DNA from: a virus
Reading direction: 5' to 3' (one strand)
Virus record (IMG/VR): IMGVR_UViG_3300006175_000002
Span: 39,390 to 103,389 of that record
DNA length: 64,000 bases
Shown here: one piece after another, positions 1 to 64,000 of the stretch
Position numbering within the stretch: the first letter of the stretch is position 1
Layout: every line of letters starts with the position of its first letter
The notes under the pieces: generated by a model
Told to the model about the DNA's origin: nothing
Database searches by the model: none
Seen by the model: the letters and a program-made list of their open reading frames with translations, nothing else
Translations under genes and position numbers: made by a program

Positions 1-131
1 ACTACCACTCCGATGGGCTGCGCGGCCCGTATCGGATTTGTGTGGAGCCGTCGCAGGGTTGCTACCAGGGCAACGGGTTCATGGTTCACAACTCGGCCAC
101 GTGCCAGTGCGTTCGGAGGCGATCGCGGTGA
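1..131 (+). CDS. C-terminal end of an intein-containing protein (truncated by the window edge)
   Basis: An open frame enters from the left edge and stops at the TGA at 129-131, leaving 42 residues. The visible sequence ends its intein part with GCYQGNGFMVHN followed by Ser. This matches the C-terminal splice block of inteins: a small hydrophobic strand, the penultimate His, the terminal Asn, then a nucleophile. Splicing would therefore occur after base 92. Only 12 residues of the C-terminal extein remain, with a Cys-x-Cys pair and a basic tail, so the host protein cannot be named. The stop overlaps the next start in GTGA, which suggests coupled translation. The intein call is firm; the extein is unknown. 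Confidence 0.7.
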   Translation, partial: YHSDGLRGPYRICVEPSQGCYQGNGFMVHNSATCQCVRRRSR

Positions 132-400
132 GCCAGGATCGGGAGATTCGTAACGTCTCAGTGTCGATCTTCGTGCAGGCTCGGGACGGTTGGTACCGGT
201 GGACCTGCAACCGGTGCGGCTACCGGTCAGACCCGGAGCCCGGCGACGGCAGTTCGGCCACGCAGGCGGTCATGGCGCACTACGAACCGCCCGGCTGCCC
301 GGGGCCGCTGCCATTCGCGCCGCCCTCCGTAAAGCCGTGGCGCGCCTGGCTGAATCGGCTGTTCGACCGCCTCGACCACTGGTTGGGGCTGCCGTCATGA
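128..400 (+). CDS. Small protein with a CxxC zinc-knuckle-like motif, unknown function
   Basis: The 90-residue product starts at GTG 128, chosen because GGAGG lies just upstream at about 116 and because the start overlaps the preceding stop in GTGA. The N-terminal half contains a WTCNRCGYRSD segment, a Cys-x2-Cys pair of the zinc-ribbon type, and a second Cys follows in PPGCPGP. The C-terminus is Trp-rich and amphipathic. Nothing in it identifies a known enzyme. It sits between an intein-bearing gene and a helix-turn-helix gene, all overlapping by 4 bp, so it is probably part of one plus-strand operon that continues to the left. Confidence 0.55.
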   Translation: MSQDREIRNVSVSIFVQARDGWYRWTCNRCGYRSDPEPGDGSSATQAVMAHYEPPGCPGPLPFAPPSVKPWRAWLNRLFDRLDHWLGLPS

Positions 401-699
401 CCGCCGTCGTTCAGGTCAACGTCCCAGCCCTGTACGCCGCCCTCGACCAGACGCGGGAGCAACGCGGCCTCACCTGGCGGCAAGTCGCGATCCAATTACA
501 AATCAGCCCGTCCACGTTCAGCCGCATGTCCGAGGGCGGCAAACCCTCAGCGGACATCTTCGTGTCATTGACATCATGGCTGCGTCAGCCGGCGGAAACG
601 TTCACGATCGGCTCAGTCGACCCGAGTGCTACCAGTAGTGTCGGCGCCCACCGACCGGGCGACCGACCGAACCCAACACGAACAGTACCCCGCCGATGA
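397..699 (+). CDS. Small Cro/C1-like helix-turn-helix DNA-binding protein
   Basis: The 100-residue product starts in an ATGA overlap with the preceding gene. Residues about 9-55 (ALDQTREQRGLTWRQVAIQL and on through ISPSTFSRMSEG) fit the helical pattern of a Cro/C1 or XRE-type helix-turn-helix, with the turn at QLQIS and the recognition helix PSTFSRM. The C-terminal 40 residues are polar and look disordered. It is the last gene of the plus-strand group and converges on the minus-strand virion operon; the two coding regions overlap tail to tail for about 70 bp. A local regulator is likely, but its target is unknown. Confidence 0.65.
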   Translation: MTAVVQVNVPALYAALDQTREQRGLTWRQVAIQLQISPSTFSRMSEGGKPSADIFVSLTSWLRQPAETFTIGSVDPSATSSVGAHRPGDRPNPTRTVPRR

Positions 700-784
700 T
701 CAGCAGGATCACCCCGATAGTCCAGAAGATCGGAATCCCGAGCAGGAACCCGATCACCATGAGGATGATACCGAGAGTGATCAC
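629..784 (-). CDS. Small membrane protein resembling the DUF6131 family
   Basis: The 51-residue product starts at GTG 784, with AAGGGGAAGG just upstream. The sequence is almost entirely hydrophobic, with two transmembrane stretches (LGIILMVIGFLLGIPIFW and IGVILLIIGGVLFVLG) and a short basic tail, VGRPVGGRRHYW. The pattern of two Leu/Ile helices followed by GRPVGGRRHYW is one I recognise from small actinobacterial and actinophage proteins annotated DUF6131; no function is established. It is the last gene of the virion operon, next to a second membrane protein, a place where lysis proteins are often found. A lysis role is inference only. Confidence 0.6.
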   Translation of the reverse strand: MITLGIILMVIGFLLGIPIFWTIGVILLIIGGVLFVLGSVGRPVGGRRHYW

Positions 785-805
785 AACTGGCCTTCCCCTT
801 GCGTC

Positions 806-1162
806 TTACTTGCCCAGCGTGCGGATACCGATAGCTATAGCCAGAAGCGCAGCCAACCCCGCTATCACCGCCAGCAGCTTCTGCACCGGCGACCACGTCC
901 GTTCCACCTGCGCCCGACGGGCCTCGTCGGCGTCCTTCAACGCCTTCGCGGTCGCGATCACCGTCGCCGCGTTCGCCTCAGCCTGATCCGCGAGGCGTTG
1001 CACCGCCAACGTCAACTCATGCATCTCGCGGGCAATATCGGCCAACGAACCGTTGATGGCTGCGAAGTGCTCGTCGTGGCCGGCGAGACGAGTCGCGATC
1101 TCGCCGGCCACCACTCCCGCTTCATGGCCCCGACCGTAGGCGTCCTCGTCGCTGGCTGTCAC
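806..1162 (-). CDS. Coiled-coil protein with a C-terminal membrane anchor, holin-like
   Basis: The 118-residue product starts at GTG 1162, which overlaps the upstream stop in GTGA. The central part, from about residue 25 to 85, is an Ala/Glu/Leu-rich helix with coiled-coil character. It is followed by one clear transmembrane segment near the end (VQKLLAVIAGLAALLAIAIG) and a short basic tail. Small proteins with a long soluble helix and a single C-terminal anchor occur as holins or holin-associated proteins near the end of phage structural operons. No lysin is visible in this window, so the lysis role is not proven. Confidence 0.5.
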   Translation of the reverse strand: MTASDEDAYGRGHEAGVVAGEIATRLAGHDEHFAAINGSLADIAREMHELTLAVQRLADQAEANAATVIATAKALKDADEARRAQVERTWSPVQKLLAVIAGLAALLAIAIGIRTLGK

Positions 1163-1668
1163 GCCTGGATCTCCTCGACGATTTCGCACGTGATCGCCGC
1201 GTCGTACCGCCACAACGCCTGATCCGCGACAGCCCGCGGCGGCGGCATCGTCGACGACAACCGCTCACCGACGGCCAGCAGTTGCGACAGTTGCCCGGTC
1301 ACCGGATCCATCGCATGGTCCGCGGCCTGGACCAGCGGCGCGTTCCGCAGCACCGCACACACAAAATCCACAATGGACGGGAACTGAAGGTCGACGTTGG
1401 GTTCGTCGAACTGCCCGAACCACAACAACCACACGTCGATCTGCCACGTCAACTCTTTCAACCCGCCGGAGGACAGGACACCCGGCCGGGCCCGCGGGAC
1501 CGCCTTACGCACCTCGTCGTGGTGGGAGCCGTAAATGTAGGCACCAGCGTTCGCGGAGTCGTTGGCCGGCAACGGCATGATGAACGCCTCCAGCTGGCCG
1601 AGGCCGAGCGGAAGGTTCAAGCCGTTCAGTTGCGTGTACAGGTACTGCTGGCAGGTGTTGAGCGGCAT
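1159..1668 (-). CDS. Probable head-tail joining / tail terminator-like protein
   Basis: This is a 169-residue soluble protein in the head-to-tail region of the virion operon. It alternates predicted strands and helices and contains a segment DVDLQFPSIVDFVCAVLRNA-like in style, as seen in small head-completion and tail-terminator proteins that form rings at the neck. I see no catalytic motif. Its position directly after the connector-like gene at 1892-2845 and before the small membrane proteins supports a neck role. Identification rests on position and size rather than on a clear family match. Confidence 0.4.
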   Translation of the reverse strand: MPLNTCQQYLYTQLNGLNLPLGLGQLEAFIMPLPANDSANAGAYIYGSHHDEVRKAVPRARPGVLSSGGLKELTWQIDVWLLWFGQFDEPNVDLQFPSIVDFVCAVLRNAPLVQAADHAMDPVTGQLSQLLAVGERLSSTMPPPRAVADQALWRYDAAITCEIVEEIQA

Positions 1669-1733
1669 GGGTGGGCTACCCCCTTCGGCTCCTGGGCTTC
1701 CACCCGGTACGAGCTATCCAATCTCTCGTTGCC

Positions 1734-1871
1734 TTACGCGCGCACGTTCGACATGAACGGCCACCTCTTGGAAGAATGTAAGTATTCTCCGTGTCGTAGG
1801 GGTGGCCTTGGGGGCAGTGAGTCTTCCGACTGTTGTTGCCCCACGGGGAAACTCCGCGGTCGGTGTTTCAT
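1734..1871 (-). CDS. Possible small protein, weak
   Basis: A 45-residue frame lies in the 223-bp gap between two structural genes. The product is polar and Pro/Arg/Ser-rich, with no domain. The gap has lower GC than its surroundings. No convincing ribosome binding site precedes the ATG. It may be noncoding spacer; I record it because the gap is otherwise empty. Confidence 0.2.
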   Translation of the reverse strand: MKHRPRSFPVGQQQSEDSLPPRPPLRHGEYLHSSKRWPFMSNVRA

Positions 1872-1891
1872 GGGCCCTTGCGACAGGTTCT

Positions 1892-2845
1892 CTACAAAAA
1901 CCTGCCGTAGCTGTGTATGAGTTCGTACGCGAGCTTCATCAACTGCTCCGCGGTCTGCGGGCCCCCGCCGGCCGCGCCACCCGACGTGGACTGCACCACT
2001 GTTGCCGTCGACCCCCGCTGCAACGCCTGCGCCACCGCGATGTAGATCGCCGCCTGCATCAGGCCCTCAGGCATCGTCGTCACCAGAACGCCCGGGTCGT
2101 GGGGGAACGCGGTCGCGGTCGCCAGCGTCAGCGTCCCCGGACCAGATGAGGCGCCCGTGGTCGTCGGTGTCACCGCCGACACGGTTACGAACTCCTGGGA
2201 CCCGCCCACGTCGTAGATGTTTGCCCCGGCCCCGGCTGCCCATCCGACGATGTCCGAGACAGTCAGCGACGTTGCCCCGACAGCCGCCGCCGCGGTCAGG
2301 GAGGTGTGCGGCCATCCGGACGTGTACGTGACCTCGATCGTGATGCCCTGCCGGCCACCCCACCACCACGACAGCCAGCCCGGTGCGACGAGGATCGCTT
2401 GCCCGCCGTCACCAGCCGCCGACGGGGCTACCCCGCTGATCGGCTGCTCGGGGCGGAACTGGTCGGCGGGGATCGTCTGCCACTGCGGCGGGAACGCCCC
2501 GGTGGGGGTCGACCGGCCGCTGACGATGCCGGTGACCGGGGTGGCGGAGGTGAGGAGCCGCCCAACCCCCGTGTTGACGTTGACGTTGCAGCGGAACGAG
2601 CCGGGCCCGACGAACGTTTCCACGTTCAGCGCCGCCCGCAGCACCTGGTTCGCGTTCGACTCGAGGATCGCGCTGGCGCGGGCGCAGATGTTCATCTGCT
2701 CGTTCAGTTGCTGCTCTGTGGTGGCGCCGCGGTTGGGGATCGTGGCCCAACTGATCCCGGTCACCGACGCGCGGAGCACCGCTGGTGTGATGTAGGGGGT
2801 GCTGGGGCCGATGATCGCTACCCCGGCGGGGTTGTCCGTGCCCAC
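1892..2845 (-). CDS. Putative head-tail connector / adaptor protein
   Basis: The product has 317 residues and lies two genes after the capsid group, where phages normally place the gp6-like adaptor. The N-terminal third is helical (AVLRASVTG, QLNEQMNICARASAILESNANQ), and the C-terminal third is also helical (EGLMQAAIYIAVAQALQR ... QTAEQLMKLAYELIHSYGRFL). Between them is a Gly/Thr/Val-rich insertion of roughly 150 residues (TAAAAVGATSLTVSD and following) that looks like a beta-sandwich. Such helical adaptors form a dodecameric ring under the portal. The insertion could be a surface domain. The connector role is inferred from position and architecture. Confidence 0.5.
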   Translation of the reverse strand: MGTDNPAGVAIIGPSTPYITPAVLRASVTGISWATIPNRGATTEQQLNEQMNICARASAILESNANQVLRAALNVETFVGPGSFRCNVNVNTGVGRLLTSATPVTGIVSGRSTPTGAFPPQWQTIPADQFRPEQPISGVAPSAAGDGGQAILVAPGWLSWWWGGRQGITIEVTYTSGWPHTSLTAAAAVGATSLTVSDIVGWAAGAGANIYDVGGSQEFVTVSAVTPTTTGASSGPGTLTLATATAFPHDPGVLVTTMPEGLMQAAIYIAVAQALQRGSTATVVQSTSGGAAGGGPQTAEQLMKLAYELIHSYGRFL

Positions 2846-2875
2846 AGCACACCTCCCTCGTTGGCTCGTTGCAGG

Positions 2876-3373
2876 TCAGGGCCGGGTACGTGGCCGGCCT
2901 GGGCCGCGCTTCTCCGGCACGCTGTCCGCAGGTACGTCGGACCCGTCGTCGCCGACCGGCTGCGTGGCTGTATCCGCCTGGCTGGCCAGCAGCATCCCGG
3001 TCAGCGCTGCCCGTTCCTCTGACGACAGGGCCGCGATCTGGGCCAGCAGCGACGGCGCCTCAGCCGGCGCCTGCGAGCCGGTGATCTTCGCGAACTCGGC
3101 GGCGAGGGAGCTGGGGTCGCCCCACGTGCGGTTGCGGCGCCGGTCCGCGTCCCGCTCCGCCCGCTCCGTCTCCGCGATCTCGTCCGGGGTGAGGGCCACC
3201 CCTTCCGGGGTCACCGCGGCGCCGGTCTTCATCGCCAGGATGATCGGCTCACACTTCTCGCACACGACTTCGCCGCGCTCGCCGGCGGGTCCGCCGTCGT
3301 GGGGTTCGCCGCAGCCGCCCCGCTCGACGGGGACGGTGATGCTCAGGTGATCGGTGGGTAGGAAGACGCTCAC
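2876..3373 (-). CDS. Conserved-looking virion-operon protein with a CxxC motif
   Basis: The 165-residue product starts at GTG 3373, overlapping the preceding stop in GTGA. Cys/His residues CGEPHDGG and CEKC near residues 25-50 suggest a metal site. The middle is acidic and helical (LTPDEIAETERAERDADRRR), and the tail is a Lys/Arg/Pro-rich sequence ending GPGRPRTRP, which resembles an AT-hook and could contact DNA. It lies between a zinc-finger-bearing small gene and the connector gene. A chaperone or head-completion role is possible; I do not recognise the family. Confidence 0.5.
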   Translation of the reverse strand: MSVFLPTDHLSITVPVERGGCGEPHDGGPAGERGEVVCEKCEPIILAMKTGAAVTPEGVALTPDEIAETERAERDADRRRNRTWGDPSSLAAEFAKITGSQAPAEAPSLLAQIAALSSEERAALTGMLLASQADTATQPVGDDGSDVPADSVPEKRGPGRPRTRP

Positions 3374-3654
3374 GTCGACTCCTCCAGTGTTGTGGCGGCG
3401 CCGCAGCGTCCGCAGATCTTCGTCCATACGTTCCATAGCCGCGCCGGTTGGCACGACCGGCACCACCGGCCCCGGCGGGTACCGAGGTGGTGCTGTTCCC
3501 TCGCCACGATCACCCCGGAGCCCTGGTACCAGGACTTCTGGATCGTGTCCACGTGCCGGTCGGCGACCTGCACAGTGCCACGCCGGTCAGCGTCGTAGCG
3601 GCGCCCGTCCGGGAAGTCGATACCGGTGCAACCCGGCGGCAACGCCACCCGCAT
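3370..3654 (-). CDS. Small head-region protein with a C-terminal four-Cys zinc finger
   Basis: This is a 94-residue protein. Its N-terminus (MRVALPPGCTGIDFPDGRRY) matches a pattern common in small actinophage proteins encoded just after the decoration genes: a strand, then 'PDG.RYDADR.G.V.V', then a helix. The C-terminal 35 residues contain CRSC and CGRC pairs separated by about 15 residues, which makes a treble-clef or zinc-ribbon finger likely. The final TGA overlaps the next GTG start. Its exact role is not known; its position suggests a structural or assembly function. Confidence 0.5.
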   Translation of the reverse strand: MRVALPPGCTGIDFPDGRRYDADRRGTVQVADRHVDTIQKSWYQGSGVIVAREQHHLGTRRGRWCRSCQPARLWNVWTKICGRCGAATTLEEST

Positions 3655-3679
3655 AGTTCTCTCCTCCTCTGAGAAGCGG

Positions 3680-3949
3680 TCAGGTCTGGAGCACGCTGAC
3701 TGTGGATGTACTCGACGCCGTGATGGCGTACAACGCGTCGCCCGGGTAGAGGGGAATGTTGACGCTGGACGAGGTGGCCAGCGAATAGCCGGTCCCCGAC
3801 GCGACGTGCGCGCCGCCGAGGAGAACAGCGGTGCCGGAGCCGTTGGCGACGAGGACGTTGCCGACCGGCCCAGGCGCCGAAGAGTTCGGCACCTGGGCCA
3901 GCAGCACGGCTGTCGTGCCCACGGTGTACTGCTGCGACCCGACAGCCAT
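3680..3949 (-). CDS. Small beta-rich structural protein, decoration or fibre-like
   Basis: The product has 89 residues and is composed almost entirely of Val/Ala/Gly/Ser/Thr strands (VGNVLVANGSGTAVLLGG, TGYSLATSSSVNIPLYPGDALYAIT). No Cys, catalytic motif or signal peptide is present. The composition and the C-terminal 'PGDALYAITASSTSTVSVLQ' resemble small beta-sandwich proteins that sit on phage heads or tail tips. It follows another beta-rich gene by 5 bp. Decoration protein is the likeliest role, inferred from composition and neighbours. Confidence 0.45.
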   Translation of the reverse strand: MAVGSQQYTVGTTAVLLAQVPNSSAPGPVGNVLVANGSGTAVLLGGAHVASGTGYSLATSSSVNIPLYPGDALYAITASSTSTVSVLQT

Positions 3950-3954
3950 CGACG

Positions 3955-4491
3955 TCAGCCGACCAGTCGGCCGATGAGCTGCGCGGCGTACACGGAGCTG
4001 GCGGTGGCGTTACCGACCGCGTTCACCGTCACCGACGTGGACCCGTCCAGCACCGCAATGACTGGCCCGAACGGCACCGACCCGACCGCGCCGGTGGTGC
4101 TGATCAGACCGAACGGGATGTTCGTCAGAAGGGTCGTGGAACCCTTCTTGAGGTTGAAGTTGTGAGAGTCGGCGGCGACGACGGTGGTACCTGAGATTGC
4201 CAGGGTGCCGCTGATCTCGTACGTGCCCGCCGCCGGTGTGGTCAGCGTGGCAATGGCGGTACCGGCGGTCGGTGCCGCCGCGGTCGCGCTGTTCTGGACG
4301 GTGGCGGCCTGGTCGCGGTACTGGCCGACCCCGGCGTAGAACACGCCACCGCTGGCGCCGATCGACTTGACCGCGTTCCCGGACGTGTCCGACTCCGCGA
4401 CCAGTGCGGCGGTGATCCCCGCCGCCGGCTGAATGAAGCCACCTGTGACTGGGCTGTCTGAGCCCTGTGCGATGAAATTGGTGTTGGCCAT
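3955..4491 (-). CDS. Putative head decoration / fibre protein
   Basis: The 178-residue protein starts MANTNFIAQG and consists of short Gly/Ala/Thr/Val strands throughout. Segments such as AAGTYEISGTLAISGTTVVAADSHNFNLKKGSTTLL have the C1q/TNF-like style of collar, fibre and decoration proteins. It lies 2 bp from a smaller beta-rich gene and downstream of the major capsid gene, the usual place for decoration proteins. There is no enzymatic motif. I infer a surface structural role. Confidence 0.5.
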   Translation of the reverse strand: MANTNFIAQGSDSPVTGGFIQPAAGITAALVAESDTSGNAVKSIGASGGVFYAGVGQYRDQAATVQNSATAAAPTAGTAIATLTTPAAGTYEISGTLAISGTTVVAADSHNFNLKKGSTTLLTNIPFGLISTTGAVGSVPFGPVIAVLDGSTSVTVNAVGNATASSVYAAQLIGRLVG

Positions 4492-4492
4492 G

Positions 4493-4792
4493 TTACGCCG
4501 CCAACACTGCGGTCGTCGCGACCGTGATCGAGATCGGTGCCGTCAGCGACGTGTCCGCCCTGATGACATCCGTCACGATCGACTGCGTGAGCTGGTTCGC
4601 CGCACGGATCGTTGTCTGCGGCCAGTAGATCGTGACCGTGCCCGACGCGTTCGTTGCCGTCGCGTTCGTGTCCGATACCGACAGGATCGGTAGTCCGTTG
4701 AACTTCGCGGCGATCGTGTCCCCGTCACCGCTGGACGCGGCCACGACTGTGACGACTGTGCGCCACGTGGCCGTCCCCGAAATCAAACTCAT
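4493..4792 (-). CDS. Small structural protein downstream of the major capsid gene
   Basis: The product has 99 residues, rich in Thr/Ala/Val with alternating strand character, and no Cys. It is the first gene after the hairpin at 4824-4858 that follows the capsid gene. A Ser/Asp-rich loop is followed by VTIYWPQTTIRAANQLTQSIV, a strand-helix pattern. The family is unknown to me; a head accessory role is inferred from gene order. Confidence 0.4.
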   Translation of the reverse strand: MSLISGTATWRTVVTVVAASSGDGDTIAAKFNGLPILSVSDTNATATNASGTVTIYWPQTTIRAANQLTQSIVTDVIRADTSLTAPISITVATTAVLAA

Positions 4793-4823
4793 GGTTCCTC
4801 ACTTCGCATTTTGCCCGCCCACA

Positions 4824-4858
4824 CCGGCACGGCCCGCTTTCCAGACGGGCCGCGCCGG
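4824..4858 (-). terminator. Strong hairpin between the major capsid gene and the next structural gene
   Basis: A 13-bp stem with one G-T wobble (CCGGCACGGCCCG against CGGGCCGCGCCGG) closes a 9-base loop in the 94-bp gap after the capsid gene. No T-run follows on the minus strand, so it may reduce read-through or stabilise the capsid mRNA rather than stop transcription fully. Confidence 0.5.
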
Positions 4859-4886
4859 CAATGGCTGTTTGGTGTGTGGGGACGGT

Positions 4887-6761
4887 TCAGGACCAGGTGC
4901 CGGTCGACCCGGAACGGTCGCTGGCCTGGATGCCCTGAAGGATCGCCGAGTACTGCGGCGCGTTCGCAACGACCGCGCCGTAGGTGAACATCGAGTACCG
5001 GAACGTCGCGTCGATGACCGGCCACGAGATCGACAGGTAGTCCTGGACCAGGTTCACCTCGAACGCGTTGCCCACGTTCGACCAGCCGAACGGCAGGTTG
5101 TACGACATCAGCAGAACGGTGCCCTGCGGGAACCACGGGTGGACCAGGATCCGCACAATGCTGCGCGTAACCGGGTTGACGAACTCGCTGACCGCCGCAC
5201 CAGCCCGGACGCCGGGGGTGTCGGTCGGCTGAATGAACAGCCGGTAGTTCGTCGCGTTGCCCGACTGCACGATGTCGTCGGAGAGACGCATGATGTCGCC
5301 GCCCTCACCGACCAACTCGGCCGGGTCGGCGCGGAACGCGCCGGAGCCGTCGTAGACACCCTTCAACGCGTTGTTGATGACCGAAATGCCGAGGGTGTCG
5401 CCCACGGACTGGTTGATGTAGCCGCCCTGCCAACCGGTCGGGTAGATGTTCCCCGCCGAGTGACCGGAAATGACCGACACCAAGCCCTCCTGGCTGTACG
5501 CCGAAGAGGTACCTGTGTCCGACGACGGGGCCAGCGTGCCGGTGGTTGGTACCGCACCCTGCAAGGTGTAGTTCAAACCGCCGACCTTGGACACCATGAT
5601 GTGGTAGGTGCTTGCCGCCGGGGCCGAACCCACCGACACGTAGATGTTGTACCAAAGCGCCCCGGCGACCGGTGCGATCTGCACATCCACCACGCTCGTG
5701 CCGGACGTCACGGACGACGCGGCAGCAGCAGTCGACACCGCAGTCTCGCCGAACCATGTGGCGGCCGACACCTTGACGTCGAGGATGTTGCTCGTGATCG
5801 TGCCCGACAGCGCCGTCTCACCGGAGTTCGCGGCGCGGGTTGTCACGGTCGGGGCCGAAGGAGTGGTCAGCGCGGTGGAGGTACCCGCGATGTCCATGTA
5901 CTCCTCGCCGAGCATGAACTCCTGCAAGAGGATGAGGTTCGCCAGGCCGGCGACGTCCTCGAAGCCCTGACCGGCGAACTGGGCCAGCCACGACACGTTC
6001 TCAGACAGACCGCTGAACCGGTACGGGACGAGGATGTTCACGGAGTCCTGCACACCCGATGGGGGCAGGTTCAACGGCCAGTTGTTCATGTTCGGTGAGC
6101 CGGACACCAGCTCGGGGATACCGAGGTTGACGACCTGACCACCGCTGGATCCGGTCTGGCTGCCGGAGATCCCGGTAACGACCTTCTCTTGGTACGAGGT
6201 GCCCTGACCCTGGGTGCGGGGCAGCTTGTTCCGGAACGGCGTGTACACCGGGTAGATCAGCCGGGTCGGTGCGACCAGGTTGTACGGCACGAGGCCGGTC
6301 GCGTTCGGGGCGGTGAGGGTGAAGTTCTTGCCGGTGAACTGCGTCAGTTGCTGCTGCAACTGGGCGGTCCACGCGTCCATCATGGCCTGCTGCGGCGTGT
6401 TCCCGAGGAACGACCCGAAGCCCTTCCGGAATTCGGGGGTGAGGGTCTTGTAGACCTCACCGGGCGCGGCGAGGCTGCTGCGGACCGCGGCCTTCCACGC
6501 CTTCTCGGCCCGCATCGCCCGGGAGAACACCTTCTCCGGGTCGGTGAGTGGCTGGTTCGCGCCGGGGTTGATACCGCCGACGTACGCCTTGTCGGTGACG
6601 GCGTACCCGGCACCCTTGACGAGGGTTGTCATGGCCTCGGTGAGGCGCTGCGCGGCGCGGCTGGGGGTGCCCGGGTCCTCACCGAACCCGCCGGTGATGG
6701 CGTAGTCGGGGTCCAGGCCGGTGGCCGCGGGCGCGACCACCGTTGCGACGTCTGTACTCAT
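4887..6761 (-). CDS. Major capsid protein with an inserted beta domain
   Basis: The 624-residue product starts at the ATG at 6761, preceded by GAAAGGG. Position (after the protease/scaffold gene) and the long mixed fold fit an HK97-type capsid protein of the large actinophage class. Residues 1-142 are helical and may act as a removable delta domain. Residues 143-162 (TGKNFTLTAPNATGLVPYNL) start the probable mature part and recur in the protease. About residues 297-418 form a Thr/Ser/Val-rich segment (TVTTRAANSGETALSG ... VQIAPVAGALWYNIYVSVGS) that looks like an inserted Ig or fibronectin-type domain exposed on the shell. The remaining C-terminal part is again capsid-like. Capsid identity is well supported by context; the insertion is a fold-level guess. 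Confidence 0.75.
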   Translation of the reverse strand: MSTDVATVVAPAATGLDPDYAITGGFGEDPGTPSRAAQRLTEAMTTLVKGAGYAVTDKAYVGGINPGANQPLTDPEKVFSRAMRAEKAWKAAVRSSLAAPGEVYKTLTPEFRKGFGSFLGNTPQQAMMDAWTAQLQQQLTQFTGKNFTLTAPNATGLVPYNLVAPTRLIYPVYTPFRNKLPRTQGQGTSYQEKVVTGISGSQTGSSGGQVVNLGIPELVSGSPNMNNWPLNLPPSGVQDSVNILVPYRFSGLSENVSWLAQFAGQGFEDVAGLANLILLQEFMLGEEYMDIAGTSTALTTPSAPTVTTRAANSGETALSGTITSNILDVKVSAATWFGETAVSTAAAASSVTSGTSVVDVQIAPVAGALWYNIYVSVGSAPAASTYHIMVSKVGGLNYTLQGAVPTTGTLAPSSDTGTSSAYSQEGLVSVISGHSAGNIYPTGWQGGYINQSVGDTLGISVINNALKGVYDGSGAFRADPAELVGEGGDIMRLSDDIVQSGNATNYRLFIQPTDTPGVRAGAAVSEFVNPVTRSIVRILVHPWFPQGTVLLMSYNLPFGWSNVGNAFEVNLVQDYLSISWPVIDATFRYSMFTYGAVVANAPQYSAILQGIQASDRSGSTGTWS

Positions 6762-6787
6762 GAAGTGCCCTTTCGGGTGCGCGTTCG

Positions 6788-9700
6788 CTAGCTGATTTTC
6801 GTGAGCAGTCGACCCAACTGGTCTTCTGCCTGCTCGCGGATGGTCGGGTTGTCGGACCCGGCCATCTTTTGCAGGTAAGTGACGTAGTCGGCGTCGGCTG
6901 CCGCTTTTTGCAGTTGTGCCTGTTCGACCAGCGAAACGCGTTCCACGGGAACGATGGCGGGTGCTGTCGTCTGGGCTTTCGCGACGGTGACCGCGCCCCG
7001 GATCGGGGCCTGGGTCGGGTCGGGTGCTGCTCCCAACTCGTCGATTTCGGCGCGCAACGCGTCGATCTCGCGGCGGTGACTCTTGGTGGCCTTGACCACG
7101 GCGGACTTGACGGCGCCCTTGATGAGCTGGGCGAGGGCGTACTCGTTGAGTCCGGCCGCCACGGGCGGCTGCTCGTCGTAGTCGTCGTCGCTGTAGCTCT
7201 TGGTGGCGTAGGCGATCGCGGCCGGGTCGGTGGGGTGGGGTCGGCTGGTGGCCTGCATGTCGGCGGGCATCACGGGCCGCGACTCGGCCATGGGGCACAT
7301 GCCGGGAATCGTGGCCACCAAGTGGTCGTGCAACGCCTTCATTGTGGTCGCGACCGCGGCGCGGCTCGCGGTGGTGTAGAAGTCGCGGGCGGCGCCGGAC
7401 GCGGTCGATGTGGTGGGCAGGTTATCGCCCCGGTCCGACGGTGACTGCGCCTGGTGCCCTTCGGTGATCAAGCCGCGGTGGAAGTCGTCGGGGTGGATGG
7501 TGTGCGCCACGGGCGGCACCATCGGGATCCGGGTCGCGGGGGCCGTCATGGTGGCGTGGCCGGCGGCGATGTAGCCGCGCCGGTAGTCCTCAGGCTGCGG
7601 CGGTGGCCCGAAACTCTTCGCGACCATGTCGGCGCGGGCGTCGGCGAGCATCGCCGGCTCGAGGTGTTGGACGATGATGTCGGCGTTGTCGTGGAGGACA
7701 CCGGCGTACACAACCTCGGTGGTGTTGCCCGTTTCGGCGGCCTTGAGGACGAGGGTGTCGAACACGGACGGGTCAACGGCGTCGGCGACGCTGCTGAGCG
7801 CCGGGTAGGCCTGGGTGACGGCGCCCCATTCGTAGGCGGGGCACAGCGCGTCGTGCATGCGTTGGGTGGCGTAGGTCTTCATCACGCTCGCCGAGACGTG
7901 GTCGTGTTCGATGTCGGGTGTGGTGGTCATGCCTGCGTCGGCCTCCAGTGCTTCGACGGCGTCGCCGTCCGGCTCGCGGTGCGGCCCGGCGGGTAGGACG
8001 TCGGGCGGCAGGAGCCGCTTCTTGTCGGATGGGGGGGCGGTGCTCTTAGCCATGTCGACTCCTGCTGCCTTGATTCTGTGAATGCCGCGTAGTTTCGCGT
8101 TCCGGCCGTACGCTCCGGCGAGTTCGTCAACGAGCATGGGTTTAGTGAAGGGCTTGCCGTTGCTGCGTTTCGTGTCAACGTTCCACCGGTCGGCGAGCGC
8201 CCGAAGTTCGGCCGCCTTCATGCCGCCCATGATTGAGGCGGCCGCATCGCGGTTGGATGCTCCGGCGAGTTTGCGCCACGCGGCGTCGCCCGGGTGCTCG
8301 CCCTGACTGACCGATGCTCGGGCTGCTTCGTCGCGCGCCGCCTGCGATCCGGGCATCGCCCGGACCGGTCCGTGGCCGAGCGGAGTAGATCCGGACAGTG
8401 TTCGGACGGGAGGCGCGTCGATCATGCCGCCGCCGCGTCGCATCCGCGCCTCATGCGCCGCCTGGTTGCCTTGGACGGTGGGGTAGATGCCCATGCCGGT
8501 CGAGTCGCCGAGCCGCCCCACCTTCGCGTCGTGCTCAGCGCGGAACCGGGCCACCGCCTGCTCCACGGCCGCCGCCTGCTCCTCGCGGGTTAGTTTCCGG
8601 GGCCCGGACGCGTCGTGAATCTGGTTGCTGCCGTGCCCGTACGGGTTGATCGCGAACGAGTTCTCGAGCGCGCGGCGGTGTCGGTGTTCCCCGACCTGCC
8701 CGGCGATCTCGTGGGCCGGTGCGCCGCGGCGGGGCTTCACACCCTCCCGACGGGCCTCGGCCTGCCACGCGGGGCGGGACCGGCCGTCGAACGAGTCGTG
8801 ACCGGGCCCCTTCGCCGGCTTCGCCCCACCCAACAGTTCGGTGTGGCGCTGCTCCCGCGCCTCCGCGAAGTGTCGGGCCGCGATCTCCCCGGCACGGGCC
8901 GCGGTCGTCGGCACCCGCTTCTGCGGCTTCTTGCCGTCGGCTTCCGCCCGTGCCCACTCCGCGCGTACCTCCTGCTCGATGCGGTGTTGCCTCTCAGTAA
9001 GGGCACGGTCGGCGTCATGCGTAGCCGGCACGTTACTGTCGTCCTCCGGTACCGGCCGTGCGTTGCCATGCGTGGACGGCACATTCCCGATGAACGAACC
9101 CGCCTTCGGCTCCGTTTCCTTACCGTGCCGCCGCTCCAACCGCTTCCGCTGCTCGTTCGCCTGCATCACGTGATGCATCGCCTGATCGTGCTGGCCGTGG
9201 GCGGCCTCGTCGTGCGCCATCGCCAAATGCTGATGCAGGTTCCGTTCCGCGACGGTCATCTTCCCCGACGTCGACGGCGCGCCGCTGGTGATCCTCCCGG
9301 CGTGCTCCATCAACCGGTCCGCCAACGCCTTATCCTTGTCGGAGTTGGCAACCATCGACGCCGCGTGCAGGTGGTTCGTCGCCTCAGCCCACTTGCCCTT
9401 AGCCATCGCCTCATGGTGGGCCTTCATGTGCCCATGCAGCCGCGGGTTCGGACCGGGCCCCACCCAGATCCAACCGTGTTTCCACTCGTGGACACCGGCC
9501 TTCGTCAGCAACGCCTGCGCAGCCTTGCCGAGCATCTTCGGCAGCTTCTTCCCACAATCAGCGCAGCGCCGCGCGCCCGGCTCGTTGCTGGCACCGCACT
9601 TGAAACACTTCAACCCGCCGGCCTTCGTCACCATCGTGGCCTTCGGGAGTTTCTTGCCGCACCCCTCACACTTGCGGGTCTTCGCGTCCGCGTCATACGC

Positions 9701-11020
9701 CCGGCCGCACCCCTTGCACGACTTGCCGCCCTTGGTGAGGTCGGCCTCCATCATGTCCGTCTTCTCGTCCTCATCGTCGTCGATGGGGTCGTGGCGGAAC
9801 GGGCGCTGCTGGCCTTGCAGGTTGTACGGCGCCAACCCGGTCGGATTCGGTGACGTTGTGGTGAAGTTCTTCCCCGTCCACGACTCCGGCAATGCCGCCT
9901 CGAACTCCGGACCCTTCCGGCGAGCGATCGCGCGGAGCCGGGCCTTGAACTTACGCATCGGAATCAGCGGCTTCGCCCGGCCGTAGCTGGATACCGCGTC
10001 GGACACGTCACCGGGGGAGTGGATCGGGAACCGGCGCCCGTCCGGGTCGATGAAGTCCTGCGCGTCCATCGCGTCCCGGTCGACGCCGCCACCCACGTTC
10101 GGGTCGACGTTGCGTTTCGCCAACCATGTCTGGTAGCCCTGCGCGGTACCGTCCAACCCCAACTCGTGGCCCTCAGCGTCCCACGCCTCCCACTGGCTCA
10201 TCGCGGCCATCTTCGCCAGGAACGCGGTACCGGGGCCGATGTCGCTGGCGGGGGCCTTCGGTTCCCGGGCCAACCAGTCGGCGCGGGCCGTAGCGTACGA
10301 CTTCTGCGTGTCCTCGGGCTCGCCGTCGTCTTTCTTGCCGTCGCCGTTGTCGCCGCCGTCGGTGTCGTCTTCCTGCTCCTGCACGTCCTCGTCCTGAGCG
10401 TCGTCAGCTTCCGCCTTGCCGCCCTTCGCGTCGCCCTCGTCGGGCTTGCCGCCCTTGGTCACCAGCGCCGCCGCCTCGGCCTTCACGAGCAGGTCAACAA
10501 GGTCACCGTGAGTCCACGCCGCGTCGTCGCCGGCGGATTTGACCAGCGTGATCCCGCACCCGTCGTTCGCGGGCCGGTCCACGAGGCTGATCTCCGCTAC
10601 TTCCCCGCCGGTCACGATCCCACCACGCGCCTTACCGGTGAGGTCCCGTTTGATCGTGGGCCGGGCGATCCCGACGGAGTAGGCGCGGAGCACACCGGCG
10701 CGGACCAGTTTCATCGCGGTCGGTTCCACGATCAGCGACTTCACCCAGTGCCCGCCGTCGCCGTCGCGGTCAACCTCGACGGAAACACCGCGGCCGGCTG
10801 GATAGAGCTGTGGATTATGGGAGACGCGTACGTTTCCGCCCGTCTCGAGCCATTTCTGGATCGCCGATCCGGACCACTCCGGCGAGACAACTTGATCATC
10901 GGCATCGACACGACCATCGCTCGCCTTGCCATAGACCATGATGCCGTCGTCGACCTCCTCCATCTTGGCGATGGGGATGCTCATGTAGAGCTTGTGGTCT
11001 GCTGCCAAGGTGGCGGCCAT
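6788..11020 (-). CDS. Prohead protease fused to a long modular region and a scaffold-like C-terminus
   Basis: This is a 1410-residue protein with its start supported by AGGAG ten bases upstream. Residues 1-165 fit HK97-type prohead proteases, with the catalytic His in NVRVSHN and the Ser in LRAYSVGIARP. An acidic linker follows, then a helical segment with RADWLAREP and WEAWDAEG. Next come a motif shared with the capsid protein (382-401), three CxxC zinc ribbons (KGCG/CEGCG, CFKCG/CADCG), an HGWIWVG segment, His-rich helices, a SAP-like segment and a C-terminal coiled coil. The final 35 residues (DADYVTYLQKMAGSDN...) recur at the N-termini of two neighbouring proteins. Usual proteases have 200-250 residues, so this is a large fusion. 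It should mature the head and organise scaffold and cargo. Confidence 0.7.
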   Translation of the reverse strand: MAATLAADHKLYMSIPIAKMEEVDDGIMVYGKASDGRVDADDQVVSPEWSGSAIQKWLETGGNVRVSHNPQLYPAGRGVSVEVDRDGDGGHWVKSLIVEPTAMKLVRAGVLRAYSVGIARPTIKRDLTGKARGGIVTGGEVAEISLVDRPANDGCGITLVKSAGDDAAWTHGDLVDLLVKAEAAALVTKGGKPDEGDAKGGKAEADDAQDEDVQEQEDDTDGGDNGDGKKDDGEPEDTQKSYATARADWLAREPKAPASDIGPGTAFLAKMAAMSQWEAWDAEGHELGLDGTAQGYQTWLAKRNVDPNVGGGVDRDAMDAQDFIDPDGRRFPIHSPGDVSDAVSSYGRAKPLIPMRKFKARLRAIARRKGPEFEAALPESWTGKNFTTTSPNPTGLAPYNLQGQQRPFRHDPIDDDEDEKTDMMEADLTKGGKSCKGCGRAYDADAKTRKCEGCGKKLPKATMVTKAGGLKCFKCGASNEPGARRCADCGKKLPKMLGKAAQALLTKAGVHEWKHGWIWVGPGPNPRLHGHMKAHHEAMAKGKWAEATNHLHAASMVANSDKDKALADRLMEHAGRITSGAPSTSGKMTVAERNLHQHLAMAHDEAAHGQHDQAMHHVMQANEQRKRLERRHGKETEPKAGSFIGNVPSTHGNARPVPEDDSNVPATHDADRALTERQHRIEQEVRAEWARAEADGKKPQKRVPTTAARAGEIAARHFAEAREQRHTELLGGAKPAKGPGHDSFDGRSRPAWQAEARREGVKPRRGAPAHEIAGQVGEHRHRRALENSFAINPYGHGSNQIHDASGPRKLTREEQAAAVEQAVARFRAEHDAKVGRLGDSTGMGIYPTVQGNQAAHEARMRRGGGMIDAPPVRTLSGSTPLGHGPVRAMPGSQAARDEAARASVSQGEHPGDAAWRKLAGASNRDAAASIMGGMKAAELRALADRWNVDTKRSNGKPFTKPMLVDELAGAYGRNAKLRGIHRIKAAGVDMAKSTAPPSDKKRLLPPDVLPAGPHREPDGDAVEALEADAGMTTTPDIEHDHVSASVMKTYATQRMHDALCPAYEWGAVTQAYPALSSVADAVDPSVFDTLVLKAAETGNTTEVVYAGVLHDNADIIVQHLEPAMLADARADMVAKSFGPPPQPEDYRRGYIAAGHATMTAPATRIPMVPPVAHTIHPDDFHRGLITEGHQAQSPSDRGDNLPTTSTASGAARDFYTTASRAAVATTMKALHDHLVATIPGMCPMAESRPVMPADMQATSRPHPTDPAAIAYATKSYSDDDYDEQPPVAAGLNEYALAQLIKGAVKSAVVKATKSHRREIDALRAEIDELGAAPDPTQAPIRGAVTVAKAQTTAPAIVPVERVSLVEQAQLQKAAADADYVTYLQKMAGSDNPTIREQAEDQLGRLLTKIS

Positions 11021-11097
11021 CGCGACTCCTTACTTCGACATTGGTGCGCAAGAGATCTGCGCACCCGACAGGGCGCGCTGATGGAGGGGGTGGCGGG

Positions 11098-14000
11098 TCA
11101 GGCGGCGAGGAGTACGGTGCGGGCTTTCCACACGTACTCGGCGGCGCGGAGGATCATGCTGTATTCGTCGGCGGTCAACGCGGCCTTGTTCGCGGAGCCT
11201 TGCGCCTGGGCGCGGCGTACCCGCTCCTCCCAGTCGGCTTCGATCCGGTTCGCGACTTCGGTGTAGAGCTTGGCCATGTCCTGCCACGTCTTGTACCGGT
11301 TGTCGTAGCGGCCGAGGTCGCTGGCGTCGGCGTCGGCGATGTTGCGTTGCCGTAGCTCGGCGGCTTCCCGCAACCGCTGCACGGCTTCGGTGGGGGACAG
11401 CCGGTTCGCGACGGAGGTGTTGCGGTGGAAGCCTTGCAGGATCTGTTGCAGCGTCGAGTCTGCCGCCTGGGTGGTGCCGTACTGGTTGGTCAGGCCGGAT
11501 GGTACGCCGAGCCCGTCGGCGGCTTCTGTGATGTGCTGGGCAACGTTGGCCGGGGTGAACGGCATGGGTTTGGGTCCGTACCGGTGGACGTGGGCTTGTT
11601 CCGCGGCGGCGTGGGCGAGGCTGCCGGTGGTGTGGTTGGTGGAGTCGTGCGAGACGAGTTTGGTACTGCCGCGCCGTTCAGGTTCGACAACGATCGCCGA
11701 GTACGGATCTGAGGGTTTGCGCTCATCAGGTACGACCCATGCCCGGTTCGTGCCGGGTGCGGCGTCCCAGACCCGTCCGGTGCGTTGACTGGTGGTGCCG
11801 TCTTCGTGGTGGTGGGTCCAGGCAACCTTGGCGCCGGGGTCCAGGCCGGTCGGTTCAACGTAGTTGACCTCGGCGGGGGCTTTCGGAGCGAGGCCATGGG
11901 TACCACGGCGGGCCGGCTTCGGGATCAGCGACGGCAGCGGCTTCACCTTGACCGGTGGGGCGTCCTTCACGTGGGGTTGCAGGACGGCCTTGATTTCCTC
12001 CAGCGACCCGAACGGCTTCCCCTCGTTGTCGGACGCCTGGGGCCGGTCGGGGTGCCACCGGTTCGCGCGGGCAGCGGCGATGGCTGGACCCTCGTCGATC
12101 GTGCCGGTCGGGAGGACATGGAACTTGTCGCGGTTGAAGCCGGCAGGGACCTTGACGGGGCTGCTGGTCGGGTGGTCGCCGAGGTCGCCGTACCGCAGCG
12201 GATGGTACGTCTTGACTTCACCGTCCTTGCTGGCGCTGGCCACGCGAACCAACTCGAACTGCTTGCCCTCCTGCCGGCCGCCGCCCTGGTGGTACGTGGT
12301 GGACGTGGTTTCGCGGATGGCGAGGTCACCATGCTTGGCGCGGGCGCCGGTGACTACCGGCCGGCTGGCGGCGAGCGCCTGCCGGGCCGCTGCGGCGCGG
12401 GTCGCTTGCTCGGCTGCGGCGGCTTCCGCCCGGACTCGTTCGGCGGCGGCCTGCGCCTGCATCTCCTTGACCTTGGCGGCTTCGCCTGCGAGGACCTTTG
12501 CGTCTTCGTCGGTGGGCTTGACGTGGATCTGGTTCAGCGGTACCCAGTTCGGGTACTTCCGCTCGCCTTCGGTGGAAACCACGGCGCCGTCGATGCCGTG
12601 GTTTCGTTCGAGTCGTACGACGTGGCCGGTGCTGAACCCACCGTGCTTGACTCGGTCGCCGGCCTGGACCGGGCGGGATGAGCGGGTGGCGGGCATCGTG
12701 AACTCGTGCGCGTCGTTCGGCCGGGCCGGCTCGCCGAGCGAGGCAGGCAGGTCGGTCTGCGACACCCGTGGCATCTCGGTGCCGGTACGCCCGAACACGC
12801 TGCCCGGCTTGCGTAGCTGCCCGGTCCGCTCCTTGTAGCCGACGGATTGGTTAACCAACTGTTCGATCAAGTCGGCTTTCTTCGTCTTCCTGGGGCCGAA
12901 TGATCGGTAATTGTGCTGACGCCGGTAGGAGTCGTTGATGTCGCGCAACTCGGTCATGCTGCGACCTTGGAGCATCGCCCTAGCCTGGTCCTTGCTGGTG
13001 GCCTCGTGGAGTCGCCTGGATACCTGCCACGATTCTTCTTTGGGCGGCTCGGGCGGCTTGACAATGCTCTCCGGCACCGCGACGGCAACGGCTGGCGCCT
13101 CCGCCTTCGGTGTCGCCGGCCGGTGGTCGGTGACCCGCGCCCACGGGTATTTGACGTCCATGCCGCGACCGGCGTCGATCTGGACGGTCTTCTCGTTGGC
13201 TTTCTGGACCCGCCACCACGTTCCGTCGACCTTGATAGCGTCCCCGGCCGACACGGTGTGCTTGCTGTACTTGCCGGCGGCGTCCCGCCGGGCGGTCAAC
13301 TCCTTGAGTTGCGCCTCGGCGCGGATGTGCTGCGACTGGGCTGCGTCCCGCGCTTTGCGCGCCTCGACGTAGCGGCTCAGTTGCGCATCAGTGCTGCCCC
13401 GCCGGCCACCGCCGCTGCCGCCGGTACCGAGGGGGAAGTGTTCCCCGAGTGCTTCGGCTTTCGGGTCACGGGATGCCGCCTGAAATGCTGCCTCGGCCCG
13501 GTCGAGGCGTTCCCGGGTGACCTTGACGCGGGCCTCAGCATCGGCGATCTTACGGTCACCACCCGATGGCGCCGCCGCCGGCAGGTCGGCCTTTTGGCGC
13601 TCGATCTCGCTCCGGATCTGGTCGTACAGGCTCCGCGGCGGGGGGTTGGCCGTGTTCGCGAACACGGCGTCCAGGTTCTCGTCGGTGGGTTCATCCGTGC
13701 GCCCCTCGCGCACCACGTCCGCGATCCACTTGCCGGCGAACGACGAGGCGCGGCTCTGGTCCTTGGCCTCTTGCGACCCCCGCGCAGGTACCGCCGCTGC
13801 CGGAGTTGGCGCAACGGGCGCCGGCGGCTTGACTACCGCCGCCGGGCCCATGCGGTCCGTCTGCACCTGCGCATCCGCCGCCAGCCGATGCTCCGACTCG
13901 GACAGTGGGCGCTTCTTCGACGCGTTGTGCGCCACCCGGGACACGAAACTCATCCGCTCCGGCCCGGTAGCGGAATGCTCGAACGCCGCCTTGTGACCCG

Positions 14001-14244
14001 AGGAGAAGTGAACCTCGCTGGTCTTCTTCCCCGCCCGTACCACCCTGCCGTGCCCGTGCGTCGGGTGGTGCACCAGCGAACCGACACCGGGTGCCCCGAC
14101 GAAGATCCAGCCGTGTTCGTAGCCCTTCGGGCCGACCTTCAGCAGCTCCGCCCGTGCCTGCTCGCAGACCATCGGATCCGCCGACTTCGTCAGCCCAACT
14201 AGGTACGCCACGTACTCCTCGTCGACCAGTACGGCAGTGTCCAC
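11098..14244 (-). CDS. Giant modular virion-operon protein, probable packaged cargo
   Basis: The 1048-residue product starts at GTG 14244. Its N-terminus (DEEYVAYLVGLTKSAD ... EQARAELLKVG) repeats the C-terminal scaffold-like tag of the prohead protease. It continues into GPKGYEHGWIFVG and an SH3/KOW-like segment with paired His. Further along are a long helical region, several short beta modules with GDRVKHGG-type starts, a SAP-like helix-loop-helix (TELRDINDSYRRQHNYRSFG ... KADLIEQL) and a helical C-terminus with many Glu/Arg. No enzyme motif is obvious. It is sandwiched between related proteins. I infer a protein loaded into the prohead and possibly injected with DNA, similar in logic to polyvalent proteins. 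Confidence 0.5.
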   Translation of the reverse strand: MDTAVLVDEEYVAYLVGLTKSADPMVCEQARAELLKVGPKGYEHGWIFVGAPGVGSLVHHPTHGHGRVVRAGKKTSEVHFSSGHKAAFEHSATGPERMSFVSRVAHNASKKRPLSESEHRLAADAQVQTDRMGPAAVVKPPAPVAPTPAAAVPARGSQEAKDQSRASSFAGKWIADVVREGRTDEPTDENLDAVFANTANPPPRSLYDQIRSEIERQKADLPAAAPSGGDRKIADAEARVKVTRERLDRAEAAFQAASRDPKAEALGEHFPLGTGGSGGGRRGSTDAQLSRYVEARKARDAAQSQHIRAEAQLKELTARRDAAGKYSKHTVSAGDAIKVDGTWWRVQKANEKTVQIDAGRGMDVKYPWARVTDHRPATPKAEAPAVAVAVPESIVKPPEPPKEESWQVSRRLHEATSKDQARAMLQGRSMTELRDINDSYRRQHNYRSFGPRKTKKADLIEQLVNQSVGYKERTGQLRKPGSVFGRTGTEMPRVSQTDLPASLGEPARPNDAHEFTMPATRSSRPVQAGDRVKHGGFSTGHVVRLERNHGIDGAVVSTEGERKYPNWVPLNQIHVKPTDEDAKVLAGEAAKVKEMQAQAAAERVRAEAAAAEQATRAAAARQALAASRPVVTGARAKHGDLAIRETTSTTYHQGGGRQEGKQFELVRVASASKDGEVKTYHPLRYGDLGDHPTSSPVKVPAGFNRDKFHVLPTGTIDEGPAIAAARANRWHPDRPQASDNEGKPFGSLEEIKAVLQPHVKDAPPVKVKPLPSLIPKPARRGTHGLAPKAPAEVNYVEPTGLDPGAKVAWTHHHEDGTTSQRTGRVWDAAPGTNRAWVVPDERKPSDPYSAIVVEPERRGSTKLVSHDSTNHTTGSLAHAAAEQAHVHRYGPKPMPFTPANVAQHITEAADGLGVPSGLTNQYGTTQAADSTLQQILQGFHRNTSVANRLSPTEAVQRLREAAELRQRNIADADASDLGRYDNRYKTWQDMAKLYTEVANRIEADWEERVRRAQAQGSANKAALTADEYSMILRAAEYVWKARTVLLAA

Positions 14245-14247
14245 CGG

Positions 14248-15699
14248 TCATGCCCCCTTCGGCGGTTTCGGCAACGCGTTCGCGTACTGGTCAAGCTTCT
14301 CCGCCAACTCGCGGGCCTGAGCAGGCGTCAGGGACGACATCCACCCCTGCTCCCGCTCGTCCTGTGACATCGGATCCCACGGCTTATCGCCGCGCTCATG
14401 GGCGGTGACACGAATGATCGGCTGGTCGCCGGTGGTGTCGAGGTGCATGTGCAGATCAGTCGGGTCCATGTCTAGGTCCCGCTTTTCCTTCACGACCCGG
14501 CGGAGCCGTTTCTCATCCACGCTCGATGCTGGGATATGCGGGGCGAGGAGGGCGAGGAGGTCCTTGTAGGTGATCGGTAGTTCCTCGCCGTCGATATCCA
14601 TCTTGTCGCCGAGTTCGATCCGGTTCCGTTCGGCGTAGTTCTGGATCAGTTCGGCAGCGCGGGAGTGTTTCGTCGGCTTCGTGATGGTGGGTTTCTCACC
14701 CGACTCAGCAATCGTGGCAAGGTCGCGGAGGTGGTCGGCGGCCTGGCGGGCGCCTTTCGCGTCGAGGTTGGCCGTCGATGGCGTCGTTGATCCGCTGGTG
14801 GTTTCGACACCGATTTCGGGGGCATCGTCGTCGTAGTTGAAGATGTGCAGATCAACGGGGGTGTTGCCGGTTTCGATGCGGTGGCTGGCGTGGTAGGTGA
14901 TACCGGAATGATTCGCCCGACCGCTGGTGTATCCGAGCGCATCATGCACACCCGCGTCGACGGGGATCCATCCGTGCCAGTACTTCTGGCCCGGCTTCGG
15001 GATCCGGTCCCCTTCCGCCTTGATTAGGGTGGCCGCCGCGTTCTTCTTCTTGACCTTGTGGCCCTTACCCCACGCCGCCGTGGCCGCCGACAGGGCTGTC
15101 TGCTCGGCAGAGATTCGGCTCTCGACGGCCTTCAGCGCGGCAACGGCCCCGACCCGGCGGCGAGCCATTGTGGCCTGCGTGTGGGCGGTCGCGTTGGCTT
15201 TGCCCGCTTCGGCGTCGAGCGCGGCGACCCGGGCGGCGAGTTTCGCCTGTCGGGCTTTGAGGTGGGCCATGGTGACGGCGATACGCAGGATCGCGGCGGC
15301 GGCAGCCCGTTTCGCCGGCGACATGTGCCGCATGCTGTTCGGGATGCCGTACTGTTTGCGGGCGGCTTCCCGGGCGGCGTGGGAGTCGGCGTAGCCGCTG
15401 TGTGCGGCATCGTCGCGGGCGAGCCGGTCAGCGACCTCGCCGCCCTGGACGGCGTCGTCGTAGCGGGACTGGGCATCGTGCTGGCGGCGTTCCCGCCCGC
15501 GGCGCTGCGACGTTTCGGACGTGGTGGTAGTGGTACCACCAGTGGTCCACCGGCCGGCGGCGCGGGGTTCGGCGAGGTTGAACCCGTACTTGAGGAGCGT
15601 GTCACGGGCCTGCTCCGCGGTGGTGCGGTCAGCGGATTTGGTGAGCACTGTGAGGTAGGCGATGTACTCGTCGGGGTCGACGTTGGTTAGGACAGCCAC
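14248..15699 (-). CDS. Modular virion-operon protein carrying the scaffold-like tag
   Basis: The product has 483 residues and a GTG start that overlaps the upstream gene by 13 bp. Residues 8-40 (DPDEYIAYLTVLTKSADRTT and the following EQARDTLLK) align with the tag in the 1048-residue neighbour and at the C-terminus of the protease. A long basic helical stretch follows (about residues 70-210), then KYWHGWIPVDAG, which is a divergent copy of the shared HGWI motif. The C-terminal half contains an alpha/beta domain and ends with LTPAQARELAEKLDQYANAL. The function of the globular part is unknown. The shared tag points to co-assembly with the prohead. Confidence 0.45.
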   Translation of the reverse strand: MAVLTNVDPDEYIAYLTVLTKSADRTTAEQARDTLLKYGFNLAEPRAAGRWTTGGTTTTTSETSQRRGRERRQHDAQSRYDDAVQGGEVADRLARDDAAHSGYADSHAAREAARKQYGIPNSMRHMSPAKRAAAAAILRIAVTMAHLKARQAKLAARVAALDAEAGKANATAHTQATMARRRVGAVAALKAVESRISAEQTALSAATAAWGKGHKVKKKNAAATLIKAEGDRIPKPGQKYWHGWIPVDAGVHDALGYTSGRANHSGITYHASHRIETGNTPVDLHIFNYDDDAPEIGVETTSGSTTPSTANLDAKGARQAADHLRDLATIAESGEKPTITKPTKHSRAAELIQNYAERNRIELGDKMDIDGEELPITYKDLLALLAPHIPASSVDEKRLRRVVKEKRDLDMDPTDLHMHLDTTGDQPIIRVTAHERGDKPWDPMSQDEREQGWMSSLTPAQARELAEKLDQYANALPKPPKGA

Positions 15700-18600
15700 G
15701 GTGTCATCTCCCTAACCAGGTCGGGCTTCTTCATACGTTTCACCTCGTCGCGCCCGCCGAGCGTGCCGACGATGCCGTGCAGGCGGGCCAGCTCGCGGAG
15801 CGCGGCGACGGGGAGCGCCTTGAGGGTGGTTTCGGTGTCGCCGCCGGCCCGCAGGTGCTGGAGGGCTTCCTGGGCGGCTTCGGTCGGACCCAACTTCGTC
15901 GGCTTCGGGGCGGTAATCGGGTCCAGGCGCTGCCCCTGGCCCGGTACGCGTTCCTCGATCTTGATGTCGTGGGCTGCGTCCACGATCGGCATGCGGCGCT
16001 CGCGGCGCCGCTGGTTCTCGGGGCCGCCGTTGATCCGGTCAATGTGGTGCTGGCGCAGCGCCAGGGCTTCCTCTTCGCTGCCGGCGTGGCCGAGGACAGC
16101 GGTCGTCTGGCCACGGTTGTTGACCTGCACCACCTGGTACTGCACCGGCCCGGCCGGGCTCGGCGGGGTTTCAGCGGCGCGTACCGCGGCCGGACGGCGC
16201 CCACGGGGCGCGATCGCGACCCGGGCCGGCACGTCCGGGGTACCCGCCGGCTGGACCGTAGCCCGTGACACCGGCACCCGCTCCCCGCCGGGCAGGGTCG
16301 CCACGTGCCCAGGCCGGACGATCTCCACCTGGCTGCCTTCACGCAACGGCTGCCCGAACGGATCGTGCGCGCCCCGATTGAACGGCACAACCTCGCCGGC
16401 GGAGCCGACCCGCTCGAGGCCGGCCTGGGTCGCCATATGGTCGGCGGCGGCGAGGAGGGTGGGCGGGTCGTCGGCGAGGGTGGCGAGGTGGGTGGTGTCG
16501 ACCCCGACGCGGTTGCCGTGGGCGGTGATGCGGGCCCGTAGGGCCTGCGGTGAGGCGCCGTGGTTGACCAGTTCGTGGGCTTCGGCGACGACACCACCGA
16601 CGGCGCGGGCCCGGTCGATGTGGGCCTGCCGGGTCCGGGCGGCGTCCTCCGCCGAAACGGTTGGCGTTCGCCGTTCCCGGATGGCTGCCGCTGTTTCCCG
16701 GATGTGCGTGGGCGCGCCGGGCCGGTCCATGGCGAGGATGCGATCCTCCGCCGCCCGAGTTACTTCCGACGCCACCGCAGGCGTGGCCGCCAACTGGTCG
16801 GCCCGGGCCCGCATCTCGTCGACCTGCTGTTGCTGCTCGAGTCGCCGCTGCCATTCGGCGGTCGTGGCGCCCTGGCCGGTACCGACCGGGCCGGCGGGTG
16901 TGTGGTGGCGGCGGCTGGTGGATCCGGCGGCGGGTAGCCCAGCGTCCAGGGCGCGCTGCCGAGCTGCGGCGTGGACGCGCAGCGCCTCGGCCTCCATACG
17001 CGGCGACACCACCGGTGCGGCGGGTGCGGGTGTTGGCATGACCCGGTCGAGCAGTTCCGGGGATGCGTTCCCGCGTCGCAGCAACTCCACCTCAGTCGCC
17101 GCCGCGCTCAGCCGGTCGCCGAGCGGGGTGCCGCGATGCCGGCGCGCCTCCTGCTGCAACACCGCCGCCTCATACCCCCGGCCGCGCTGCGCGCCCGCCA
17201 GCGTGCGGAGCACCTCCGACGTGGCCGGCTTGCCCCGCAGGGGCTGCGTAAACCGCGGGTCGGCCTCCATCTCGCGGCTGAGGTTCGCCAGGTAGGCGGA
17301 CTCAACTGACCGGGCCCGGACCACGTTGCCGGGCAACACCTGCTCCGTGGTGCCATCGGCGAACCGGACCGTGGCGAGATGATGGCCGCCGACGCGGGCG
17401 GTGCCGATGTCGAGGACGGTGGCCTGCTGGTCGGTGCGGTTGTGAAGGGTGGTGGCGATGGTGACGGTGTCGCCGGGGACGAGAGCCGTTCCGTGGGCGT
17501 CGGTTTCCGGTTCCACCCCGGAGCGTGTCAGCGGCTGAATGCCTGGTGTCGGCGCGGTGTTACCTCGCCCCATCGCAATCATGTGGCGGTCGCTGTCACC
17601 GAGCCGGACCGCTGCCGCCCGGTCCCGCGAACGCAACGCCCTAGTGTTGTCGACCGGGGCCACGCGTACGCCGGGCTCCCGGGCCAACTCGCCAAGGGCC
17701 GCATCCACCTCGCCCCGGTTCAGGTCGCCGAGGTCGTCACGTAGATCGGCCAAACCAACCCAGCCGCCGGGAGCCTTGGGTCGCGCGTCGTAGGCAGCCC
17801 GAACGCGATCTTTTACCTCAGCCGTCGACCTAGTCGCCGACAAGGGTGTGACGTGGGTGCCGGGCGCCACGTACGCCACTCCCCGCCATCCGTTCGCACC
17901 ACCAGGCGTTTCCGTGACCTGTACCGCGACCGCGTCACGCTTCTTACGCCCGCGGGCCCCGATGCGTACCCCGGTCGGCTGGGACACGTAGCCGCGCAGG
18001 GTGATCGGTTTCCCGTACTGGTCCTCGCCGACCACCTCGGCGTAGTTGCCGTGCTTCAACTGCTCCACCGGGACCGTTGTGGCCGGCGGGGGTAGGCGCT
18101 CGAGCCAGTTTCCGCCGCGCATAGCCGCCGAGTCGAGACGCGCCCCGACGGTGGCGTGGACGATTCCCTCCCGGCGCTGCCCCACCGGCCCCCGACTGAC
18201 TGACAGGTGATCGGCGAGGGCTTGCAGCTCTTTGCCCTTGATGCCGGCCACGTACTGGCGGGCCTCGTCCCGCGACGACATGGCGTGCAACCGGTCGTAG
18301 TGCTCGGCCGGGGTGGGTGTGCGGGGCACCGTATGCGTCAACTCGCGGGGCAGCCCTGGCGGGAAAACGTCGGGCGTGATGTCCTCTGGCCCTTTGCCGA
18401 GGCCGAGCCACCGGTTGCGTTCCTCTGGGGGCATGGCGTCCCAGATTCGCAGCTTCTGGGCGTTCGTGTACTTCCGGGGCCGCGCCATCGGCGTCTCGGG
18501 CTTCTTCGGCGCGGCGCCCGGTGGGACGTAGCCGGACAGCATGTCTGCGGACACCATGCCACCGCTACCGTCGTCGAACTCCACATGGTGGGCGCTGCCG

Positions 18601-19472
18601 CCGCCAGCGCGGCCGGTGGAGTCCATGTCGTCGGGTCCGCCGTAGATGACCGGGCCACGGTTCCGGTGGATGAGTCGGTCCCCGACCTTCCACCCCGACC
18701 GGATCTGCGTATCCCGGGCAGCATGCCCCGTCAGCTCGGGCGTTGCCGGCTTGGCTGCTGCTTCCAGCCGCGCGGCGAGCGCCCCGGCCCGGGTGTGGAT
18801 CTCGTCGCCCGGCTGGCTCCGACGCGGCCCCTGCAACCGGGCCAACGCCTCCCGAACCGCAGTCCTGTCCTCGTCGGACATCGCCCGCCAGTCCGGGCCG
18901 GTCAACGCCTCCATGGGCCGTATCGCGCTGTACGGGTTGCCGCTCCACGAATGGGTCGCCGCTTCCCTCGCCCGCTCGATCCGGGCCGACTGGCCACCAG
19001 CAGCGACCGCGGCGCGGGACGCGTCCCGCGCCGCCCGCTCCTCCGGGCCGGTCCCCGAGCCGTGCCCGGGTCGGCCGATGAAGTGCGACCCGCCTACGCC
19101 CGGCGCTTCCGGCTTGTGCTCGAACGCGTGGTACCCCGAGTCGAACTGGATCCCGACCGTTTTCGATCCCCGGCGGGTCATCACGCCGCGGCCCAGTTCG
19201 GGGTGATGCACCTCGAACGGGTGCGTCAGCTTCGCCGGCCCGACGTAGATCCACCCGTGGATGTAGCCCTTCGGACCGACTTTGATCAGATCAGCGGTGA
19301 CCGTCTTCACCCACGTCGGGTACGGCAACTCCAACCCGAACGCGTCGCCCTCACCAGCCCACTCCGACCACGCCGCCCGGCCCAGCCCACCCATCTTCGA
19401 CAGGGCAGGCTCCCGCGCCGACCAGTCAGCGCGCAACTCCTGGTACACGGCCAGCAGCGACGTGTCAGTCAC
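15687..19472 (-). CDS. Giant modular virion-operon protein with HGWI and SAP-like segments
   Basis: This is a 1261-residue product with a GTG start. The N-terminus (RADWSAREP ... WSEWAGEGDAFGL ... YPTWVKTV) matches an internal stretch of the prohead protease, and it runs into KVGPKGYIHGWIYVG with the same following His/Gly pattern as the 1048-residue protein. Later segments include several SH3-like beta modules (VGDRLIHRNRG, GDTVTIATTLHN), a SAP-like segment (RDEARQYVAGIKGKELQALA), and a final helix-loop-helix ending KKPDLVREMTPWL that also resembles SAP. Winged-helix-like residues (GGWVGLADLRDDLGDLNRGE) lie near the middle. The many nucleic-acid-binding style modules suggest a DNA-associated internal head protein. 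No catalytic residues can be assigned. Confidence 0.45.
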   Translation of the reverse strand: MTDTSLLAVYQELRADWSAREPALSKMGGLGRAAWSEWAGEGDAFGLELPYPTWVKTVTADLIKVGPKGYIHGWIYVGPAKLTHPFEVHHPELGRGVMTRRGSKTVGIQFDSGYHAFEHKPEAPGVGGSHFIGRPGHGSGTGPEERAARDASRAAVAAGGQSARIERAREAATHSWSGNPYSAIRPMEALTGPDWRAMSDEDRTAVREALARLQGPRRSQPGDEIHTRAGALAARLEAAAKPATPELTGHAARDTQIRSGWKVGDRLIHRNRGPVIYGGPDDMDSTGRAGGGSAHHVEFDDGSGGMVSADMLSGYVPPGAAPKKPETPMARPRKYTNAQKLRIWDAMPPEERNRWLGLGKGPEDITPDVFPPGLPRELTHTVPRTPTPAEHYDRLHAMSSRDEARQYVAGIKGKELQALADHLSVSRGPVGQRREGIVHATVGARLDSAAMRGGNWLERLPPPATTVPVEQLKHGNYAEVVGEDQYGKPITLRGYVSQPTGVRIGARGRKKRDAVAVQVTETPGGANGWRGVAYVAPGTHVTPLSATRSTAEVKDRVRAAYDARPKAPGGWVGLADLRDDLGDLNRGEVDAALGELAREPGVRVAPVDNTRALRSRDRAAAVRLGDSDRHMIAMGRGNTAPTPGIQPLTRSGVEPETDAHGTALVPGDTVTIATTLHNRTDQQATVLDIGTARVGGHHLATVRFADGTTEQVLPGNVVRARSVESAYLANLSREMEADPRFTQPLRGKPATSEVLRTLAGAQRGRGYEAAVLQQEARRHRGTPLGDRLSAAATEVELLRRGNASPELLDRVMPTPAPAAPVVSPRMEAEALRVHAAARQRALDAGLPAAGSTSRRHHTPAGPVGTGQGATTAEWQRRLEQQQQVDEMRARADQLAATPAVASEVTRAAEDRILAMDRPGAPTHIRETAAAIRERRTPTVSAEDAARTRQAHIDRARAVGGVVAEAHELVNHGASPQALRARITAHGNRVGVDTTHLATLADDPPTLLAAADHMATQAGLERVGSAGEVVPFNRGAHDPFGQPLREGSQVEIVRPGHVATLPGGERVPVSRATVQPAGTPDVPARVAIAPRGRRPAAVRAAETPPSPAGPVQYQVVQVNNRGQTTAVLGHAGSEEEALALRQHHIDRINGGPENQRRRERRMPIVDAAHDIKIEERVPGQGQRLDPITAPKPTKLGPTEAAQEALQHLRAGGDTETTLKALPVAALRELARLHGIVGTLGGRDEVKRMKKPDLVREMTPWLS

Positions 19473-19514
19473 CAGCGCACCCTCCGGCCGTGATGGAAAG
19501 ATTCGATCATTGCG

Positions 19515-20711
19515 TTACTTATGGCCGCGTTCCATTGCGGCGTGTGTGGCCGGGTAGAACCCGAGGGCCCCCTTGTGGCGCAGGTTGCAGAACCCCTTGG
19601 CCTGGTCCGGGCGCATGTGCTCCGCCGCGATCGCCACGCACCGGTCGAAGTCGCCGTCCGTGCCCCACCCGATTCGGGCTGCGCCTTCGCCGTGCTCGTA
19701 CCAGCGGATCAGATGCCGGGCCCGGTACTCGCCCACGTCACCCTCGTGGTCTTTGGTGAGCAGGGCGCGGCGGGCCAGCTCCTCCACGAGCTGGATGCCT
19801 TTGGGGGTCAGGAACTGGCCGTCTGCGACCTTGTCGGCGTGCTGCTCGTGGTGCAGGGCGTGTTGTAGGTTCTTCGCGGCTTCCTCGACGGTGATCCCGG
19901 CGGCGTCGGCGGCGGCTTGCAGGTCCTCGATCGTGATGTGCCGGTGGTCGTCGTGTCCGTTGTGCGGCATGTCGCAGCCGCAGGTAAGGCACTTGTTGAT
20001 CGGCGCCGCGGGTAGCAATCTAAGGATCTTCCCGAGATCGTCACCAAGCTCCGGGCGCAACGCCGGATTGTCAGCCAAGTGCGCCGGATCCCACCACACG
20101 AGGGCTTCGATCCGGTCCCGGTCCGGGTCGTCCGGGTTCGTCACGTGATCCCGGTCGCCAAAGATCGGCACGTCCGCCTCATGCGGGATCGTGAGGACGT
20201 AACCGTGGTACACGCCGTTATCGCTGACCCACTCCCCGCCCGGCGTGCCCTTCGGCACAGGGCAGCCCGTCTCCTCCGCCCACTCGCGGCGAGCAGCGTC
20301 GATCGGCTTCTCCCCGGGGTCTAGTCGCCCACCGGGGAACTCCCACGTCCCCGCGGCCGGGTCCTCGTCGCCGTCCTCCGGCAGGGCGCGCTGAAGCATC
20401 AGAACCCGGCCCGTGTCGGCGGCGCGCACAGCCAGGCCTGCCGCGTCGGGGGTCTTCCCCGCCTTCGTCGCTGGCTTGTCCGAACCGGCACCACCCATGA
20501 TTTCCTGTGCCCGCTGGTGGAACTCGTCGTCGTCGCCGTCGATGTCCACGTAGTGCAGGTTGTAGTCCGACTTCGCCCCCCGCGGGTGGAACGGGCCGTC
20601 AAGGTGCCGCTGCGACCACTGATCCTGCCACGTGGCAAGCGCGGCGAGCCGTTGGCGTACGTCGTCAGGCGGCGGCACAGGGGGTGTGGTGTGGCGTTTC
20701 TTCACAGCCAT
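19515..20711 (-). CDS. Nudix hydrolase-domain protein in the virion operon
   Basis: The 398-residue product starts at the ATG at 20711, inside the last codons of the portal gene (10-bp overlap). A complete Nudix box is present (GRLDPGE, then seven residues, then REWAEETG), matching GX5EX7REUXEEXG, and the preceding RVLMLQRALPEDGDED and AGTWEFPGG fit the family. Nudix enzymes hydrolyse nucleoside diphosphates linked to another group, such as NAD, Ap4A or mRNA caps. The C-terminal 150 residues are a separate helical domain with CLTCGCDMPHNGH at its start, a possible zinc site, and an ending KGALGFYPATHAAM. Translation coupled to the portal suggests that the enzyme is made with, or carried in, the virion. 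The substrate is unknown. Confidence 0.7.
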   Translation of the reverse strand: MAVKKRHTTPPVPPPDDVRQRLAALATWQDQWSQRHLDGPFHPRGAKSDYNLHYVDIDGDDDEFHQRAQEIMGGAGSDKPATKAGKTPDAAGLAVRAADTGRVLMLQRALPEDGDEDPAAGTWEFPGGRLDPGEKPIDAARREWAEETGCPVPKGTPGGEWVSDNGVYHGYVLTIPHEADVPIFGDRDHVTNPDDPDRDRIEALVWWDPAHLADNPALRPELGDDLGKILRLLPAAPINKCLTCGCDMPHNGHDDHRHITIEDLQAAADAAGITVEEAAKNLQHALHHEQHADKVADGQFLTPKGIQLVEELARRALLTKDHEGDVGEYRARHLIRWYEHGEGAARIGWGTDGDFDRCVAIAAEHMRPDQAKGFCNLRHKGALGFYPATHAAMERGHK

Positions 20712-23700
20712 TTCACACCCTCCCAGTCGGAGCCGAGGAGGGCCAGCTTGCCGGGCCACGTGTCGTCGCGGCCGGCGCCGGCGGGTCGGCCCAGTTGGGA
20801 AATCTCGAACGGTGTGACGTGCTCACCCGCGTCGATCCTCGCTAGGAGGGCTTTCGCTTCCCGCCGTTCGGGAGTATCGGGCGACGAGTCGAGCGCATGC
20901 ATACCGATGGCTGTATGTGCGTCGTCGTAGAACTCATAGCTTCCCAGGCTTTCGCCGTTGGTCGTGACGGTGTAGTTGCCGTCCTTGTCGAAGTCGACAT
21001 GGTAGTCGTGCGAACGGTGAGGAGCGATGGCTTGGACGAGACGATCCCGGATTGAGCTGGGGACCTTGCCGTCGCGCCACGTGTACCCGGCTCTCGACCA
21101 GGCGTAGCCTCCAACATCAATGTCGGCGCGGAGTTCGATCCGCTGGATGCCGGATTCGCGGTACCAGTCTTCGAGCTGCCGGTTGAAGCTCTGCGCGAAT
21201 CCTTGCCCACGAGTGTCGGCGCTGACCTTGAGCAGTACGTGGGTGGCGAACAGGTTCCCGTCCTCGTCCCGGCCGATGGTCCGCACGGCGTGGCCGATCT
21301 GCTGGCCGGTGTGGTCGTGAATGGACAGGTCGGCCTCAAAGTACCCATCGTCGGCGGCGAGTTTCTTCAGCTTGACCGACAGTCCACCGTGGACGCCTTC
21401 AAACACGTTCTTCGCGGCGTCGAGTGCGGCGGGGTCGGTGACCTCCTTACCGTTGGCGCTGGACACGTCGTCGAGGAGGTCTTTGGCTAGTTTCTTCTTG
21501 CCGTCTTTCGCGGCTTGCGGTGCCCTGTGCCTGCCCGCACCGTGCGTCTTGTTGGGTGCGATCCCGGCGGCGTGCGGGAATGTGCGTTCCTTCCCGTCCG
21601 GGAATATGACCTTGATGCGGGTTTTCGTGACCCCGGTGACGTGGCCCTTCCCGAATCCCTTGTGGTCGATGGTGGTGCCGACGGCGGTCGGGCCGTGCCA
21701 TACCCAGCCGTGCGACCAGGGGTGCTCTTTCCAGTCTCGCGGGCCCGGTGGCAGCCGCCCTTTGTCCAGGTCGGCGCCGGCTATCTTGTTCGCTGGGTCG
21801 GCGCCGTGGTGGAACTGCCACACATGCGTCTCATCCCACGGCCCACCGTCGGCATCGACGGTGCCGACGTAGGCGCGTACCGGCTGCCCGTTTTCGCGGG
21901 CGGCGAGGGTGCGGTGGTGCCCGTCGATGATTTTGATTTTGTCGCCGCCGGGTTCCTGGACCGCAACGACGGGCTTGACGTCGTTGCCCTTGCGGAGTTG
22001 CTTCGCGAAGTGCTTGACCCGCGCCTTGTCGTGGCTGGCAGCCCACCGGTCGATGTCGTCGAAGTCGATGCTGTCCAGCGGCACATCGACCGGGCCGGAC
22101 CACTGGGCGCCCTTCATCCAGCCGAGCGCTTTCGGCGGGTAGTTCTCCCGCATCTGCTGCGTCACCGCAGCGCCCGGGTCGGGCTCGTCGTCCTTGGCGG
22201 CCTTCGTGACCAGCCACGTCCGCAGCGCGTTCGCGCCGCGGGTCGCCGCAGTCAGAATGTCCTTCAACAGCCCCATCAGCCAGCTGCGCTGCGCTTCGGC
22301 CCGCTCGTCGGCGAGGTCGGCCAGCACCAGCGCCAGCGCCGCGTTCGGGTCGTCGTCGTTCAGGGCGCGACGGATCGCCTGCGCGTCCTGGGCCCGCTGG
22401 TCCGCGGCGGCGAGCTGCTCAGGTGTGGGAGTGGTGTCGGCGTGACGGAGTTGGATCGCCTCGACCTCGGCGGGGCTGGCCAGCCGATACGCCAGCCGGC
22501 ACCGGCAGCGCGGACCGCCCTCGCACACGGTAGCGTCGGCGCCGAACCCGCCCTGGCCGGGCATGCCGGGCAGCGTGTCGGCGGTGTGGAGCATCGTGGA
22601 CCAGGTGTCGCACAGGTCGCACGCGTCGGGTCGGGCGTGCCACTCGATGACGATGTTGTCGGGGTTGTCGTGGGCGCCGATCGTGGCGAGCCCGTACCCC
22701 ATCTCGTACGCCTGCGCGACGGTGCCGGCGTACAACCCGAACCGGCCGTCGAGCCCATCAACCCAGCCCGGCCCGTCGCCGGTGGCTTTGGTCGCCCACG
22801 CGGTGCGCTGGGTGGCCCGGCCGGCGTCGACCAGGGCGTGACCGGTACCGAGCCGCAACCCCTCGTGGATGCTCGAGCGGAGCAGCGCCACGGCGGCGTC
22901 GATGAACCCGGGCGTGGACAGCGACCCGTCTCCGACCTGCGCGGCGAGGTCGTGGAGACTGTTGATGACCTGCTGCTGCGTGGCGGCGAGCGCGGTGTCC
23001 CGGCGTTGGCGCTGGCCGGCGTCCTTTACCACCATCCGAGCCTTGGCCACGTCACCGTCGGCGCGGAGCGTGTCGAACACGTCGGCGGGTAGGTGCCGGT
23101 TTACCCACCCGTTCAGGCCAGCACCTTTGGTAAGGCGGTGGCCGATGAGGTCCAGCTCCCGGAGTGCGGCGGGCACGTCGACCGTGGTGACGAGGCGCGG
23201 GCCGCGGTCGAACGCGGCCTTGACCTGCTCGACCGGCTCGTCGTCTTCGTAGAAGGTGCCGAGGTCGGCGCCCTTGGCCAGCAGCGCCCGCTGCACATAC
23301 CGGTCGGCCGCCTTGTTGATCGGCTTACGGTCCAACGGCGAGTCCGGATCCTGATGCGCCAGGACTGGTTTCGGCAACGGCTTCGGATGCGCCGGCAGCA
23401 TCTGCCCACCCGCCGCCGCCTGCGCACCGGCGTGCGCCGGTGTCGGCGCGCCCCCGCCGGGACCTTTCGGCCCGTTCGGACCCTTCGGCTTCGGCTTGCC
23501 CCCGCCGCCGCCCGGCTTGCCCGGACCACCCGGGCCGCCACCGAACGCGGGCGGCGCACCCGGCACCACACCCGCAGCGGCCTGCATCGCGTTCGCCGGC
23601 GGTGCCCCGACCGGCGCACCCGTAGACATGTCGATAGACCCGAGCGGCGTAATGCCCGTCGCGGTGAAGTACACCGGCTCGCTGGTCATCGGAATTCCCC

Positions 23701-25234
23701 ACGGCTGGTGGCCGCGGATAACTCGCGCCTCATCAATGCTAACCAGACCGTGCGTCATTTCGTTGACGAGTACCTCCACCGTGGCGGCCTCGTCCTCGCC
23801 TTCCTCCAGCCCTTCCCAATGCCATTGCATGTCGGGTTGGCCCATGTGCTCACGGATCGCGTAGTCGAAAATGTTTGCTTTCAACCACTTCAGCAGCGGC
23901 TTCAACGCCTTCCGCTCGTTGATTTTCTCGCTGGCTTTCGCGATCTGCGACGCCGCACCCATCGCTGACTTCGACCCCGATGTGGAGATCCCCAACTCCA
24001 TCGGCATCACGTCGAACGCCATACACACCTGCGTCATGACGATCTCGTCGAACTGGTCAGCCAGCGGTGTCGGCCTGATCGGGTCGATTTTCGACCCACC
24101 CGGAATCACGATGATCTTATGTTTCCACGCGGGGTCGCCGGCCATCGCGTTCAACGCGTCCTGCAACTCGCGGCACTGGTTCGGCGTGGAGTTCGGATCC
24201 CCGGTCGACAGGAAAATCCCCGGCGTCGACCCCTGCGAGTAGTAGTCGAGCTGCCACTGTTGGCGTTGCAGACCGGACGTGATCGGTACCAGCGCCTGCT
24301 CGATCAGCGACAACCCGTACGGCGTCCACGAGCGGGGCGTGAACGGCAGGTACATCATCTGGTCGGCGCGGTACTCAGTCGTCAACGCGTCTTTCATGTC
24401 CTTGACGTCTTCGCCCATCCACGACGTCATCAGGTCAACGCGGGGTACCCCGTACTGGTAGATCTGCCATGCCGGGTTCGGTGGCTGCGGGATCCCGCCG
24501 CGCAGGTCCAGCATCGGCCGCACAATGTCGCCGGAGATCAGGCACAGCGCGCCGAGGTTCGACCCGGGAATCCCGCGGGCCTTGCCCCGCTGCCGGGACG
24601 GTTGCAGGTACAACGACAACGCGTCCACCACGAAGATCTCTTCGAGGAGCGCGGACAGCCACGACTCAAACCCGTGGTACTTGCCCGGGTCGGGGCGATT
24701 GAAGAACCGCTTCACCGGCCCGCGGCGCTCGTCGAACTCTTTCCGGGCCGCCCGGTCGCCGCGCATCGCTTTCTCGGCGTCCTTTGTGGGTACCACGTCC
24801 CACTCGATCGCCAGGATTTCCTGGATCCGCAGCTGAATGCAGGCACGGGCGACGGAGTACGCATCCGCCATGATCCGCATCTGGGAGAACGACGCCAGTT
24901 TCAGCCCCTCGTCGCCGGGCTGACCGTGGGGCATGTTCCACGACGTGGGGTAGGTGAACCGTCGCGGTTCGGGCCGGTCCTCGCCGGGTGGGGGCTGGTC
25001 GATCGGCTGGGGCCGCATCGGGGCCAACGGCCCGAACGTGCCGTTCAGGAACGTGGCCGGGTCGCGGGGCAGGGCGGCGTTGACCCGACCGGTGGACCAC
25101 TCGGCGTACGACGCGATCAGCGGGCTCGCCGGCCCGCCCAAACCGGTACCGGTGGGTGGGCCCCCGAACGCGCCGGTAGGGTTCGCGACGGTGGTCGGCA
25201 GCGCGCGGGCAACGGCGGCGAGGTTACGTGCCAC
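20702..25234 (-). CDS. Portal protein fused to MuF, ParB/sulfiredoxin-like and GNAT-like domains
   Basis: This is a 1510-residue product with GTG start 25234 and a GGAGG-type site upstream. Residues about 60-560 fit a phage portal (VARACIQLRIQEILAIEWDV, a helical stem and the FDVMPMELGIS clip region). A Gly/Pro/Ala linker leads to a MuF-type domain around 700-930, with the family pattern DLCDTW ... PGMPGQGGFG ... CEGGPRCRCRL. Next are a ParB/Srx-like domain (VPLDSIDFDDI ... VVAVQEP ... IIDGHHRTLAARE), a VWHGP/SH3 segment like those in neighbouring giants, and a C-terminal GNAT-like acetyltransferase fold (GYFEADLSIHDHTG ... VSADTRGQGFAQSFNRQLEDWY). Ordinary portals have about 500 residues. 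The portal and MuF calls are firm; the enzymatic domains are motif-based. Confidence 0.75.
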   Translation of the reverse strand: MARNLAAVARALPTTVANPTGAFGGPPTGTGLGGPASPLIASYAEWSTGRVNAALPRDPATFLNGTFGPLAPMRPQPIDQPPPGEDRPEPRRFTYPTSWNMPHGQPGDEGLKLASFSQMRIMADAYSVARACIQLRIQEILAIEWDVVPTKDAEKAMRGDRAARKEFDERRGPVKRFFNRPDPGKYHGFESWLSALLEEIFVVDALSLYLQPSRQRGKARGIPGSNLGALCLISGDIVRPMLDLRGGIPQPPNPAWQIYQYGVPRVDLMTSWMGEDVKDMKDALTTEYRADQMMYLPFTPRSWTPYGLSLIEQALVPITSGLQRQQWQLDYYSQGSTPGIFLSTGDPNSTPNQCRELQDALNAMAGDPAWKHKIIVIPGGSKIDPIRPTPLADQFDEIVMTQVCMAFDVMPMELGISTSGSKSAMGAASQIAKASEKINERKALKPLLKWLKANIFDYAIREHMGQPDMQWHWEGLEEGEDEAATVEVLVNEMTHGLVSIDEARVIRGHQPWGIPMTSEPVYFTATGITPLGSIDMSTGAPVGAPPANAMQAAAGVVPGAPPAFGGGPGGPGKPGGGGGKPKPKGPNGPKGPGGGAPTPAHAGAQAAAGGQMLPAHPKPLPKPVLAHQDPDSPLDRKPINKAADRYVQRALLAKGADLGTFYEDDEPVEQVKAAFDRGPRLVTTVDVPAALRELDLIGHRLTKGAGLNGWVNRHLPADVFDTLRADGDVAKARMVVKDAGQRQRRDTALAATQQQVINSLHDLAAQVGDGSLSTPGFIDAAVALLRSSIHEGLRLGTGHALVDAGRATQRTAWATKATGDGPGWVDGLDGRFGLYAGTVAQAYEMGYGLATIGAHDNPDNIVIEWHARPDACDLCDTWSTMLHTADTLPGMPGQGGFGADATVCEGGPRCRCRLAYRLASPAEVEAIQLRHADTTPTPEQLAAADQRAQDAQAIRRALNDDDPNAALALVLADLADERAEAQRSWLMGLLKDILTAATRGANALRTWLVTKAAKDDEPDPGAAVTQQMRENYPPKALGWMKGAQWSGPVDVPLDSIDFDDIDRWAASHDKARVKHFAKQLRKGNDVKPVVAVQEPGGDKIKIIDGHHRTLAARENGQPVRAYVGTVDADGGPWDETHVWQFHHGADPANKIAGADLDKGRLPPGPRDWKEHPWSHGWVWHGPTAVGTTIDHKGFGKGHVTGVTKTRIKVIFPDGKERTFPHAAGIAPNKTHGAGRHRAPQAAKDGKKKLAKDLLDDVSSANGKEVTDPAALDAAKNVFEGVHGGLSVKLKKLAADDGYFEADLSIHDHTGQQIGHAVRTIGRDEDGNLFATHVLLKVSADTRGQGFAQSFNRQLEDWYRESGIQRIELRADIDVGGYAWSRAGYTWRDGKVPSSIRDRLVQAIAPHRSHDYHVDFDKDGNYTVTTNGESLGSYEFYDDAHTAIGMHALDSSPDTPERREAKALLARIDAGEHVTPFEISQLGRPAGAGRDDTWPGKLALLGSDWEGVKWL

Positions 25235-25256
25235 GGGCTACTGCCTCCCCTCGAGG

Positions 25257-25586
25257 TTACTGTTCAATGGCGGGCTGGTCTGGGTCCGGTGGGTCGACGT
25301 CGCAGTCTTCGGGCCAGATGATGTTGTCGTCGGACCATTTCCCGTCGGGCCAGAACTCGACGCTCAACAGTTGCGACGACGTTGGTTGGAATTCCATCCG
25401 CCGCACCCGCGGGCATGAGCGGTTGTGGATGCCGCCGCAGTGCTGGCACGGCTTGACTCCCGTAACGCGGGCAGCCTCGGCCGCGTGTTTCTCGAAGATG
25501 TCCCGCATCCGTTTGGCAAGGTCGGGGGGTAACCGCCGGTCGACGGGCGGGGGCGGGTCGGGTTGTGGTGGGCGTCGAATGGCCAT
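25257..25586 (-). CDS. Small protein with a CxxC...C zinc-like site
   Basis: The 109-residue product starts at the ATG at 25586, preceded by AGGAGGAGAC; the upstream in-frame codons are rejected for that reason. CQHCGGIHNRSC near residue 45 looks like a zinc knuckle. The N-terminus is Pro/Arg-rich, and the C-terminus is acidic with SVEFWPDGKWSDDNIIWPED. It sits between the terminase and portal genes, a slot often filled by small packaging-associated proteins. Function is not recognised. Confidence 0.5.
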   Translation of the reverse strand: MAIRRPPQPDPPPPVDRRLPPDLAKRMRDIFEKHAAEAARVTGVKPCQHCGGIHNRSCPRVRRMEFQPTSSQLLSVEFWPDGKWSDDNIIWPEDCDVDPPDPDQPAIEQ

Positions 25587-25594
25587 GTCTCCTC

Positions 25595-25858
25595 CTACGT
25601 GGACCATTCCGGCTGGTCTTTATCGCCCGGCACCGGCCCCTTCCGCTGCTCGACACCGGTGTAGTGGTAGTGGCGGAACTTGCCCGGCGCGGTGCCGGCG
25701 GCGTTGCGCTGGGGCGGGGTGAACACGTACCGGGCCAACGCCACCCAGCCGGACTCGCCGCGGGCGGCTTCGGTGGCGTAGTAGCGGGTCTGCGTGAGCG
25801 CTTCCACCGGGACGCGTCGGTTGTCGACGGGGCCGCCGTGGTGGACCGCGGTCGCCAT
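25595..25858 (-). CDS. Small conserved-looking protein between terminase and portal
   Basis: The product has 87 residues, with aromatic and basic residues spread evenly (TQTRYYATEAARGESGWVALARYVF, KFRHYHYTGVEQ). Its start shares a base with the terminase stop, so it is translationally coupled. No cysteines or membrane segments are seen. Its composition suggests a small RNA- or DNA-contacting fold, but no family is evident. Confidence 0.45.
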   Translation of the reverse strand: MATAVHHGGPVDNRRVPVEALTQTRYYATEAARGESGWVALARYVFTPPQRNAAGTAPGKFRHYHYTGVEQRKGPVPGDKDQPEWST

Positions 25859-28596
25859 CAGACCACCTCAGCGTCGTCGTCGTCGAGGTCACGTGGGCGG
25901 TGGCAGTGCGGGCATCGTTCGGGGTGCAGCTCGGCCACGAACGCCTCCGCGCAGTGGTCGCAGCGGATGATCCCCATCGCCCCGAACCAGTCCAGCGACT
26001 GCGGCCAGAACGCCATCACCGCTGAGTCCCCATCGTCGGGGGACCGGCCGAGCCGTTTCTTGATGTCGTCTTTCGACTCGACCTGGACGTTGCCTCCGGA
26101 CACGACCCGCCAGTGCGGGGCGGTCAGGTCGCCGGTGAGTTTGTCGTCGGGTGGCAACGCCACTTCGAGCCCGCGGGACGGGTCGAGCATCTCCCGCATG
26201 TTCCACCACGCCGCGCTTCGGCAGTTCGTGAATCCCATTTCGCGAGTCGCGTCGCGGCGTTTCGTTTTCTCGGACGCGTTGAACCCTTCCACGGTGATGC
26301 CCTGTTCGCGGAGCCGGTCAACGACACCAGCGCCGATCCCGATCACGTCGACAACGGGCAGCATGCCTGCGTGGTCGGGGTTCGCCAGCGCCGCCCGGAC
26401 CCGACCAGTCGTCTGCATCGTGTCCTCTTTGGACGTGCGGCGGAGTTCGGTGAGAATGTCGCCGAGCCGGATCGAGATCACCGTTTTGTCGGACCCGGAC
26501 CGGGCCACGTCGACACCGCACGTGCGGCGCCCCTCCGGGACCTGCCGGCCGGCCTCATCCCAGGTGCGCCACCGCTCGTTGGCCTGCTCCACCCACGACA
26601 GGGGAATCACCCCATCCTCGTCGGAGGAGTGGAACTCGCCTTCAACACGGTTGTAGTAGACAGCCGAGTCGCCCCACTGCTCCCACCGCCGCCGGCACCA
26701 CTCCTCAGTGATCCGGCCGGCGCGGATCGCTTCCTCGCGGGTGACATGACGCACCCACCAGTCATCAAACCCAGGCGCGCGGCGGTGGATGTCGTAGAAC
26801 CGACCGTTCGGCTCGCCGGGGGTCGACATCGCGATCGCGAACGCTTCGTTGCTGGAGCCCTCGCCGGCGCCGGAGAACGCGCCCTCAGCGGCGTCGAACG
26901 TTTCCGGGGCAATCGCCTTGGACTCGTCGAAGACATACAAGATCGAGTCGGCGTGGGCGCCTTCGATCAGTTCCGGGTTGTCGGACGCGACCGCGAACGC
27001 CGACCCGAGCCGGAGCTTGATGTTCAGGGTCAACAGTTGGCTCTGGGTGTTGAGGGGTTCCCGACCCAACTCGTCCCAGCGGATCAACCGCGCCCACTTG
27101 TGGATCTCAGGCCAGGTGAACCGTTCCAACTGCCGCCACGCCCCGGCAGTGGTAACGCATTTCCAGTCCCGGCCGGCTGACTCGCGGGTGAGCGCGAACC
27201 AGAGAATCGCGATCGCGATCGTGGTGGTGTTGTGCTCAATAAAATCGGTCACGAACGTGTGTGGTCCCGGTACGGTGATCGCCACCGTTGGTTCCGGTGC
27301 GAGGACCTCAACAGTCCTTACGCGCTCCCACGCAAATCCGGACGGGAGCCGAAAGGACTGCCACCGCTGTTGTTTAGCCAGGGTCGCGACCCGGCAAGAG
27401 GCGGCGAGTCGGTTGAGGGCGTCCTCCTTGCCGAGGATGCCGACTACTTCAGCGAAACGGAGGATGCCGGCCGCGTCGTGGATGGCAACGGTGTGCGACT
27501 CACCATGCTTACGCACTCCCAGGTGAGTCCACGACACTCGCCGGGCGCGAACCTCAGCGACGATCCCCAAACGCAAGAGTGCTCGCTGGACGTCCTCGGC
27601 TAGCGCCCGACTGGAGGTGCCGTAGCCGACCTCTCGGTTCGCCCTGTTCCCCGCGCGTTCATTGTGGTGCGCCCATCCGTCACACGCAAACATACGGTTC
27701 AGTAGCAAGGCTAGGCTTTTGTCGTCGAGCCGCCACACCAAGGCGGGAAGACGCTTGGTCAATGCGGAATGACCATAGATACCCCACGCGCGACACATTT
27801 GCTTGACGGGGTTCGTGCGCCGCCCTTTACCCCCCGGCGTCGTGACCCTGTAGTCGACGCGGGAAATGTGTACTAGACGGCAACCGTGCTCAGCGACAGA
27901 TCGGCCCATTGCGTCGAGCATGGGTCCGTCGGCCTGTGAAAATATGACAGAGCCGCCCGTAAGCCCCCCATCGGCGACGAGTCCGCCAAGGATAGTCGCC
28001 TCAGACTCAGTGAGAGTCTCGGTCGCACCCTCATTACCGAGGTATGCGGCAATGACCGAGCCGGGCCGCAACTCGCCAGCAGCTACCCAGTCGCCCTCGG
28101 GACGCATGCGACCGCGACCAAGGGGGGAGGGATGACCTTTCGGGTCGACGTCAGCCCACATCGGATGGTTGAGGGTTCGTACGACCGCACGTCCCTTGTC
28201 GGTAGTAACCCGGACAACGGGTTGGACGCCATTGTCGACGGCGTACGCATTCGCGCGATGAACATCGCCCGTGATGGGGTCGACCGCCAGCACCTCAAAC
28301 GATCGACCGACGAGGTCACACGCCTGAACAAGTGTGCCGTCGGCCAAACGCATCCACTCATGGTAGTGCAGGCACTTCCCCAACCCGTGCGGACCGCGGA
28401 CCGCGACGCGTTTCTTGACGGGGATTTCCCCGAGAATCTCGTCCTGGTAGAACGTCAACGCTTTACCGGCGGGCCACGCAATGCAGTGCCGGGCGAAACC
28501 GATCGGGTCGTGGTAGTACTTGACGGCGGCCTGGCCGGCGGTGCCGATGTCCCGTTCGAGGCTGTCGGCGACGCTGGCGAGCAACGTATCGAACAC
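25858..28596 (-). CDS. Terminase large subunit interrupted by an intein
   Basis: The 912-residue precursor starts at GTG 28596, just after the small terminase gene. The extein has an adenine-pocket region (AKYYHDPIGFARHCI-like), Walker A GPHGLGK|TT, Walker B ILYVFDESKA and an RNase H-type nuclease start, CGVDVARSGSDKTV, followed by DVIGIGAG. A 382-residue intein (residues 75-456) splits the Walker A motif exactly after the Lys. Removal leaves about 530 residues, the normal size. The protein pumps DNA into the prohead and cuts the concatemer. The ATPase cannot work until the intein is spliced out. Confidence 0.9.
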   Translation of the reverse strand: MFDTLLASVADSLERDIGTAGQAAVKYYHDPIGFARHCIAWPAGKALTFYQDEILGEIPVKKRVAVRGPHGLGKCLHYHEWMRLADGTLVQACDLVGRSFEVLAVDPITGDVHRANAYAVDNGVQPVVRVTTDKGRAVVRTLNHPMWADVDPKGHPSPLGRGRMRPEGDWVAAGELRPGSVIAAYLGNEGATETLTESEATILGGLVADGGLTGGSVIFSQADGPMLDAMGRSVAEHGCRLVHISRVDYRVTTPGGKGRRTNPVKQMCRAWGIYGHSALTKRLPALVWRLDDKSLALLLNRMFACDGWAHHNERAGNRANREVGYGTSSRALAEDVQRALLRLGIVAEVRARRVSWTHLGVRKHGESHTVAIHDAAGILRFAEVVGILGKEDALNRLAASCRVATLAKQQRWQSFRLPSGFAWERVRTVEVLAPEPTVAITVPGPHTFVTDFIEHNTTTIAIAILWFALTRESAGRDWKCVTTAGAWRQLERFTWPEIHKWARLIRWDELGREPLNTQSQLLTLNIKLRLGSAFAVASDNPELIEGAHADSILYVFDESKAIAPETFDAAEGAFSGAGEGSSNEAFAIAMSTPGEPNGRFYDIHRRAPGFDDWWVRHVTREEAIRAGRITEEWCRRRWEQWGDSAVYYNRVEGEFHSSDEDGVIPLSWVEQANERWRTWDEAGRQVPEGRRTCGVDVARSGSDKTVISIRLGDILTELRRTSKEDTMQTTGRVRAALANPDHAGMLPVVDVIGIGAGVVDRLREQGITVEGFNASEKTKRRDATREMGFTNCRSAAWWNMREMLDPSRGLEVALPPDDKLTGDLTAPHWRVVSGGNVQVESKDDIKKRLGRSPDDGDSAVMAFWPQSLDWFGAMGIIRCDHCAEAFVAELHPERCPHCHRPRDLDDDDAEVV
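27229..28374 (-). other. Intein with a LAGLIDADG homing endonuclease in the terminase Walker A motif
   Basis: The 382-residue insertion begins with Cys (CLHYHEWMRL) and ends VTDFIEHN before a Thr of the C-extein. The N-terminal block B is visible as VRTLNHPMW. Two dodecapeptide-like motifs, ILGGLVADGG and LLNRMFACDGW, about 95 residues apart, identify a LAGLIDADG endonuclease, so the element could still home. All splicing residues (Cys1, the TxxH of block B, His-Asn at the end, Thr +1) are present. Confidence 0.88.
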
Positions 28597-28613
28597 AGCG
28601 GGGGACCGCCCTT

Positions 28614-29276
28614 TCAGGCGGCGGTGATCTGCGCTGGCATCTGGCTCACCGTGCGCAGGTAGCGGCCCGCTTCGATCCGGGCTTCGACAGCCATGGGTCC
28701 GGTGACGTTGACCTTCGCCAGGCCGGCCTCGATCGCGGCGAGGATCATTTCCTTCTGCCCCTCGGCGATCTTCACCAGGCGTTCGTCGATGTTCAACTTC
28801 GCGATCATCGCGAGAGTGGTCGCGAGCCGATCCATGGACCGTTCGTACAGTTGGATTTCGCCGCGGATCGCTTCGCCGCCGTCGGTGCCGTAGCGGAGCT
28901 TCTCCTGCTCGAGGAGTTCCGCGACCCGTTCGGCCATGGCCTGTTTCCACTGCTTCATTTCCCCGGCGAGGAGTTGCAGCTCGCGCAGCGGGTCCTCGAC
29001 CGCGGCGGCGGGGAACTGGCCGAGGACCATCCGTACCCGGCGGGTGGTGGCGCTCTGGGCTTCCCGCGCGGCGTACGCCTCCGCTTTGATCATCTGAGAT
29101 TTCGCTTGGGACGCACCCGTCGCGCCGCCATGCCTACGGCACACACTGAGGCCGGTGACCTTGTACGCCTTGCACTGTGAGCCGGCCTGGTTACGGCTAT
29201 GCCCCTGGCACCGGTCGGGGTTGTGTACGGCGTCGCAGGTGCCGCAGATCCGGCCGTCAGCCGGCGGCAGGGCCAC
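28614..29276 (-). CDS. Probable terminase small subunit
   Basis: The 220-residue product ends 17 bp before the large terminase start. The N-terminus has Cys/His sets (CGTCDAVHNPDRCQGH, then CKAYKVTGLSVCRRHGG) typical of the zinc-bearing leader of actinophage small terminases or homing-type DNA binders. The remainder is mostly helical (EDPLRELQLLAGEMKQWKQAM, DRLATTLAMIAKLNIDER), as in small terminases that oligomerise on the pac or cos site. Gene order strongly supports the call. The helix-turn-helix is not obvious by eye. Confidence 0.65.
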   Translation of the reverse strand: MALPPADGRICGTCDAVHNPDRCQGHSRNQAGSQCKAYKVTGLSVCRRHGGATGASQAKSQMIKAEAYAAREAQSATTRRVRMVLGQFPAAAVEDPLRELQLLAGEMKQWKQAMAERVAELLEQEKLRYGTDGGEAIRGEIQLYERSMDRLATTLAMIAKLNIDERLVKIAEGQKEMILAAIEAGLAKVNVTGPMAVEARIEAGRYLRTVSQMPAQITAA

Positions 29277-29577
29277 GGCGTGCTACTTCCTCGGCCGACT
29301 GCTGCATCAACGGTCGCATGTCGCGGATCTTCTGGCAGATCAGGGTAAGCCCGTCGGGAGTCACCTCGATCGGCCGGTACCAGACCACCCCGGCAACGCG
29401 GATCCCCTCGTGGTCCACGGCGAACGGCCAGTACCGGCCAGCGAACATGGTGAGTTCGGCTAGGGCGATACGGGTCAGGTCCGGGGCGTTGGTCACGACC
29501 GGGGCGCCCGGATTACGGGTGTCGATGACGAGGTCCCCGAACGAACCCCGACTGACAACACGCTCTGCTGTGATCAT
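29257..29577 (-). CDS. Small protein upstream of the terminase genes
   Basis: The 106-residue product starts at the ATG at 29577, preceded by AGGAGGAGAAAC. It is an alpha/beta protein (VVSRGSFGDLVIDTRNPG, LAELTMFAGRYWPFAVDHEGI) with no cysteine cluster. It overlaps the next start by 20 bp. It has no recognisable family; its place before the small terminase suggests a packaging or head role. Confidence 0.45.
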   Translation of the reverse strand: MITAERVVSRGSFGDLVIDTRNPGAPVVTNAPDLTRIALAELTMFAGRYWPFAVDHEGIRVAGVVWYRPIEVTPDGLTLICQKIRDMRPLMQQSAEEVARRGPAAG

Positions 29578-29594
29578 GTGTTTCTCCTCCTGCA

Positions 29595-30995
29595 TCACAC
29601 GATCTGAAGTTGACCAACCTCGGCGACGGGAATGGTCGGGTTGTCGGTCACCCGCACCCACCACGAGTAGATCCCCAACCCGAGAACAACACCACCGGTG
29701 CCAGGCCCGACGAGGCACTGCGCCAGGTAGGTGCCGCCCGGTGCGGTGTCCCACGACCCGGTGTGCCAGTCCCCGGACCCAGGCCGGGCACCCACAGTCG
29801 TGAACGCCATCTCGATGAGATCGCTGGTCGGGTTGACCGGGGCACCGTCCACGTACGCGGCGGCGGGAACCTGCACGTAGTCGGTGGCCAGAATTGACAG
29901 GATCACCGGGCCTCCCCCCGCTGTGATTCCGCTGCTGGTACGTGGTGTCCCGAACGACCACAGAAACTGCGGCTGACCGAAAATGAGTGTGAGGGTGCGG
30001 GCCCCACTGGTACCGGTGGCCACATCGGTGAACGTGATCGAGCCGGTGACGGCGCGAGCTTGGGTGAACGCCCGGGTCGCGACGTCGGCGAACGTGACCG
30101 CGTCGCTGATGCCGCGGGCGAGGATCACCGACGCGGCGACCACATCGGACAGGGTCGTAACGTCCGTGGCGCCGCGCGGCAGCACAACACGGCTGGTGAC
30201 AGCATCGGACAGGGTGACGGCGTCCGTGCCGGCGCGGGCCAGTGCCGCGGCACGGGTCGCCACGTCGGACAGGGTGGTGGAGTCGGTAACGCCCCGGGTC
30301 TGGGTAACGGTTCGGGTTGCCGCATCGGACAGGGTGACCGCGTCGGTAGCGGTGCCGGTGAACGATGAGGTGGCCGTGAACGCGATGACCTGGATGTAAC
30401 GGTCCGATGCGGCGTTGGTCCAACTCACCGACGGGGACTCGGCGGCGGTTCCCGCAGGCACCTTGACCGCGGCGAACTGGAACGCCGCCGACCCGCCGGC
30501 CCCGATGCCCGGCGATTCAAGATTCGTGTAACCGGCAGACCAGACGGGAGTGTTCGGGCTCGTGACGGAGTGCAGCATCCCGGCGGCGAGGACGAGGTCC
30601 ACAGTGGTGGCGAGGGTGCCCGTCGACACGGCCGGGGTGCTGCTGCCCGTCGACGAGTCGGCATGCGCTTCGGCTATACCGTTCGGGCTGTCGACACCGG
30701 TAGCGTTGTGGACCCGGATCCACGACACGACACAGTTGAAGTTGCCGGAGGTCGTGACGGTGACGGTGTCAGACTCACCGCCCACGGCCAGCCGGGCGAA
30801 TGTGTAGGCGCCCTGGTCGCCAACGAAACTGGTTTCGAGGGTGAACCCGGACGGGGTCGCTACGACCGTGTCGGAGTTGGCGAACAGAACATCGAAGTCG
30901 CCGACCAGTGGCGCACCGGCGGAGAAAACGCAGGCGTGGCCCCCGTTACCGTCGGCGAAGGCGTAGGACTGGTGCGCGGAGACGGTAGCGCCCAC
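29595..30995 (-). CDS. Fibre-like structural protein with six 20-residue repeats
   Basis: This is a 466-residue protein in three parts. Residues 1-210 form a beta-rich domain with a lectin or jelly-roll flavour (GFTLETSFVGDQGAYTFARLAV, SVSWTNAASDRYIQVIAF). Residues about 215-335 contain six tandem repeats whose core is TDAVTLSDAATR followed by 6-8 variable residues. The C-terminal 130 residues form another beta domain with many Gly and Trp. Such repeats often make a trimeric shaft or stalk. It is encoded ahead of the terminase genes rather than with tail genes, so a capsid fibre or spike is as likely as a tail fibre. Confidence 0.5.
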   Translation of the reverse strand: MGATVSAHQSYAFADGNGGHACVFSAGAPLVGDFDVLFANSDTVVATPSGFTLETSFVGDQGAYTFARLAVGGESDTVTVTTSGNFNCVVSWIRVHNATGVDSPNGIAEAHADSSTGSSTPAVSTGTLATTVDLVLAAGMLHSVTSPNTPVWSAGYTNLESPGIGAGGSAAFQFAAVKVPAGTAAESPSVSWTNAASDRYIQVIAFTATSSFTGTATDAVTLSDAATRTVTQTRGVTDSTTLSDVATRAAALARAGTDAVTLSDAVTSRVVLPRGATDVTTLSDVVAASVILARGISDAVTFADVATRAFTQARAVTGSITFTDVATGTSGARTLTLIFGQPQFLWSFGTPRTSSGITAGGGPVILSILATDYVQVPAAAYVDGAPVNPTSDLIEMAFTTVGARPGSGDWHTGSWDTAPGGTYLAQCLVGPGTGGVVLGLGIYSWWVRVTDNPTIPVAEVGQLQIV

Positions 30996-31020
30996 GGGTC
31001 AGCCCTTCCCTGCTCCGCCG

Positions 31021-31413
31021 CTAGGACATAGTGACGGTGTCGGTCAACACGAGCTGATCTCCAGAGGCGGTCAGGGTGGCGGTCGCTGAGAGCAGCGTCT
31101 CGAACATCATCGTCCCCCCGGACGGGGTGGCGTTGAACGTGGCCATCTTCGCGATCGTGACCGGCAGCGAGTCGGAGCCGTTCGCGGTGAACGTCTTCGT
31201 CAACGTCCACGTGGACGTGCCGTTCGTGTGTGCTGGGGTGCCCTGCGCCCGGATCAGACCACCACTGGCGGTGGTGATCTCCCCGGTCAGGGTGGTGTCG
31301 GTCGCGACCGGTGAGGCGGAGTTCGCGGTCAACGCCATGTAGTTCGCCGCCGCCGCCTGCGACAGGCTGACCATGTTGGTGTAGGTGAGGTCTTTACCAC
31401 CGTTGAGGTACAT
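31021..31413 (-). CDS. Beta-rich structural protein
   Basis: The 130-residue product starts at ATG 31413 in a TGATG overlap with the upstream gene. The N-terminal YLNGGKDLTYTNMVSLSQAAAANYMAL is followed by Thr/Ser/Ala-rich strands (DTTLTGEITTASGGLIRAQGTPA, STWTLTKTFTANGSDSLPVTIAK). The sequence has the composition of small phage tail or head surface proteins. No enzymatic motif is present. It lies just upstream of the fibre-like gene. Confidence 0.45.
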   Translation of the reverse strand: MYLNGGKDLTYTNMVSLSQAAAANYMALTANSASPVATDTTLTGEITTASGGLIRAQGTPAHTNGTSTWTLTKTFTANGSDSLPVTIAKMATFNATPSGGTMMFETLLSATATLTASGDQLVLTDTVTMS

Positions 31414-31718
31414 CACGCCTCCGGTTCGGGGTCGCGCGCTTCGCAGCCCCACACACTGGCTAGGACCTGCGTCAACTCCGGGTCGGTCGACGCGACCCAT
31501 GCGGGGGCGTCGGCGTTGGAGTGGGCCGCCCACACGCCGCTGGGATGAGTCAACGTGGTGATGATCTCGGCGACAGAAATGTCGTCGGGGGGTTGCACGA
31601 TCGTGCACCGCTTGCCCTCTATAGGAGTGCGGACCTTCACGTGCTCACCACGGTCGTCGACTTCGCCGGTCGGGATGTGATCAACGGCGGCATGGTTGCC
31701 GAGCCAGATGGTGGGCAC
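31413..31718 (-). CDS. Small virion-operon protein, unknown function
   Basis: The 101-residue product starts at GTG 31718, with GGAGG inside the end of the upstream gene. The N-terminal half carries strands and a KVRTPIEGKRCTIVQPP segment; the C-terminal half is helical (PELTQVLASVWGCEA). It overlaps its downstream neighbour by one base. Family not recognised. Confidence 0.4.
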   Translation of the reverse strand: MPTIWLGNHAAVDHIPTGEVDDRGEHVKVRTPIEGKRCTIVQPPDDISVAEIITTLTHPSGVWAAHSNADAPAWVASTDPELTQVLASVWGCEARDPEPEA

Positions 31719-31721
31719 CGG

Positions 31722-31883
31722 TCAGCCTCCTCGAATGGGTTCCACGGTCAGAACAACCTCATCAGGGGTCACCGTAAGTTCGGTCACGGCGTGCCGTGCG
31801 CCGTCGCCGGTGACCACGATCAGGGGCTTAGCGTCTTGCGGGTACTGCTCGTTCAGCAGTGACCGCACGTGTAGCAGGTCCAA
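31722..31883 (-). CDS. Very small acidic protein
   Basis: The 53-residue frame starts at TTG 31883 after GAAAGG. The product (HVRSLLNEQYPQDAKPLIVV ... VTPDEVVLTVEPIRGG) shows a helix followed by two or three strands. Its stop lies 4 bp before the next start, and it carries that gene's ribosome binding site. Codon use is like its neighbours, so it is probably real; its role is unknown. An in-frame GTG a few codons later is an alternative start. Confidence 0.45.
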   Translation of the reverse strand: MDLLHVRSLLNEQYPQDAKPLIVVTGDGARHAVTELTVTPDEVVLTVEPIRGG

Positions 31884-31996
31884 CGTGTTTGTGGCCTTTC
31901 AAGGTGAAGGGCCGGAAGGGCGCCCCGGGCGGACGGAGGAGTGTGCCCGAACCCCGAGGGGGTTGCTCCCCGGGGCGCCCAGCTCGCTACCCGGCC
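31884..31996 (-). other. Structured gap with a nested inverted repeat
   Basis: A perfect 12-bp inverted repeat (GGGCGCCCCGGG at 31918-31929 and its complement at 31969-31980) encloses a smaller hairpin, AACCCC-GAG-GGGGTT. It lies between the Ig-like gene and the next small gene of the operon. It could act as a partial terminator or an mRNA stabiliser. No T-run follows. Confidence 0.5.
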
Positions 31997-32533
31997 CTAC
32001 GGCTGGGTGGTGACCGGGCCTTCGGTCAGTGAGATCAGGGCGGTGCCGCCCGGTACGACGTCGATCGCCTCGGTCGCGGACAGGACCCCGTCGGTCACAG
32101 TGACCACGGCGCTGCCCGGGTTGCCGGCCACGACGGTTGCGGTGCGGGTGTCGTCGGATACGACCACGGTCGCTACCGTCTCGTCATCGACGGTCCAGAC
32201 GACCTGGTCCGGCGTCTCGAACCCCTTCGCGTCCTTGGTGTCGACGGTCAAGTCGAACTGCTCGTTGTCGTGCAGCTGCACGGTGCCTCCTTGACTTGTG
32301 GGCGTGCCGGTTGGCAGCCCGGACTGTTGATCGGTGATCGGACCGGCGATCAAGGTCAAGCTGACGGTGCCCTTGAGCCACGCCAGGAAGACCTCCGCTG
32401 TGTTTCGGACGGCGGTTTCGCCGGCTGCGATCGTGTCGGCCACGGCGACGCCGAGTTCCTCGGTGAGGTCGCCAACGGCCGCGTGGAAGACGGTCGCCGC
32501 TTGGAGCGCGGACGCCCTGTCTGGGTCGGTCAA
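31997..32533 (-). CDS. Ig-like (Big_2-type) structural protein
   Basis: The 178-residue product has its start set at TTG 32533, because AAGGTGG lies 7 bases upstream and the further upstream TTG would fall in a terminator. Residues 1-60 are helical. From about residue 65 the sequence fits bacterial Ig-like group 2 domains (DNEQFDLTVDTKDAKG, PDQVVWTVDDETVATVVVSDD, ATVVAGNPGSAVVTVTD). Such domains decorate phage tails and capsids and may bind cell-surface sugars. It is the first gene of the leftward virion operon. Confidence 0.6.
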   Translation of the reverse strand: MTDPDRASALQAATVFHAAVGDLTEELGVAVADTIAAGETAVRNTAEVFLAWLKGTVSLTLIAGPITDQQSGLPTGTPTSQGGTVQLHDNEQFDLTVDTKDAKGFETPDQVVWTVDDETVATVVVSDDTRTATVVAGNPGSAVVTVTDGVLSATEAIDVVPGGTALISLTEGPVTTQP

Positions 32534-32563
32534 GTGACCACCACCTTCGGGTTGAGTGGGCAC

Positions 32564-32590
32564 AAAAAACCCGGCCAACGCGGGCCGGGT
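32564..32590 (-). terminator. Rho-independent terminator, minus strand
   Basis: An 8-bp stem (ACCCGGCC / GGCCGGGT) with a 6-base loop is followed on the minus strand by TTTTTT. It would stop leftward transcription from the 32982-34847 genes before the virion operon. Confidence 0.75.
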
Positions 32591-32672
32591 CGACTAAGGA
32601 AGAAATGCGATCAACGTCGTCTATTTGCTAGCCTGTTTGCACAGGTCACATTTCGGAGGAGGAAAAAACAGA

Positions 32673-32801
32673 ATGCTGAATCAGCCCACCGGTCCCAGCG
32701 ACCCGGGAATGCCGGTGCCGGGGCCGAAGCCGAGTCCACAGTTCATGCGCGGCGGTAGCCCGAACCCCATCCTGGACCCGCCGCCGTTCCCGCCGAAGTA
32801 G
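32673..32801 (+). CDS. Small proline-rich peptide gene on the opposite strand
   Basis: The 42-residue product starts at ATG 32673, with GGAGGAGG ten bases upstream. The sequence is dominated by Pro, Gly and Ser (PSDPGMPVPGPKPSPQF, ILDPPPFPPK). It has its own terminator hairpin at 32812-32858 and lies alone on the plus strand between two leftward operons. The strong ribosome binding site and dedicated terminator argue for a real gene. No family is known to me; an SH3-binding-like or host-interaction peptide is only a guess. Confidence 0.6.
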   Translation: MLNQPTGPSDPGMPVPGPKPSPQFMRGGSPNPILDPPPFPPK

Positions 32802-32811
32802 ACAAGCACGC

Positions 32812-32858
32812 CGCCACCGCCTCGCATCTCCCGTTTGGGGGGGGCGAGGCGGTTGGCG
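32812..32858 (+). terminator. Hairpin terminator of the small proline-rich gene
   Basis: The arms CGCCACCGCCTCGC and GCGAGGCGGTTGGCG pair over about 14 bp with one bulge, around an 18-base loop. A short T-stretch (TTTGGGG) follows. Confidence 0.55.
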
Positions 32859-32911
32859 TTTGGGGGGAGAGATCGCAGAGGGGGTAGACAGTGACGTGCG
32901 TCTATATGTGT

Positions 32912-32937
32912 CTGGGTGGTTCGTCAGTACCACCCAG
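32912..32937. terminator. Hairpin after the zinc-finger/HTH gene
   Basis: A perfect 8-bp stem, CTGGGTGG / CCACCCAG, with a 10-base loop lies 45 bp beyond the stop of the 352-residue gene. It lacks a T-run, so it may be a weak terminator or RNA processing signal. Confidence 0.4.
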
Positions 32938-32981
32938 CATGGGTCACCCCTGCGCAGAGTAGCTATCCGCGCCGATGATCG

Positions 32982-34040
32982 TCAAGCGACCGCGCTGCCC
33001 GCCGCCCTCCGCCGCGTTGCCGCCTGCTCAATCCGGTCCAACACGTCCCCGATCCGGTACAACGGCCGCCCCGACCAGTCGTTGCCCCGGGGCCAGATCA
33101 ACCGCCGCTTGATCCAGTTGCGGAGCATGCCGTGGAAGTCGGAACTGATCACCGTCGCATACGCCGACACGAGCCGAGCCACATCCGCCGCCGGCGCCTG
33201 ATACTCCCTCGCCTTCTCGAGCAGCCACGTCCGCCGGTCCGCGACCCGATGCGTCGCCCGACACCCCGGGCAGCGGATCGTGTCCTGGTCCGGTGAGGCG
33301 TACAGATCCACCTGACACTCCGTACCGCCGGGCAGCGGCTCCCAGCAGCGACCGGCGTACCACTGGTCGGCGGGCCGGTCCACAGCCCGGGTCGCCCGGT
33401 CATGGCAACGGCCCAGGTCGGCCCACGCCGTGGGCGCCTGGGGGTGGGTACGCAGCCAGCCGAGGTGCGCGGCAACGAACTTCGCCACAACGGCCAAGGG
33501 GTCATCGACCGGTTGGGTACGTACGGTGTGGCAGGTGGAGTGTTCGCACCAGCCGTACGGGCAGGCCGGGCCAACCAACCGGGGCGGCGGGGCCGGGACC
33601 GGGCCGCAGTGCTCAACGATCAGGTCGGCCCAGAAGTGCAGCGTCGTCGCGGTGGCGTCGCGGACCGCAGCAGCGTCGAGGTTCACGGGCAGCGCTTTCG
33701 GGGACAGCGCCGATTCGGGGCCCGGCCGGCGGGCGACGAGGTTCACGCCGGGGCGGCGTACCCAGTAGGCGCGGATCGTGCGGCAGGTGGGGTGATCGCA
33801 CCACCCATTAGCGCAGGCGGGCCCGGCCGGGCGGGGCGCCTCGGTCGGCGCTGGCCCGGCCGGGGCGGTGGGTCGGCTGATCGTGGGTCGGGTGATCCGG
33901 TCCTGCCGGGCCACAGTGACGGCCAGTTCCTCGGCGACGCGGGCCAGCTCAGTCAACGTGTTCGCGAGGGCGGCGGTGCACTGGTGGCAGATGTAGCCGT
34001 TGTCGGAGACGGGTTTCGGACAGACGGCGCAGTCGGCCAC
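32982..34040 (-). CDS. Zinc-finger and MerR/HTH-like DNA-binding protein
   Basis: This is a 352-residue protein with a GTG start preceded by GGGAAGGGAG. Residues 5-25 have CAVC...CHQC, and two copies of an ACxxGWCxHxTCxT motif follow (about residues 75-90 and 160-180). A larger ribbon comes next (CWEPLPGGTECQVDLYASPD ... RCPGCRATHRV). The C-terminal 90 residues fit a helix-turn-helix (EYQAPAADVARLVSAY ... RNWIKRRLIWPRGND ... RPLYRIGDVLDRI), the MerR/excisionase-like arrangement common in actinophage regulators. It could regulate the virion operon or the tRNA cluster. The DNA-binding call is good; its target is unknown. Confidence 0.7.
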   Translation of the reverse strand: MADCAVCPKPVSDNGYICHQCTAALANTLTELARVAEELAVTVARQDRITRPTISRPTAPAGPAPTEAPRPAGPACANGWCDHPTCRTIRAYWVRRPGVNLVARRPGPESALSPKALPVNLDAAAVRDATATTLHFWADLIVEHCGPVPAPPPRLVGPACPYGWCEHSTCHTVRTQPVDDPLAVVAKFVAAHLGWLRTHPQAPTAWADLGRCHDRATRAVDRPADQWYAGRCWEPLPGGTECQVDLYASPDQDTIRCPGCRATHRVADRRTWLLEKAREYQAPAADVARLVSAYATVISSDFHGMLRNWIKRRLIWPRGNDWSGRPLYRIGDVLDRIEQAATRRRAAGSAVA

Positions 34041-34092
34041 GTGGCTCCCTTCCCGGGGCGGTGTGGCCTGATCTTAGTCTTACGGCGGGCGG

Positions 34093-34380
34093 CTACTCGG
34101 CTGGCTGAACGGTTGGTTCAGGTTGGCGCTCCGCCTCAAACTCGGCCCGTACCCGCGCGTCGCCGACCTCGCGTTGCGTGATCGCGGCCCGCACGAAACA
34201 GTCCTTCGCCTCCAATAGGTGCCGCAGACCAGCGGTCAACTCCGGCCCACCGTCCGGGTACGCCTCGGCCATCCTCTCCGCCAGCGCATAGCAGTCACCG
34301 ACCACAGTGGCCAAGTCGGCGGGCAGGTGACCGCTTGTGAACCATCGCAGCACCTGCGCGGTCGCCGGGTGCATGCTCAC
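34093..34380 (-). CDS. Acb2-like (DUF7681-type) small helical protein, possible anti-CBASS sponge
   Basis: The 95-residue product has a GTG start overlapping the upstream stop in GTGA. Residues 4-70 follow a pattern seen in many phage proteins: HPATxxVLRWFTSGHLPADL, a middle helix with LAERMAE, then ELTAGLRHLLEAKDCFVRAAI. That layout, two helices with an HLP turn and the LEAKD.xVRA signature, resembles the phage Acb2 family, whose characterised members bind cyclic nucleotides and block CBASS defence. The similarity is by eye and moderate. The ligand is not known, and a plain small helical protein is the alternative. Confidence 0.45.
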   Translation of the reverse strand: MSMHPATAQVLRWFTSGHLPADLATVVGDCYALAERMAEAYPDGGPELTAGLRHLLEAKDCFVRAAITQREVGDARVRAEFEAERQPEPTVQPAE

Positions 34381-34847
34381 CGCGGTACCCGCGCCATCAA
34401 CGCGTCGTCGATGTGCCGCCGAGTCCCCACGATGCCTGTGGGCTGATCGGATCCGTCGCCGAACACAGCGACCGCGCTGCCCGTGAACCGGTCAGGATGC
34501 TGCGGGTCGATGAACACCCGAATGCCCACGGTCAGATCCGGGGCCGGCAGGTGCGTGTCCGCGTGGGCGTTGAGTTGCCAGAACTGCAACTCGAACACGC
34601 TGGATTCGCCAAGCCACCCGCGGACCTGCCGCCACAGTCCCATTCCGACCGAGTCGTTGATTCCCGACAGGTCGGCGCCTTGCTCCACGTTCGTCGGGTT
34701 GGTAATCAGAAACGTGCCGGTCGGGAAGACCGTGAACAGGTGATCGGGGTAGGGGGCGCTGTCGGTCGTGGCACGCCACACCCCGGGCAGCAGAGAATCG
34801 AACACGGCGCGTGCGCTGGCAATGCTGGGACCGGTCATGGTGCACAT
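34377..34847 (-). CDS. Beta-barrel-like protein of unknown function
   Basis: The 156-residue product starts at ATG 34847; a second ATG at 34838 is an alternative, and neither has a good ribosome binding site, so the mRNA may be leaderless. The sequence alternates strands with FPTGTFLITNPTNVEQ, NDSVGMGLWRQVRGW, FWQLNAHADTHLPAPDLTVGI and DRFTGSAVAVFGDG, a pattern like small lipocalin or nitrobindin-style barrels in actinobacteria. No signal peptide is present. It is the first gene of a short leftward group that shares stop-start overlaps. Function unknown. Confidence 0.5.
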   Translation of the reverse strand: MCTMTGPSIASARAVFDSLLPGVWRATTDSAPYPDHLFTVFPTGTFLITNPTNVEQGADLSGINDSVGMGLWRQVRGWLGESSVFELQFWQLNAHADTHLPAPDLTVGIRVFIDPQHPDRFTGSAVAVFGDGSDQPTGIVGTRRHIDDALMARVPR

Positions 34848-35078
34848 TGTGTCAGAGAAAAGGGTTGCGTGTACCCTCCTGCGTCCCCTACCGTTGACCC
34901 CGTGACCGCAACCTGGACTCTCCAACCGCAGCGACCCTTCGGGGTGCTGGGGTCCACGGCCGCCGCCAAGCGGTCGACGGATGAGCACAACCCGGGCAGG
35001 CCACGATGACGGAACGTTGATCAACGCAACGTCATCGCCGCCCACCCAGACCGGGACCGGGCGGCGATTCACGTTCAT
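34848..35078. promoter_or_regulatory. Intergenic region ahead of the tRNA array, with a 32-bp imperfect palindrome
   Basis: The region separates the leftward group from the rightward tRNA array and should hold both promoters. At 35005-35036 lies a 32-bp dyad: GATGACG and CGTCATC arms around the perfect 12-mer CGTTGATCAACG. It is 43 bp from the first tRNA. A TTGACC at 34894-34899 could be a -35 box, but no good -10 was found. A 35-codon GTG frame (to 35009) is too weak to call. Confidence 0.5.
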
Positions 35079-35152
35079 AGGGGTGTAGCTCAGCAGGTCA
35101 GAGCGCCGATCTCCAAAGTCGGATGTCGCAGGTTCGATTCCTGTCACCCCTG
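35079..35152 (+). tRNA. tRNA-Trp (CCA)
   Basis: Acceptor AGGGGTG / CACCCCT, D-arm GCTC...GAGC, anticodon loop CTCCAAA and T-arm GCAGG-TTCGATT-CCTGT fold cleanly. It is the first tRNA of the array. Confidence 0.9.
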
Positions 35153-35193
35153 CTCAGCCTCGACTAATGGGCCGAGGGCACAGCACCATTGAC

Positions 35194-35215
35194 AAATCCA
35201 CAGTGGATGGCATGA
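35194..35215 (+). repeat. Left copy of a 22-bp inverted repeat flanking the tRNA array
   Basis: The 22 bases from AAATCCACAGT to GGCATGA match the reverse complement of 38308-38329 at 21 of 22 positions. The centre, ATCCAC-A-GTGGAT, is itself a perfect palindrome. The rest of 35153-35251 holds only a hairpin (GCCGGGG...CCCCGGC) and no tRNA. Confidence 0.65.
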
Positions 35216-35251
35216 AAGACGTGCCGGGGGGCTTCCGCTTCCCCGGCGCTT

Positions 35252-35324
35252 CGGGGGCGTGGGGCACGGTGACCCCTCCTGGCCTGGGACCAGGCAACAC
35301 GGCGTTCGACTCGCCGGCTCCCGA
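35252..35324 (+). tRNA. tRNA-Pro (TGG)
   Basis: Acceptor CGGGGGC / GCTCCCG with one wobble, D-stem GGGG/CCCC, anticodon loop CCTGGGA in a 5-bp CCTGG/CCAGG stem, T-arm CGGCG-TTCGACT-CGCCG. Confidence 0.85.
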
Positions 35325-35330
35325 CAACAT

Positions 35331-35404
35331 GCCTCGCAAGCTCCGAAGGTGTGAGCGCCCGGTTGAAGCCCGGGAGGCGCCCCGTTCGATCCGGGGGCGA
35401 GGCA
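35331..35404 (+). tRNA. tRNA-Phe (GAA)
   Basis: Acceptor GCCTCGC / GCGAGGC, anticodon loop TTGAAGC in a CCCGG/CCGGG stem, T-arm CCCCG-TTCGATC-CGGGG. All stems are perfect. Confidence 0.9.
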
Positions 35405-35409
35405 CGCTC

Positions 35410-35480
35410 GGCGGGTTCGGCTATCGGTAGGCCACCTGGTTCTCAGCCAGGCAGGACGGGTTCGACTCCCGTACTCGCTA
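35410..35480 (+). tRNA. tRNA-Glu (CTC)
   Basis: Acceptor GGCGGGT / ACTCGCT with G-T wobbles, anticodon loop TTCTCAG in CCTGG/CCAGG, T-arm ACGGG-TTCGACT-CCCGT. The D-stem has only 3 bp (GGC/GCC). Confidence 0.85.
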
Positions 35481-35481
35481 C

Positions 35482-35530
35482 GTCGGCAGGGGAAGCGTCG
35501 AGGCGCGCAACCTCGCCTCTGCCGGCTCCA
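35482..35530 (+). ncRNA. 49-nt tRNA-like mini-gene without a T-arm
   Basis: An 8-bp acceptor-like stem (GTCGGCAG / CTGCCGGC, one T-G wobble) is followed at its 3' side by TCCA. Inside is one 5-bp stem (CGAGG/CCTCG) with a 7-base loop, CGCGCAA. It fills the slot between tRNA-Glu and tRNA-Gly, where a full tRNA would otherwise stand. No T-arm is present. It could be a decayed tRNA, a processing hairpin or an armless tRNA-like RNA. Confidence 0.4.
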
Positions 35531-35531
35531 T

Positions 35532-35603
35532 GCCGGCGGGGTGTCCACGGTGACATGCCACTCTTCCAAAGTGGAGTAACGGGTTCGACTCCCGTCGCCG
35601 GTT
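35532..35603 (+). tRNA. tRNA-Gly (TCC)
   Basis: Acceptor GCCGGCG / CGCCGGT, D-stem TGTC/GACA, anticodon loop CTTCCAA in CCACT/AGTGG, T-arm ACGGG-TTCGACT-CCCGT. Confidence 0.85.
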
Positions 35604-35617
35604 CCAGAATAGTTCGG

Positions 35618-35689
35618 TGGCGATTCGGCTAATTGGGAGGCCGACGGGCTTTGGTCCCGTCTGTCCAGGTTCGAGTCCTGGATCGCCAG
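35618..35689 (+). tRNA. tRNA-Gln (TTG)
   Basis: Acceptor TGGCGAT / ATCGCCA, anticodon loop CTTTGGT in ACGGG/CCCGT, T-arm CCAGG-TTCGAGT-CCTGG. The fold is clean. Confidence 0.9.
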
Positions 35690-35693
35690 CAAC

Positions 35694-35767
35694 GCCGCGG
35701 TAGGCTAAATGGCAAAGCCGTTTGCTTCAAAAGCAGATGATTGTCGGTTCGACTCCGACGCGCGGCA
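35694..35767 (+). tRNA. tRNA-Leu-like (CAA), short variable loop
   Basis: Acceptor GCCGCGG / GCGCGGC has a G-G mismatch at the last pair. D-stem GGCT/AGCC, anticodon loop TTCAAAA in TTTGC/GCAGA, T-arm GTCGG-TTCGACT-CCGAC. The anticodon CAA reads Leu, yet the variable loop is only about 5 nt, whereas bacterial tRNA-Leu normally has a long arm. Confidence 0.7.
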
Positions 35768-35772
35768 CACCC

Positions 35773-35845
35773 GCCCTTGAAGCTCACCAGGTAGAGCGCG
35801 CGCATGGTAAGCGCGAGGCTGCCGGTTCGACTCCGGCCAGGGGCT
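35773..35845 (+). tRNA. tRNA-Thr (GGT)
   Basis: Acceptor GCCCTTG / CAGGGGC, anticodon loop ATGGTAA in CGCGC/GCGCG, T-arm GCCGG-TTCGACT-CCGGC. Confidence 0.85.
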
Positions 35846-35853
35846 CGTTCAAT

Positions 35854-35925
35854 GCGGCCATAGCTCAATGGTCCGAGTACTGCCTTGCCAAGGCAATGAT
35901 CCGAGTTCGATCCTCGGTGGCCGCT
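35854..35925 (+). tRNA. tRNA-Gly (GCC)
   Basis: Acceptor GCGGCCA / TGGCCGC, anticodon loop TTGCCAA in a 4-bp stem with one C-A mismatch, T-arm CCGAG-TTCGATC-CTCGG. Confidence 0.85.
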
Positions 35926-35957
35926 CGCAACCCACACACATCAGGAGGTGACCCGCA

Positions 35958-36401
35958 GTGGAAGCCGTACTAGTCCTCAACGCCGACCTCGGCCCCCTAC
36001 ACCGGGTCAGCCTCCGCCACGCAATCCGGATGCTCTGCCGCCAAGTCGCCGTGGTCCACGAAGCGGAGCCTGACATACGCATCGGTATCTTCCCGATGCC
36101 CCGGGCTGTCCGCCTCGTCCAGTACATCGTCACGAAATGGCGCTACACGACCGGACCCACCTGGTCCCGCACCGGCGTCATGAACCGCGACGGACACCGC
36201 TGCGGATACTGCCACGGACAGGCGACCACAATCGACCACATCCGGCCCCGCGCGCAGGGCGGCCGTAACTCCTGGCTCAACACAGTCGCCGCCTGCGCTT
36301 CGTGTAACCAGCGTAAGGGCGACCGCACCCCGGAGCAGGCGGGTATGCGGTTGCGTCTCACCCCGACCGCGCCAACGTGGGCGGTCCTGGGGATGCGCTG
36401 A
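35958..36401 (+). CDS. HNH endonuclease inside the tRNA array
   Basis: The 147-residue product has a GTG start preceded by AGGAGGTGA. The C-terminal half carries an HNH fold: CGYCHGQATTIDHIRPRAQGG with the catalytic His in TIDHIRP, then NTVAACASCNQRKGD with the second CxxC pair. The N-terminal half (LVLNADLGPLHRVSLRHAIRML) is the helical domain often found in phage HNH proteins of this class. It splits the tRNA array after the tenth tRNA-type unit and has its own ribosome binding site. It may be a free-standing homing nuclease that targets tRNA genes of related phages, or a packaging nuclease; its position favours the former. Confidence 0.85.
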   Translation: MEAVLVLNADLGPLHRVSLRHAIRMLCRQVAVVHEAEPDIRIGIFPMPRAVRLVQYIVTKWRYTTGPTWSRTGVMNRDGHRCGYCHGQATTIDHIRPRAQGGRNSWLNTVAACASCNQRKGDRTPEQAGMRLRLTPTAPTWAVLGMR

Positions 36402-36436
36402 AAGGGGTGCCGGCGGGTGTGGCGCCGGCCCCACAT

Positions 36437-36508
36437 TCTCCTGTCGTCTAACCGGTAGGATGCCTGATTCTGGCTCAGGTGATCGAGGTTCGAGTCCTTG
36501 CGGGAGAG
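36437..36508 (+). tRNA. tRNA-Gln (CTG)
   Basis: Acceptor TCTCCTG / CGGGAGA, anticodon loop TTCTGGC in CCTGA/TCAGG, T-arm CGAGG-TTCGAGT-CCTTG. Confidence 0.85.
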
Positions 36509-36512
36509 CTTT

Positions 36513-36587
36513 GCTGGTGTAGCTCACGTTGGTTCGAGCGGCTGCCTTGTAAGCAGCAGAACGCGGGTTCGATTCCTGTCACCAGCT
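36513..36587 (+). tRNA. tRNA-Thr (TGT)
   Basis: Acceptor GCTGGTG / CACCAGC, anticodon loop CTTGTAA in GCTGC/GCAGC, T-arm GCGGG-TTCGATT-CCTGT. Confidence 0.85.
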
Positions 36588-36591
36588 CTGA

Positions 36592-36660
36592 GGGCGACGC
36601 ACAGGTGTGCAGGGCTGTTTTGCAAACAGCCTTTGCTCGGTTCGATACCGAGGTTGTCCA
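36592..36660 (+). tRNA. tRNA-Ala (TGC), shortened D-arm
   Basis: Acceptor GGGCGAC / GTTGTCC with wobbles, anticodon loop TTTGCAA in GCTGT/ACAGC, T-arm CTCGG-TTCGATA-CCGAG. The D-arm is only GCAC-AGGT-GTGC, which makes the molecule 69 nt. Confidence 0.75.
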
Positions 36661-36661
36661 C

Positions 36662-36735
36662 GCTCGCGTAGCCCAACTGGTAGAGGCGTCAGGCTTAGAC
36701 CCTGATCAGTGCACGTTCGACTCGTGTCGCGAGTA
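36662..36735 (+). tRNA. tRNA-Leu-like (TAG), short variable loop
   Basis: Acceptor GCTCGCG / CGCGAGT, anticodon loop CTTAGAC in TCAGG/CCTGA, T-arm GCACG-TTCGACT-CGTGT. Like the CAA tRNA, it has a class I variable loop despite a Leu anticodon. Confidence 0.75.
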
Positions 36736-36740
36736 CGCAT

Positions 36741-36814
36741 GATGGCGTGGCCTAGCTGGTTAAGGCACCACCCTGTCAAGGTGGAAATCGCGGGTTCGAG
36801 TCCCGTCGTCATCG
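36741..36814 (+). tRNA. tRNA-Asp (GTC)
   Basis: Acceptor GATGGCG / CGTCATC, anticodon loop CTGTCAA in CCACC/GGTGG, T-arm GCGGG-TTCGAGT-CCCGT. Confidence 0.9.
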
Positions 36815-36817
36815 CTT

Positions 36818-36903
36818 GGAAGGGTGGCCGAGCCCGGTCGATGGCGCCGCGCTGCTAACGCGGTTCACCTCGTGTGACGCGGGTTCAAATCCCGCCCCTT
36901 CCG
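36818..36903 (+). tRNA. tRNA-Ser (GCT)
   Basis: Class II tRNA: acceptor GGAAGGG / CCCTTCC, anticodon loop CTGCTAA in CCGCG/CGCGG, a long variable arm (TTCACC...GTGTGA) and T-arm GCGGG-TTCAAAT-CCCGC. Confidence 0.9.
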
Positions 36904-36907
36904 CCAC

Positions 36908-36981
36908 GTCGCCGTAGCTCAGTCGGTTCGAGCGCTTCGCTGATAACGAAGAGGTCGGGGGTTCGATCCCCTCCGGCGACA
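36908..36981 (+). tRNA. tRNA-Ile (GAT)
   Basis: Acceptor GTCGCCG / CGGCGAC, anticodon loop CTGATAA in CTTCG/CGAAG, T-arm GGGGG-TTCGATC-CCCTC. Confidence 0.9.
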
Positions 36982-36991
36982 CGCACCACAT

Positions 36992-37064
36992 GCCCCCGTA
37001 GCTCAATGGATGGAGCACTTCGCTACGAACGAAAAGGATGCGCGTTCGAGTCGCGCCGGGGGCA
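36992..37064 (+). tRNA. tRNA-Arg (ACG)
   Basis: Acceptor GCCCCCG / CGGGGGC, anticodon loop CTACGAA in CTTCG/CGAAA, T-arm GCGCG-TTCGAGT-CGCGC. The A34 would be expected to become inosine. Confidence 0.9.
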
Positions 37065-37070
37065 CGCAAT

Positions 37071-37144
37071 CAGGGTGTAGCTCAACTTGGTGGAGCACGT
37101 GCCTGGGGGGCACGCGGCCGCAGGTTCAAATCCTGTCACCCTGA
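37071..37144 (+). tRNA. tRNA-Pro (GGG)
   Basis: Acceptor CAGGGTG / CACCCTG, anticodon loop CTGGGGG in CGTGC/GCACG, T-arm GCAGG-TTCAAAT-CCTGT. Confidence 0.88.
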
Positions 37145-37149
37145 CTCAT

Positions 37150-37232
37150 GGAAGGTAGCGCCCAGTGGTGGGCAACCGGTCTTGAAAACCGGGCCGGGGT
37201 GACTCCCGAGGGTTCGACTCCTTTACCTTCCG
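37150..37232 (+). tRNA. tRNA-Ser (TGA)
   Basis: Class II tRNA: acceptor GGAAGGT / ACCTTCC, anticodon loop CTTGAAA in CCGGT/ACCGG, long variable arm GCCGGGGTGACTCCCG, T-arm with TTCGACT. Confidence 0.88.
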
Positions 37233-37233
37233 C

Positions 37234-37307
37234 GCGCTGGTAGCTCAGCCTGGCAGAGCGGCCGATTCTTAATCGGCGGGTCGGGGGTTCAAATCCCTCT
37301 CGGCGCA
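37234..37307 (+). tRNA. tRNA-Lys (CTT)
   Basis: Acceptor GCGCTGG / TCGGCGC with wobbles, anticodon loop TTCTTAA in GCCGA/TCGGC, T-arm GGGGG-TTCAAAT-CCCTC. The 3' ACCA is encoded. Confidence 0.85.
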
Positions 37308-37311
37308 CCAT

Positions 37312-37385
37312 CCCCTCGTAGCTCAGTGGACAGAGCCGCAGGTTTCTACCCTGCGAGGGCGCCCGTTCGAGTCGGGCCGGGGGGA
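37312..37385 (+). tRNA. tRNA-Arg (TCT)
   Basis: Acceptor CCCCTCG / CGGGGGG, anticodon loop TTTCTAC in GCAGG/CCTGC, T-arm GCCCG-TTCGAGT-CGGGC. Confidence 0.88.
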
Positions 37386-37389
37386 CGAT

Positions 37390-37462
37390 CTCCTGCTAGC
37401 TCAATGGATAGAGCACTTCGGTCCTAACGAAACGGTTCCCGGTTCGAGTCCGGGGCAGGAGA
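37390..37462 (+). tRNA. tRNA-Arg (CCT)
   Basis: Acceptor CTCCTGC / GCAGGAG, anticodon loop GTCCTAA in CTTCG/CGAAA, T-arm CCCGG-TTCGAGT-CCGGG. Confidence 0.88.
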
Positions 37463-37470
37463 CGTTTTGC

Positions 37471-37542
37471 GGGCTGCTAACTCAATGGCAGAGTAGCGGG
37501 CTTTTAACCCGAGAGTTCTCGGTTCAAGTCCGAGGCAGCCCA
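37471..37542 (+). tRNA. tRNA-Lys (TTT)
   Basis: Acceptor GGGCTGC / GCAGCCC, anticodon loop CTTTTAA in GCGGG/CCCGA, T-arm CTCGG-TTCAAGT-CCGAG. Confidence 0.88.
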
Positions 37543-37543
37543 C

Positions 37544-37615
37544 CGCGGGGTAGAGCAGTGGCAGCTCACCGTCCTCATAAGTCGGAGGTCACCGGTTCGA
37601 CTCCGGTCCCCGCTT
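37544..37615 (+). tRNA. Initiator-like tRNA-Met (CAT)
   Basis: Acceptor CGCGGGG / CCCCGCT leaves the first pair unmatched (C-T), as initiator tRNAs do, and the D-arm TAGAGCAGTGGCAGCTC matches the initiator style. Anticodon loop CTCATAA; T-arm ACCGG-TTCGACT-CCGGT. The usual three G-C pairs of the anticodon stem are not intact. Confidence 0.78.
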
Positions 37616-37617
37616 CC

Positions 37618-37690
37618 GTCCTGGTAGCTCAGTGGGAGAGCGCCCGCCTGACGCGCGGGAGGTTCGCAGGTTCGACCCCTGCCCGGGACA
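37618..37690 (+). tRNA. tRNA-Val (GAC)
   Basis: Acceptor GTCCTGG / CCGGGAC, anticodon loop CTGACGC in CCCGC/GCGGG, T-arm GCAGG-TTCGACC-CCTGC. Confidence 0.88.
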
Positions 37691-37695
37691 CGCTT

Positions 37696-37767
37696 GGCCT
37701 CGTCGACTATTGGTTAGGTTTCCGCTCTTTCACAGCGGAGGACAGGGTTCGATTCCCTGCGAGGCTA
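37696..37767 (+). tRNA. tRNA-Glu (TTC)
   Basis: Acceptor GGCCTCG / CGAGGCT, anticodon loop CTTTCAC in CCGCT/AGCGG, T-arm CAGGG-TTCGATT-CCCTG. Confidence 0.88.
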
Positions 37768-37772
37768 CTCAT

Positions 37773-37846
37773 TCCGGTATCGCCTAGTTGGTATGGCAAC
37801 GCACTGTTAATGCGTACAAGGGTTGGTTCGAGTCCAACTGCCGGAG
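37773..37846 (+). tRNA. tRNA-Asn (GTT)
   Basis: Acceptor TCCGGTA / TGCCGGA, anticodon loop CTGTTAA in ACGCA/TGCGT, T-arm GTTGG-TTCGAGT-CCAAC. Confidence 0.88.
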
Positions 37847-37854
37847 CCTGTCGT

Positions 37855-37927
37855 GCCTCGCGGTCCCTCTGGTGGGGGTGCCTGACTTATGATCAGGACG
37901 TGGTGGGTTCAATTCCCACGCGGGGTA
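37855..37927 (+). tRNA. tRNA-Ile (TAT)
   Basis: Acceptor GCCTCGC / GCGGGGT, anticodon loop CTTATGA in CCTGA/TCAGG, T-arm GTGGG-TTCAATT-CCCAC. It reads the rare AUA codon directly. Confidence 0.85.
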
Positions 37928-37931
37928 CTTT

Positions 37932-38003
37932 GCGCGCGTAGCTCAGTGGGAGAGCAGCCCGTTCACACCGGGCAGGCCGGAGGTTCGAGTCCTTCCGTGC
38001 GTA
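37932..38003 (+). tRNA. tRNA-Val (CAC)
   Basis: Acceptor GCGCGCG / CGTGCGT with wobbles, anticodon loop TTCACAC in GCCCG/CGGGC, T-arm GGAGG-TTCGAGT-CCTTC. Confidence 0.85.
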
Positions 38004-38005
38004 CT

Positions 38006-38077
38006 GTGTCTATGGCGTAGTGGTCTGCGCGTCGGGTTGTGGCCCCGAAGGTCCCGGATCGTAACCGGGTAGACACC
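38006..38077 (+). tRNA. tRNA-His (GTG), unusual T-loop
   Basis: Acceptor GTGTCTA / TAGACAC, anticodon loop TTGTGGC in TCGGG/CCCGA, T-stem CCCGG/CCGGG. The T-loop reads ATCGTAA instead of the usual TTCGAnT. Confidence 0.8.
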
Positions 38078-38079
38078 CC

Positions 38080-38150
38080 GGGAGTGACGCATGGTGTCGA
38101 GCGCTCGCTGTAAACGAGTAGCCCTGGGGGTTCGAGTCCCTCCGCTCCCA
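38080..38150 (+). tRNA. tRNA-Tyr (GTA), short variable loop
   Basis: Acceptor GGGAGTG / CGCTCCC, anticodon loop CTGTAAA in GCTCG/CGAGT, T-arm GGGGG-TTCGAGT-CCCTC. The variable loop is short although bacterial tRNA-Tyr is normally class II, and the D-arm is poor. Confidence 0.8.
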
Positions 38151-38155
38151 CGCTT

Positions 38156-38229
38156 GCCCTCGTAGCTCAGCGGATTAGAGCACCAGGTTCCGAACCTGAC
38201 GGTCGCGCGTTCGAGTCGCGCCGGGGGCA
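38156..38229 (+). tRNA. tRNA-Arg (CCG)
   Basis: Acceptor GCCCTCG / CGGGGGC, anticodon loop TTCCGAA in CCAGG/CCTGA, T-arm GCGCG-TTCGAGT-CGCGC. Confidence 0.88.
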
Positions 38230-38233
38230 CGTT

Positions 38234-38304
38234 GGCGCTGTGACCGAGTGGTTAGGTGGCGGTCTGCAAAACCGCATACGCCGGTTCGAGTCCGGCCCGC
38301 GCCT
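38234..38304 (+). tRNA. tRNA-Cys (GCA)
   Basis: Acceptor GGCGCTG / CCGCGCC with one mismatch, anticodon loop CTGCAAA in GCGGT/ACCGC, T-arm GCCGG-TTCGAGT-CCGGC. Confidence 0.85.
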
Positions 38305-38307
38305 CGA

Positions 38308-38329
38308 TCATGCCATCCGCTGTGGATTT
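38308..38329 (-). repeat. Right copy of the 22-bp inverted repeat flanking the tRNA array
   Basis: This matches the reverse complement of 35194-35215 with one mismatch, which falls in the central palindrome. It lies between tRNA-Cys and the last tRNA. Confidence 0.65.
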
Positions 38330-38331
38330 CT

Positions 38332-38401
38332 CGCGGGCGGGCCGGCCGCCCAGCTGGCTTTCATACGGCCGGTGTGCCCGGTTCGACACCGGGGCCCGCG
38401 A
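38332..38401 (+). tRNA. tRNA-Met elongator-type (CAT)
   Basis: Acceptor CGCGGGC / GCCCGCG, D-arm GGGC-CGGCC-GCCC, anticodon loop TTCATAC in TGGCT/GGCCG (wobbles at both ends), T-arm CCCGG-TTCGACA-CCGGG. A CAT anticodon could also be tRNA-Ile if modified to lysidine. Confidence 0.72.
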
Positions 38402-38409
38402 CTCTTCTT

Positions 38410-39147
38410 CTATCGCCAGAGCGCCCACGCCACGCTGACCGCGGCCACCGCGACGGGGGCTACGGCGTGGATGTGTTCGATCGGCGAGCCGGTGTGGATC
38501 CGTAGCGGCTGCCACAGTCCGACCATCCGCCATCGTTGCCCGCGGATCCGGGCTGGCCACCAGAGGGGTACGCCCTGCACGGAGCAGGCGTCCCCGGCGA
38601 GGTGGGTCAGCCAGCCGGCGGTGACGATCGGGCCGAGCCACCACCCGCCCACGTGGGTTAGGGCGGCGGCGATCCCGGCGAGGATGCCGGCTGCCCAGGC
38701 GTAGCGGTGGCGGCGCCAGCGGCGTACCCGGGCCGGGGCCATGGCCTGAACGGCGGCGGCGGCGAGGATGGTGATGAGGGCGGCGGATCCGTACGGGATG
38801 AGCCACCCGATCAGGGTGGCTGCTGCGCCGGCGGTGAGGGCGGCGAGGATGGTGTGGGTCAGGCCGCGGTGTCCGTCGCTGGTTGGTCGGTCGTAGCGGG
38901 TGCGGGTGGCGCGGTGGGCCCAGATGGACAGGTCAGCGACACCACCGCACGCGTAGGCGGTGACCGGGCCGGCGAGGCGGGCGAGGGTGGCTTCGCGGTG
39001 GTCGCAGTCGGGGAGCAGCGCGGCGCCGGCGATCGTGGCGGCGCCGGCGAGTACCACTGGTAGGGGGGCGGGGTGGTGGGTGACGGCGGCGGCGACGCAG
39101 CTGGTTGCCCATACGGCGACGGCTTGGGTGACGTGCGTGCGACCCAT
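38410..39147 (-). CDS. YdjM/DUF457-like membrane-bound metal-dependent hydrolase
   Basis: The 245-residue product starts at ATG 39147 in a TGATG overlap. The signature of the family is visible: MGRTHVTQAVAVW with a conserved His, LLPDCDHREATLARL (Asp/His metal ligands), DGHRGLTHTIL and LTHLAGDACSVQGVPLWWP. Six or so hydrophobic segments alternate with these motifs, so the active site is at the membrane. Members are thought to be metal-dependent hydrolases, with poorly known substrates. In phages they appear in accessory regions. It is the last gene of the leftward block and ends 9 bp from the tRNA array, tail to tail. Confidence 0.75.
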   Translation of the reverse strand: MGRTHVTQAVAVWATSCVAAAVTHHPAPLPVVLAGAATIAGAALLPDCDHREATLARLAGPVTAYACGGVADLSIWAHRATRTRYDRPTSDGHRGLTHTILAALTAGAAATLIGWLIPYGSAALITILAAAAVQAMAPARVRRWRRHRYAWAAGILAGIAAALTHVGGWWLGPIVTAGWLTHLAGDACSVQGVPLWWPARIRGQRWRMVGLWQPLRIHTGSPIEHIHAVAPVAVAAVSVAWALWR

Positions 39148-39230
39148 CACCAGTGCGCCCCGTACGTGTCGTGCCAGGTGTTGACGTCCATGTCGACGAG
39201 GCCGGCGATGGTCACCGCCAGGATGGTCAT
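39147..39230 (-). CDS. 27-residue peptide gene in the overlap chain
   Basis: A short frame (MTILAVTIAGLVDMDV...) links two genes through TGATG overlaps at both ends. That chain of shared stop-start codons supports translation. A hydrophobic N-terminus is followed by VNTWHDTYGAHW. Role unknown. Confidence 0.45.
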   Translation of the reverse strand: MTILAVTIAGLVDMDVNTWHDTYGAHW

Positions 39231-39856
39231 CAGTCGTCGCCCTCCACGATCAGGTGTGCGGCTTCGGTGTCCTTGAAGTCGAAGAACCCGTGGCCGGCTT
39301 CTCCGCTACCGCCGCACTGCTCGCACCGGTCCGCGGCGTCGGCCCACTGATAGCAGGCCATGGCGTGGTCGTACCGGCCGGCGCGGACAAGGCGGGTGCA
39401 CGGGTCGCCGTTGGGTGCCAGGCTCTGTCCGCCGCATTCGCAGGCGTAGATCGCGTCCCGGATCGGGCCGCAGTCGTCGCACGGCTGGCCGACCTTCAAC
39501 ACCTCGACGACACCGAGCACGCCCTTGTGGTAGGGGGCGGTGACCCGGTACACGGTGTCGCCGTCCCAGCCGACGAACTCGTGGCCCTCCTCCAGCACAC
39601 CGATCGGCACATCGAGGGTGGCCACCTCCCCATACGGGTCGACGACGAACCGCTCACTGTTGCGCTGCGTGCGCCACGGGCCGCGGGGGACGGCGTTGTG
39701 GTCGTAGTCGGGTGGGTTGCTGCTCCACTGGGGCAGGTGCCGCCAGTCCACGTCCAACGGGCCGGAGAACCCGTGATCCGTTTTGGGTGTGGCGTCGGCT
39801 TCGATGTCCTCGCCGCAGTAGGTGCAATCACCTGCGTACCTCGCGTAAACCTGCAT
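39230..39856 (-). CDS. Cys-rich protein with zinc-ribbon ends
   Basis: The 208-residue protein starts MQVYARYAGDCTYCGEDIEADA, a Cys-x2-Cys ribbon; further pairs occur as CDDCGP ... CECGG and as CEQCGGSGEAGHG, the last resembling a DnaJ-type CxxCxGxG element. The middle holds a beta-rich region (VVDPYGEVATLDVPIG, DGDTVYRVTAPY). Zinc binding is likely; no enzyme is evident. It is preceded by a series of small Cys-rich genes. Confidence 0.5.
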   Translation of the reverse strand: MQVYARYAGDCTYCGEDIEADATPKTDHGFSGPLDVDWRHLPQWSSNPPDYDHNAVPRGPWRTQRNSERFVVDPYGEVATLDVPIGVLEEGHEFVGWDGDTVYRVTAPYHKGVLGVVEVLKVGQPCDDCGPIRDAIYACECGGQSLAPNGDPCTRLVRAGRYDHAMACYQWADAADRCEQCGGSGEAGHGFFDFKDTEAAHLIVEGDD

Positions 39857-39910
39857 GGGGGCTTAGATCCTTTCAGTTCGGGAGACGACAGCGGGAAAAC
39901 TCGGCGGGGG

Positions 39911-40102
39911 CTAGCAGCCGGGGCAGGCGGTGAAGCCTGTCCCTCCGCAGACGAGGCATTCGTGGTCGTAGTAGTAGTGGAAACTGTCCGCGCCGTCGGG
40001 TCCGCCGCAGCCGTCGCAGAGGACCTGGCCGGGGCAGTCGGGGTGGTGCGTCACACCGTCGTCGGCCGGCGCGGCGCGGAAGAGATCGAACAGCCACCTC
40101 AT
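39911..40102 (-). CDS. Small zinc-ribbon protein
   Basis: The 63-residue product starts at ATG 40102, overlapping the preceding stop in ATGA. Pairs CDGCGGPDG and CLVCGGTGFTACPGC form a four- or six-Cys ribbon of the DnaJ CxxCxGxG style. The N-terminus, MRWLFDLFRAAPADDG, is short and hydrophobic. Function unknown. Confidence 0.5.
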   Translation of the reverse strand: MRWLFDLFRAAPADDGVTHHPDCPGQVLCDGCGGPDGADSFHYYYDHECLVCGGTGFTACPGC

Positions 40103-40500
40103 GGCAGGCATTCTCCCTGGCACTGTGTTGTTGGCATGTTGTTGCACACGTCGCAGTTCCACACGTCGCCGCAGCTCGGGCATCGTTCCCACAGGGCCGG
40201 GCACCCCTCAACGTGGTCGTTGTAGTTGGCGTCGAAGTTGTGGTAGTGCAGGTCGCAGTCGCTGGCTGGTAACCCGGCGAGAAACGGGGTGCGTAGTTCG
40301 TTGATCGCGTTCAGCAGCGCGGCGACTTCCTCGTCGGTGACAACCATTCCCTCGAGTTGGAGTTGCTGCGAGTCGCAGTGCGTTCCGGTCAGAAACACCC
40401 GGCAGCCGTATTGGGCGTCGCCGATCTGCTCTACCAGCAGACAGGTTCCGTCGTCTTCGTGGACGTCAACACACCAGGGCATGTGCTCATACCGGGGCAT
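40099..40500 (-). CDS. DUF6907-like Cys/His protein
   Basis: The 133-residue product contains MPWCVDVHEDDGTC near the N-terminus and a four-Cys end (CPSCGDVWNCDVC). The centre, GMVVTDEEVAALLNAINELRTPF, matches the helix typical of actinobacterial DUF6907 proteins, which carry CPxWC followed by His and a small beta domain. It pairs with the next gene, which has the same N-terminal motif. Function is not known for the family. Confidence 0.5.
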   Translation of the reverse strand: MPRYEHMPWCVDVHEDDGTCLLVEQIGDAQYGCRVFLTGTHCDSQQLQLEGMVVTDEEVAALLNAINELRTPFLAGLPASDCDLHYHNFDANYNDHVEGCPALWERCPSCGDVWNCDVCNNMPTTQCQGECLP

Positions 40501-40891
40501 TGGCGTCTTCTTCCGCCCCGGGGTACGCCCATTTCCAACTGGTCGCGTCTTCCGCCTGCGCTTGGGCTGCCTCGAACACGGCGATCATGTCCGCTATCTC
40601 GTCGGCGTGGAGGAAGAGGTCCGCGGTGGCGCCTTCCATCATCGGTGTGGCGCCGACGCCGGAGATCGTGACCCGCACGTAGGCGTGGGCCGGTTCGTTG
40701 TCGGTGTCGGCCCACCACTCCTGTTCGGCGCGGACCTGAACGTCGACGTCTTCGTCGACGCCGCCGTTGTCGAGGGCCTGCTCCCACCCGCCGATGTGCG
40801 ACTGGTACGCGGGTTCGTCTTCCTCGTCCTGCGTGCACCATGCGGGGCATTGCAGGAGGCCGTGTTCGGCCATGATGTCGGCGCGGCTCAT
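40487..40891 (-). CDS. DUF6907-like protein
   Basis: The 134-residue product has the DUF6907-style start QCPAWCTQDEEDEP followed by SHIGGWEQ, a beta region (HAYVRVTISGVG) and a helix (HADEIADMIAVFEAAQAQ). It overlaps its downstream paralogue by 14 bp. The domain is widespread in actinobacterial mobile elements and phages, without a known role. Confidence 0.6.
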   Translation of the reverse strand: MSRADIMAEHGLLQCPAWCTQDEEDEPAYQSHIGGWEQALDNGGVDEDVDVQVRAEQEWWADTDNEPAHAYVRVTISGVGATPMMEGATADLFLHADEIADMIAVFEAAQAQAEDATSWKWAYPGAEEDANAPV

Positions 40892-41061
40892 CAGGACGTC
40901 AAAGCGACGAAGAACTGACCGAACCGGTCGGCGACGTGGCCGACGCCGGACCCGATGTGGCGGGCCGTACCTGCCGCTCCGGCGGGGTCATGCATGACCG
41001 CAACGAAGATGATGATCGCGACGAAGAGGCCTTTCCAGTGGTCGCGCAGCCAAGAGGACAT
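40891..41061 (-). CDS. Small single-pass membrane protein
   Basis: The 56-residue product starts at ATG 41061, with AAGGAAA upstream. It has a basic N-terminus (SSWLRDHWKG), one transmembrane segment (LFVAIIIFVAVMHDPAGAA) and a Gly/Ala-rich tail. Proteins of this shape are often found next to transfer genes of actinomycete conjugative elements. Its exact role is unknown. Confidence 0.5.
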   Translation of the reverse strand: MSSWLRDHWKGLFVAIIIFVAVMHDPAGAAGTARHIGSGVGHVADRFGQFFVALTS

Positions 41062-41095
41062 GATGGGTTTCCTTCGGTGTGAGATCGTGTAGGGC

Positions 41096-41284
41096 ATGGA
41101 TGAGCAGCAGCGGGTGGAGCAACGCGTCAAGGACCGGCAGAAGTGGCTGTCGCAGGTCGAGAACGGGGCCTACTCGGCGATCATTGGCGGGGCCAGCGAC
41201 GACGAGGTGCGGGCGGCGTGTGAGCGGGGTGTGGACGCCGCGATGGAGTCGGCCCTGTACCGGGCCACTCATCGGGTGGCGTGA
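41096..41284 (+). CDS. Small acidic helical protein on the opposite strand
   Basis: A 62-residue frame starts 35 bp from the divergent gene. The product is helical (MDEQQRVEQRVKDRQKWLSQ, DDEVRAACERGVDAAMESAL). A weak AGGG precedes the ATG. Its stop overlaps the end of the FtsK-like gene by 16 bp. It is plausible but less certain because it is alone on this strand. Confidence 0.4.
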   Translation: MDEQQRVEQRVKDRQKWLSQVENGAYSAIIGGASDDEVRAACERGVDAAMESALYRATHRVA

Positions 41285-43362
41285 TCAACGCAGATCCAGG
41301 TGGCGTACTGCTCGGCCTTGGTTACCTTGCCTGCATCGCGGAGTTCGTTGATCCAGCGTGAGATCGTCGCGCGGCGGCGGGTCAGGCCGGCCGCCTGCGC
41401 CTTGAGGAAGATCGTTCCTGTTCGTACTCCTTCGGGTCCGGCGGCGCGGATCAGGTCCAGGACGAACGCGACGCCGGTCTGATCGGTGGCGTCGTCGTTG
41501 TCGACGGTGGTGGGCAGCGCGGCGAGTTGAGCGGCGGTGGTCCGCCACTCCTCCGGCAGGTCATCCTCCACCGGTTTCGCCGGCCGCGGCGCGGCGGTGG
41601 CTGGTGTGGCGGCTTCTCCTCGTAGCCGGGCCCGGATCCGGTCGGCGATGGTGGCGGCGTCGTTGAGGGTCAGCGCTGGTTCCGGTACCACGTACGGGGT
41701 GGCTTCGTCTTCGTCTGGTTCGACACCGGCCAGGGCCTGCAACCACGGCCGGGCCCGTTCCCACCGTTTCGCCATGACGTCTCCACCGATCCGCAGTGCT
41801 GCCGGGTCCATGTCGGGGCGCCGGTCCTGGGTGGCTACCGCGATCTGGATCATCTGTTCGGGGAGTAGTCGGAACCAGCGGAATTTGCGTGGCGGCAACC
41901 CGCGGCGGCGGATGAATCCCGTTGGGCTGATGTTCGGGTTCAGCGGGTCGGGGCCGTTGATGTCTGACACGCGGAGGCCCTTACTCCAGTCCATGACGTA
42001 CGCGATTTCGGAGTCGTCTTCAACCATGCCGACGATCTTCAACGCGGTGGCTTTACGCACGTCGGAGGGAATGTAGGTCGCGGTGCCCCGCTGCGTGGAG
42101 AAGATCACGTTGACGCATTCGGCGCGGCCGATCGCCTGCAAATGCTGCAACGCGGCCGCGGCTTGGCGGGCTGTTTTGGGCGCGGAGCCGCCGAACACTT
42201 CGCCGCCCTCGTCGACGATGACGAAGATCGCGGGGAGTTCCGCGGACACGGGCAGCACGTCCACGTTGCGGCTGACGCGTAGCCGCTGGTAGCGGGCCTT
42301 GCGGTCTTTCGCGATCGCGGTGAGGACTTCCGCGACGATGAGGGCCTCTTCGGCGTTGCGGGCCACCCAGTAGATCGGGGGCTTGGCGAGCTGACCGGTG
42401 GCGTAGGGCATCAGCCACGGCGCGGACATGCCGCCGCCGTTGAGGTCGACGTGGATAACGATCGACTCGGTGCAGCAGAGCAGCCGGGCGGTGAGAACGT
42501 TCAGGAGGACCGTTTTCCCGGCGCCGCGCATACCGGCGATCATCGCGGAGGACTGATACACCTCGACCATCGTCGGGTCACGGTCTGCGTAGGCGCCGAT
42601 TGGGAACTCTTTCGTCACCGACCGGGGTGAGTAGTCGGTGGGGAAGTCGATGACGGAGGTGTCGTTCACGGTCGCGACGTGCAGTACCGCCGCGCCCTGG
42701 TGGGCTCCGGGGGTGGCGGAGATGACGCATCCGTTGGGGAGACGTTTCGCGGCGGCGAGGTCAGTGGCCTTGTCCTGGAGGAGCCGGTAGGAGTGGGGGG
42801 AGCCGGGCGGGAACTCGACGGGAAGGTCGTAGCCGGCCCGGTTGGGCCAGTGGGTGATGGATTGGATGTGCACGCCAGGCGGTTCCTGGATGCCGCAGAT
42901 ACGGTTGATCAGCGTTTCCCATTGCTGCTCGTCGCGGCGTACCAACGGCAGTGGTGGTGTTGCCGGTGGGGTGGGTGGGGCGAACGCGGGGGCGGTGGCC
43001 ATGGCGTAGCCGGTCGCGACCAACGCGACGATGGTGGCCACGATGCCCCACCCGTGGCCGCTGATGACCCACCCGGCCCAAAGAGTGGCGCCGCCGATGT
43101 TGTAAAGCCAGAACCGAATCGTGGCCGGATAGGCGTGGCGGCGGCGGCCGAGTACGTACACCGCCGCCGCCGCGGGGCCGGCGAGGATGGCTGGCAGGAT
43201 AGGCAGCCATGGCAGCACCTGCGGGGAAGTCAGGTGCTGCCGGCGGATGACCGCGGCGGCGGCGACGGTGAGCAGGGCGGTCAGGAAGCACACCAACGGC
43301 CCGGCGACGGGGCCGTGCGTCGGGTCGGTGCGGGGTGCCGGTGGCGGCAGCGGCGGCTTCAC
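41269..43362 (-). CDS. FtsK/SpoIIIE-type DNA translocase, TraB-like transfer protein
   Basis: The 697-residue product has an N-terminal region with four membrane helices (about residues 20-125). A RecA-like motor follows: Walker A GMRGAGKT at 277-284, Walker B IFVIVDEGGE and a later STQRGTATYIP sensor region. The last 90 residues (GVRTGTIFLKAQAAGLTRRRATISRWINELRDAGKV) form a winged helix, as in FtsK gamma and TraB proteins that read short DNA repeats. Actinomycete TraB-type translocases move double-stranded DNA between cells. Neighbouring membrane proteins and a GntR gene support that role. A function in phage DNA segregation is the alternative. Confidence 0.8.
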   Translation of the reverse strand: MKPPLPPPAPRTDPTHGPVAGPLVCFLTALLTVAAAAVIRRQHLTSPQVLPWLPILPAILAGPAAAAVYVLGRRRHAYPATIRFWLYNIGGATLWAGWVISGHGWGIVATIVALVATGYAMATAPAFAPPTPPATPPLPLVRRDEQQWETLINRICGIQEPPGVHIQSITHWPNRAGYDLPVEFPPGSPHSYRLLQDKATDLAAAKRLPNGCVISATPGAHQGAAVLHVATVNDTSVIDFPTDYSPRSVTKEFPIGAYADRDPTMVEVYQSSAMIAGMRGAGKTVLLNVLTARLLCCTESIVIHVDLNGGGMSAPWLMPYATGQLAKPPIYWVARNAEEALIVAEVLTAIAKDRKARYQRLRVSRNVDVLPVSAELPAIFVIVDEGGEVFGGSAPKTARQAAAALQHLQAIGRAECVNVIFSTQRGTATYIPSDVRKATALKIVGMVEDDSEIAYVMDWSKGLRVSDINGPDPLNPNISPTGFIRRRGLPPRKFRWFRLLPEQMIQIAVATQDRRPDMDPAALRIGGDVMAKRWERARPWLQALAGVEPDEDEATPYVVPEPALTLNDAATIADRIRARLRGEAATPATAAPRPAKPVEDDLPEEWRTTAAQLAALPTTVDNDDATDQTGVAFVLDLIRAAGPEGVRTGTIFLKAQAAGLTRRRATISRWINELRDAGKVTKAEQYATWICVDHATR

Positions 43363-43386
43363 TGGTTTGTGGCGCCCTTTCTGGGG

Positions 43387-44832
43387 TTATACGTGGTCCC
43401 GGTTGTTTTTCGAGTCTGCTTTCTCTTCCACGGCGGGGGACTTGCGTGGGTTCTCGGCGCGTTCCCGGTCGGCTTCGTGTTGCCGGTCAAACGTGGCGGG
43501 CAGCTCGCCGAGGATGGACTCAGCTTCACGCATGAATTTGGCGGCGGTGCGGATCGCGTCGGGGATCGCCGAATCGACGGGTTGTGTGTCTTCGGCGACG
43601 GCGGCGAGTTTCTCGTAGTGGGCGGCGACTTCCGCGACGGCGTCGTGGCCTGCGCGGAGGGAGTTACCGAACTCGAGCAGGGACATGTCTTCGACGGCGC
43701 CCGGGTCGGGCCGCGGGCTGGTGGTGGTCACGGAGTCTCCTGTTCTGCTGTCTCCTGTTCTGCTGTGGCGGGGCTCGGCGGGGCGGGGTGGTGGCGTAGG
43801 TGGGGTGGTGGTCGGGCGGGGCGCGGCTGGTGGTGGCTGCGGGGCGGGTGATGCGGTGGCCTTCGCGGGCTCGGCCGGGGCGGCGGTCTTGGTTGGCGGC
43901 GTCGGCGCGGCGCTGGTGGTGATGTTGCGGCGGCGCCAGTTACGCAGGTTGAACTTGCTCCTCCACGAGGTGGTACCCGACGGCGACGGGGAGGACTTGG
44001 TGTTCTTGGCCGCCTTGTCTGTAGTTGCGCTCTTTGCCCGCCGCCGGAAGGGGTTCAGGCGGGCGGCCAGCGCCGCCGCGGGTGACCTGCCGCCGCCGCG
44101 GTCCGCGGCCCCGCCACCGCTGCCGGCGGTCGAGGAACTCCGCTTGCGGAAGGGGTTGAGGCGACTCGCCGCCTTCGACCAGGGGCGCCCACCGCTGCTG
44201 CCGCCACCGGAGCTGCTGCCGCCAGGCGTTTTCGACCCGCCCCGGAACGGGTTCGTCCACTTCCGCCCCCCGCCGCCGCTGCCTGACCCGGTCGACGTTG
44301 ATCGCCGGCCCCAATTGAGCGGGTTGAACCGGCCCCCGCGCCGGGCGGGCGTACCCGACTGAGGTGCCCGGCCGCGGGTACCGCCGAGCACGCGAGGCAG
44401 CCGGGACCGAAGCCCACCCCCCGGGCGGGAGCCGACAGCCCCGCGTGCGCCGCCGAGGCGACCCGGACCGGTCCCCGACCGGCCGGGGCGTCGGAACAGT
44501 CCGCCGAAGCGACCGGTCCCCCGCGGTCCCCGACCCGGACCGCCCAGACCGGTCCCCCGCGTTCGACCAGACCGGCGACGTCGGCGGTAGACCAGACCGG
44601 TAACCACGGTCCCCCCGACCGCGGCGATCGTGACGCCACCCCACACCAGTCCGAGCCACGCGATCAGTCCGAGTACACCGGACGCGGCGAGCAGACCGAG
44701 GCAGACCCACATCAGACCGGACGGGGACTGTGGTGGTGTCGCAGCCGGGCCGGTCCGGGCGGCCGGGCGGGGCCCGACCGGCCGTGGGCGTGGCGGGGCC
44801 GGTGCTACGGGGCCGGCGGGGGGGAGGCTCAC
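43387..44832 (-). CDS. Low-complexity membrane protein, Spd-like, with a C-terminal coiled coil
   Basis: The 481-residue product starts at GTG 44832 after AGGAGAT. Residues 1-35 are Pro/Arg-rich, and two transmembrane helices follow (SGLMWVCLGLLAASGVLGLIAWL, VTIAAVGGTVVTGLVY). From about residue 90 to 370 the sequence is a Gly/Arg/Ser/Pro low-complexity region with RLNPFRKR-type repeats. The last 100 residues are a regular helix (LLEFGNSLRAGHDAVAEVAAHYEKL). The layout resembles Spd spread proteins of streptomycete plasmids. A positively charged cytoplasmic domain could bind DNA near the translocase. Confidence 0.5.
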   Translation of the reverse strand: MSLPPAGPVAPAPPRPRPVGPRPAARTGPAATPPQSPSGLMWVCLGLLAASGVLGLIAWLGLVWGGVTIAAVGGTVVTGLVYRRRRRSGRTRGTGLGGPGRGPRGTGRFGGLFRRPGRSGTGPGRLGGARGAVGSRPGGGLRSRLPRVLGGTRGRAPQSGTPARRGGRFNPLNWGRRSTSTGSGSGGGGRKWTNPFRGGSKTPGGSSSGGGSSGGRPWSKAASRLNPFRKRSSSTAGSGGGAADRGGGRSPAAALAARLNPFRRRAKSATTDKAAKNTKSSPSPSGTTSWRSKFNLRNWRRRNITTSAAPTPPTKTAAPAEPAKATASPAPQPPPAAPRPTTTPPTPPPRPAEPRHSRTGDSRTGDSVTTTSPRPDPGAVEDMSLLEFGNSLRAGHDAVAEVAAHYEKLAAVAEDTQPVDSAIPDAIRTAAKFMREAESILGELPATFDRQHEADRERAENPRKSPAVEEKADSKNNRDHV

Positions 44833-44990
44833 ACCATCTCCTGTTCGTTACTGTCTGTAAGACTTGACTCTTTGCCCTTTGCCTCTGGCGGTGGGGGTAA
44901 TGGGGGTTTTGCCTCGGCTAGCGGCGCGTACGCCCCGTCCTTGGCGGGTGGGGGCACAGGGCACACAGCACAGGGCAACGTCACGCTGTG

Positions 44991-45440
44991 TCACCACTTT
45001 TCGGCGAGGATCGGATCCCACTGCTGCTCCACAGCGGCGCGGGGGAGAAGTTCCGGGCGTACCGACTGGACCAGCGGGGCGGCGGGTGCCGGACCAGGCG
45101 GTGCGGGATCCGGGTCGGGTCGGTCCCCCACTGTGGCGGGGGACCGGTCTGGGTCCGGACTGGCCGAACGAGGCGGACCGGGGACCGGGCGGGGCGGGGT
45201 CCGGATCGGACCGGTCCCCTTCCGGGTCGCGGACCGTTGCAGCAGACCACCGACGGCGGCGATGGTCCCCGCGATGACGAGGGCCCCGACGTACACCTTG
45301 GTCACCGACCCGCCGGACCCGCCCAGCGACGCCAGTCCGAACACGGTGATCACGGCGGCGATGGCCCAGGCGCAGCGGGCGCGGACATACAGTCGGCTGG
45401 CCCGGCCGTCGGGGTACGGCTCCCGGACGCTTCGAGGCAT
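44991..45440 (-). CDS. Two-helix membrane protein with a Pro-rich tail
   Basis: The 149-residue product has a basic N-terminus and two transmembrane segments (AWAIAAVITVFGLASLGG, VYVGALVIAGTIAAVGGLL). A disordered Pro/Asp/Arg tail ends PILAEKW. It lies between the DUF2637-like and the low-complexity membrane proteins of the transfer block. Small Spd-like membrane proteins fit this description; the call is by context. Confidence 0.5.
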   Translation of the reverse strand: MPRSVREPYPDGRASRLYVRARCAWAIAAVITVFGLASLGGSGGSVTKVYVGALVIAGTIAAVGGLLQRSATRKGTGPIRTPPRPVPGPPRSASPDPDRSPATVGDRPDPDPAPPGPAPAAPLVQSVRPELLPRAAVEQQWDPILAEKW

Positions 45441-45455
45441 GGTGGGGTTCCCTTC

Positions 45456-46508
45456 TCAGGTGACGGGGCCGCGGTCGGATAGGGCCTCGATCAGTTCCCG
45501 GACGGCGCGTTGGGTGTCCCGGCCGCCGACGCCGGCGCACTCCTTGACTTCGGCGCAGGTGATCCGGTTGGGGCGCGACTTCCAGTCCGGGATGCGTTCC
45601 TGGACCGCGCTGATCCGGTCGGCGTGGCGTACCAGCGGATCCACGCGCTCACGCGGCGCGGTCGGGGCCTTGGCCTTGGTGGTGGTGGTGATGACCCGGC
45701 GGGTCGGCCGGGCCGGGGCGCCCTCGTCGACCAGGGCGGCGGGGCGGCGGATCCGGTCGGTGGTCAGTGACTGCGCCAACGCCCGACCGACGCCGGCGCT
45801 GTCGACTTCGGCGCGCATCGCGGCGACCATTTCGTCGAGGTCGTAGGTGGCCAGGGCGGCGGCGCGGCGGGACTCGGGCACGTTGTGGATGAGCAGGTCG
45901 GCGACCGCTTCCCGCAACGCGGCGTGCGCGTCGGCGCGGCGGGTCGCTTCTGCGGCGGCGGCGGCGGCGGTGTCCTTTTCGGTGACGACTGCGGCGAGGG
46001 AGTCGTACAGGTTGAGTCCGTCGCGGCGGGCGAGGAACCTCGCCCGGTACGTCACCTGGGGGTTGCAGAGCCATTGCATGATTCCGTAGGCGGGTGCGGT
46101 CGGGGGGAGTTTCCCGATGGCGCGGAGGTGGTCGCGGCGGGCGTCGCCGGATCGGATCAGGTACACCCCGTACCCGACCACGGAAAAACTGGTGAAGAAC
46201 ACGGCGAGGATCGGTTCGTGGGTGTGCCCGAACCAGTTGATGCCGGCGGCGACCATGGCCACTGCGGCGGATGTGATCCGCCACGCGTATGCGGATTCGC
46301 CGAGGCGGCGGCGGTGGTCGGCGTTCACGGCGAGCGCGACGCCGCCCAGTTCGAGGCAGAACACGGCGGGGGTTTTCGCGGCCCATCCCCACGGCAGCCA
46401 GTCGGCGGTGACGTTCCCGTACCCGGCGACGGTGACGACGACGAGGTAGAACACGTTCGTTGCCCACCACGCGGCTCGTTCGTTGTTCGGGAGGGGCAAT
46501 TGGGTCAT
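45456..46508 (-). CDS. DUF2637-like membrane protein of the transfer block
   Basis: The 350-residue product starts at ATG 46508. Four transmembrane helices occupy residues 10-130 (WWATNVFYLVVVTVAGYG, AVFCLELGGVALAVNADHRRR, ITSAAVAMVAAGINWFG, ILAVFFTSFSVVGYGVYLI). A long Ala/Arg-rich helical region follows, then a C-terminal winged-helix-like part (NRITCAEVKECAGVGGRDTQRAVRELIE). The arrangement matches DUF2637/Spd proteins of actinomycete integrative and conjugative elements. It is the first gene after the GntR regulator and follows a palindrome likely to be its operator. Confidence 0.6.
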   Translation of the reverse strand: MTQLPLPNNERAAWWATNVFYLVVVTVAGYGNVTADWLPWGWAAKTPAVFCLELGGVALAVNADHRRRLGESAYAWRITSAAVAMVAAGINWFGHTHEPILAVFFTSFSVVGYGVYLIRSGDARRDHLRAIGKLPPTAPAYGIMQWLCNPQVTYRARFLARRDGLNLYDSLAAVVTEKDTAAAAAAEATRRADAHAALREAVADLLIHNVPESRRAAALATYDLDEMVAAMRAEVDSAGVGRALAQSLTTDRIRRPAALVDEGAPARPTRRVITTTTKAKAPTAPRERVDPLVRHADRISAVQERIPDWKSRPNRITCAEVKECAGVGGRDTQRAVRELIEALSDRGPVT

Positions 46509-46525
46509 ACGGGGATGGTGCCAGA

Positions 46526-46560
46526 TTTGCGTCAGCAATGCCAGCGTATGCTGACGCAAA
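46526..46560. promoter_or_regulatory. Perfect 12-bp inverted repeat, probable operator of the transfer operon
   Basis: TTTGCGTCAGCA and its exact complement lie 11 bp apart, 18 bp ahead of the first transfer gene and 14 bp after the GntR stop. No T-run follows, so an operator is more likely than a terminator. GntR-family regulators bind such dyads. Confidence 0.65.
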
Positions 46561-46574
46561 CCGGGCGGGAGGGT

Positions 46575-47345
46575 TTATGCCAGTGACTGGTGATATGCGA
46601 ACTTGACCAGGCCGGCGTCGGCGACGATCCGGAGCGCCTCGATCGGCTTGTCATTGTTGTCGTGGGTGACGCGCCACGCTTCTATCACGACCGACCCGGC
46701 CGGCCGGTCCAGAATGGTCAGCTCGGCGTCGGTACCGACGCGGGCGGCGACTTCCTCGGTGAACCAGGCCGGTTGGATACCGACGGTGGTCATGTACGCG
46801 TACACGCCGCCGAGGATGTCACCTGACCGGGCTAGGGCGGTGTCCTTGACCCGTTCGTAGGGCATGAACGCGCGCTGCAACTGGGCTGGGCCGACGCCGT
46901 CGATGGTGGGGTTGCGGTACCGGACGACGACTCTGGTGCCGGCGTCGACCTTGAGGAGTTCAGCGATGTGGGAGTCGGCGTGTTCGATGCGTACGTCGTG
47001 GACGCGGCCGTGGCCGGTGAGGTTGTGGGCGCGTAGCGCGGTTTCCCAGGGGCCGAGGGTGGCGTGCTCGCGGTGCGGGTCCATCGCGGCGAGCATGTGT
47101 CGGGCCACGGTGACCTGGACTCGCAGGGGTGCGGTGAAGATGCCGGTGCTGCGCCGTGACACGACGAGTCCTTCTCGTTTGAGGATGTCGAGGGCGCGGC
47201 CGATGGTGGTGCGGTTGACGTCGAAGCGGTCGCTGAGTGTGGCTTCGGTGCCGATGTGGGTGTTCGGGGGGAACAGGCCGGTGGTGAGTTCGGCGCGGAG
47301 TTCGCCGGCGATTTGCTGGTAGCGGGGGTGGTGCACGTTGCTCAT
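46575..47345 (-). CDS. GntR-family transcription regulator (HutC/KorSA-like)
   Basis: The 256-residue product has GGGAGG upstream of its ATG. Residues 1-75 form the GntR winged helix (YQQIAGELRAELTTGLFPPN, then RFDVNRTTIGRALDILKREGLVVSRR). Residues 90-256 fit the UTRA ligand domain, with RVVVRYRNPTIDGVGPAQLQ, ARSGDILGGVYAYM and VIEAWRVTHDNNDKPIEALRIV. Actinomycete transfer genes are typically repressed by GntR proteins such as KorSA. It is transcribed in the same direction as the transfer operon and probably controls it through the palindrome at 46526-46560. Confidence 0.85.
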   Translation of the reverse strand: MSNVHHPRYQQIAGELRAELTTGLFPPNTHIGTEATLSDRFDVNRTTIGRALDILKREGLVVSRRSTGIFTAPLRVQVTVARHMLAAMDPHREHATLGPWETALRAHNLTGHGRVHDVRIEHADSHIAELLKVDAGTRVVVRYRNPTIDGVGPAQLQRAFMPYERVKDTALARSGDILGGVYAYMTTVGIQPAWFTEEVAARVGTDAELTILDRPAGSVVIEAWRVTHDNNDKPIEALRIVADAGLVKFAYHQSLA

Positions 47346-47519
47346 CGGGCCTCCCTAGTTGACGGTTGTCGATGACGATCGTACTGGGTTTTGTGTCCGC
47401 AAACCGATCTGGGGGTGTCCCATGCAGGGGACATTCCGGCCGTGGGGGTCGCGGCGGGGTTTTAGGGTTGCGGCGACGCAGTGATACCGCTAACGTGGCC
47501 CTTGCGCAGTTCCCCCCCT
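47346..47519. other. Intergenic region between the GntR gene and the Y-RNA module
   Basis: The GntR promoter should lie here. A hairpin, TGTCCC-ATGCA-GGGACA-like (near 47417-47433), is visible. No open frame with a ribosome binding site was found. Confidence 0.3.
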
Positions 47520-47639
47520 CCCGGTGCGTAGTTTGCGGTTACTTCAAACTTCGGATTTGACCCGTACCGCAGGCGTCATGATCGCGGGAGGTCACACAAC
47601 TGGATATGCACCTTCCCGGTGCGCAGACGCGTGGTTACT

Positions 47640-47740
47640 TCATAGGGAACCGTCGGTTGCAGGTTCGACTCCTGCCGGCCCGCCCACATGTGGGCCGTAG
47701 CTCAATGGCAGAGCATCGGTACGAAAACGCCAAGCGTCGT
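47640..47740 (+). ncRNA. Y-RNA-like (YrlA-type) tRNA mimic, copy 1
   Basis: The core at 47659-47714 has tRNA parts in permuted order: T-arm GCAGG-TTCGACT-CCTGC, then an acceptor-like stem CGGCCCG / TGGGCCG closed by a short loop containing CCCA, then a D-arm GCTC-AATGGCA-GAGC. In bacterial Y RNAs a tRNA-like domain with joined ends sits on a Ro-binding stem, and they are encoded beside Ro60 genes, as here. The outer ends, which would form the Ro-binding stem, are only approximate. A related block precedes copy 2. Confidence 0.7.
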
Positions 47741-47799
47741 TTCTGATCTCGGGAGGGGTAGACAATTGGATCGTGGGTGCCCGGTGCGTAGGGGTTCGA

Positions 47800-47915
47800 T
47801 ACTTCCATTGCTAAGGACGAGGTCGCAGGTTCGATCCCTGCCAGTCCCCGGGAAACCAGGGCTGTAGCTCAGCGGTAGAGCGCGTAAAGACTCGAACGCC
47901 GCCTAGATCTCGGGC
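47800..47915 (+). ncRNA. Y-RNA-like (YrlA-type) tRNA mimic, copy 2
   Basis: The core at 47825-47881 repeats the permuted layout: T-arm GCAGG-TTCGATC-CCTGC, acceptor-like CAGTCCC / AGGGCTG with a 9-base loop, D-arm GCTC-AGCGGTA-GAGC. Upstream of each copy are the same blocks, ACAAyTGGAT, CCCGGTGCGyAG and TACTTC, so the two are tandem duplicates that may each have a promoter. A third upstream partial block (47520-47545) lacks the RNA part. Boundaries are approximate. Confidence 0.7.
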
Positions 47916-47937
47916 ATCTTTCACTCTCCACATTCGA

Positions 47938-47967
47938 CGCTCCTCCCCTAGCTGGAGGAGCGTTTTT
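47938..47967 (+). terminator. Terminator/attenuator hairpin that contains the TROVE ribosome binding site
   Basis: A perfect 9-bp stem, CGCTCCTCC / GGAGGAGCG, with a 7-base loop is followed by TTTTT, then directly by the GTG start at 47968. The 3' arm GGAGGAG is the only Shine-Dalgarno sequence of the TROVE gene. The hairpin can end Y-RNA transcription and also hide the ribosome binding site. Confidence 0.8.
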
Positions 47968-49602
47968 GTGTCGAGGTTCAACACTGTGGACAAGCGGGCG
48001 CCGCGGGAGCGGGCCACGTCGCCGATCACGACGGAGGCGACGGCGTCGGGTGTGACGCATGAGGGCGGGCCCGGGTTCGCGCGGAACGCCAAGTCGGAAC
48101 TGTTCTTGCTGGCCGTGTCCAATATGGTCGGTGAGGACACGTTCTACGAGAAGGCCGGCGACCGCGACGGCCGGTACGCGGAGCTGGTGCGCCAGGTGGC
48201 GGTGGCCGACCCGGTGTGGATGCTGGGGTTCCTGGGCTGGCTGCGTAGTGAGGGCAACATGCGGTCGGCGTCGCTGGTCGGCGCGGCGGAGGCGGTCCAC
48301 GCCCGGCTGGCGGTCAACCGGACCATTGAGGCGGGTGGCCACGTCACGGTGGTCGAGTCGGGGAACCGTCAGATGGTGGCTGCGGTGTTGCAGCGCGCGG
48401 ACGAGCCGGGCGAGTTCCTCGCCTACTGGCGGCAGACGTTCGGCAGGAACCTGCCGAAGCCGGTGAAGCGGGGCATCGCCGACGCGGTCCGTCGCCTCTA
48501 CAACGAGTACGCGCTGCTGAAGTACGACACCGCCTCGCACAGGTTCCGGTTCGGTGACGTGATCGACCTCGTCCACCCGTCGCCGTCGGCGCCGTGGCAG
48601 GGGGACCTGTTCCGGTACGCGCTGGACCGCCGCCACGGCCGCAACAACGAGGTGCCGGGGTTGCTGTCCATGGTGCGCCGGCAGGCCGAGTGGCGGGCCA
48701 ACGCTGACGCGTCGCCGCTGCCGGTGGAGGGACTGCTCGACCCGGAGCACATTCGCGGTGCTGGGCTCACGTGGGAGGACGTGCTGTCGCTGCTCGGGTC
48801 GAAGGTCGACAAGGCGCAGCTCTGGTCGGCGCTGATCCCGTCAATGGGGTACATGGCGCTGCTACGGAACCTGCGCAACTTCGACGAGGCCGGCGTGCCC
48901 GACGAGATCGCCGCTGAGGTGGCGGCGCGGCTCGCGGATCCGGAGCAGGTCGCGAAGTCGCGGCAGTTGCCGATGCGGTTCCTGTCGGCGTTCCGGTCGG
49001 TGCCGTCGCTGCGGTGGGGGCAGGCGCTCGAGGTCGCGTTGGGTCATTCGTTGGCCAACGTGCCCCCACTGCCCGGCCGCACGTTGGTCCTGGTCGACGT
49101 GTCCGGGTCGATGGACAACCGGATGTCGGGGAAGTCGGGTCTGTCGCGGGTCGACGCGGCGAAGGTGTTCGGTGCGGCGGTCGCGTTGCGGGCTGAGCAG
49201 CCGACGCTGGTGTGGTTCAACAACGCGTCGGGGCAGGTGCCGGTGCCGAAGGGAATGGCGTTGCTGCGCCTGGTGCAGGTGCTGCCGTCGGCGATGGGTG
49301 GCACAGCGACCGCGGCGGCGGTGCAGCGATGGTTCGACCGCCACGATCGGGTTGTGATCGTCACCGACGAGCAGGCCGGGAACCACTTCGGCGGATGGGG
49401 GTCGGGTCCGGTGGATGCGGCGGTGCCGGCGTCGACGCCGATCTACACGTGGAACCTCGCCGGGTACGAGCGGGGCCACTTGCCGTCAGGGTCGGGTGCG
49501 CGGCACACGTTCGGTGGGCTATCCGACGCGGCTTTTCGGATGATTCCGCTGCTCGAGGCGGGCCGGAACGCGGCGTGGCCGTGGCAGGCCGTCGCAAGTT
49601 AG
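47968..49602 (+). CDS. rsr: Ro60 orthologue (TROVE-domain and vWA protein)
   Basis: The 544-residue product starts at GTG 47968. The N-terminal 350 residues are the helical TROVE ring (KSELFLLAVSNMVGEDTFYE, DPVWMLGFLGWLRSEGNMRSASLV, WEDVLSLLGSKVDKAQLWSALIPSMGYMALLRNLRNF). The C-terminal part is a von Willebrand A domain with an intact MIDAS start, DVSGSM (Asp377), and later VTDEQAG. Ro60 rings bind Y RNAs and misfolded RNAs, and with PNPase or other nucleases support RNA quality control. Two Y-RNA-like genes lie immediately upstream. Phage-borne copies are known. Expression probably depends on the hairpin just ahead. Confidence 0.9.
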   Translation: MSRFNTVDKRAPRERATSPITTEATASGVTHEGGPGFARNAKSELFLLAVSNMVGEDTFYEKAGDRDGRYAELVRQVAVADPVWMLGFLGWLRSEGNMRSASLVGAAEAVHARLAVNRTIEAGGHVTVVESGNRQMVAAVLQRADEPGEFLAYWRQTFGRNLPKPVKRGIADAVRRLYNEYALLKYDTASHRFRFGDVIDLVHPSPSAPWQGDLFRYALDRRHGRNNEVPGLLSMVRRQAEWRANADASPLPVEGLLDPEHIRGAGLTWEDVLSLLGSKVDKAQLWSALIPSMGYMALLRNLRNFDEAGVPDEIAAEVAARLADPEQVAKSRQLPMRFLSAFRSVPSLRWGQALEVALGHSLANVPPLPGRTLVLVDVSGSMDNRMSGKSGLSRVDAAKVFGAAVALRAEQPTLVWFNNASGQVPVPKGMALLRLVQVLPSAMGGTATAAAVQRWFDRHDRVVIVTDEQAGNHFGGWGSGPVDAAVPASTPIYTWNLAGYERGHLPSGSGARHTFGGLSDAAFRMIPLLEAGRNAAWPWQAVAS

Positions 49603-49645
49603 TTATGAGGCCGTCCTTACTGATTTTGAGGGTCGGCGAAGGATA

Positions 49646-49680
49646 GGGGCACCGGTGGGCCGCTAACCCGCCGGTGCCCC
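49646..49680 (+). terminator. Terminator after the TROVE gene
   Basis: A perfect 10-bp stem, GGGGCACCGG / CCGGTGCCCC, extends inward with TGGG/CCCG. It lies 44 bp after the TROVE stop. Confidence 0.65.
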
Positions 49681-49720
49681 ACTTCGTTTGCGCAGCGGGA
49701 CGTCGGGGTATGCGGATCAC

Positions 49721-49876
49721 ATGTTCGCTCTTCTCGCTTTGCTGTGTTTCGTGCTCGCGTTGTTCCACGCGCATGTCGGAACGCTGAACCTCGTCACGTT
49801 GGGGTTCGTGTTCCTCGCCGCCAGTCTGGTGTTCGCAGGCCCGCTCCTGCCGGCGTGGCCGCCTCGACGGCGGTAG
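49721..49876 (+). CDS. Small membrane protein
   Basis: The 51-residue product is mostly two hydrophobic helices (MFALLALLCFVLALFHAHVG, LVTLGFVFLAASLVFAGPLL) with a basic WPPRRR end. It lies between two terminators and so has its own transcription unit. Small proteins of this shape are frequent in actinophages. No role is known. Confidence 0.55.
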   Translation: MFALLALLCFVLALFHAHVGTLNLVTLGFVFLAASLVFAGPLLPAWPPRRR

Positions 49877-49895
49877 CCGATCGGGGCGCATCCGG

Positions 49896-49923
49896 GGGGA
49901 GGGGCGTTGGTCCCTCCCCTTTT
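49896..49923 (+). terminator. Rho-independent terminator
   Basis: The stem GGGGAGGG / CCCTCCCC with an 8-base loop is followed by TTTT, 19 bp after the stop of the small membrane gene. Confidence 0.75.
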
Positions 49924-50003
49924 GCTGTGTTCTAATTGCGGTATCGGTTCACGATGGGCTTTCCGCATGAGACAAGCCCAGCATTCTGGAGGAGATGAAA
50001 CAA
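49924..50003 (+). promoter_or_regulatory. Leader of the lsr2 gene with a small hairpin
   Basis: A hairpin GGGCTT...AAGCCC (49956-49979) lies 20 bp ahead of the start, and GGAGGAG precedes GTG 50004. The sequence TTGCGGTATCGGTT at about 49936 resembles the promoter region at 63746-63761. Confidence 0.4.
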
Positions 50004-50456
50004 GTGGGTACGAAGACTGTTCTGTGTGACGACCTGGACCAGGAAAGCCCGGCCGATGAGACGGTGGAGTTCCGCGGCCCGGACGGGTTGCTGCGGGTGA
50101 TTGACCTGACCGCCGACCACGCGAAGCAGCTGCGTGACGCGCAGGACGAGTACGCGGCGGCGATGTCCGATTTCGTGAACGCGGGCCGGCTGGTCGATGT
50201 GAAGCCGACGGCGAAGCGTGCGCCGGCCGGAAGGGGCCGACCGGCCGGGAAGGGTGGTCGGGCGTCGGCGCGAGGGGACAGTGCGCAGAACGAGGCGATC
50301 CGGGAGTGGGCGCAGCGCAACGGGTACGACGTGGCGGCGCGGGGCCGGATTTCGCAGGAAATCCGTGACGCGTTCCAGGCGAACCAGCCGGCGCCGATGA
50401 CGACGGTGGAGGCCCCCGCTGTGCCGGGCGCCGCGGGGCGTCGCCGCAAGGGGTAA
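50004..50456 (+). CDS. lsr2: Lsr2-family nucleoid-associated protein
   Basis: The 150-residue product has its start set at GTG 50004, because GGAGGAG is 9 bases upstream; an ATG at 49995 lies too close to it. The N-terminal dimerisation domain is visible (TVLCDDLDQESPADETVEFRGPDG ... ADHAKQLRDAQDEYAAAM). The linker is Lys/Arg/Gly-rich, and the C-terminal DNA-binding domain ends EWAQRNGYDVAARGRISQEIRDAF, with the RGR minor-groove hook. Lsr2 silences AT-rich DNA in actinobacteria. Phage copies may shape the phage chromosome or interfere with host silencing. It sits alone between terminators. Confidence 0.9.
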   Translation: MGTKTVLCDDLDQESPADETVEFRGPDGLLRVIDLTADHAKQLRDAQDEYAAAMSDFVNAGRLVDVKPTAKRAPAGRGRPAGKGGRASARGDSAQNEAIREWAQRNGYDVAARGRISQEIRDAFQANQPAPMTTVEAPAVPGAAGRRRKG

Positions 50457-50491
50457 ACTCAGCGTTGCCTTTCCGTCGAGAGGCCGGGCCG

Positions 50492-50540
50492 AAGCGGCCC
50501 CGGATACCGCCCCCTACAGGGGATGGTCCGGGGCCGCTTT
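50492..50540 (+). terminator. Terminator of lsr2
   Basis: A perfect 12-bp stem, AAGCGGCCCCGG / CCGGGGCCGCTT, encloses an inner CCCC/GGGG hairpin and is followed by TCG. Confidence 0.7.
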
Positions 50541-50557
50541 CGTGCGCGCTTGGCCTG

Positions 50558-50650
50558 CTAGGGCAGGTTCCACCGGTTGACGGTGAACGGGTCGTTGCCG
50601 ACGGGTTTGCTGGGTCCGTTGCTGCCGGTGTTGGCGCCTCTACTCCTCAT
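50558..50650 (-). CDS. 30-residue peptide, possibly leaderless
   Basis: The product MRSRGANTGSNGPSKPVGND and its remaining ten residues are polar and end in a Trp/Pro pattern. No Shine-Dalgarno is present. A TACCAT that could be a -10 box lies 7 bases ahead of the ATG, as in leaderless actinobacterial genes. It lies after the terminator at 50712-50747. It may be real, but evidence is limited. Confidence 0.35.
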   Translation of the reverse strand: MRSRGANTGSNGPSKPVGNDPFTVNRWNLP

Positions 50651-50711
50651 TGGGCGGATGGTACCGGATCGCAGAACACGCATCGCTGGGCGGGCATGCT
50701 GGTGGCACAAA

Positions 50712-50747
50712 CAACGGCCCCCCACGCCTGACCGTGGGAGGCCGTTG
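50712..50747 (-). terminator. Terminator closing the 51028-63736 operon
   Basis: A 15-bp stem, CAACGGCC.CCCACG / CGTGGG.GGCCGTTG with one mismatch, has a 6-base loop and a short T-rich end on the minus strand. Confidence 0.7.
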
Positions 50748-51027
50748 CTGTGCGCTGGTCGGTGTCTCACCGCTTCCACATCCTGCCGGAGCCTATCCGG
50801 CCTCGCGCCTGCCCCGCTATCAGCGGCCGTTACGGGGCCACACCCAAAAAAAGAGTCTTGACCAGCCTATCTGTTATCACATGGGGACGAATTGGGGGGC
50901 GGTCCGGTGGGCCGTGGATCAGACCGGACCGCCGTCGCTGATCGTAGCAGCCACCCCCCAACCCGTGATGGAGCTGGGGAGCCGAACCGGACGGGTTGGG
51001 GGGTGGACTGTGCTTGGTGTGCTGGGG
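50748..51027. repeat. 280-bp noncoding region with two perfect long inverted repeats
   Basis: GGCGGTCCGGT (50898-50908) pairs perfectly with 50923-50933. The 16-mer CCACCCCCCAACCCGT (50951-50966) pairs perfectly with 50991-51006 over a 24-base loop. A third, weaker dyad, GCCCCG...CGGGGC, lies near 50812-50839. A run of seven A (50856-50862) separates them. No credible gene is present. Possible roles are an RNA, an origin or a recombination site. Confidence 0.55.
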
Positions 51028-51423
51028 CTATTCATCTGCCTTGCGCTGATGGTAGCGGTTCATCAGGCGCCGCCACAGCCCCGGCCGGGCCCGTTGTGGG
51101 AGAAGACTGTCGTCGATGAGGACATCGGGTCGGAAGGCGGCGGCATCACGTTCCAGCAACCTCCGCGCCAGCGTACGGTAGGCCGTCTCGTCGGACTCGA
51201 ACCGGTACCGTGGCCCGTCGTTGAAGTGGGGTTCGGGGCGGTGCAGCACCTCGTACGGGTTGGTCGCGCGGAGACGATGCCACGCGGATTGGCAGTTGTC
51301 GTTGCAGAAGTCCCCGGACGCGCCTTTGCTCGGCAGTTCGGCTCCGCAGTGACCACACGCGACGGCGGCGGTGATCCGGGCCACGATGGCGTCGACAGTT
51401 CGCCGGCCCGCACTGATCGGCAT
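51028..51423 (-). CDS. Small zinc-finger protein, paralogue of the gene at 51929-52291
   Basis: The 131-residue product has a CGHCGAELPSKGASGDFCNDN-type finger (CxxC...CxxxC) near residue 23, followed by a QSAWHRLRATNPYEVLHRP segment. It then has a polar region and a basic helical end (GLWRRLMNRYHQRKADE). Its paralogue two genes upstream has the same finger and spacing. Such fingers resemble those of small host-takeover or DNA-binding proteins. No target is known. Confidence 0.55.
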   Translation of the reverse strand: MPISAGRRTVDAIVARITAAVACGHCGAELPSKGASGDFCNDNCQSAWHRLRATNPYEVLHRPEPHFNDGPRYRFESDETAYRTLARRLLERDAAAFRPDVLIDDSLLPQRARPGLWRRLMNRYHQRKADE

Positions 51424-51438
51424 GAAAGGTGGCCTTTT

Positions 51439-51903
51439 CTAGTCGCGTACGTAGCCGAGCCACAAGGCCGCGGGTGCGGGGATTGTGGTCACCCACTCCT
51501 GAATGTCGTACTTCGTGCCGACAGCAACGTCGTTGAGGAGTTGCCGGGCGTCGGCGTCGTCGCAGAGCCACAGCCACGTCCAGGGCCCGTTGACCGTCCA
51601 GGCCCCGTTGGATCGGCCGTCGGCGGTGAACAGTTCAACGCGGAAGTACGCGCACTGGCCGTCGCCGCCGCTGGACTCGATGCGGGTGATGTCGATGTCG
51701 ACGACGGAGCCGGTGCTGCATTTCTCGACGTAGAACCGGTTCGTGGTCATGACAACTGAGCTGCCCGAGAGGGGGTAGGCGGCCCAGGGGCTGAGGATGC
51801 GGCAACCGGCGGTGGCCTGTGCGGGTGCGCTGGCGGCGAGGAGGCCGGTGATGGCCAGGGTGAGGGCGGTGAGGATGGTGGTGAGGCGTTGCCGGATGGT
51901 CAT
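51439..51903 (-). CDS. Secreted protein with a signal peptide
   Basis: The 154-residue product starts at ATG 51903 after AGGAGG. Residues 1-30 form a classical signal peptide (TIRQRLTTILTALTLAITG, then LLAASAPAQA) with a probable cleavage after AQA. The mature part has four Cys (AGCRILSP, EKCSTG, GQCAYF, WLCDD), Trp-rich strands and WTVNGPWTWLWL. A small secreted beta domain with two disulphides is likely. Secreted products are unusual in a lytic gene block and could alter the host envelope or neighbouring cells. Confidence 0.65.
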   Translation of the reverse strand: MTIRQRLTTILTALTLAITGLLAASAPAQATAGCRILSPWAAYPLSGSSVVMTTNRFYVEKCSTGSVVDIDITRIESSGGDGQCAYFRVELFTADGRSNGAWTVNGPWTWLWLCDDADARQLLNDVAVGTKYDIQEWVTTIPAPAALWLGYVRD

Positions 51904-51928
51904 TGTGCTCCTCCTTCGGGGTGGTGGC

Positions 51929-52291
51929 TTACGGCGCGTCAGCCGGTAGGAGCCGGTATGACTGGCCGTCGTGGATGATCTGGTACCAGCCTGATGCGGG
52001 TGCGGTGAGCCGCGGCGCGTCGATCTGGGCCAACGGTTCGGGTGCCGGGATCGTGTCGAACTCGAACGTGGCCGCGGGTTGGGCGGGTCGGGGTGGCACA
52101 CCCAGCTCGGCGGGGGTGAGGTCTGTCCGGGCGTACACACTGTTCGGGTCGGTGACGAACAGGTCGGCCCAGTCGTGTTGGCAGTCGGGGCCGCAGAAGT
52201 CTGGCGACGGCCCGGACGGTGCTAGCGGTGCGGTGCAGCGGCGGCAGCGGGCGGCGGTGACCTCATCAATGCGGGCCAGGATGTCAGTCAC
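51929..52291 (-). CDS. Zinc-finger protein, paralogue of the gene at 51028-51423
   Basis: The 120-residue product has its start set at GTG 52291, with GGAGG 5 bases upstream. The finger CRRCTAPLAPSGPSPDFCGPD has the same spacing as in its paralogue and is followed by CQHDWADLFVTDPNSVYAR. The C-terminal half is Pro-rich and ends GWYQIIHDGQSYRLLPADAP. Function unknown. Confidence 0.55.
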   Translation of the reverse strand: MTDILARIDEVTAARCRRCTAPLAPSGPSPDFCGPDCQHDWADLFVTDPNSVYARTDLTPAELGVPPRPAQPAATFEFDTIPAPEPLAQIDAPRLTAPASGWYQIIHDGQSYRLLPADAP

Positions 52292-52484
52292 ACTTGCCTC
52301 CATGTCCGACCGGCCGGCGGCATCGGTCGCCGTTGCGGCGCTGGCCGGTGCAGCGTGCGGCGGGTGTGAACGGGCCGTGGTACGCGCATCGGTTCGTGCC
52401 GAGGGAGCAGCGGTACATGTACGGGCCGTCCCACACTTCGACGGGGCACCCGGCGAGCGTCTCGGCGGCAGCGGCTTCGGTCAT
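52284..52484 (-). CDS. Small Cys/His-rich protein
   Basis: The 66-residue product starts at ATG 52484 in a TAATG overlap. Ten or so Cys/His residues are spread through it (GCPVEVWDGPYMYRCSLGTN, CAYHGPF, CTGQRRNGDRCRRPVGHGGKC). Zinc binding is likely. It overlaps the downstream gene by 8 bp. No family is recognised. Confidence 0.5.
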   Translation of the reverse strand: MTEAAAAETLAGCPVEVWDGPYMYRCSLGTNRCAYHGPFTPAARCTGQRRNGDRCRRPVGHGGKCD

Positions 52485-52672
52485 TACGCCGTCCAGTGTC
52501 GTGGGTCGTCGCGCCAACCCCAACAGTACGGGGTACCGCACTGCGTACCGGCCTGATCGGTGGGAATGAACGGGTGCCGCCACGTCACGAGGCGCAGCCG
52601 GGGACGACGCAGCCGGTACGGCAACGGCCCATAGTCCCGCGCGGCACGCCGAGCCGAAGTAGTGGTGATCAT
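52484..52672 (-). CDS. Small basic protein
   Basis: A 62-residue Arg/Pro/Trp-rich product (TSARRAARDYGPLPYRLRRP, WRHPFIPTDQAGTQCG, CWGWRDD). Its ATG overlaps the upstream TGA. The basic composition suggests nucleic-acid contact. Function unknown. Confidence 0.45.
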   Translation of the reverse strand: MITTTSARRAARDYGPLPYRLRRPRLRLVTWRHPFIPTDQAGTQCGTPYCWGWRDDPRHWTA

Positions 52673-53067
52673 GTCCGGACCGGTTCCGGGACGACGACGA
52701 GGCCTTCCACTGTGGCTTTGATCCGGTCCGTAATCCGCTTACGGCGCCGTTTCCACCGGTCGTCGTTGTCGTCGAGTCTGCACGCCCAGTATGCGGCGAC
52801 ACCGAACGCGTTGCCGATCATGTCGATCGGCGAATGGTGGCCGGGCAGGTCCCCGGCTGTCCAGAATATGAAAGCGGGCAGGTAGAACGGGCGCAGTTCC
52901 GCGAACAATATCCGGGCGATGTGGGCGACCCGATCAATCCATGGCGGCGTCGGTAGCCGCCGCTTAGCCGCCTCCTCGTGAACCATCGCGATCCACCACG
53001 AAGACCACCACAGCATGCAAACCCAGGCGCAAACCCAGACACATATGGTGCCTAAAACGGTGATCAC
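52669..53067 (-). CDS. Membrane-anchored protein with a basic tail
   Basis: The 132-residue product has its start at GTG 53067, with GAGAGGGG upstream. The N-terminal helix (TVLGTICVWVCAWVCMLWW) anchors it. A second hydrophobic stretch (ELRPFYLPAFIFWTAGDLPG) and IDMIGNAFGVAAYWACRL follow, then KRRRKRITDRIKATVEG. It starts just after the hairpin at 53092-53132. No known family. Confidence 0.5.
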   Translation of the reverse strand: MITVLGTICVWVCAWVCMLWWSSWWIAMVHEEAAKRRLPTPPWIDRVAHIARILFAELRPFYLPAFIFWTAGDLPGHHSPIDMIGNAFGVAAYWACRLDDNDDRWKRRRKRITDRIKATVEGLVVVPEPVRT

Positions 53068-53091
53068 TTCGGCCCCCTCTCCTCGGCTTGC

Positions 53092-53132
53092 CCGCGCGGG
53101 CCGGGCCAGACCCCCCAACCCGGCCCGCGCGG
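53092..53132 (-). terminator. Strong hairpin after the RAMP-like gene
   Basis: A perfect 14-bp stem, CCGCGCGGGCCGGG / CCCGGCCCGCGCGG, with a 13-base loop lies 10 bp past the stop of the RAMP-like gene. It lacks a T-run, but it marks the downstream border of the array unit. Confidence 0.65.
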
Positions 53133-53142
53133 AGTCTCGTAC

Positions 53143-54090
53143 TTACTCCTCGCCGGTCACGATATCGGCGTCGACCGTCTTACCGGCAGCCTTACGGGGC
53201 TTCCCGGCGGCGGCGCCTGTGGTGGTTGCCTTGACCCGCGGGCCCGCTGAAGCGATCCTCTCCCACCTCGTGACCTTGAACCGGCCGAAACCCTGCGACC
53301 TCGACGCACCCAACCCGTTCTGCTGGGCAACCAGCCAGAACCTCCGCCACTCCTCGTCGGAGTAGTCGTGAATCGACCGGACAGTGAAATCGATGACCGC
53401 GCCGACCACGTACTCCTCGTACTGGATGCCCGACCCGCGGAACGTGTGCACGAACCTTTGGTTCACCGCCGTCGGCTCGAGGACCGCGTTCAGGCCACCG
53501 CGGAGCGGGTTCTCCTGGTCGGCGAATGTGTAGAGGTGCAGCCGGTCCTCAACAACGAACAGTGTCTCCGCGAAGAACGACAGCAACCCTTTCTTGTTGT
53601 TGTTGCCGTACCCGCGGGCCGACACGAGGTTAGTATCCGCCGCGATCGAGCAGGCTTCTTTCAGGCACGCCTTGAGTTGCCGGCCCTCGACGTAGAGTTG
53701 ACCCCTCGCCGCGCTGGGGAGTCCTTCCTCGGCTTGCTCCTTCGCGTGGGCGATCGCGGCGGGGGTGCGCTTGTCACGCTTGAACTGGTTCAGGTGCTTG
53801 TCGGCTTCCTTCGCGACGGCTTCGTCGGCGGTGGCACCGGTTTCGACCATCGTTTCCGCGACGGCCTGGCGGACGAGGTCGTCACGCTGGAGGCCGAGCT
53901 TCGTGCGGAGCCACCCCTCAACGACGTTCTGATCGACGGGGATCCCGCCGGCGATGATGCTACACACGAGTTGGCCGGCGTACTCGTGGTAGACGTCGGT
54001 TTCGTACTTGTCGAATGCGCCTTCGATGGCGTATTCGAGGTTGAAGACGGGCAGTGCGGGTGCGGGTTTCCGTGCGACTGCGGTGGCCAC
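53143..54090 (-). CDS. RAMP-superfamily (Cas5/6/7-like) protein encoded next to the repeat arrays
   Basis: The 315-residue product starts at GTG 54090 after AAAGGACAC. Residues 132-147 (LYVEGRQLKACLKEAC) fit the early RAMP motif 'xIPGSSLKGALR'. Residues 259-273 (GLGASRSQGFGRFKV) fit the C-terminal glycine-rich loop of RAMP proteins, preceded by a VVGAVIDFTV strand and a DEEWRRFWLVAQQ helix in the usual order. RAMP proteins bind, and some cleave, repeat-containing RNA. A Lys/Ala/Gly-rich tail follows. No other Cas-like gene is visible. It is the first gene downstream of array 1. Superfamily assignment is by motif only. Confidence 0.6.
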   Translation of the reverse strand: MATAVARKPAPALPVFNLEYAIEGAFDKYETDVYHEYAGQLVCSIIAGGIPVDQNVVEGWLRTKLGLQRDDLVRQAVAETMVETGATADEAVAKEADKHLNQFKRDKRTPAAIAHAKEQAEEGLPSAARGQLYVEGRQLKACLKEACSIAADTNLVSARGYGNNNKKGLLSFFAETLFVVEDRLHLYTFADQENPLRGGLNAVLEPTAVNQRFVHTFRGSGIQYEEYVVGAVIDFTVRSIHDYSDEEWRRFWLVAQQNGLGASRSQGFGRFKVTRWERIASAGPRVKATTTGAAAGKPRKAAGKTVDADIVTGEE

Positions 54091-54130
54091 GGGTGTGTCC
54101 TTTCGGGGTTGGGTAGTTGCCGGACTGGCT

Positions 54131-55644
54131 GGGCTTGTCAGTTTCGGCCCGGCGGGGGGAGGCGTCGGTAGGGCTTGTCGGACCTTGGGTCTGGGTCGGC
54201 AAGGCTTGTCGGGGTCGGGTGGACTTTGTGCCACGGAGCGGACAGGTTAGTCGGCGCGGGGGCCGGTTGGGCTTGTCGGGCAGTCAGGAGGGTGCCGGTT
54301 GCGTAGGCGGCATGGGTCGGGTAGTCGAGAGGGAAGGTTGACAGGTAGTGGCGTGGGTTGTCGGAAGAGACGTGAAGTTGGGTGATCTGGCCTGGCTTGT
54401 CAGAAGTGTTCAAGGGTCGTATTGGCTCGTCAGGCTTGGGGCGTAAGGGACAGTTCCGGATTGGATGGGCTTGTCGGGAAACGGATTGAGATGAACGTGG
54501 TTCTGGCCTGGATTGTCAGTGTGCGGCCGGGAGGAACAGAACGGGGGGCGGGGTTGTCAGTAGGGGGCCGGATTGAGTTTGGGCTGGGATGTCGATGTTG
54601 GCTGGTCGCGGCATGGATCGTCGGCGTGAGGCTGAGGTAAATCAGGGCAGGGTAGTCGCATGGGATCGGCAAGGCGCGGATCGTGGCATGGGTAGTCGAT
54701 GAGGGGCGTACGCGAGCGAGGGTGGGGCTGTCAGACACGGGATGTTCATGACCTTGTTCGAGGGACGGGTAGTCGATTGAGGCGGGAAGAACTCAGGGTG
54801 AGGGTGGGCTGTCAGGTACGGAATGGCAGGCGCAGATGGGTGCGGCATGCTTATGGCTTGTCAGATCGGGCAAGAAGCGTTCTCCATGGCACGGGTTGGC
54901 TTGTCGGACGTGACGTGAGCTGGGAATGACTCGGGCCGGGTTGTCAGGGGTGTCGCGTGTAGAAGCGGACGGGCATGGATTGTCGGGTAAGAACAGTGCG
55001 CGGCATGACGCGGGTAGTCAGACTTAGGGGGGGAGAACCAAGGGGAGTTCTGGATGGTCAGCTTCGGCCGGGGTTGAACGCGATCAGGACTGTCGGTTCG
55101 GGGATGGAAATTGGGCGGAGCCAGAAGCGGGGCGGGTTGTCGGAGTGTGGAGTGGTGTACGGGTCCTGGGATGGTATGTCAGTTGAGGGTAGGAAGCGCC
55201 ACGGCTTGGATCGGGTAGTCAGAGCCGGTAGGTACGGGTGGGTTCGGGTTGTCAGATTCGGGCCGCGTCGGCTGGCGGTGGCATGGCTTGTCAGCTTTCG
55301 GAGTGGCGGGGAACAGGTAATCGCGGCATGGCTCGTCAGGTGAGGGTGGGAAGGATCGGGTAGTCAGAATCGGTAGGTGCGGCGCCGAGCCGGGTCGGGT
55401 TGTCAGAGGATGTGGAGTGATGCGGGGCATGTTGGGTCGGGTAGTCAGATCAGACGCGGGTCGTACTTGATGGAGTAGGTGTGGGCTGTCAGAAGCGGAC
55501 TGGGCGGGGAGTCCTGATCTGGGTTGTCAGATTCGGGCGGTAAGGCTCTGAGCTTGTCTTGGGTAGTCAGAAAAGGGCAGGAATGAACGAAGACCAGGGG
55601 TGTCAAGTTTGGGGTGAGGTAGAGCGTACTGGCTCGGATTGTCA
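54131..55644 (-). repeat. Array 1: 40 short degenerate direct repeats with unique spacers
   Basis: Forty copies of an 11-bp motif, all in one orientation (plus-strand consensus YGGNTWGTCRG; minus-strand CYGACWANCCR), were located. Their GTC cores run from 54137 to 55641, with a mean spacing of 38.6 bp (range 25-49). The spacers differ from one another and are strongly G-rich on the plus strand. No open frame with a ribosome binding site fills the region. It lies between two genes of the same minus-strand operon, so it should be transcribed as C-rich RNA. Confidence 0.8.
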
Positions 55645-56196
55645 TTACGCCGCCGCCGCCATCGAATGCCACATCCGCGCCAACTGCTCATCAGTGAACA
55701 GATCCGCCACCGTCTCCGCGCCCCGCCGCGACTTCAACTTCTTCGCCACCGCCCGCAGGAACGCCGCGTTCAACGCGTTCTCCGCCGCCTGCGCCTCATA
55801 ATCGGTCGCGACCGACTCCAGATCAGAAACAGTCAGCGCCGACAGTGGCTTACGGGCCCCGTCGATGACGTACCGCACGTTGAGGAACGACTCAATGCCT
55901 CCCATGTCGCCGGCCTGGGCGCGGCTTGTGGCCGCGGCGAAGTCGTGGCGGCCGTTGACGACGCGGGCGTGGCCGCGGCGGCTGCGTTCAATGGTTGCGA
56001 TCGTGTCGCGGAGCAGGTTCACGGCTTGCATGTGGAGCCAGCCGTGGAGGAGGTCAGGGTCGGTGGTGTCGAGGGTACGGACGAGGTTCTCGGCGATGGT
56101 GCGGTCGGGCACAGTGCCGCGGATGGTGAGGGCGTTGTCGATGTGGACGCGCATGTCGGCGGCGTAGTTACGTTGTTCTGGGGTGTCGGGCGGCAT
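55645..56196 (-). CDS. Protein of unknown function between the two repeat arrays
   Basis: The 183-residue product starts at ATG 56196 after AAGGACG. It is mostly helical: an N-terminal RNYAADMRVHIDNALTIRG, a middle LLHGWLHMQAVNLLRDTIATIERSRRGHARVVNGRHDF, and a C-terminal LTVSDLESVATDYEAQAAENALNAAFLRAVAKKLKSRRG ending with LFTDEQLARMWHSM. It resembles small actinophage early proteins of no known function. Its TAA stop lies against the first repeat of array 1, and its start lies against the last repeat of array 2. That close fit makes a functional link to the arrays likely. Confidence 0.55.
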   Translation of the reverse strand: MPPDTPEQRNYAADMRVHIDNALTIRGTVPDRTIAENLVRTLDTTDPDLLHGWLHMQAVNLLRDTIATIERSRRGHARVVNGRHDFAAATSRAQAGDMGGIESFLNVRYVIDGARKPLSALTVSDLESVATDYEAQAAENALNAAFLRAVAKKLKSRRGAETVADLFTDEQLARMWHSMAAAA

Positions 56197-56214
56197 GTGA
56201 CGTCCTTGGGTCGG

Positions 56215-57206
56215 GGTGGTCGGGTGGGAGGGGAGGCGACGGCGGGTACTGGATAGTCGGGTGGGGACTGGAACGGTTCGGATTGTCGGGGTGTGATGGT
56301 TGAGGTTGGATCGTCGGGATGGTTCTGGAGTGGATAGTCGGATGTGGTCTGGCTCTGGCTCGGAGCGTCGGGTTCGGGAGGTTCGGCTGGTGGTGGACTG
56401 TCTGACTGGGGTGGACAAAGGGCATTGGCTTGGACTGTCGGTTGGTGGTTTGCGCCGGGGTGGATTTTGCTGGTGAGTCAGAATTTCGGTGTGAGTTGCG
56501 GGGCTAGGGCTGGCAAGGGTAGTCAGGGTGTGGCAGGGCAGTTTGGGCAAGATCCGGGATGTCGGATTCGGGTGGGTGGGTGGGCATGAGTTGACAAGTC
56601 GGGGTGGTGCTGGCCGGGTGTTTGGGCCGGGCCGTTGAGGGCGAGGTTGGCTTGTCGGTCCGGGAGAGATCGGGACTGGGGCCGGTTAGTCGGGCGGGGC
56701 GGGTTGAACATTCGCGGCTGGGTGTGGGTTGTCGGACCGGGCCGCGGAGGGAAGGCGAGGTCTGGCTTGTCGGGCTGGTTCTGGCGTAGACACGGGCTGG
56801 ATCGTCGGTTCTTTCGGTGAGGGGTGATTCGGGTCGTCAGAGTGTGGGGGATCGTGGTCAAGTAGTGGCTTGTCGGGGCCTGGATGGGGGCTTGGCTTGG
56901 CCTGTCAGCGGGGGGTTACGAATCGGGAGTGGAGGGGTCTGTCGAATTGGGAGGAAGCAGGTACGGCATGGCTTGTCGGGCAGGTGGGCGCTGCGGCGGC
57001 TTGGTTCTGTCTTGTCAGTTTCGGTGAAGGAGGCGTCGGCAGGGGCTTGGGATGTCAGTTTCGGTTCGGAAGTACCTGGGATGGATTGTCGGTACGGCCA
57101 GTTGCGGATAGGTAAGTCGCGGCTTGTCAGATCCGGGTGCGTGCAGGCAGAGAATGGCTCGGGGTGTCAGTTTCGGTCCAGGAGTTCGCGGAGTTGGCTT
57201 GTCAGC
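56215..57206 (-). repeat. Array 2: about 29 short degenerate direct repeats with unique spacers
   Basis: The same motif and orientation as in array 1 occur here, with GTC cores from about 56219 to 57201 and a mean spacing near 35 bp. Several copies extend downstream as GTCAGTTTCGG. Copies are more often GTCGG than in array 1. The array begins next to the stop of the 57209-57412 gene and ends 19 bp before the start of the 55645-56196 gene. Confidence 0.75.
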
Positions 57207-57208
57207 GC

Positions 57209-57412
57209 TCACCCTAGCGATCCTTCTACGACATGGCAACCCCGCTCGTCGTGGTCCAACGCGATGGTGACAAGAAGGTGCACGGCGTAGCTGACCGTCA
57301 TATTTTGCGCATCTGCGTACGCGGCGACGCGGGCGTACACAGCCGGATCCCACCGCATCGTCTGCATATGCAGGTGACCGGCGGCCGGTGAGGGGAGGCG
57401 TTGTTTCGTCAT
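57209..57412 (-). CDS. Small ribbon-helix-helix-like protein adjacent to array 2
   Basis: The 67-residue product starts in an ATGA overlap. The core TMRWDPAVYARVAAYADAQN, then a strand-helix continuing into MTVSYAVHLLVTIALDHDE, fits a ribbon-helix-helix fold (a strand, then two helices). Such proteins bind short direct repeats in operators and plasmid partition sites. Its gene abuts array 2, which makes the repeats a candidate target. The fold call is tentative. Confidence 0.5.
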   Translation of the reverse strand: MTKQRLPSPAAGHLHMQTMRWDPAVYARVAAYADAQNMTVSYAVHLLVTIALDHDERGCHVVEGSLG

Positions 57413-57567
57413 CGGCGCCGCCATTTTCTGGGGTAGCGGGTGTGCATGGTACGGATCCGGTCGTGGACCTTGTCCCAGTAGCGGTGCACGGCCAGGGCGA
57501 GGGGTTTCGCGTCGCCGGTGGCGTCGTAGTGGCGCATCGCGGCGAGGACGTCGGGCGGGGTGGTCAT
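57409..57567 (-). CDS. Small basic helical protein
   Basis: The 52-residue product (TTPPDVLAAMRHYDATGDAK, LALAVHRYWDKVHDRIR) is one amphipathic helical unit with a very basic end, PRKWRRR. It overlaps both neighbours by 4 bp. It may be a nucleic-acid-binding accessory. Confidence 0.45.
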   Translation of the reverse strand: MTTPPDVLAAMRHYDATGDAKPLALAVHRYWDKVHDRIRTMHTRYPRKWRRR

Positions 57568-57809
57568 AGCCACTTCCGGATGATCTCGGGGGCGCGGGTG
57601 TAATCAACGGGGAGGTTAATGATCAGGGGTTCTGAGTTGCGTACCCCGAACCAGATGACCAGGATCGGTGCCCGGTCGATGACGGTGAACGATTCCAGCC
57701 AGAGATGGCGTTGCTCGAGGTGGCCGGCGGCGGCGACGCAGCGTTTCCAGTGGCCGCTGGGGAGTAGGCCCTGCGCGAGGCACCTCGGGTCGGGGGCGGG
57801 TGTGGTCAT
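57564..57809 (-). CDS. Small early-operon protein
   Basis: The 81-residue product contains CLAQGLLPSGHWKRCVAAAG, then beta strands (ESFTVIDRAPILVIWFGVRN, EPLIINLPVDYT). The Cys/His pattern may bind metal. It starts and ends in ATGA overlaps. Family not recognised. Confidence 0.45.
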   Translation of the reverse strand: MTTPAPDPRCLAQGLLPSGHWKRCVAAAGHLEQRHLWLESFTVIDRAPILVIWFGVRNSEPLIINLPVDYTRAPEIIRKWL

Positions 57810-58156
57810 GGCGTTTCCGTGTCGAGGTAGCGCCATTCGATGCGAGTCACGTCGGTGACGCAGCCCATGTGTTCGACGAAGAAACGAACGAACTCCTCCG
57901 GTGTGACGTCGAACCCTTCCCGGGCTACGTCGTCGGGTGCGTTGAAGATCGCGCGCAACGGCTCACGCCGCACCGATACCACCTCGACGTCAGTGATGCG
58001 ATCGAGTGGCTCACCCGGGCGCCGGCCCTGGACCTTGCGGCAAAGTGTTAGCCGGTCACCGGGTTTGAGGAACTTCCACCCGAGACGTCTGGTAACGGTC
58101 TTGCGGCGATCGCGTACCGCCTGCTCGGTCAGGGCAACGGACATGAGGCGACTCAT
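57806..58156 (-). CDS. ASCH-domain protein
   Basis: The 116-residue product starts at ATG 58156. The sequence fits the ASCH beta-barrel: MSVALTEQAVRDRRKTVTRR at the N-terminus, GWKFLKPGDRLTLCRKVQG with the typical GxKxL loop, and ITDVEVVSVRREPLRAI. ASCH domains bind RNA or modified nucleosides, and some members hydrolyse N4-acetylcytidine. The C-terminal helix carries EFVRFFVEHMGC. In this context it could act on tRNA or on phage RNA. Its substrate is unknown. Confidence 0.65.
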   Translation of the reverse strand: MSRLMSVALTEQAVRDRRKTVTRRLGWKFLKPGDRLTLCRKVQGRRPGEPLDRITDVEVVSVRREPLRAIFNAPDDVAREGFDVTPEEFVRFFVEHMGCVTDVTRIEWRYLDTETP

Positions 58157-58281
58157 ACGCAGACTACGAACGCGGTCGCGTACGTTATGGCCAGGCCAAC
58201 CAATCCGGCGACGCACGCGATCAAGGAGCCGACCAAGGTGTAGAAGAACGTCGCTATGACGAGCGGCATGACGTCGGTCAT
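58153..58281 (-). CDS. Small two-helix membrane protein
   Basis: The 42-residue product is almost wholly hydrophobic (VIATFFYTLVGSLIACVAGL, VGLAITYATAFVVCV). It is joined to both neighbours by 4-bp overlaps, which supports its expression. Role unknown. Confidence 0.5.
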   Translation of the reverse strand: MTDVMPLVIATFFYTLVGSLIACVAGLVGLAITYATAFVVCV

Positions 58282-58859
58282 GGGCGCTTCAGCTCCTCCG
58301 GGAAGTCGGGCTGGCCGGCGAACGGCGAGGCATCGTCGAGGACCTCGGGACACGGCCACGGGTCGCCCTGGTCGACGCAGTACCAGATGATCGGCGGCTC
58401 GTCGACCACGAACGTGGGCCGGTGCCGCTCCAGCCGGCGCAGCGCGGACTCGCACACCGCGACGGCGAATGCGGGGTCGAACGCGGCGATGTGGTCGGCG
58501 TCGGCGGTCTGCCGGTCAAGGTTGATGTTCCAGTTGCCATCGTGGCTTTGCACCTCCAGCCACACGGCCTTGAAAGCACCGGTGGCCTTCTCGCCATCTC
58601 CTGGGCCACGGCTGAGCACCGTATTCTGCCCGTCGGAGTCCTGTGCGAGCGCTTCCCACGGCCCCGGTGTGGCTGCCCAGGCCACGTCGAGCTTGGCCTG
58701 CCACTGGGCGACCACCCAGGCGTGCAGCTCGGCGGGACGGCTAACCTTGCCGTCGTTAGCCGTCGATTGGTCGTTGGCGAGTCGCGCCACGTCGCGGGCG
58801 GTCAGGGGCGGGCGGTGGCCGGCCACGCCGGGCGAGTCGTGCATGCCGCCGTCTTTCAC
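58278..58859 (-). CDS. DUF6221-like protein
   Basis: The 193-residue product starts at GTG 58859, overlapping the upstream stop. The middle carries LDVAWAATPGPWEALAQ ... DADHIAAFDPAFAVAVCESALRRLERH, the phage and actinobacterial DUF6221 pattern (a W-x-P motif, the HIAxxDPA motif and a final helix). The C-terminus has DEPPIIWYCVDQGDPWPCPEVLDD. No function is established for this family. Confidence 0.6.
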   Translation of the reverse strand: MKDGGMHDSPGVAGHRPPLTARDVARLANDQSTANDGKVSRPAELHAWVVAQWQAKLDVAWAATPGPWEALAQDSDGQNTVLSRGPGDGEKATGAFKAVWLEVQSHDGNWNINLDRQTADADHIAAFDPAFAVAVCESALRRLERHRPTFVVDEPPIIWYCVDQGDPWPCPEVLDDASPFAGQPDFPEELKRP

Positions 58860-59416
58860 GTCGTCTCCTTCGGGTCGGGTGCGATCCGGTCGGCGATGGC
58901 CTGCACGATGTCCCACGGGTCATCACCGAGCCATGTGCTCTGCAGGGCCAGCAGTTCGGCGCGGACCTTGGCCCGCTCGTCGGCGCGGATCAGCGTCGCC
59001 ACTTCCGTGTCGGGGTACAGCATTCCGGCTGTCTGTTCCCACGTGATCGGCTCGTACCGCAACGACCGGTGCCCATCGTCGGCGATGAACACGACCGGCA
59101 GGACCGGTGTTGGCTTGGGTGGTTCGGGTGCGTGTTCGCAGCCGCCCCATTCCAGGCTGTGTACGCCTGCGGTGCGGCATCGGCGGTGGCAGCCGTCGAA
59201 GTCGGATGGCTGTTCGGCGGCGATGACCGGGCGTTGCGGTGTCGTGGCCTCCGGGGCGTCCAGGGCGTTGACGGCGGCGGTGAGCGCGTCCATGGCGGCG
59301 CGGTTGGCGGCGATCCACTCGTCGGTGTCGATGCTACCGTCGTATCGGCTGGCTTCGCTGGCGACCAGCGCACGTGCGGCCTCGACGACGGCGGCGAGTC
59401 TGGTTGTGTCAGACAT
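58856..59416 (-). CDS. Early-operon protein with a Cys/His middle
   Basis: The 186-residue product begins with two helices (TRLAAVVEAARALVASEASR, DEWIAANRAAMDALTAAVNAL). It has a CHRRCRTAGVHSLEWGGCEH site in the middle that may bind zinc, and it ends with helices (ADERAKVRAELLALQSTW). It shares stop-start overlaps on both sides. Its function is not recognised. Confidence 0.5.
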   Translation of the reverse strand: MSDTTRLAAVVEAARALVASEASRYDGSIDTDEWIAANRAAMDALTAAVNALDAPEATTPQRPVIAAEQPSDFDGCHRRCRTAGVHSLEWGGCEHAPEPPKPTPVLPVVFIADDGHRSLRYEPITWEQTAGMLYPDTEVATLIRADERAKVRAELLALQSTWLGDDPWDIVQAIADRIAPDPKETT

Positions 59417-59552
59417 TGAGCCACGTCTCCCCTCCACCGGTGCCGAACACGACGACGGCAACGGTGATGATGTATATCCAGGTGTGGGCGATCATTCCTG
59501 AGATGATCGGCAGGAACGCTGCCTGCATAGGCTTCGGTTCGGGTGTGGTCAT
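59409..59552 (-). CDS. Small membrane protein
   Basis: The 47-residue product has one long hydrophobic segment (GMIAHTWIYIITVAVVVFGT) flanked by polar ends. It overlaps the neighbouring starts and stops. Role unknown. Confidence 0.5.
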   Translation of the reverse strand: MTTPEPKPMQAAFLPIISGMIAHTWIYIITVAVVVFGTGGGETWLNV

Positions 59553-59686
59553 TCGCATGTCCAGCAGGGGCCCTGCGGTGTGCCGCCGGCGTGGTGGGTT
59601 GGGTGGCTGCTTTCGTAGCAGCCGGCGATAGCGGTCAGGATCGCGACGGCGATCGCGAATCCGATCGCGGCGACACGGGGGGTCAT
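59549..59686 (-). CDS. Small exported or lipoprotein-like peptide
   Basis: The 45-residue product has a hydrophobic N-terminus (RVAAIGFAIAVAILTAIAGC) that ends in a Cys within IAGC, a lipobox-like context, and a short His/Gly/Cys-rich tail (HPTHHAGG, CWTCE). It is linked to neighbours by ATGA overlaps. Export is likely; the role is unknown. Confidence 0.5.
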   Translation of the reverse strand: MTPRVAAIGFAIAVAILTAIAGCYESSHPTHHAGGTPQGPCWTCE

Positions 59687-59955
59687 GGGGTGGTCTTTCC
59701 TCTCTGGGTGGGGGGTGGGCAGCCGGTTTCTTTGGCTGTGCCGTCGGCGCGGTAGGTGACGTAATGGTCGAGGCCAGCGGCCGCGTCGTCGGCGACGCCG
59801 CGGACGAGGGTTTGGAGGGCGTCGGCGAGGTAGCGGGGGTTGTCGCCGGGAGCTTGGACGCGTTCCCATTCGATGCGTTGGGGCATGCCGATCTCTTCGG
59901 TTGCCCGGTTGATGTCGTATTCGATCTGGACGACGAGGTACGCGCGGATCCTCAT
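59683..59955 (-). CDS. Small early-operon protein
   Basis: The 90-residue product starts with a strand (MRIRAYLVVQIEYDIN), then EWERVQAPGDNPRYLADALQTLVRGVADDAAAGLDHYVTY, an alpha/beta unit. It overlaps both neighbours by 4 bp. No family is recognised. Confidence 0.45.
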   Translation of the reverse strand: MRIRAYLVVQIEYDINRATEEIGMPQRIEWERVQAPGDNPRYLADALQTLVRGVADDAAAGLDHYVTYRADGTAKETGCPPPTQRGKTTP

Positions 59956-62171
59956 GTCGGCTCCTCCTCGTCATCGGTGGTGATGTACGCGTCGTCGACG
60001 GCGACGGTGTTCGTGACTTGGGCGATCATGTGCAGGTCGGCTGCGGTTGGCTGGGTGATGTCGGGTTCGGTCCAGTCGTCGTCGGCGGCGTGGTCGGGGT
60101 CGACGCGGTTGACCGGTACCTGTGTGGCCGTTTCGTTGTTGAGGAGGCCGGCGAGGTAGGTGTCCGCGTCGGCGTCGCTGGTGATGGTTGGGTGGGTGTG
60201 CCATGGGTCGGTGCAGGCGTTTTTGGGTGTGCCGATGCTGTGGCAGGTGGGACAGGACCGGGCGACGAAGCCAGCACGTGCAACGCCCGGCCGGGGTGTT
60301 ATTATGACGGGCGGCACCCAACGGCGACCGTCTTTGCTTTGGTGCCAGTTGCCGTCGTGGCCTTGGGTGAGGACGCAGGGGCCGGCCAGTCCGATGACGG
60401 TGCCGTCGGATGAGCGGGCGGCGAGGGCGGTGGCGGCGCAGGCCGGGCTGCGCGTCGGGCTTGCTGATCCGTCCGGGTGCCAGGTGACGGCGATGTCTGC
60501 CGGTTGGGTGGTGTCGATCGGTGCGCCACCGGTGCCGTACTGAGGTTCGGTGAGACGGGTTGTGGTGGTGAGGAGGTCTTCGACGCGGATGAGGTCATTG
60601 AGGGCGGCGACCCGGGCACGCTTGTGGCCGCGGGCGCGTTTCTTCCACCGCTTCACGCGGCGGCGGAGCTGGGCGATGGTGTCCTCGTCGGCGTCGGTGA
60701 GTCGCCGCCAGTCTCGTTCGGCGCTGGCAGCTTCGTAGCGGATCCGGTCCCGTTCGGTGCGGGCTTGGTCGAGCAGGTCGGCGAGGTCGTTCACCTGGGC
60801 TTCGCGGGCTTCGAGTTCGATCCGGTACCGGTTGGTTTCTGTCCCGGCCACGTCGACCTGAACTTGCAGGTCGGCGATGCGGGTTTTCAGGGCGGCTGTG
60901 CTGGCGCGCAGGGCATCGTCGGAATCGGTAGTGAGTCGGTCGCCCTCGGCCCCCCATAGGGACCATAGGAAAGCGATGCGTGCTGCGGTCACCGTCTTGT
61001 TGTGCAACTCCACGTCGATCGGTTCGATGTGGTACGGCTTGTCGGGCTGCACCATGCCGAGGGTGGACTTGAGGTGAACGAGGCGGTTGCCGCGGCAGGC
61101 GAAGATGTTGGGTGCTACTTCCATGGCAGTGTGGCCGGAGGTCCGGTAGTCGGTTGTAGTGACCACGGCGACGCCTGCCTTCGCGGCAACCTCAGCAAGG
61201 TAGGTCAGGTTGGCGTAGGTATCGTCGGCCAGCCCACCTGTGAGCGGGTCGACGATAAGGAGTGCCACGTTGTCGTCGGCGCACAGGGTGGCTAGTTTGT
61301 CTCCGATCGACATGATCGGTGGGAATGCGTGCATGACCCGTTGAGTGTCGGCGCCGGCGGCGATGAGGCGGGGTACGACGGTCGTGTTGGGGTCGTCTTG
61401 GCCGCCGTTGATCCATACGACGTTGCAGGGGGTGTCGGCGAACAGGCCGGGCAGCTGGCCGCGGGTGACGCGGGCGGCGAGCCACGCGGCGGTCAACGAT
61501 TTGCCGGAGCCTTCGGTACCGGTGATGACGGTGAGGGCGCCGAGGGGGATCCGCTGGTCCCATAGCCACGTGGGGGCGGTCGGGGTCGGATCGGGGTCGG
61601 GTTTCTCAGCTGTGATGTAGGCGGTGACGGCGGCCTCGAGCTGGTCTATGCGCGCAGAGGAGGATGTGCGGTGCCCGGCCAGTTCGTAGTTACCCCACTC
61701 GGTGACCATGTCGACGGCGGCGTCCACCACTGGCCGGTACCAGCCGATCTGGGTGCGGGCGGCGGCGAGGAGCGCTTCGGTTCGTTCGGCCCAGCCGCGG
61801 TTCTGGTCGGCGCGTGTCCGTTCGGTGTCGAGGTCGGTCAGGGTGGCGTCGAGGGTGGCGGTGAGTTGGTCCCGTTCGTCCTGGACCTGCTGCAACGTTG
61901 CTACAGAGCGGGCGGTCTGGTCGCGCAGCTCGGCGGTCAGCCGGTTCACTTCGGCGCGCCCGGTGTTGAAGGCGTGGGTAAGCCGGTCGATCTCGCCACG
62001 GTGGTCGGCGCGGAGTCGGTTCATGTTGGCTTCGAGCCGATTCACTTCGATGAGTAGGGCCGGTACGTCGTTGTACGTGTCGACGGCGGTGGTGGGGATC
62101 AGCCCGACTTCGAGCATGCGGGCCCGTTGCGTAGCGCGGTGCCGGATCGCAGCCAGTTCACCAGGGGTCAT
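59952..62171 (-). CDS. Coiled-coil P-loop ATPase (RecA/AAA_25-like) with a C-terminal zinc region
   Basis: The 739-residue product starts at ATG 62171 after AAAGGA. Residues 1-210 are mostly coiled coil. About residues 215-420 form a RecA-type NTPase: IPLGALTVITGTEGSGKSLT (Walker A GTEGSGKS), VVWINGGQDDP, VALLIVDPLTGG (Walker B) and VVTTTDYRTSG. Related AAA_25/RepA-type ATPases act as hexameric helicases or replication accessories. A second coiled coil follows, and near the C-terminus CPTCHSIGTPKNACTDPWH looks like a zinc knuckle. It could load on replication forks or on early mRNA. The P-loop is certain; the biological role is inferred. Confidence 0.7.
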   Translation of the reverse strand: MTPGELAAIRHRATQRARMLEVGLIPTTAVDTYNDVPALLIEVNRLEANMNRLRADHRGEIDRLTHAFNTGRAEVNRLTAELRDQTARSVATLQQVQDERDQLTATLDATLTDLDTERTRADQNRGWAERTEALLAAARTQIGWYRPVVDAAVDMVTEWGNYELAGHRTSSSARIDQLEAAVTAYITAEKPDPDPTPTAPTWLWDQRIPLGALTVITGTEGSGKSLTAAWLAARVTRGQLPGLFADTPCNVVWINGGQDDPNTTVVPRLIAAGADTQRVMHAFPPIMSIGDKLATLCADDNVALLIVDPLTGGLADDTYANLTYLAEVAAKAGVAVVTTTDYRTSGHTAMEVAPNIFACRGNRLVHLKSTLGMVQPDKPYHIEPIDVELHNKTVTAARIAFLWSLWGAEGDRLTTDSDDALRASTAALKTRIADLQVQVDVAGTETNRYRIELEAREAQVNDLADLLDQARTERDRIRYEAASAERDWRRLTDADEDTIAQLRRRVKRWKKRARGHKRARVAALNDLIRVEDLLTTTTRLTEPQYGTGGAPIDTTQPADIAVTWHPDGSASPTRSPACAATALAARSSDGTVIGLAGPCVLTQGHDGNWHQSKDGRRWVPPVIITPRPGVARAGFVARSCPTCHSIGTPKNACTDPWHTHPTITSDADADTYLAGLLNNETATQVPVNRVDPDHAADDDWTEPDITQPTAADLHMIAQVTNTVAVDDAYITTDDEEEPT

Positions 62172-62434
62172 CGGTTCGTTCCTTTCGGCGGCGTCATGGA
62201 CAGAATCCAGGTCAACGAAGTGATCAGCGAGATTGACCCCGCCGCCTGCGCCATCCATGGCCACGACGGATGTACGGGAGTCACCAGCATCCACATCACG
62301 GCTTCGACGGCGCCGAGGAACACAGCCAACCCAAGCGCGATCAGGAACCGGAACAGGTAGAAACGCCCCCAAGGGCTAGGTCTGAGATTCACGTGTTCAC
62401 GCCATGCGGGGTGTTCCGATCGGTGGTACGTCAC
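62168..62434 (-). CDS. Small membrane protein
   Basis: The 88-residue product starts at GTG 62434 in a GTGA overlap. A polar N-terminus (EHPAWREHVNLRPSPWGRFY) precedes two transmembrane helices (LFRFLIALGLAVFLGAVEAV, AAGSISLITSLTWILSM). No known family. Confidence 0.5.
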   Translation of the reverse strand: MTYHRSEHPAWREHVNLRPSPWGRFYLFRFLIALGLAVFLGAVEAVMWMLVTPVHPSWPWMAQAAGSISLITSLTWILSMTPPKGTNR

Positions 62435-62952
62435 CGCGTGTCCCCGCCGCCGAAGAACAGCGAGAATGTGAACGCGCAAATCGCGGTCCACTCGGCTGCC
62501 CAGACCGGAACGAGCGCCGACCACAGATGCCCGTGCCAGGGGGTCACTGACACGTAGCCGACAACAGCAGCGGCGGCGGGGACCACGAACGTCACAAACT
62601 CAACGACCACCTGCATCCGGCGGCGACGGCGGGGCCCGTTCTCCCATCCGAGGACCGGGCCACCGGCGAGGGTGGTGAGGCGGGGGCCGAGGTCGTTGCG
62701 AAGGTACGTCTTGATGTGCGCCACGTGCCGGTCGTTACGGACGTACGTCCAGCCGAGGATCAGACACACCGGGGGCAGGAGGAGCAGCCCGGCGGGGCCG
62801 GTGTGGGTTAAGGCGGCGGCGAGGACACCGGCGACGGCGGTGAGGTTGGCGTACACGAGTTGGTCGCGGCGCCCGATCCGATCAACCTGCTCGCGTTTCA
62901 GCTCGCTGTACTCAGCGAGGAGGATCCGCTCGAGGACGCCGGGGTCAGGCAT
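62431..62952 (-). CDS. Membrane protein with four helices
   Basis: The 173-residue product has an amphipathic N-terminal helix (LERILLAEYSELKREQVDRI). Two membrane helices follow (LVYANLTAVAGVLAAAL, GLLLLPPVCLILGWTYV), then a basic loop (GPRRRRRMQ) and two more helices. It overlaps both neighbours. It might anchor early-operon proteins at the membrane. Role unknown. Confidence 0.5.
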   Translation of the reverse strand: MPDPGVLERILLAEYSELKREQVDRIGRRDQLVYANLTAVAGVLAAALTHTGPAGLLLLPPVCLILGWTYVRNDRHVAHIKTYLRNDLGPRLTTLAGGPVLGWENGPRRRRRMQVVVEFVTFVVPAAAAVVGYVSVTPWHGHLWSALVPVWAAEWTAICAFTFSLFFGGGDTR

Positions 62953-63736
62953 TGGTGTTCAGCGCGTCGAGGACGGCTCGGGCCAGACGGCAGCGGGCAT
63001 CGGTGGCGAGGTACGTGTCCGGCATGGCCTGGGCGGCGAGGTCCAGCAGTGACGAGGCCAGCATGTGCAACGCCTCCTCGTCTCGGCCGTGACCGAACCC
63101 GCCGAGATCGATTCGGTCAGCCAACTTGGCGACCCGATCGGTCGGCGTGCGCTGGTCAGCGGCTGGGGCCGGCCACGTCAGCCGATCAATTTCGGCCAAT
63201 AGCAGCGGCGCATGGCCCAGCAGGATCGACTCCACGTCGGCAAGCGCCTGCGTCCAGGTGGCCAGGCCGGGATGCGGGTCGGCGAGCAACGTAGCGCGCC
63301 GGGCCAGGTGCTCGCGGATCGCGTCCGCGTCGCGTTGCCGTTCCGCGCCGGGGCACGTCGGGTACCGGTGCATCTCGCCGGGTTCGACGGAGCAGTCATC
63401 GCAGCCGCGCGGGGCGACCGGGGTGATCCGGCGGGTCGGGCCGAGGTTCACCGGCTGATCGGTGCCCAGCTCCGCATGATCGGCGTCGACGTGCAGGCGC
63501 AGCCCGTCCCGGACCGGACCGACCGCCTCGCCGATCATTTCGGCGATGGCGTCGATCACCGGGGTCACAGCCTGCGCACCCGACCCCTGAACTAGGTCGG
63601 CGAGGTGGCGGATCGCGTGCTGCCGCGCGGTCGTGCGCTCGGCGGTGAGCCGGGCGGTCAGTGTGGCGGCCCGCTGCTTCGCCTCATCAAGCGTCATGGG
63701 GGTATCGGGTCCGTTGGGCGTTTTGGGGTCGGTCAT
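62945..63736 (-). CDS. First gene of the leftward early operon, unknown function
   Basis: The 263-residue product starts at ATG 63736. A TATGGT 6 bases ahead suggests a leaderless mRNA. The N-terminal 80 residues are helical (LDEAKQRAATLTARLTAERT, ARQHAIRHLADLV). A CDDCSVEPGEMHRYPTCPGA site in the middle may bind zinc. The remainder is helical with ALADVESILLGHAPLLLAEI. It resembles other small Cys-containing phage early proteins. Function unknown. Confidence 0.5.
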   Translation of the reverse strand: MTDPKTPNGPDTPMTLDEAKQRAATLTARLTAERTTARQHAIRHLADLVQGSGAQAVTPVIDAIAEMIGEAVGPVRDGLRLHVDADHAELGTDQPVNLGPTRRITPVAPRGCDDCSVEPGEMHRYPTCPGAERQRDADAIREHLARRATLLADPHPGLATWTQALADVESILLGHAPLLLAEIDRLTWPAPAADQRTPTDRVAKLADRIDLGGFGHGRDEEALHMLASSLLDLAAQAMPDTYLATDARCRLARAVLDALNTNA

Positions 63737-63869
63737 GCCATCACCATACCGCAACCGGTATCACAACGCAGCCCCCTTGCCGACCCACACCGGGAGTTGA
63801 GCCTGTGACACTCAACCTCCCTCCGGATTCAGGCAATACCGGCACACAAGCCCCGTATCCTCGTCTTTC
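63737..63869. promoter_or_regulatory. Divergent early promoter region
   Basis: A palindrome, ATACCG-CAAC-CGGTAT (63746-63761), overlaps the leftward -10 TATGGT (63743-63748), so it is a likely operator. A second hairpin, GTTGAG...CTCAAC (63796-63816), lies in the middle. The rightward gene has TATCCT (63856-63861) 8 bases before its ATG. No good -35 boxes are seen. Confidence 0.5.
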
Positions 63870-63971
63870 ATGACAGTTCCGCATCCACGCACGCATAAGC
63901 GGACGGGCCCCCCGGCGGATGCCGACGGGGGCTCGTATTCACCAGCTTCGCTCGATGGTGACTCAGAGTGA
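63870..63971 (+). CDS. 33-residue peptide, rightward leaderless gene
   Basis: The product, MTVPHPRTHKRTGPPADADG and 13 more residues, is hydrophilic and disordered in character. It has a TATCCT at leaderless distance and no Shine-Dalgarno. It begins the rightward unit that diverges from the early operon. Function unknown. Confidence 0.4.
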   Translation: MTVPHPRTHKRTGPPADADGGSYSPASLDGDSE

Positions 63972-63986
63972 TTGTTACGGGGGTTT

Positions 63987-64000
63987 GTGACAACAGATTG
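63987..64000 (+). CDS. Start of the next rightward gene (cut by the window edge)
   Basis: GTG at 63987 follows ACGGGGG at a fair spacing and continues to the edge as four codons. Nothing can be said about the product. Confidence 0.25.

Follow-up and report, generated by a model that had tools for sequence, protein, structure and literature searches.

Ro60 and Y RNA work as a pair, and clusters of Ro60 (Rsr) with Y RNAs were reportedly described in bacteria and phages by Chen et al. in 2014 (RNA 20:1715; cited in PMC9569102). The DNA that we analyzed, referred to here as the window, is a 64,000-nucleotide stretch of a 103,389-base IMG/VR virus record, and its source is an actinobacterial phage. 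The window carries a TROVE/Ro60 gene that is preceded on the same strand by an array of Y RNA modules and by a hairpin that reaches the start codon (Table 1). The Ro60 protein matches the Pfam TROVE family (PF05731, E 1.3e-19), Ro60 and bacterial TROVE structures in the PDB, and the actinophage "Ro-like RNA binding protein," to which it is 42–47% identical. It has a TROVE plus vWA organization in which the MIDAS motif DxSxS reads DVSGS, and the vWA_Ro60 match scores 22.4 bits, below its 27.7 cut-off. Nearly all relatives begin M-x-[RK]-F-N, and on this comparison Ro60 very probably starts at GTG 47968.

Among the neighboring genes, 33 tRNA genes with many anticodons are densely packed on one strand at 35079–38402, roughly 9 kb upstream of the Y RNA modules. 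A divergent gene for a GntR/UTRA-family regulator (46575–47345, − strand) immediately borders the array on its upstream side, and a gene for an Lsr2-like nucleoid protein (49995–50456) lies downstream of TROVE.

Table 1. Features of the Y RNA/Ro60 locus, in window coordinates
Feature	Position	Strand	Details
Candidate promoter for Y RNA array and Ro60	47468-47496	+	TTGCGG-N17-TAACGT; weak, consensus only
Y RNA module 0	47517-47592	+	Short, without tRNA-like domain; basal stem CCTCCCGG...CGGGAGG
Y RNA module 1	47612-47757	+	YrlA-like, T-arm/D-arm tRNA mimic; R1 92.6 bits, E 5e-18
Y RNA module 2	47777-47918	+	Terminal, YrlA-like; basal stem GTGCCCGG...CTCGGGCAT
Hairpin left (anti-SD) arm	47937-47946	+	ACGCTCCTCC; sequence read directly and folding
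Hairpin right arm	47954-47963	+	GGAGGAGCGT; sequence, folding, covariation in relatives
Shine-Dalgarno (SD) GGAGGAG of Ro60 gene	47954-47960	+	Within right arm; 7 nt to GTG
Terminator T-run TTTTT	47963-47967	+	Abuts start codon GTG 47968-47970
TROVE/Ro60 (Rsr) gene	47968-49602	+	544 aa, GTG start; Pfam, PDB and actinophage matches

The Y RNA array and its leader

The initial annotation had a Y RNA just upstream of the hairpin, and covariance model matches bear this out, except that there are three same-strand Y RNAs in tandem and not a single one. To find them we used a covariance model, R1, built from an alignment (A2) of the Y-like module nearest TROVE in 39 loci. In A2/R1, the basal stem that pairs the 5′ and 3′ ends is conserved among the Ro60-linked RNAs, and 21 of the 33 consensus pairs have double changes. 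Module 2, which is itself among the 39 model sequences, scores 95.2 bits (E 1.3e-18), and module 0, searched for in 201 bases with filters off, scores 41 bits (E 1.3e-9). Module 0 is supported further by its fold (z −3.2) and by the repeats D2, D4, and D5. Nearly all other R1 matches in the window score 33 bits or less and fall in the tRNA array, as expected from tRNA likeness.

By Rfam alignment, modules 1 and 2 contain a tRNA-like domain (T-arm then D-arm), which is absent from module 0. Modules 1 and 2 score 36.2 and 33.3 bits against Rfam YrlA (RF02553), matches that were obtained at a lax threshold and that lie below the gathering score of 69, the curation cut-off; we therefore call the modules YrlA-like and do not file them as RF02553 members. 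The modules of the array are predicted to be the Y RNA partners of Ro60.

We compared the locus with a set of 99 dereplicated TROVE loci, drawn from viral contigs and genomes, with named phages and plasmids as examples. In 89 of the 99, the 3′ end of a same-strand Y module lies no more than 110 nt upstream of the TROVE start, with a median of 50 nt, so that a separate promoter could hardly fit between Y RNA and hairpin. In the window, the interval from the GntR gene to TROVE holds a single same-strand match to the pattern TTG-N3-N(16-19)-TANNNT, the candidate promoter of Table 1, and a stricter sigma-70 scan gave no promoter. Since the candidate lies ahead of the first Y module, the array and Ro60 likely have one leader, and the GntR/UTRA regulator could control the putative shared promoter. 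In L014, L017, L020, and L119, the Y modules are downstream of TROVE, and the TROVE start is without a strong SD hairpin.

The hairpin at the Ro60 start codon

The initial annotation described a stem followed by TTTTT that abuts the GTG and whose 3′ arm is the Ro60 SD, and this is exactly what is read in the sequence. The left strand CGCTCCTCC (47938–47946) and the right strand GGAGGAGCG (47954–47962) enclose the loop CCTAGCT (47947–47953). If A47937–T47963 is included, the stem has 10 perfect Watson-Crick pairs (47937–47946/47954–47963), and adding G47936–T47964 brings it to 11 stem pairs. Folded in isolation, the hairpin has a predicted stability of −19.3 kcal/mol (z −5.5), and none of 200 shuffles was equally stable. 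It is the single instance of a perfect stem of at least 9 bp with a T-run on both strands of the 64 kb, and six one-strand 64-kb dinucleotide shuffles contained none. With a GC-rich stem and a U-run immediately 3′, the hairpin has the sequence features of an intrinsic terminator.

In every leader length that we folded, whether or not the Y RNAs were included, the SD is almost always paired, and its unpaired probability is below 0.02 per base with one exception, a value of 0.16 in one fold. The claim that GGAGGAG is the sole ribosome binding site holds for the conserved start, but a weaker GAGG (47973–47976) sits 9 nt 5′ of an in-frame GTG at 47986.

No Rfam match to a known leader RNA was found. 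We rejected a T-box, as no T-box covariance model matches at gathering within the window, and also a leaderless start, as the SD is retained in relatives and AGGAGC at −12 to −7 is unlike a −10 box.

The SD stem in relatives

To follow the hairpin beyond the window we used two comparisons. The first was a covariation test on 27 loci chosen by eye for having hairpins, where double changes affect 10 of 13 pairs; the covariation score was reached by none of 500 shuffles, and every slid version of the alignment scored lower. The second compared stems over the TROVE leaders, with loci not selected by hairpin and with control genes called automatically. Stems of at least 12 bp bury the SD in 14% of the TROVE leaders but in only 0.9% of shuffles and 1.5% of other genes, and for stems of at least 10 bp the figures are 22%, 4.5%, and 5.1%, respectively (Fisher 1.7e-5 versus other genes). 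An outer-pair permutation used hairpin-selected loci, and we place weight on the covariation test and the stem comparison instead. Strong SD stems occur in a minority of relatives, and an adjacent Y RNA showed no significant link to an SD stem of at least 8 bp (P 0.49, with few negatives). The comparison with relatives supports the earlier proposal of one hairpin, placed between the Y RNAs and the Ro60 start, that has a terminator-like form and buries the SD.

Other arrangements occur among the relatives. Most Streptomyces loci have a shorter pairing, CCTCC with GGGGGA, and no U-run, and phages of the BRock/GiJojo type have Y RNAs upstream and an open SD with no hairpin at it. In Gordonia phage VanLee, the Y RNAs are followed by an 11-bp hairpin with TTTT, and the SD is a separate element downstream. 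These variants indicate that a fused terminator and SD is one of several solutions. In L054 (2940–3000) and similar Streptomyces loci, the loop that separates the anti-SD CTCCCC from the SD GGGGGA contains an extra, inserted hairpin, and GAATTCGGGGGAATTC at the SD of such loci could also fold into a small alternative hairpin whose loop holds the SD. In L090 (2970–3003), Ro60 seems to use the Y RNA 3′ strand CGGGAGG as its SD, which would then be masked directly when the Y RNA folds.

Proposed termination, SD masking, and origin

We consider it reasonably probable, and the most likely reading, that the hairpin is a fixed hinge, serving as a terminator for Y RNA transcripts and as a lock on the SD in read-through mRNA. 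The array would share one leader and one promoter with the Ro60 gene. By intrinsic termination, the hairpin would stop most transcripts of the array and so yield Y RNAs, and in the minority of transcripts that read through to become mRNA, the same hairpin would keep the Ro60 SD paired and allow little Ro60 to be made per Y RNA. From this arrangement we infer termination, translational repression, and an excess of Y RNA over Ro60. High-GC Streptomyces are known to use U-rich intrinsic terminators (PMC8780764). A paper on S. avermitilis, consulted for the transcript ends of Streptomyces TROVE and Y RNA, mentions neither.

If the hairpin repressed Ro60 translation without terminating transcription, the T-run would be incidental. 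SD pairing is indeed wider than the U-run, since pairing of at least 0.7 is found in 70% of relatives and 38% of other genes, and the T-run in only about 10%. However, shuffles that keep base composition reach 58%, so composition explains part of the pairing, and T-runs next to the start codon are not a general feature of these loci: a run of T4 or longer at most 13 nt from the start occurs in 10 of 99 relatives, whereas the 195 other genes taken from these loci have none (P 1.4e-5). The T-run loci are viral (L001, L002, L003, L018, and the window) or bacterial (Actinoallomurus, Sphaerisporangium, Microbispora, Spirillospora, and Streptosporangium), and the form is found mostly in Streptosporangiales and phages. 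The terminator-like hairpin of VanLee, which does not overlap the SD, is likewise expected if ending the Y transcript matters in itself. We regard a lock without termination as rather unlikely.

The hairpin might instead do nothing except end Y RNA transcripts, with Ro60 made at a fixed read-through rate under no special translational control and the SD overlap arising simply from a start codon set tight against the hairpin. The canonical terminator form and the VanLee hairpin agree with this, but a stem of about −19 kcal/mol that covers the SD would be expected to reduce initiation as long as it stays closed, and many relatives bury the SD in a stem that has no U-run. Termination by itself seems to us more doubtful still.

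Feedback through Ro60 binding to the Y RNA, as suggested in the initial annotation, finds no support here. Module 2 ends at 47918 and the hairpin starts at 47936/47937, so the two share no bases and can form together, and binding of Ro60 need not affect the hairpin; we rejected a switch through the terminal Y RNA on this ground. Nor did we find a convincing antiterminator in the left arm and upstream Y 3′ strands, whose pairing is barely better than that of permuted partners. A true switch, in which Ro60 or PNPase on the Y RNA would change hairpin formation to give autoregulation (for example, by pairing of the left arm with the GGGAGG 3′ strand of an upstream Y RNA, which would then be the antiterminator), is very improbable: the left arm can pair with its best alternative partner, the module 1 3′ strand (~47749–47757), at −17.0 kcal/mol, the hairpin probability drops to 0.83 if the fold begins at module 1, and own-locus pairing is slightly better than permuted (57/2000, 31 loci), but this effect is small, the hairpin (−19.8 kcal/mol) dominates in all folds, and it has no bases in common with the terminal Y RNA.

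As to how the lock arose, we suggest only tentatively that a truncated Y module became the terminator and anti-SD while the terminal Y RNA shed its GGGAGG 3′ end. Such an origin would couple Ro60 output to the production of its RNA partner. Loss of the SD-like GGGAGG would keep the terminal Y RNA from acting as a ribosome binding site or antiterminator; near the start codon, GGGAGG would be an SD in its own right. In motif searches with one mismatch allowed, AGG follows GATCTCGGG in 59 of 141 earlier modules and in 7 of 62 terminal modules (P 9e-6). In L002, L038, and L069, the same kind of search showed the hairpin to differ from the Y 5′ strand CTCCCGGTGCGnAGG by at most 2 mismatches (0.04 loci expected), and this near copy is placed about where the next Y module would start. 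The gaps between modules (median 22 nt) resemble the distance from Y RNA to hairpin. As sequence patterns, both the loss of the terminal AGG and the hairpin copy of the Y 5′ motif are suggestive.

Ro60–Y RNA clusters, terminated leaders, and masked SDs are each already known. Like YrlA (RF02553)/Rsr loci, the window has a Ro60 ortholog and adjacent Y RNAs with a tRNA-like domain, in an arrangement with phage examples, but it differs from them in its three-module array and in Rfam scores below gathering. In the S. meliloti metZ leader, termination at a SAM-II riboswitch gives the sRNA RZ (PMC9373788), so that there, as proposed here, the terminated leader is a small RNA and the read-through product an mRNA. 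The metZ riboswitch is switched by a ligand, whereas the small RNA of the window is the predicted partner of the encoded protein, and we found no ligand or convincing alternative fold here. Translational T-boxes of Actinobacteria have SD-sequestering expression platforms (PMC7583486), and the window resembles them in having a leader stem that masks the SD but differs in lacking identified tRNA-sensing elements or an antisequestrator. A similar layout is that of VanLee, where a Y RNA array, a terminator-like hairpin, and the Ro60 gene follow in the same order, but there the terminator and SD are separate elements, and in the window they are fused.

Our literature search, which reached few subscription papers, turned up no description of one hairpin serving as terminator and SD mask between Y RNAs and Ro60, and none of how bacteria or phages set the Ro60:Y RNA ratio. 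If the proposal is true, that ratio would have a simple explanation in a conserved hinge, which would act on one transcript both to end the RNA and to lock the gene for the protein.

Well-bounded Y RNA arrays are now delimited in about 100 actinobacterial and phage loci, and some coincide with other annotations. In VanLee (L118), an annotated tRNA-Arg (2204–2275) coincides with the 5′ half of a Y module (R1 2203–2341, 105.8 bits), and in GiJojo (L117), an annotated tRNA-Arg (2269–2343) does so as well (R1 2265–2410, 50.3 bits). Given this overlap, both are probably misannotated Y RNAs. In Gordonia phage Neville (L121), genes 89 and 90, annotated as small "hypothetical proteins," lie over or beside a Y module (R1 2229–2377).

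What the first reader, a model, noticed from the sequence alone, without database searches (positions are those of the whole stretch)
54131..57206. About 70 short same-orientation repeats with unique spacers in two arrays, embedded in an early phage operon
Seen: an 11-bp motif (plus strand YGGNTWGTCRG, minus strand CYGACWANCCR) recurs 40 times in 54131-55644 and about 29 times in 56215-57206, always in one orientation. The mean spacing is 38.6 and 35 bp (range 25-49). The spacers are unlike each other and strongly G-rich on the plus strand. The arrays occupy 2.5 kb of otherwise noncoding DNA inside a tightly overlapped minus-strand operon, and each runs into the next gene. Neither CRISPR (long exact repeats), iterons nor VNTRs look like this. 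Inference: because a RAMP-like gene follows, the transcript may be a repeat-spacer precursor of short RNAs. Alternatives are a protein-binding array for partition or replication, a rut-like C-rich leader controlling polarity, or box D-like (CUGA) guides related in logic to TIGR arrays, although no Nop-domain gene is visible here.
Basis: partly seen in the sequence, partly recalled or inferred. Interest (0 to 1): 0.95.

Follow-up and report, generated by a model that had tools for sequence, protein, structure and literature searches.

The report
Phage RNA-guide array with Cas7-like protein
This stretch of a virus that infects bacteria looks like a VIPR system, a very recently described CRISPR-related machine in which a Cas7-like protein uses five-letter-repeat RNA guides against rival viruses, and it carries an unusually large set of about 65 guide units whose DNA strand is flipped relative to the studied examples.

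Summary
One-orientation motifs (YGGNTWGTCRG on the plus strand; 40 and 26 well-scoring copies) form two noncoding arrays, confined to this part of the 103-kb virus record. Related arrays sit beside relatives of the neighbouring RAMP-like gene in many viruses, found independently from the motif, from the RAMP protein and from the gene between the arrays. Where flanking genes are 80-90% identical, the motif persists and the spacers are unrelated. The RAMP model matches Csm3/Cas7 folds. This fits VIPR (preprint PMC13142463): Vipr protein, YNNGG-repeat vrRNA guides, a vap gene, anti-mobile-element targeting. So the guide-RNA idea is right in kind, but the system is neither CRISPR nor TIGR. Here the GG strand lies opposite to vipr in 67 of 75 arrays, whereas it lies on the vipr strand in SUSP1 and LittleE; the base after GG is not restricted to C/T; and the window has the most units found (64; median 9). 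Which strand is the guide is unresolved, and no target was found. Verdict: VIPR-type system, new variant; expression, targeting and function here are inferred.

The parts
53143..54090 (-). vipr: RAMP (Cas7/Csm3-like) protein, 315 aa, GTG start with RBS GAAAGGA
   Evidence: Weak Cas7_IIId/Cas6/Csm4 HMM hits; AF2 model pLDDT 76.7; Foldseek PDB top 50 all CRISPR type III (Csm/Cmr) or type VII effector-complex chains, E 5e-7, probability 1.00; glycine-rich loop GLGASRSQGFGRF conserved
54131..55644 (+). Array 1: 40 GTC-delimited units of GGNNN pentamers (GG-rich strand given)
   Evidence: lies between vipr RBS and vap stop codon
55645..56196 (-). vap: conserved vipr-associated gene, 183 aa, mostly helical, fold unknown
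   Evidence: Relatives in 50 vipr loci counting near-duplicates, always on the vipr strand; AF2 pLDDT 89.5; no PDB fold match
56213..57206 (+). Array 2: 26 well-scoring units plus a few degenerate ones

Best explanation
The region is a VIPR-type locus (Viral Interference Programmable Repeat): a single RAMP protein (Vipr), a conserved accessory gene (vap) and two long arrays of overlapping or adjacent guide units. Each unit is GTC followed by about 5-8 pentamers of the form GGNNN, ending in GGN[T/A][A/T] before the next GTC. By analogy with the published system, the array is transcribed and made into guide RNAs, Vipr subunits line up on the RNA with the invariant GG marks held by the protein, and the variable bases between them pair non-contiguously (a 1-nt skip rule in the published systems) with double-stranded DNA of competing phages, satellites or plasmids, repressing their transcription. 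Shown here: the parts, the 5-nt grammar, the predicted RAMP fold, the association of array with vipr and vap, and rapid turnover of the variable bases. Inferred: transcription, processing, RNA binding, the skip rule in this clade, and the targets. The GG strand (plus) is favoured as the guide because the studied vrRNAs carry GG, but the conserved opposite orientation leaves the strand open.
For: Three-way association: loci pulled from IMG/VR by the DNA motif alone encode a Vipr relative beside the array in L008, L009, L016, L023, L029 and L032; loci pulled by Vipr protein alone show >=3-motif clusters in 63 of 93 (>=5 in 47; near-duplicates included) against 0-2 for six permuted or reversed motifs, with density 2.79/kb within 1 kb of vipr and 0.53 beyond; loci pulled by vap alone have vipr in 13 of 14, the exception being a contig end, and a cluster of >=5 motifs in 11. 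GG periodicity at lag 5 in the window and in L002, L008, L023 and L029. 199 strict units in 43 loci: GTC + 4-9 GGNNN blocks, with positions 4-5 nearly uniform in base use. RAMP fold. Array replaced while flanking genes stay about 80-90% identical: L076/L078, L049/L079, L060/L062, L073/L086. VIPR description: PMC13142463. Profile alignment to the SUSP1/LittleE/phiHSIC Vipr relatives is collinear through the G-loop, P-value 0.0012. SUSP1 and LittleE intergenic tracts show the same GG-every-5 pattern.
Against: The base after GG is not restricted to pyrimidine: G 0.37 in the window, 0.47 in middle blocks of relatives. No structured 3' tail was recognised. The window arrays are less regular than those of L029. 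Sequence homology to SUSP1 Vipr is weak (hhalign probability 19.5%). No target was found with the 1-nt skip rule. GG strand is opposite to vipr in 67 of 75 arrays, unlike SUSP1 and LittleE, and no promoter-like signal was seen on either strand.
Confidence: 0.85

Rival explanations
1. Same system, but in this clade the guide is the C-rich strand: the array is co-transcribed with vap and vipr and processed from the operon mRNA into NNNCC-type guides, so the code is the complement of the published one.
For: C-rich strand is co-directional with vipr in 67 of 75 arrays, both upstream and downstream; the array spans exactly from vap stop (often TGA of the first TGAC boundary) to vipr RBS, leaving no room for a dedicated promoter outside coding DNA; no promoter signal for the GG strand.
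Against: All characterised vrRNAs carry GG (PMC13142463), and SUSP1 and LittleE have GG on the vipr strand; 8 of 75 arrays here have GG on the vipr strand; Thermoactinospora L125 keeps mostly GGY-type blocks on the strand opposite vipr.
Confidence: 0.3
2. A protein-binding DNA array (partition, replication or stoperator-like sites), the motif being the binding site.
For: Short, asymmetric, same-orientation sites, as in mycobacteriophage stoperators (from memory); spacing not fixed.
Against: Does not explain the 5-nt GG phasing that continues through the spacers, the tie to a RAMP gene, or the hypervariable spacers.
Confidence: 0.06
3. A rut-like C-rich leader that controls Rho-dependent polarity of vipr expression.
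For: C-rich, G-poor untranslated RNA between vap and vipr if the operon strand is read.
Against: Rut sites need no phased pentamers, no GTC boundaries and no hypervariability; arrays also occur downstream of vipr.
Confidence: 0.05

Closest known systems
VIPR (Vipr + vrRNA; SUSP1 and P. fulva types; PMC13142463)
   Same: Phage-encoded single RAMP, vap partner, GG-every-5-nt tandem repeats with hypervariable bases, long noncoding tracts beside vipr; the preprint mentions staggered arrays with overlapping vrRNAs, which this may be
   Different: About 65 GTC-delimited units instead of 4 separate ~100-nt RNAs; third base of pentamer not restricted to C/T; no recognised tail; GG strand opposite to vipr; vap not recognisably related to the SUSP1 vap. 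The supplementary figures with array types could not be read here
CRISPR-Cas type III/VII effector (Csm3/Cas7)
   Same: RAMP fold, repeat-variable array
   Different: No long exact repeats, no other cas gene recognised among the 6 proteins scanned
TIGR-Tas arrays
   Same: Phage arrays of short guide units of about 36 nt (from memory)
   Different: RAMP protein instead of a Nop-domain Tas protein; 5-nt GG grammar instead of box C/D edges

Membership tests
VIPR | RAMP-fold protein with RRM core and glycine-rich loop, encoded by a phage | tested here: met
   virus record
VIPR | Long noncoding tracts beside vipr made of tandem pentanucleotides with GG every 5 nt and variable bases between | tested here: met
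VIPR | Pyrimidine after GG (strict GGY). Not defining for every type: the preprint allows a related consensus | tested here: not met
   G 0.37, C 0.29, A 0.19, T 0.15 in window internal blocks
VIPR | Conserved vipr-associated gene (vap) | tested here: met
   183-aa family on vipr strand in 50 loci; which published vap it corresponds to is unknown
VIPR | Sequence relationship to SUSP1 Vipr | tested here: inconclusive
   collinear hhalign, P 0.0012, probability 19.5%
VIPR | Structured 3' tail on each vrRNA | not tested
   no tail recognised by eye; only GTC boundaries; no fold analysis was run on the array
VIPR | vrRNA expressed and bound by Vipr | not testable with these tools
   needs RNA sequencing and pull-down
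VIPR | Targets matched by the 1-nt skip rule | tested here: inconclusive
   no excess over other skips in ~1.0 Mb of fetched loci; single guides tested in 201 genomes and in IMG/VR without a hit; low power
CRISPR array | Near-identical repeats over 20 nt | tested here: not met
   11-nt degenerate motif
TIGR-Tas | Nop-domain Tas protein encoded nearby | not tested
   none turned up among the nine proteins scanned with Pfam; no targeted search made

The most novel reading that the evidence does not exclude
A RAMP-guided system in which a phage stores dozens of guides between vap and vipr on the strand opposite to the published orientation, so that either guides are made antisense to their own operon or Vipr in this clade reads a complementary C-marked code (NNNCC) cut from its own mRNA.
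Probability: 0.3. Interest if true: 0.85.

Novelty: new variant of a known kind. Interest (0 to 1): 0.66.

Why it matters
VIPR has been reported, as far as the library held here shows, only in a 2026 preprint, as a possible ancestor of CRISPR RAMP effectors. This window adds an apparent member with the largest guide set among the loci fetched here (64 clustered units, median 9). The relatives show the array turning over while the genes stay, which is what a guide memory should do. They also expose a testable contradiction: the marked strand is opposite to vipr in nearly 90% of this clade's arrays, so one strand-specific RNA experiment would show which strand is the guide.

Tried and rejected
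CRISPR, iterons and VNTR were rejected on repeat structure. Some motif-pattern hits (L011, L019, L027) are short-unit tandem repeats and were excluded. Search for targets: all-against-all of 199 strict units in about 1.0 Mb of loci with skips 0-3 showed no excess at skip 1; one 16-base guide of Thermoactinospora L125 gave 0 hits in 201 genomes of its family; a 28-base composite of two window units gave 0 hits in IMG/VR. Plain BLAST of the arrays against phages and plasmids gave nothing. Promoter and terminator scans gave no signal. Single-sequence searches of IMG/VR with the window proteins found nothing; alignments were needed. The vap model matched no solved fold and the vap family is not recognisably related to the SUSP1 vap.

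Full report
What is there. The window is bases 39390-103389 of a 103,389-base virus record, 67% G+C. The arrays are real and confined: 40 motifs at 54131-55645 and 26 at 56250-57205, one orientation (58 plus, 1 minus at score >9), few elsewhere in the window. Both lie on the GG-rich plus strand, inside a block of minus-strand genes. From right to left the module reads array 2, a 183-aa gene (vap), array 1, and the 315-aa RAMP-like gene (vipr). Array 1 begins about 40 bases from the vipr start codon and ends at the vap stop codon.

The grammar. GG recurs every 5 nt within the arrays (lag-5 autocorrelation 1.53 and 1.38 here, 1.7-2.2 in stricter relatives). In the strictest relative, L029, nearly every unit is GTC plus whole pentamers GGNNN, giving spacings of 33, 38 or 48. 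In the window the phase slips more, but GGNNN blocks still make up 52.6% of blocks against 35.3% in shuffles that keep the G runs. The last block before GTC is usually GGN[T/A][A/T]. Positions 4 and 5 of middle blocks use all bases almost evenly.

The protein. The RAMP-like gene has weak Cas7_IIId, Cas6 and Csm4 profile hits. Its predicted structure (pLDDT 76.7) matches solved CRISPR RAMPs: 81 PDB matches at E <= 0.001, the 50 listed all from type III (Csm or Cmr) or type VII effector complexes. The viral library gives a protein already named a Cas system-associated RAMP superfamily protein.

The association, tested from three sides. A DNA pattern scan blind to proteins returned L008, L009, L016, L023, L029 and L032, each with a Vipr relative beside the array. 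A protein scan blind to the motif gave 93 loci, near-duplicates included, of which 63 hold clusters of three or more motifs; permuted motifs give 0-2. A scan with the vap family gave 14 loci, 13 with vipr and 11 with a cluster of at least five motifs. Members occur in Microcystis phage Mae-JY09 and in Streptacidiphilus carbonis and Thermoactinospora rubra genomes.

Turnover. In pairs such as L076/L078, L049/L079, L060/L062 and L073/L086, vap and/or vipr regions are 78-92% identical in DNA, while the array between them aligns no better than shuffled sequence and shares 0-3 14-mers, although the motif persists. The variable bases change fast and the grammar is kept, as expected of guides.

What it is. 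The parts match VIPR, described in a 2026 preprint (PMC13142463): a phage RAMP called Vipr, a vap gene, and vrRNAs of YNNGG repeats that read DNA non-contiguously with one skipped base, acting against competing phages. From the layout that paper describes, SUSP1 vipr is taken to be KT454805.2 28474-29061, flanked by such tracts. The window Vipr aligns collinearly with the SUSP1, LittleE and phiHSIC proteins through the G-loop (P 0.0012), a remote relationship.

What differs. The third base of the pentamer is not restricted to C or T. There is no obvious tail. The window has the most units found (64 clustered motif copies against a median of 9). Most strikingly, in 67 of 75 arrays the GG strand is opposite to vipr, whereas in SUSP1 and LittleE it is the vipr strand. 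Since the array fills the gap between vap stop and vipr RBS, the C-rich strand should be in the operon mRNA. Either guides are made antisense, or this clade uses the other strand. Promoter scans do not decide. I favour the GG strand, because all studied guides carry GG and because L125 keeps mostly GGY-type blocks on the strand opposite vipr, but only moderately.

What was not shown. No RNA, no binding and no target. Target searches had little power and found nothing. The vap fold has no match in the PDB. The supplementary figures of the preprint, which show the seven types, could not be read, so this clade may already be one of them.

Noticed in passing
window 35079-38402: A cluster of 33 tRNA genes on the plus strand in the virus record.
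   Followed up: no
window 47968-49602 (+): A TROVE/Ro60-type RNA-binding protein gene in the same virus.
   Followed up: no
window 59952-62372 (-): An 806-aa protein with an AAA_25 domain and a PHROG DNA polymerase/primase match, in the same minus-strand gene block.
   Followed up: no
window 57209-57412 (-): A 67-aa protein that looks like a ribbon-helix-helix regulator (by eye only), next to array 2.
   Followed up: no
L042 7854-9002: The vipr gene is split over two reading frames in this contig.
   Followed up: no
L124 (Streptacidiphilus carbonis) about 5500-5800: A run of N interrupts the array, either an assembly gap in repeats or masked sequence.
   Followed up: no
window 54097-54104: The RBS of vipr is the reverse complement of an array-like GTCCTTTC, so ribosome site and array boundary overlap.
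   Followed up: partly
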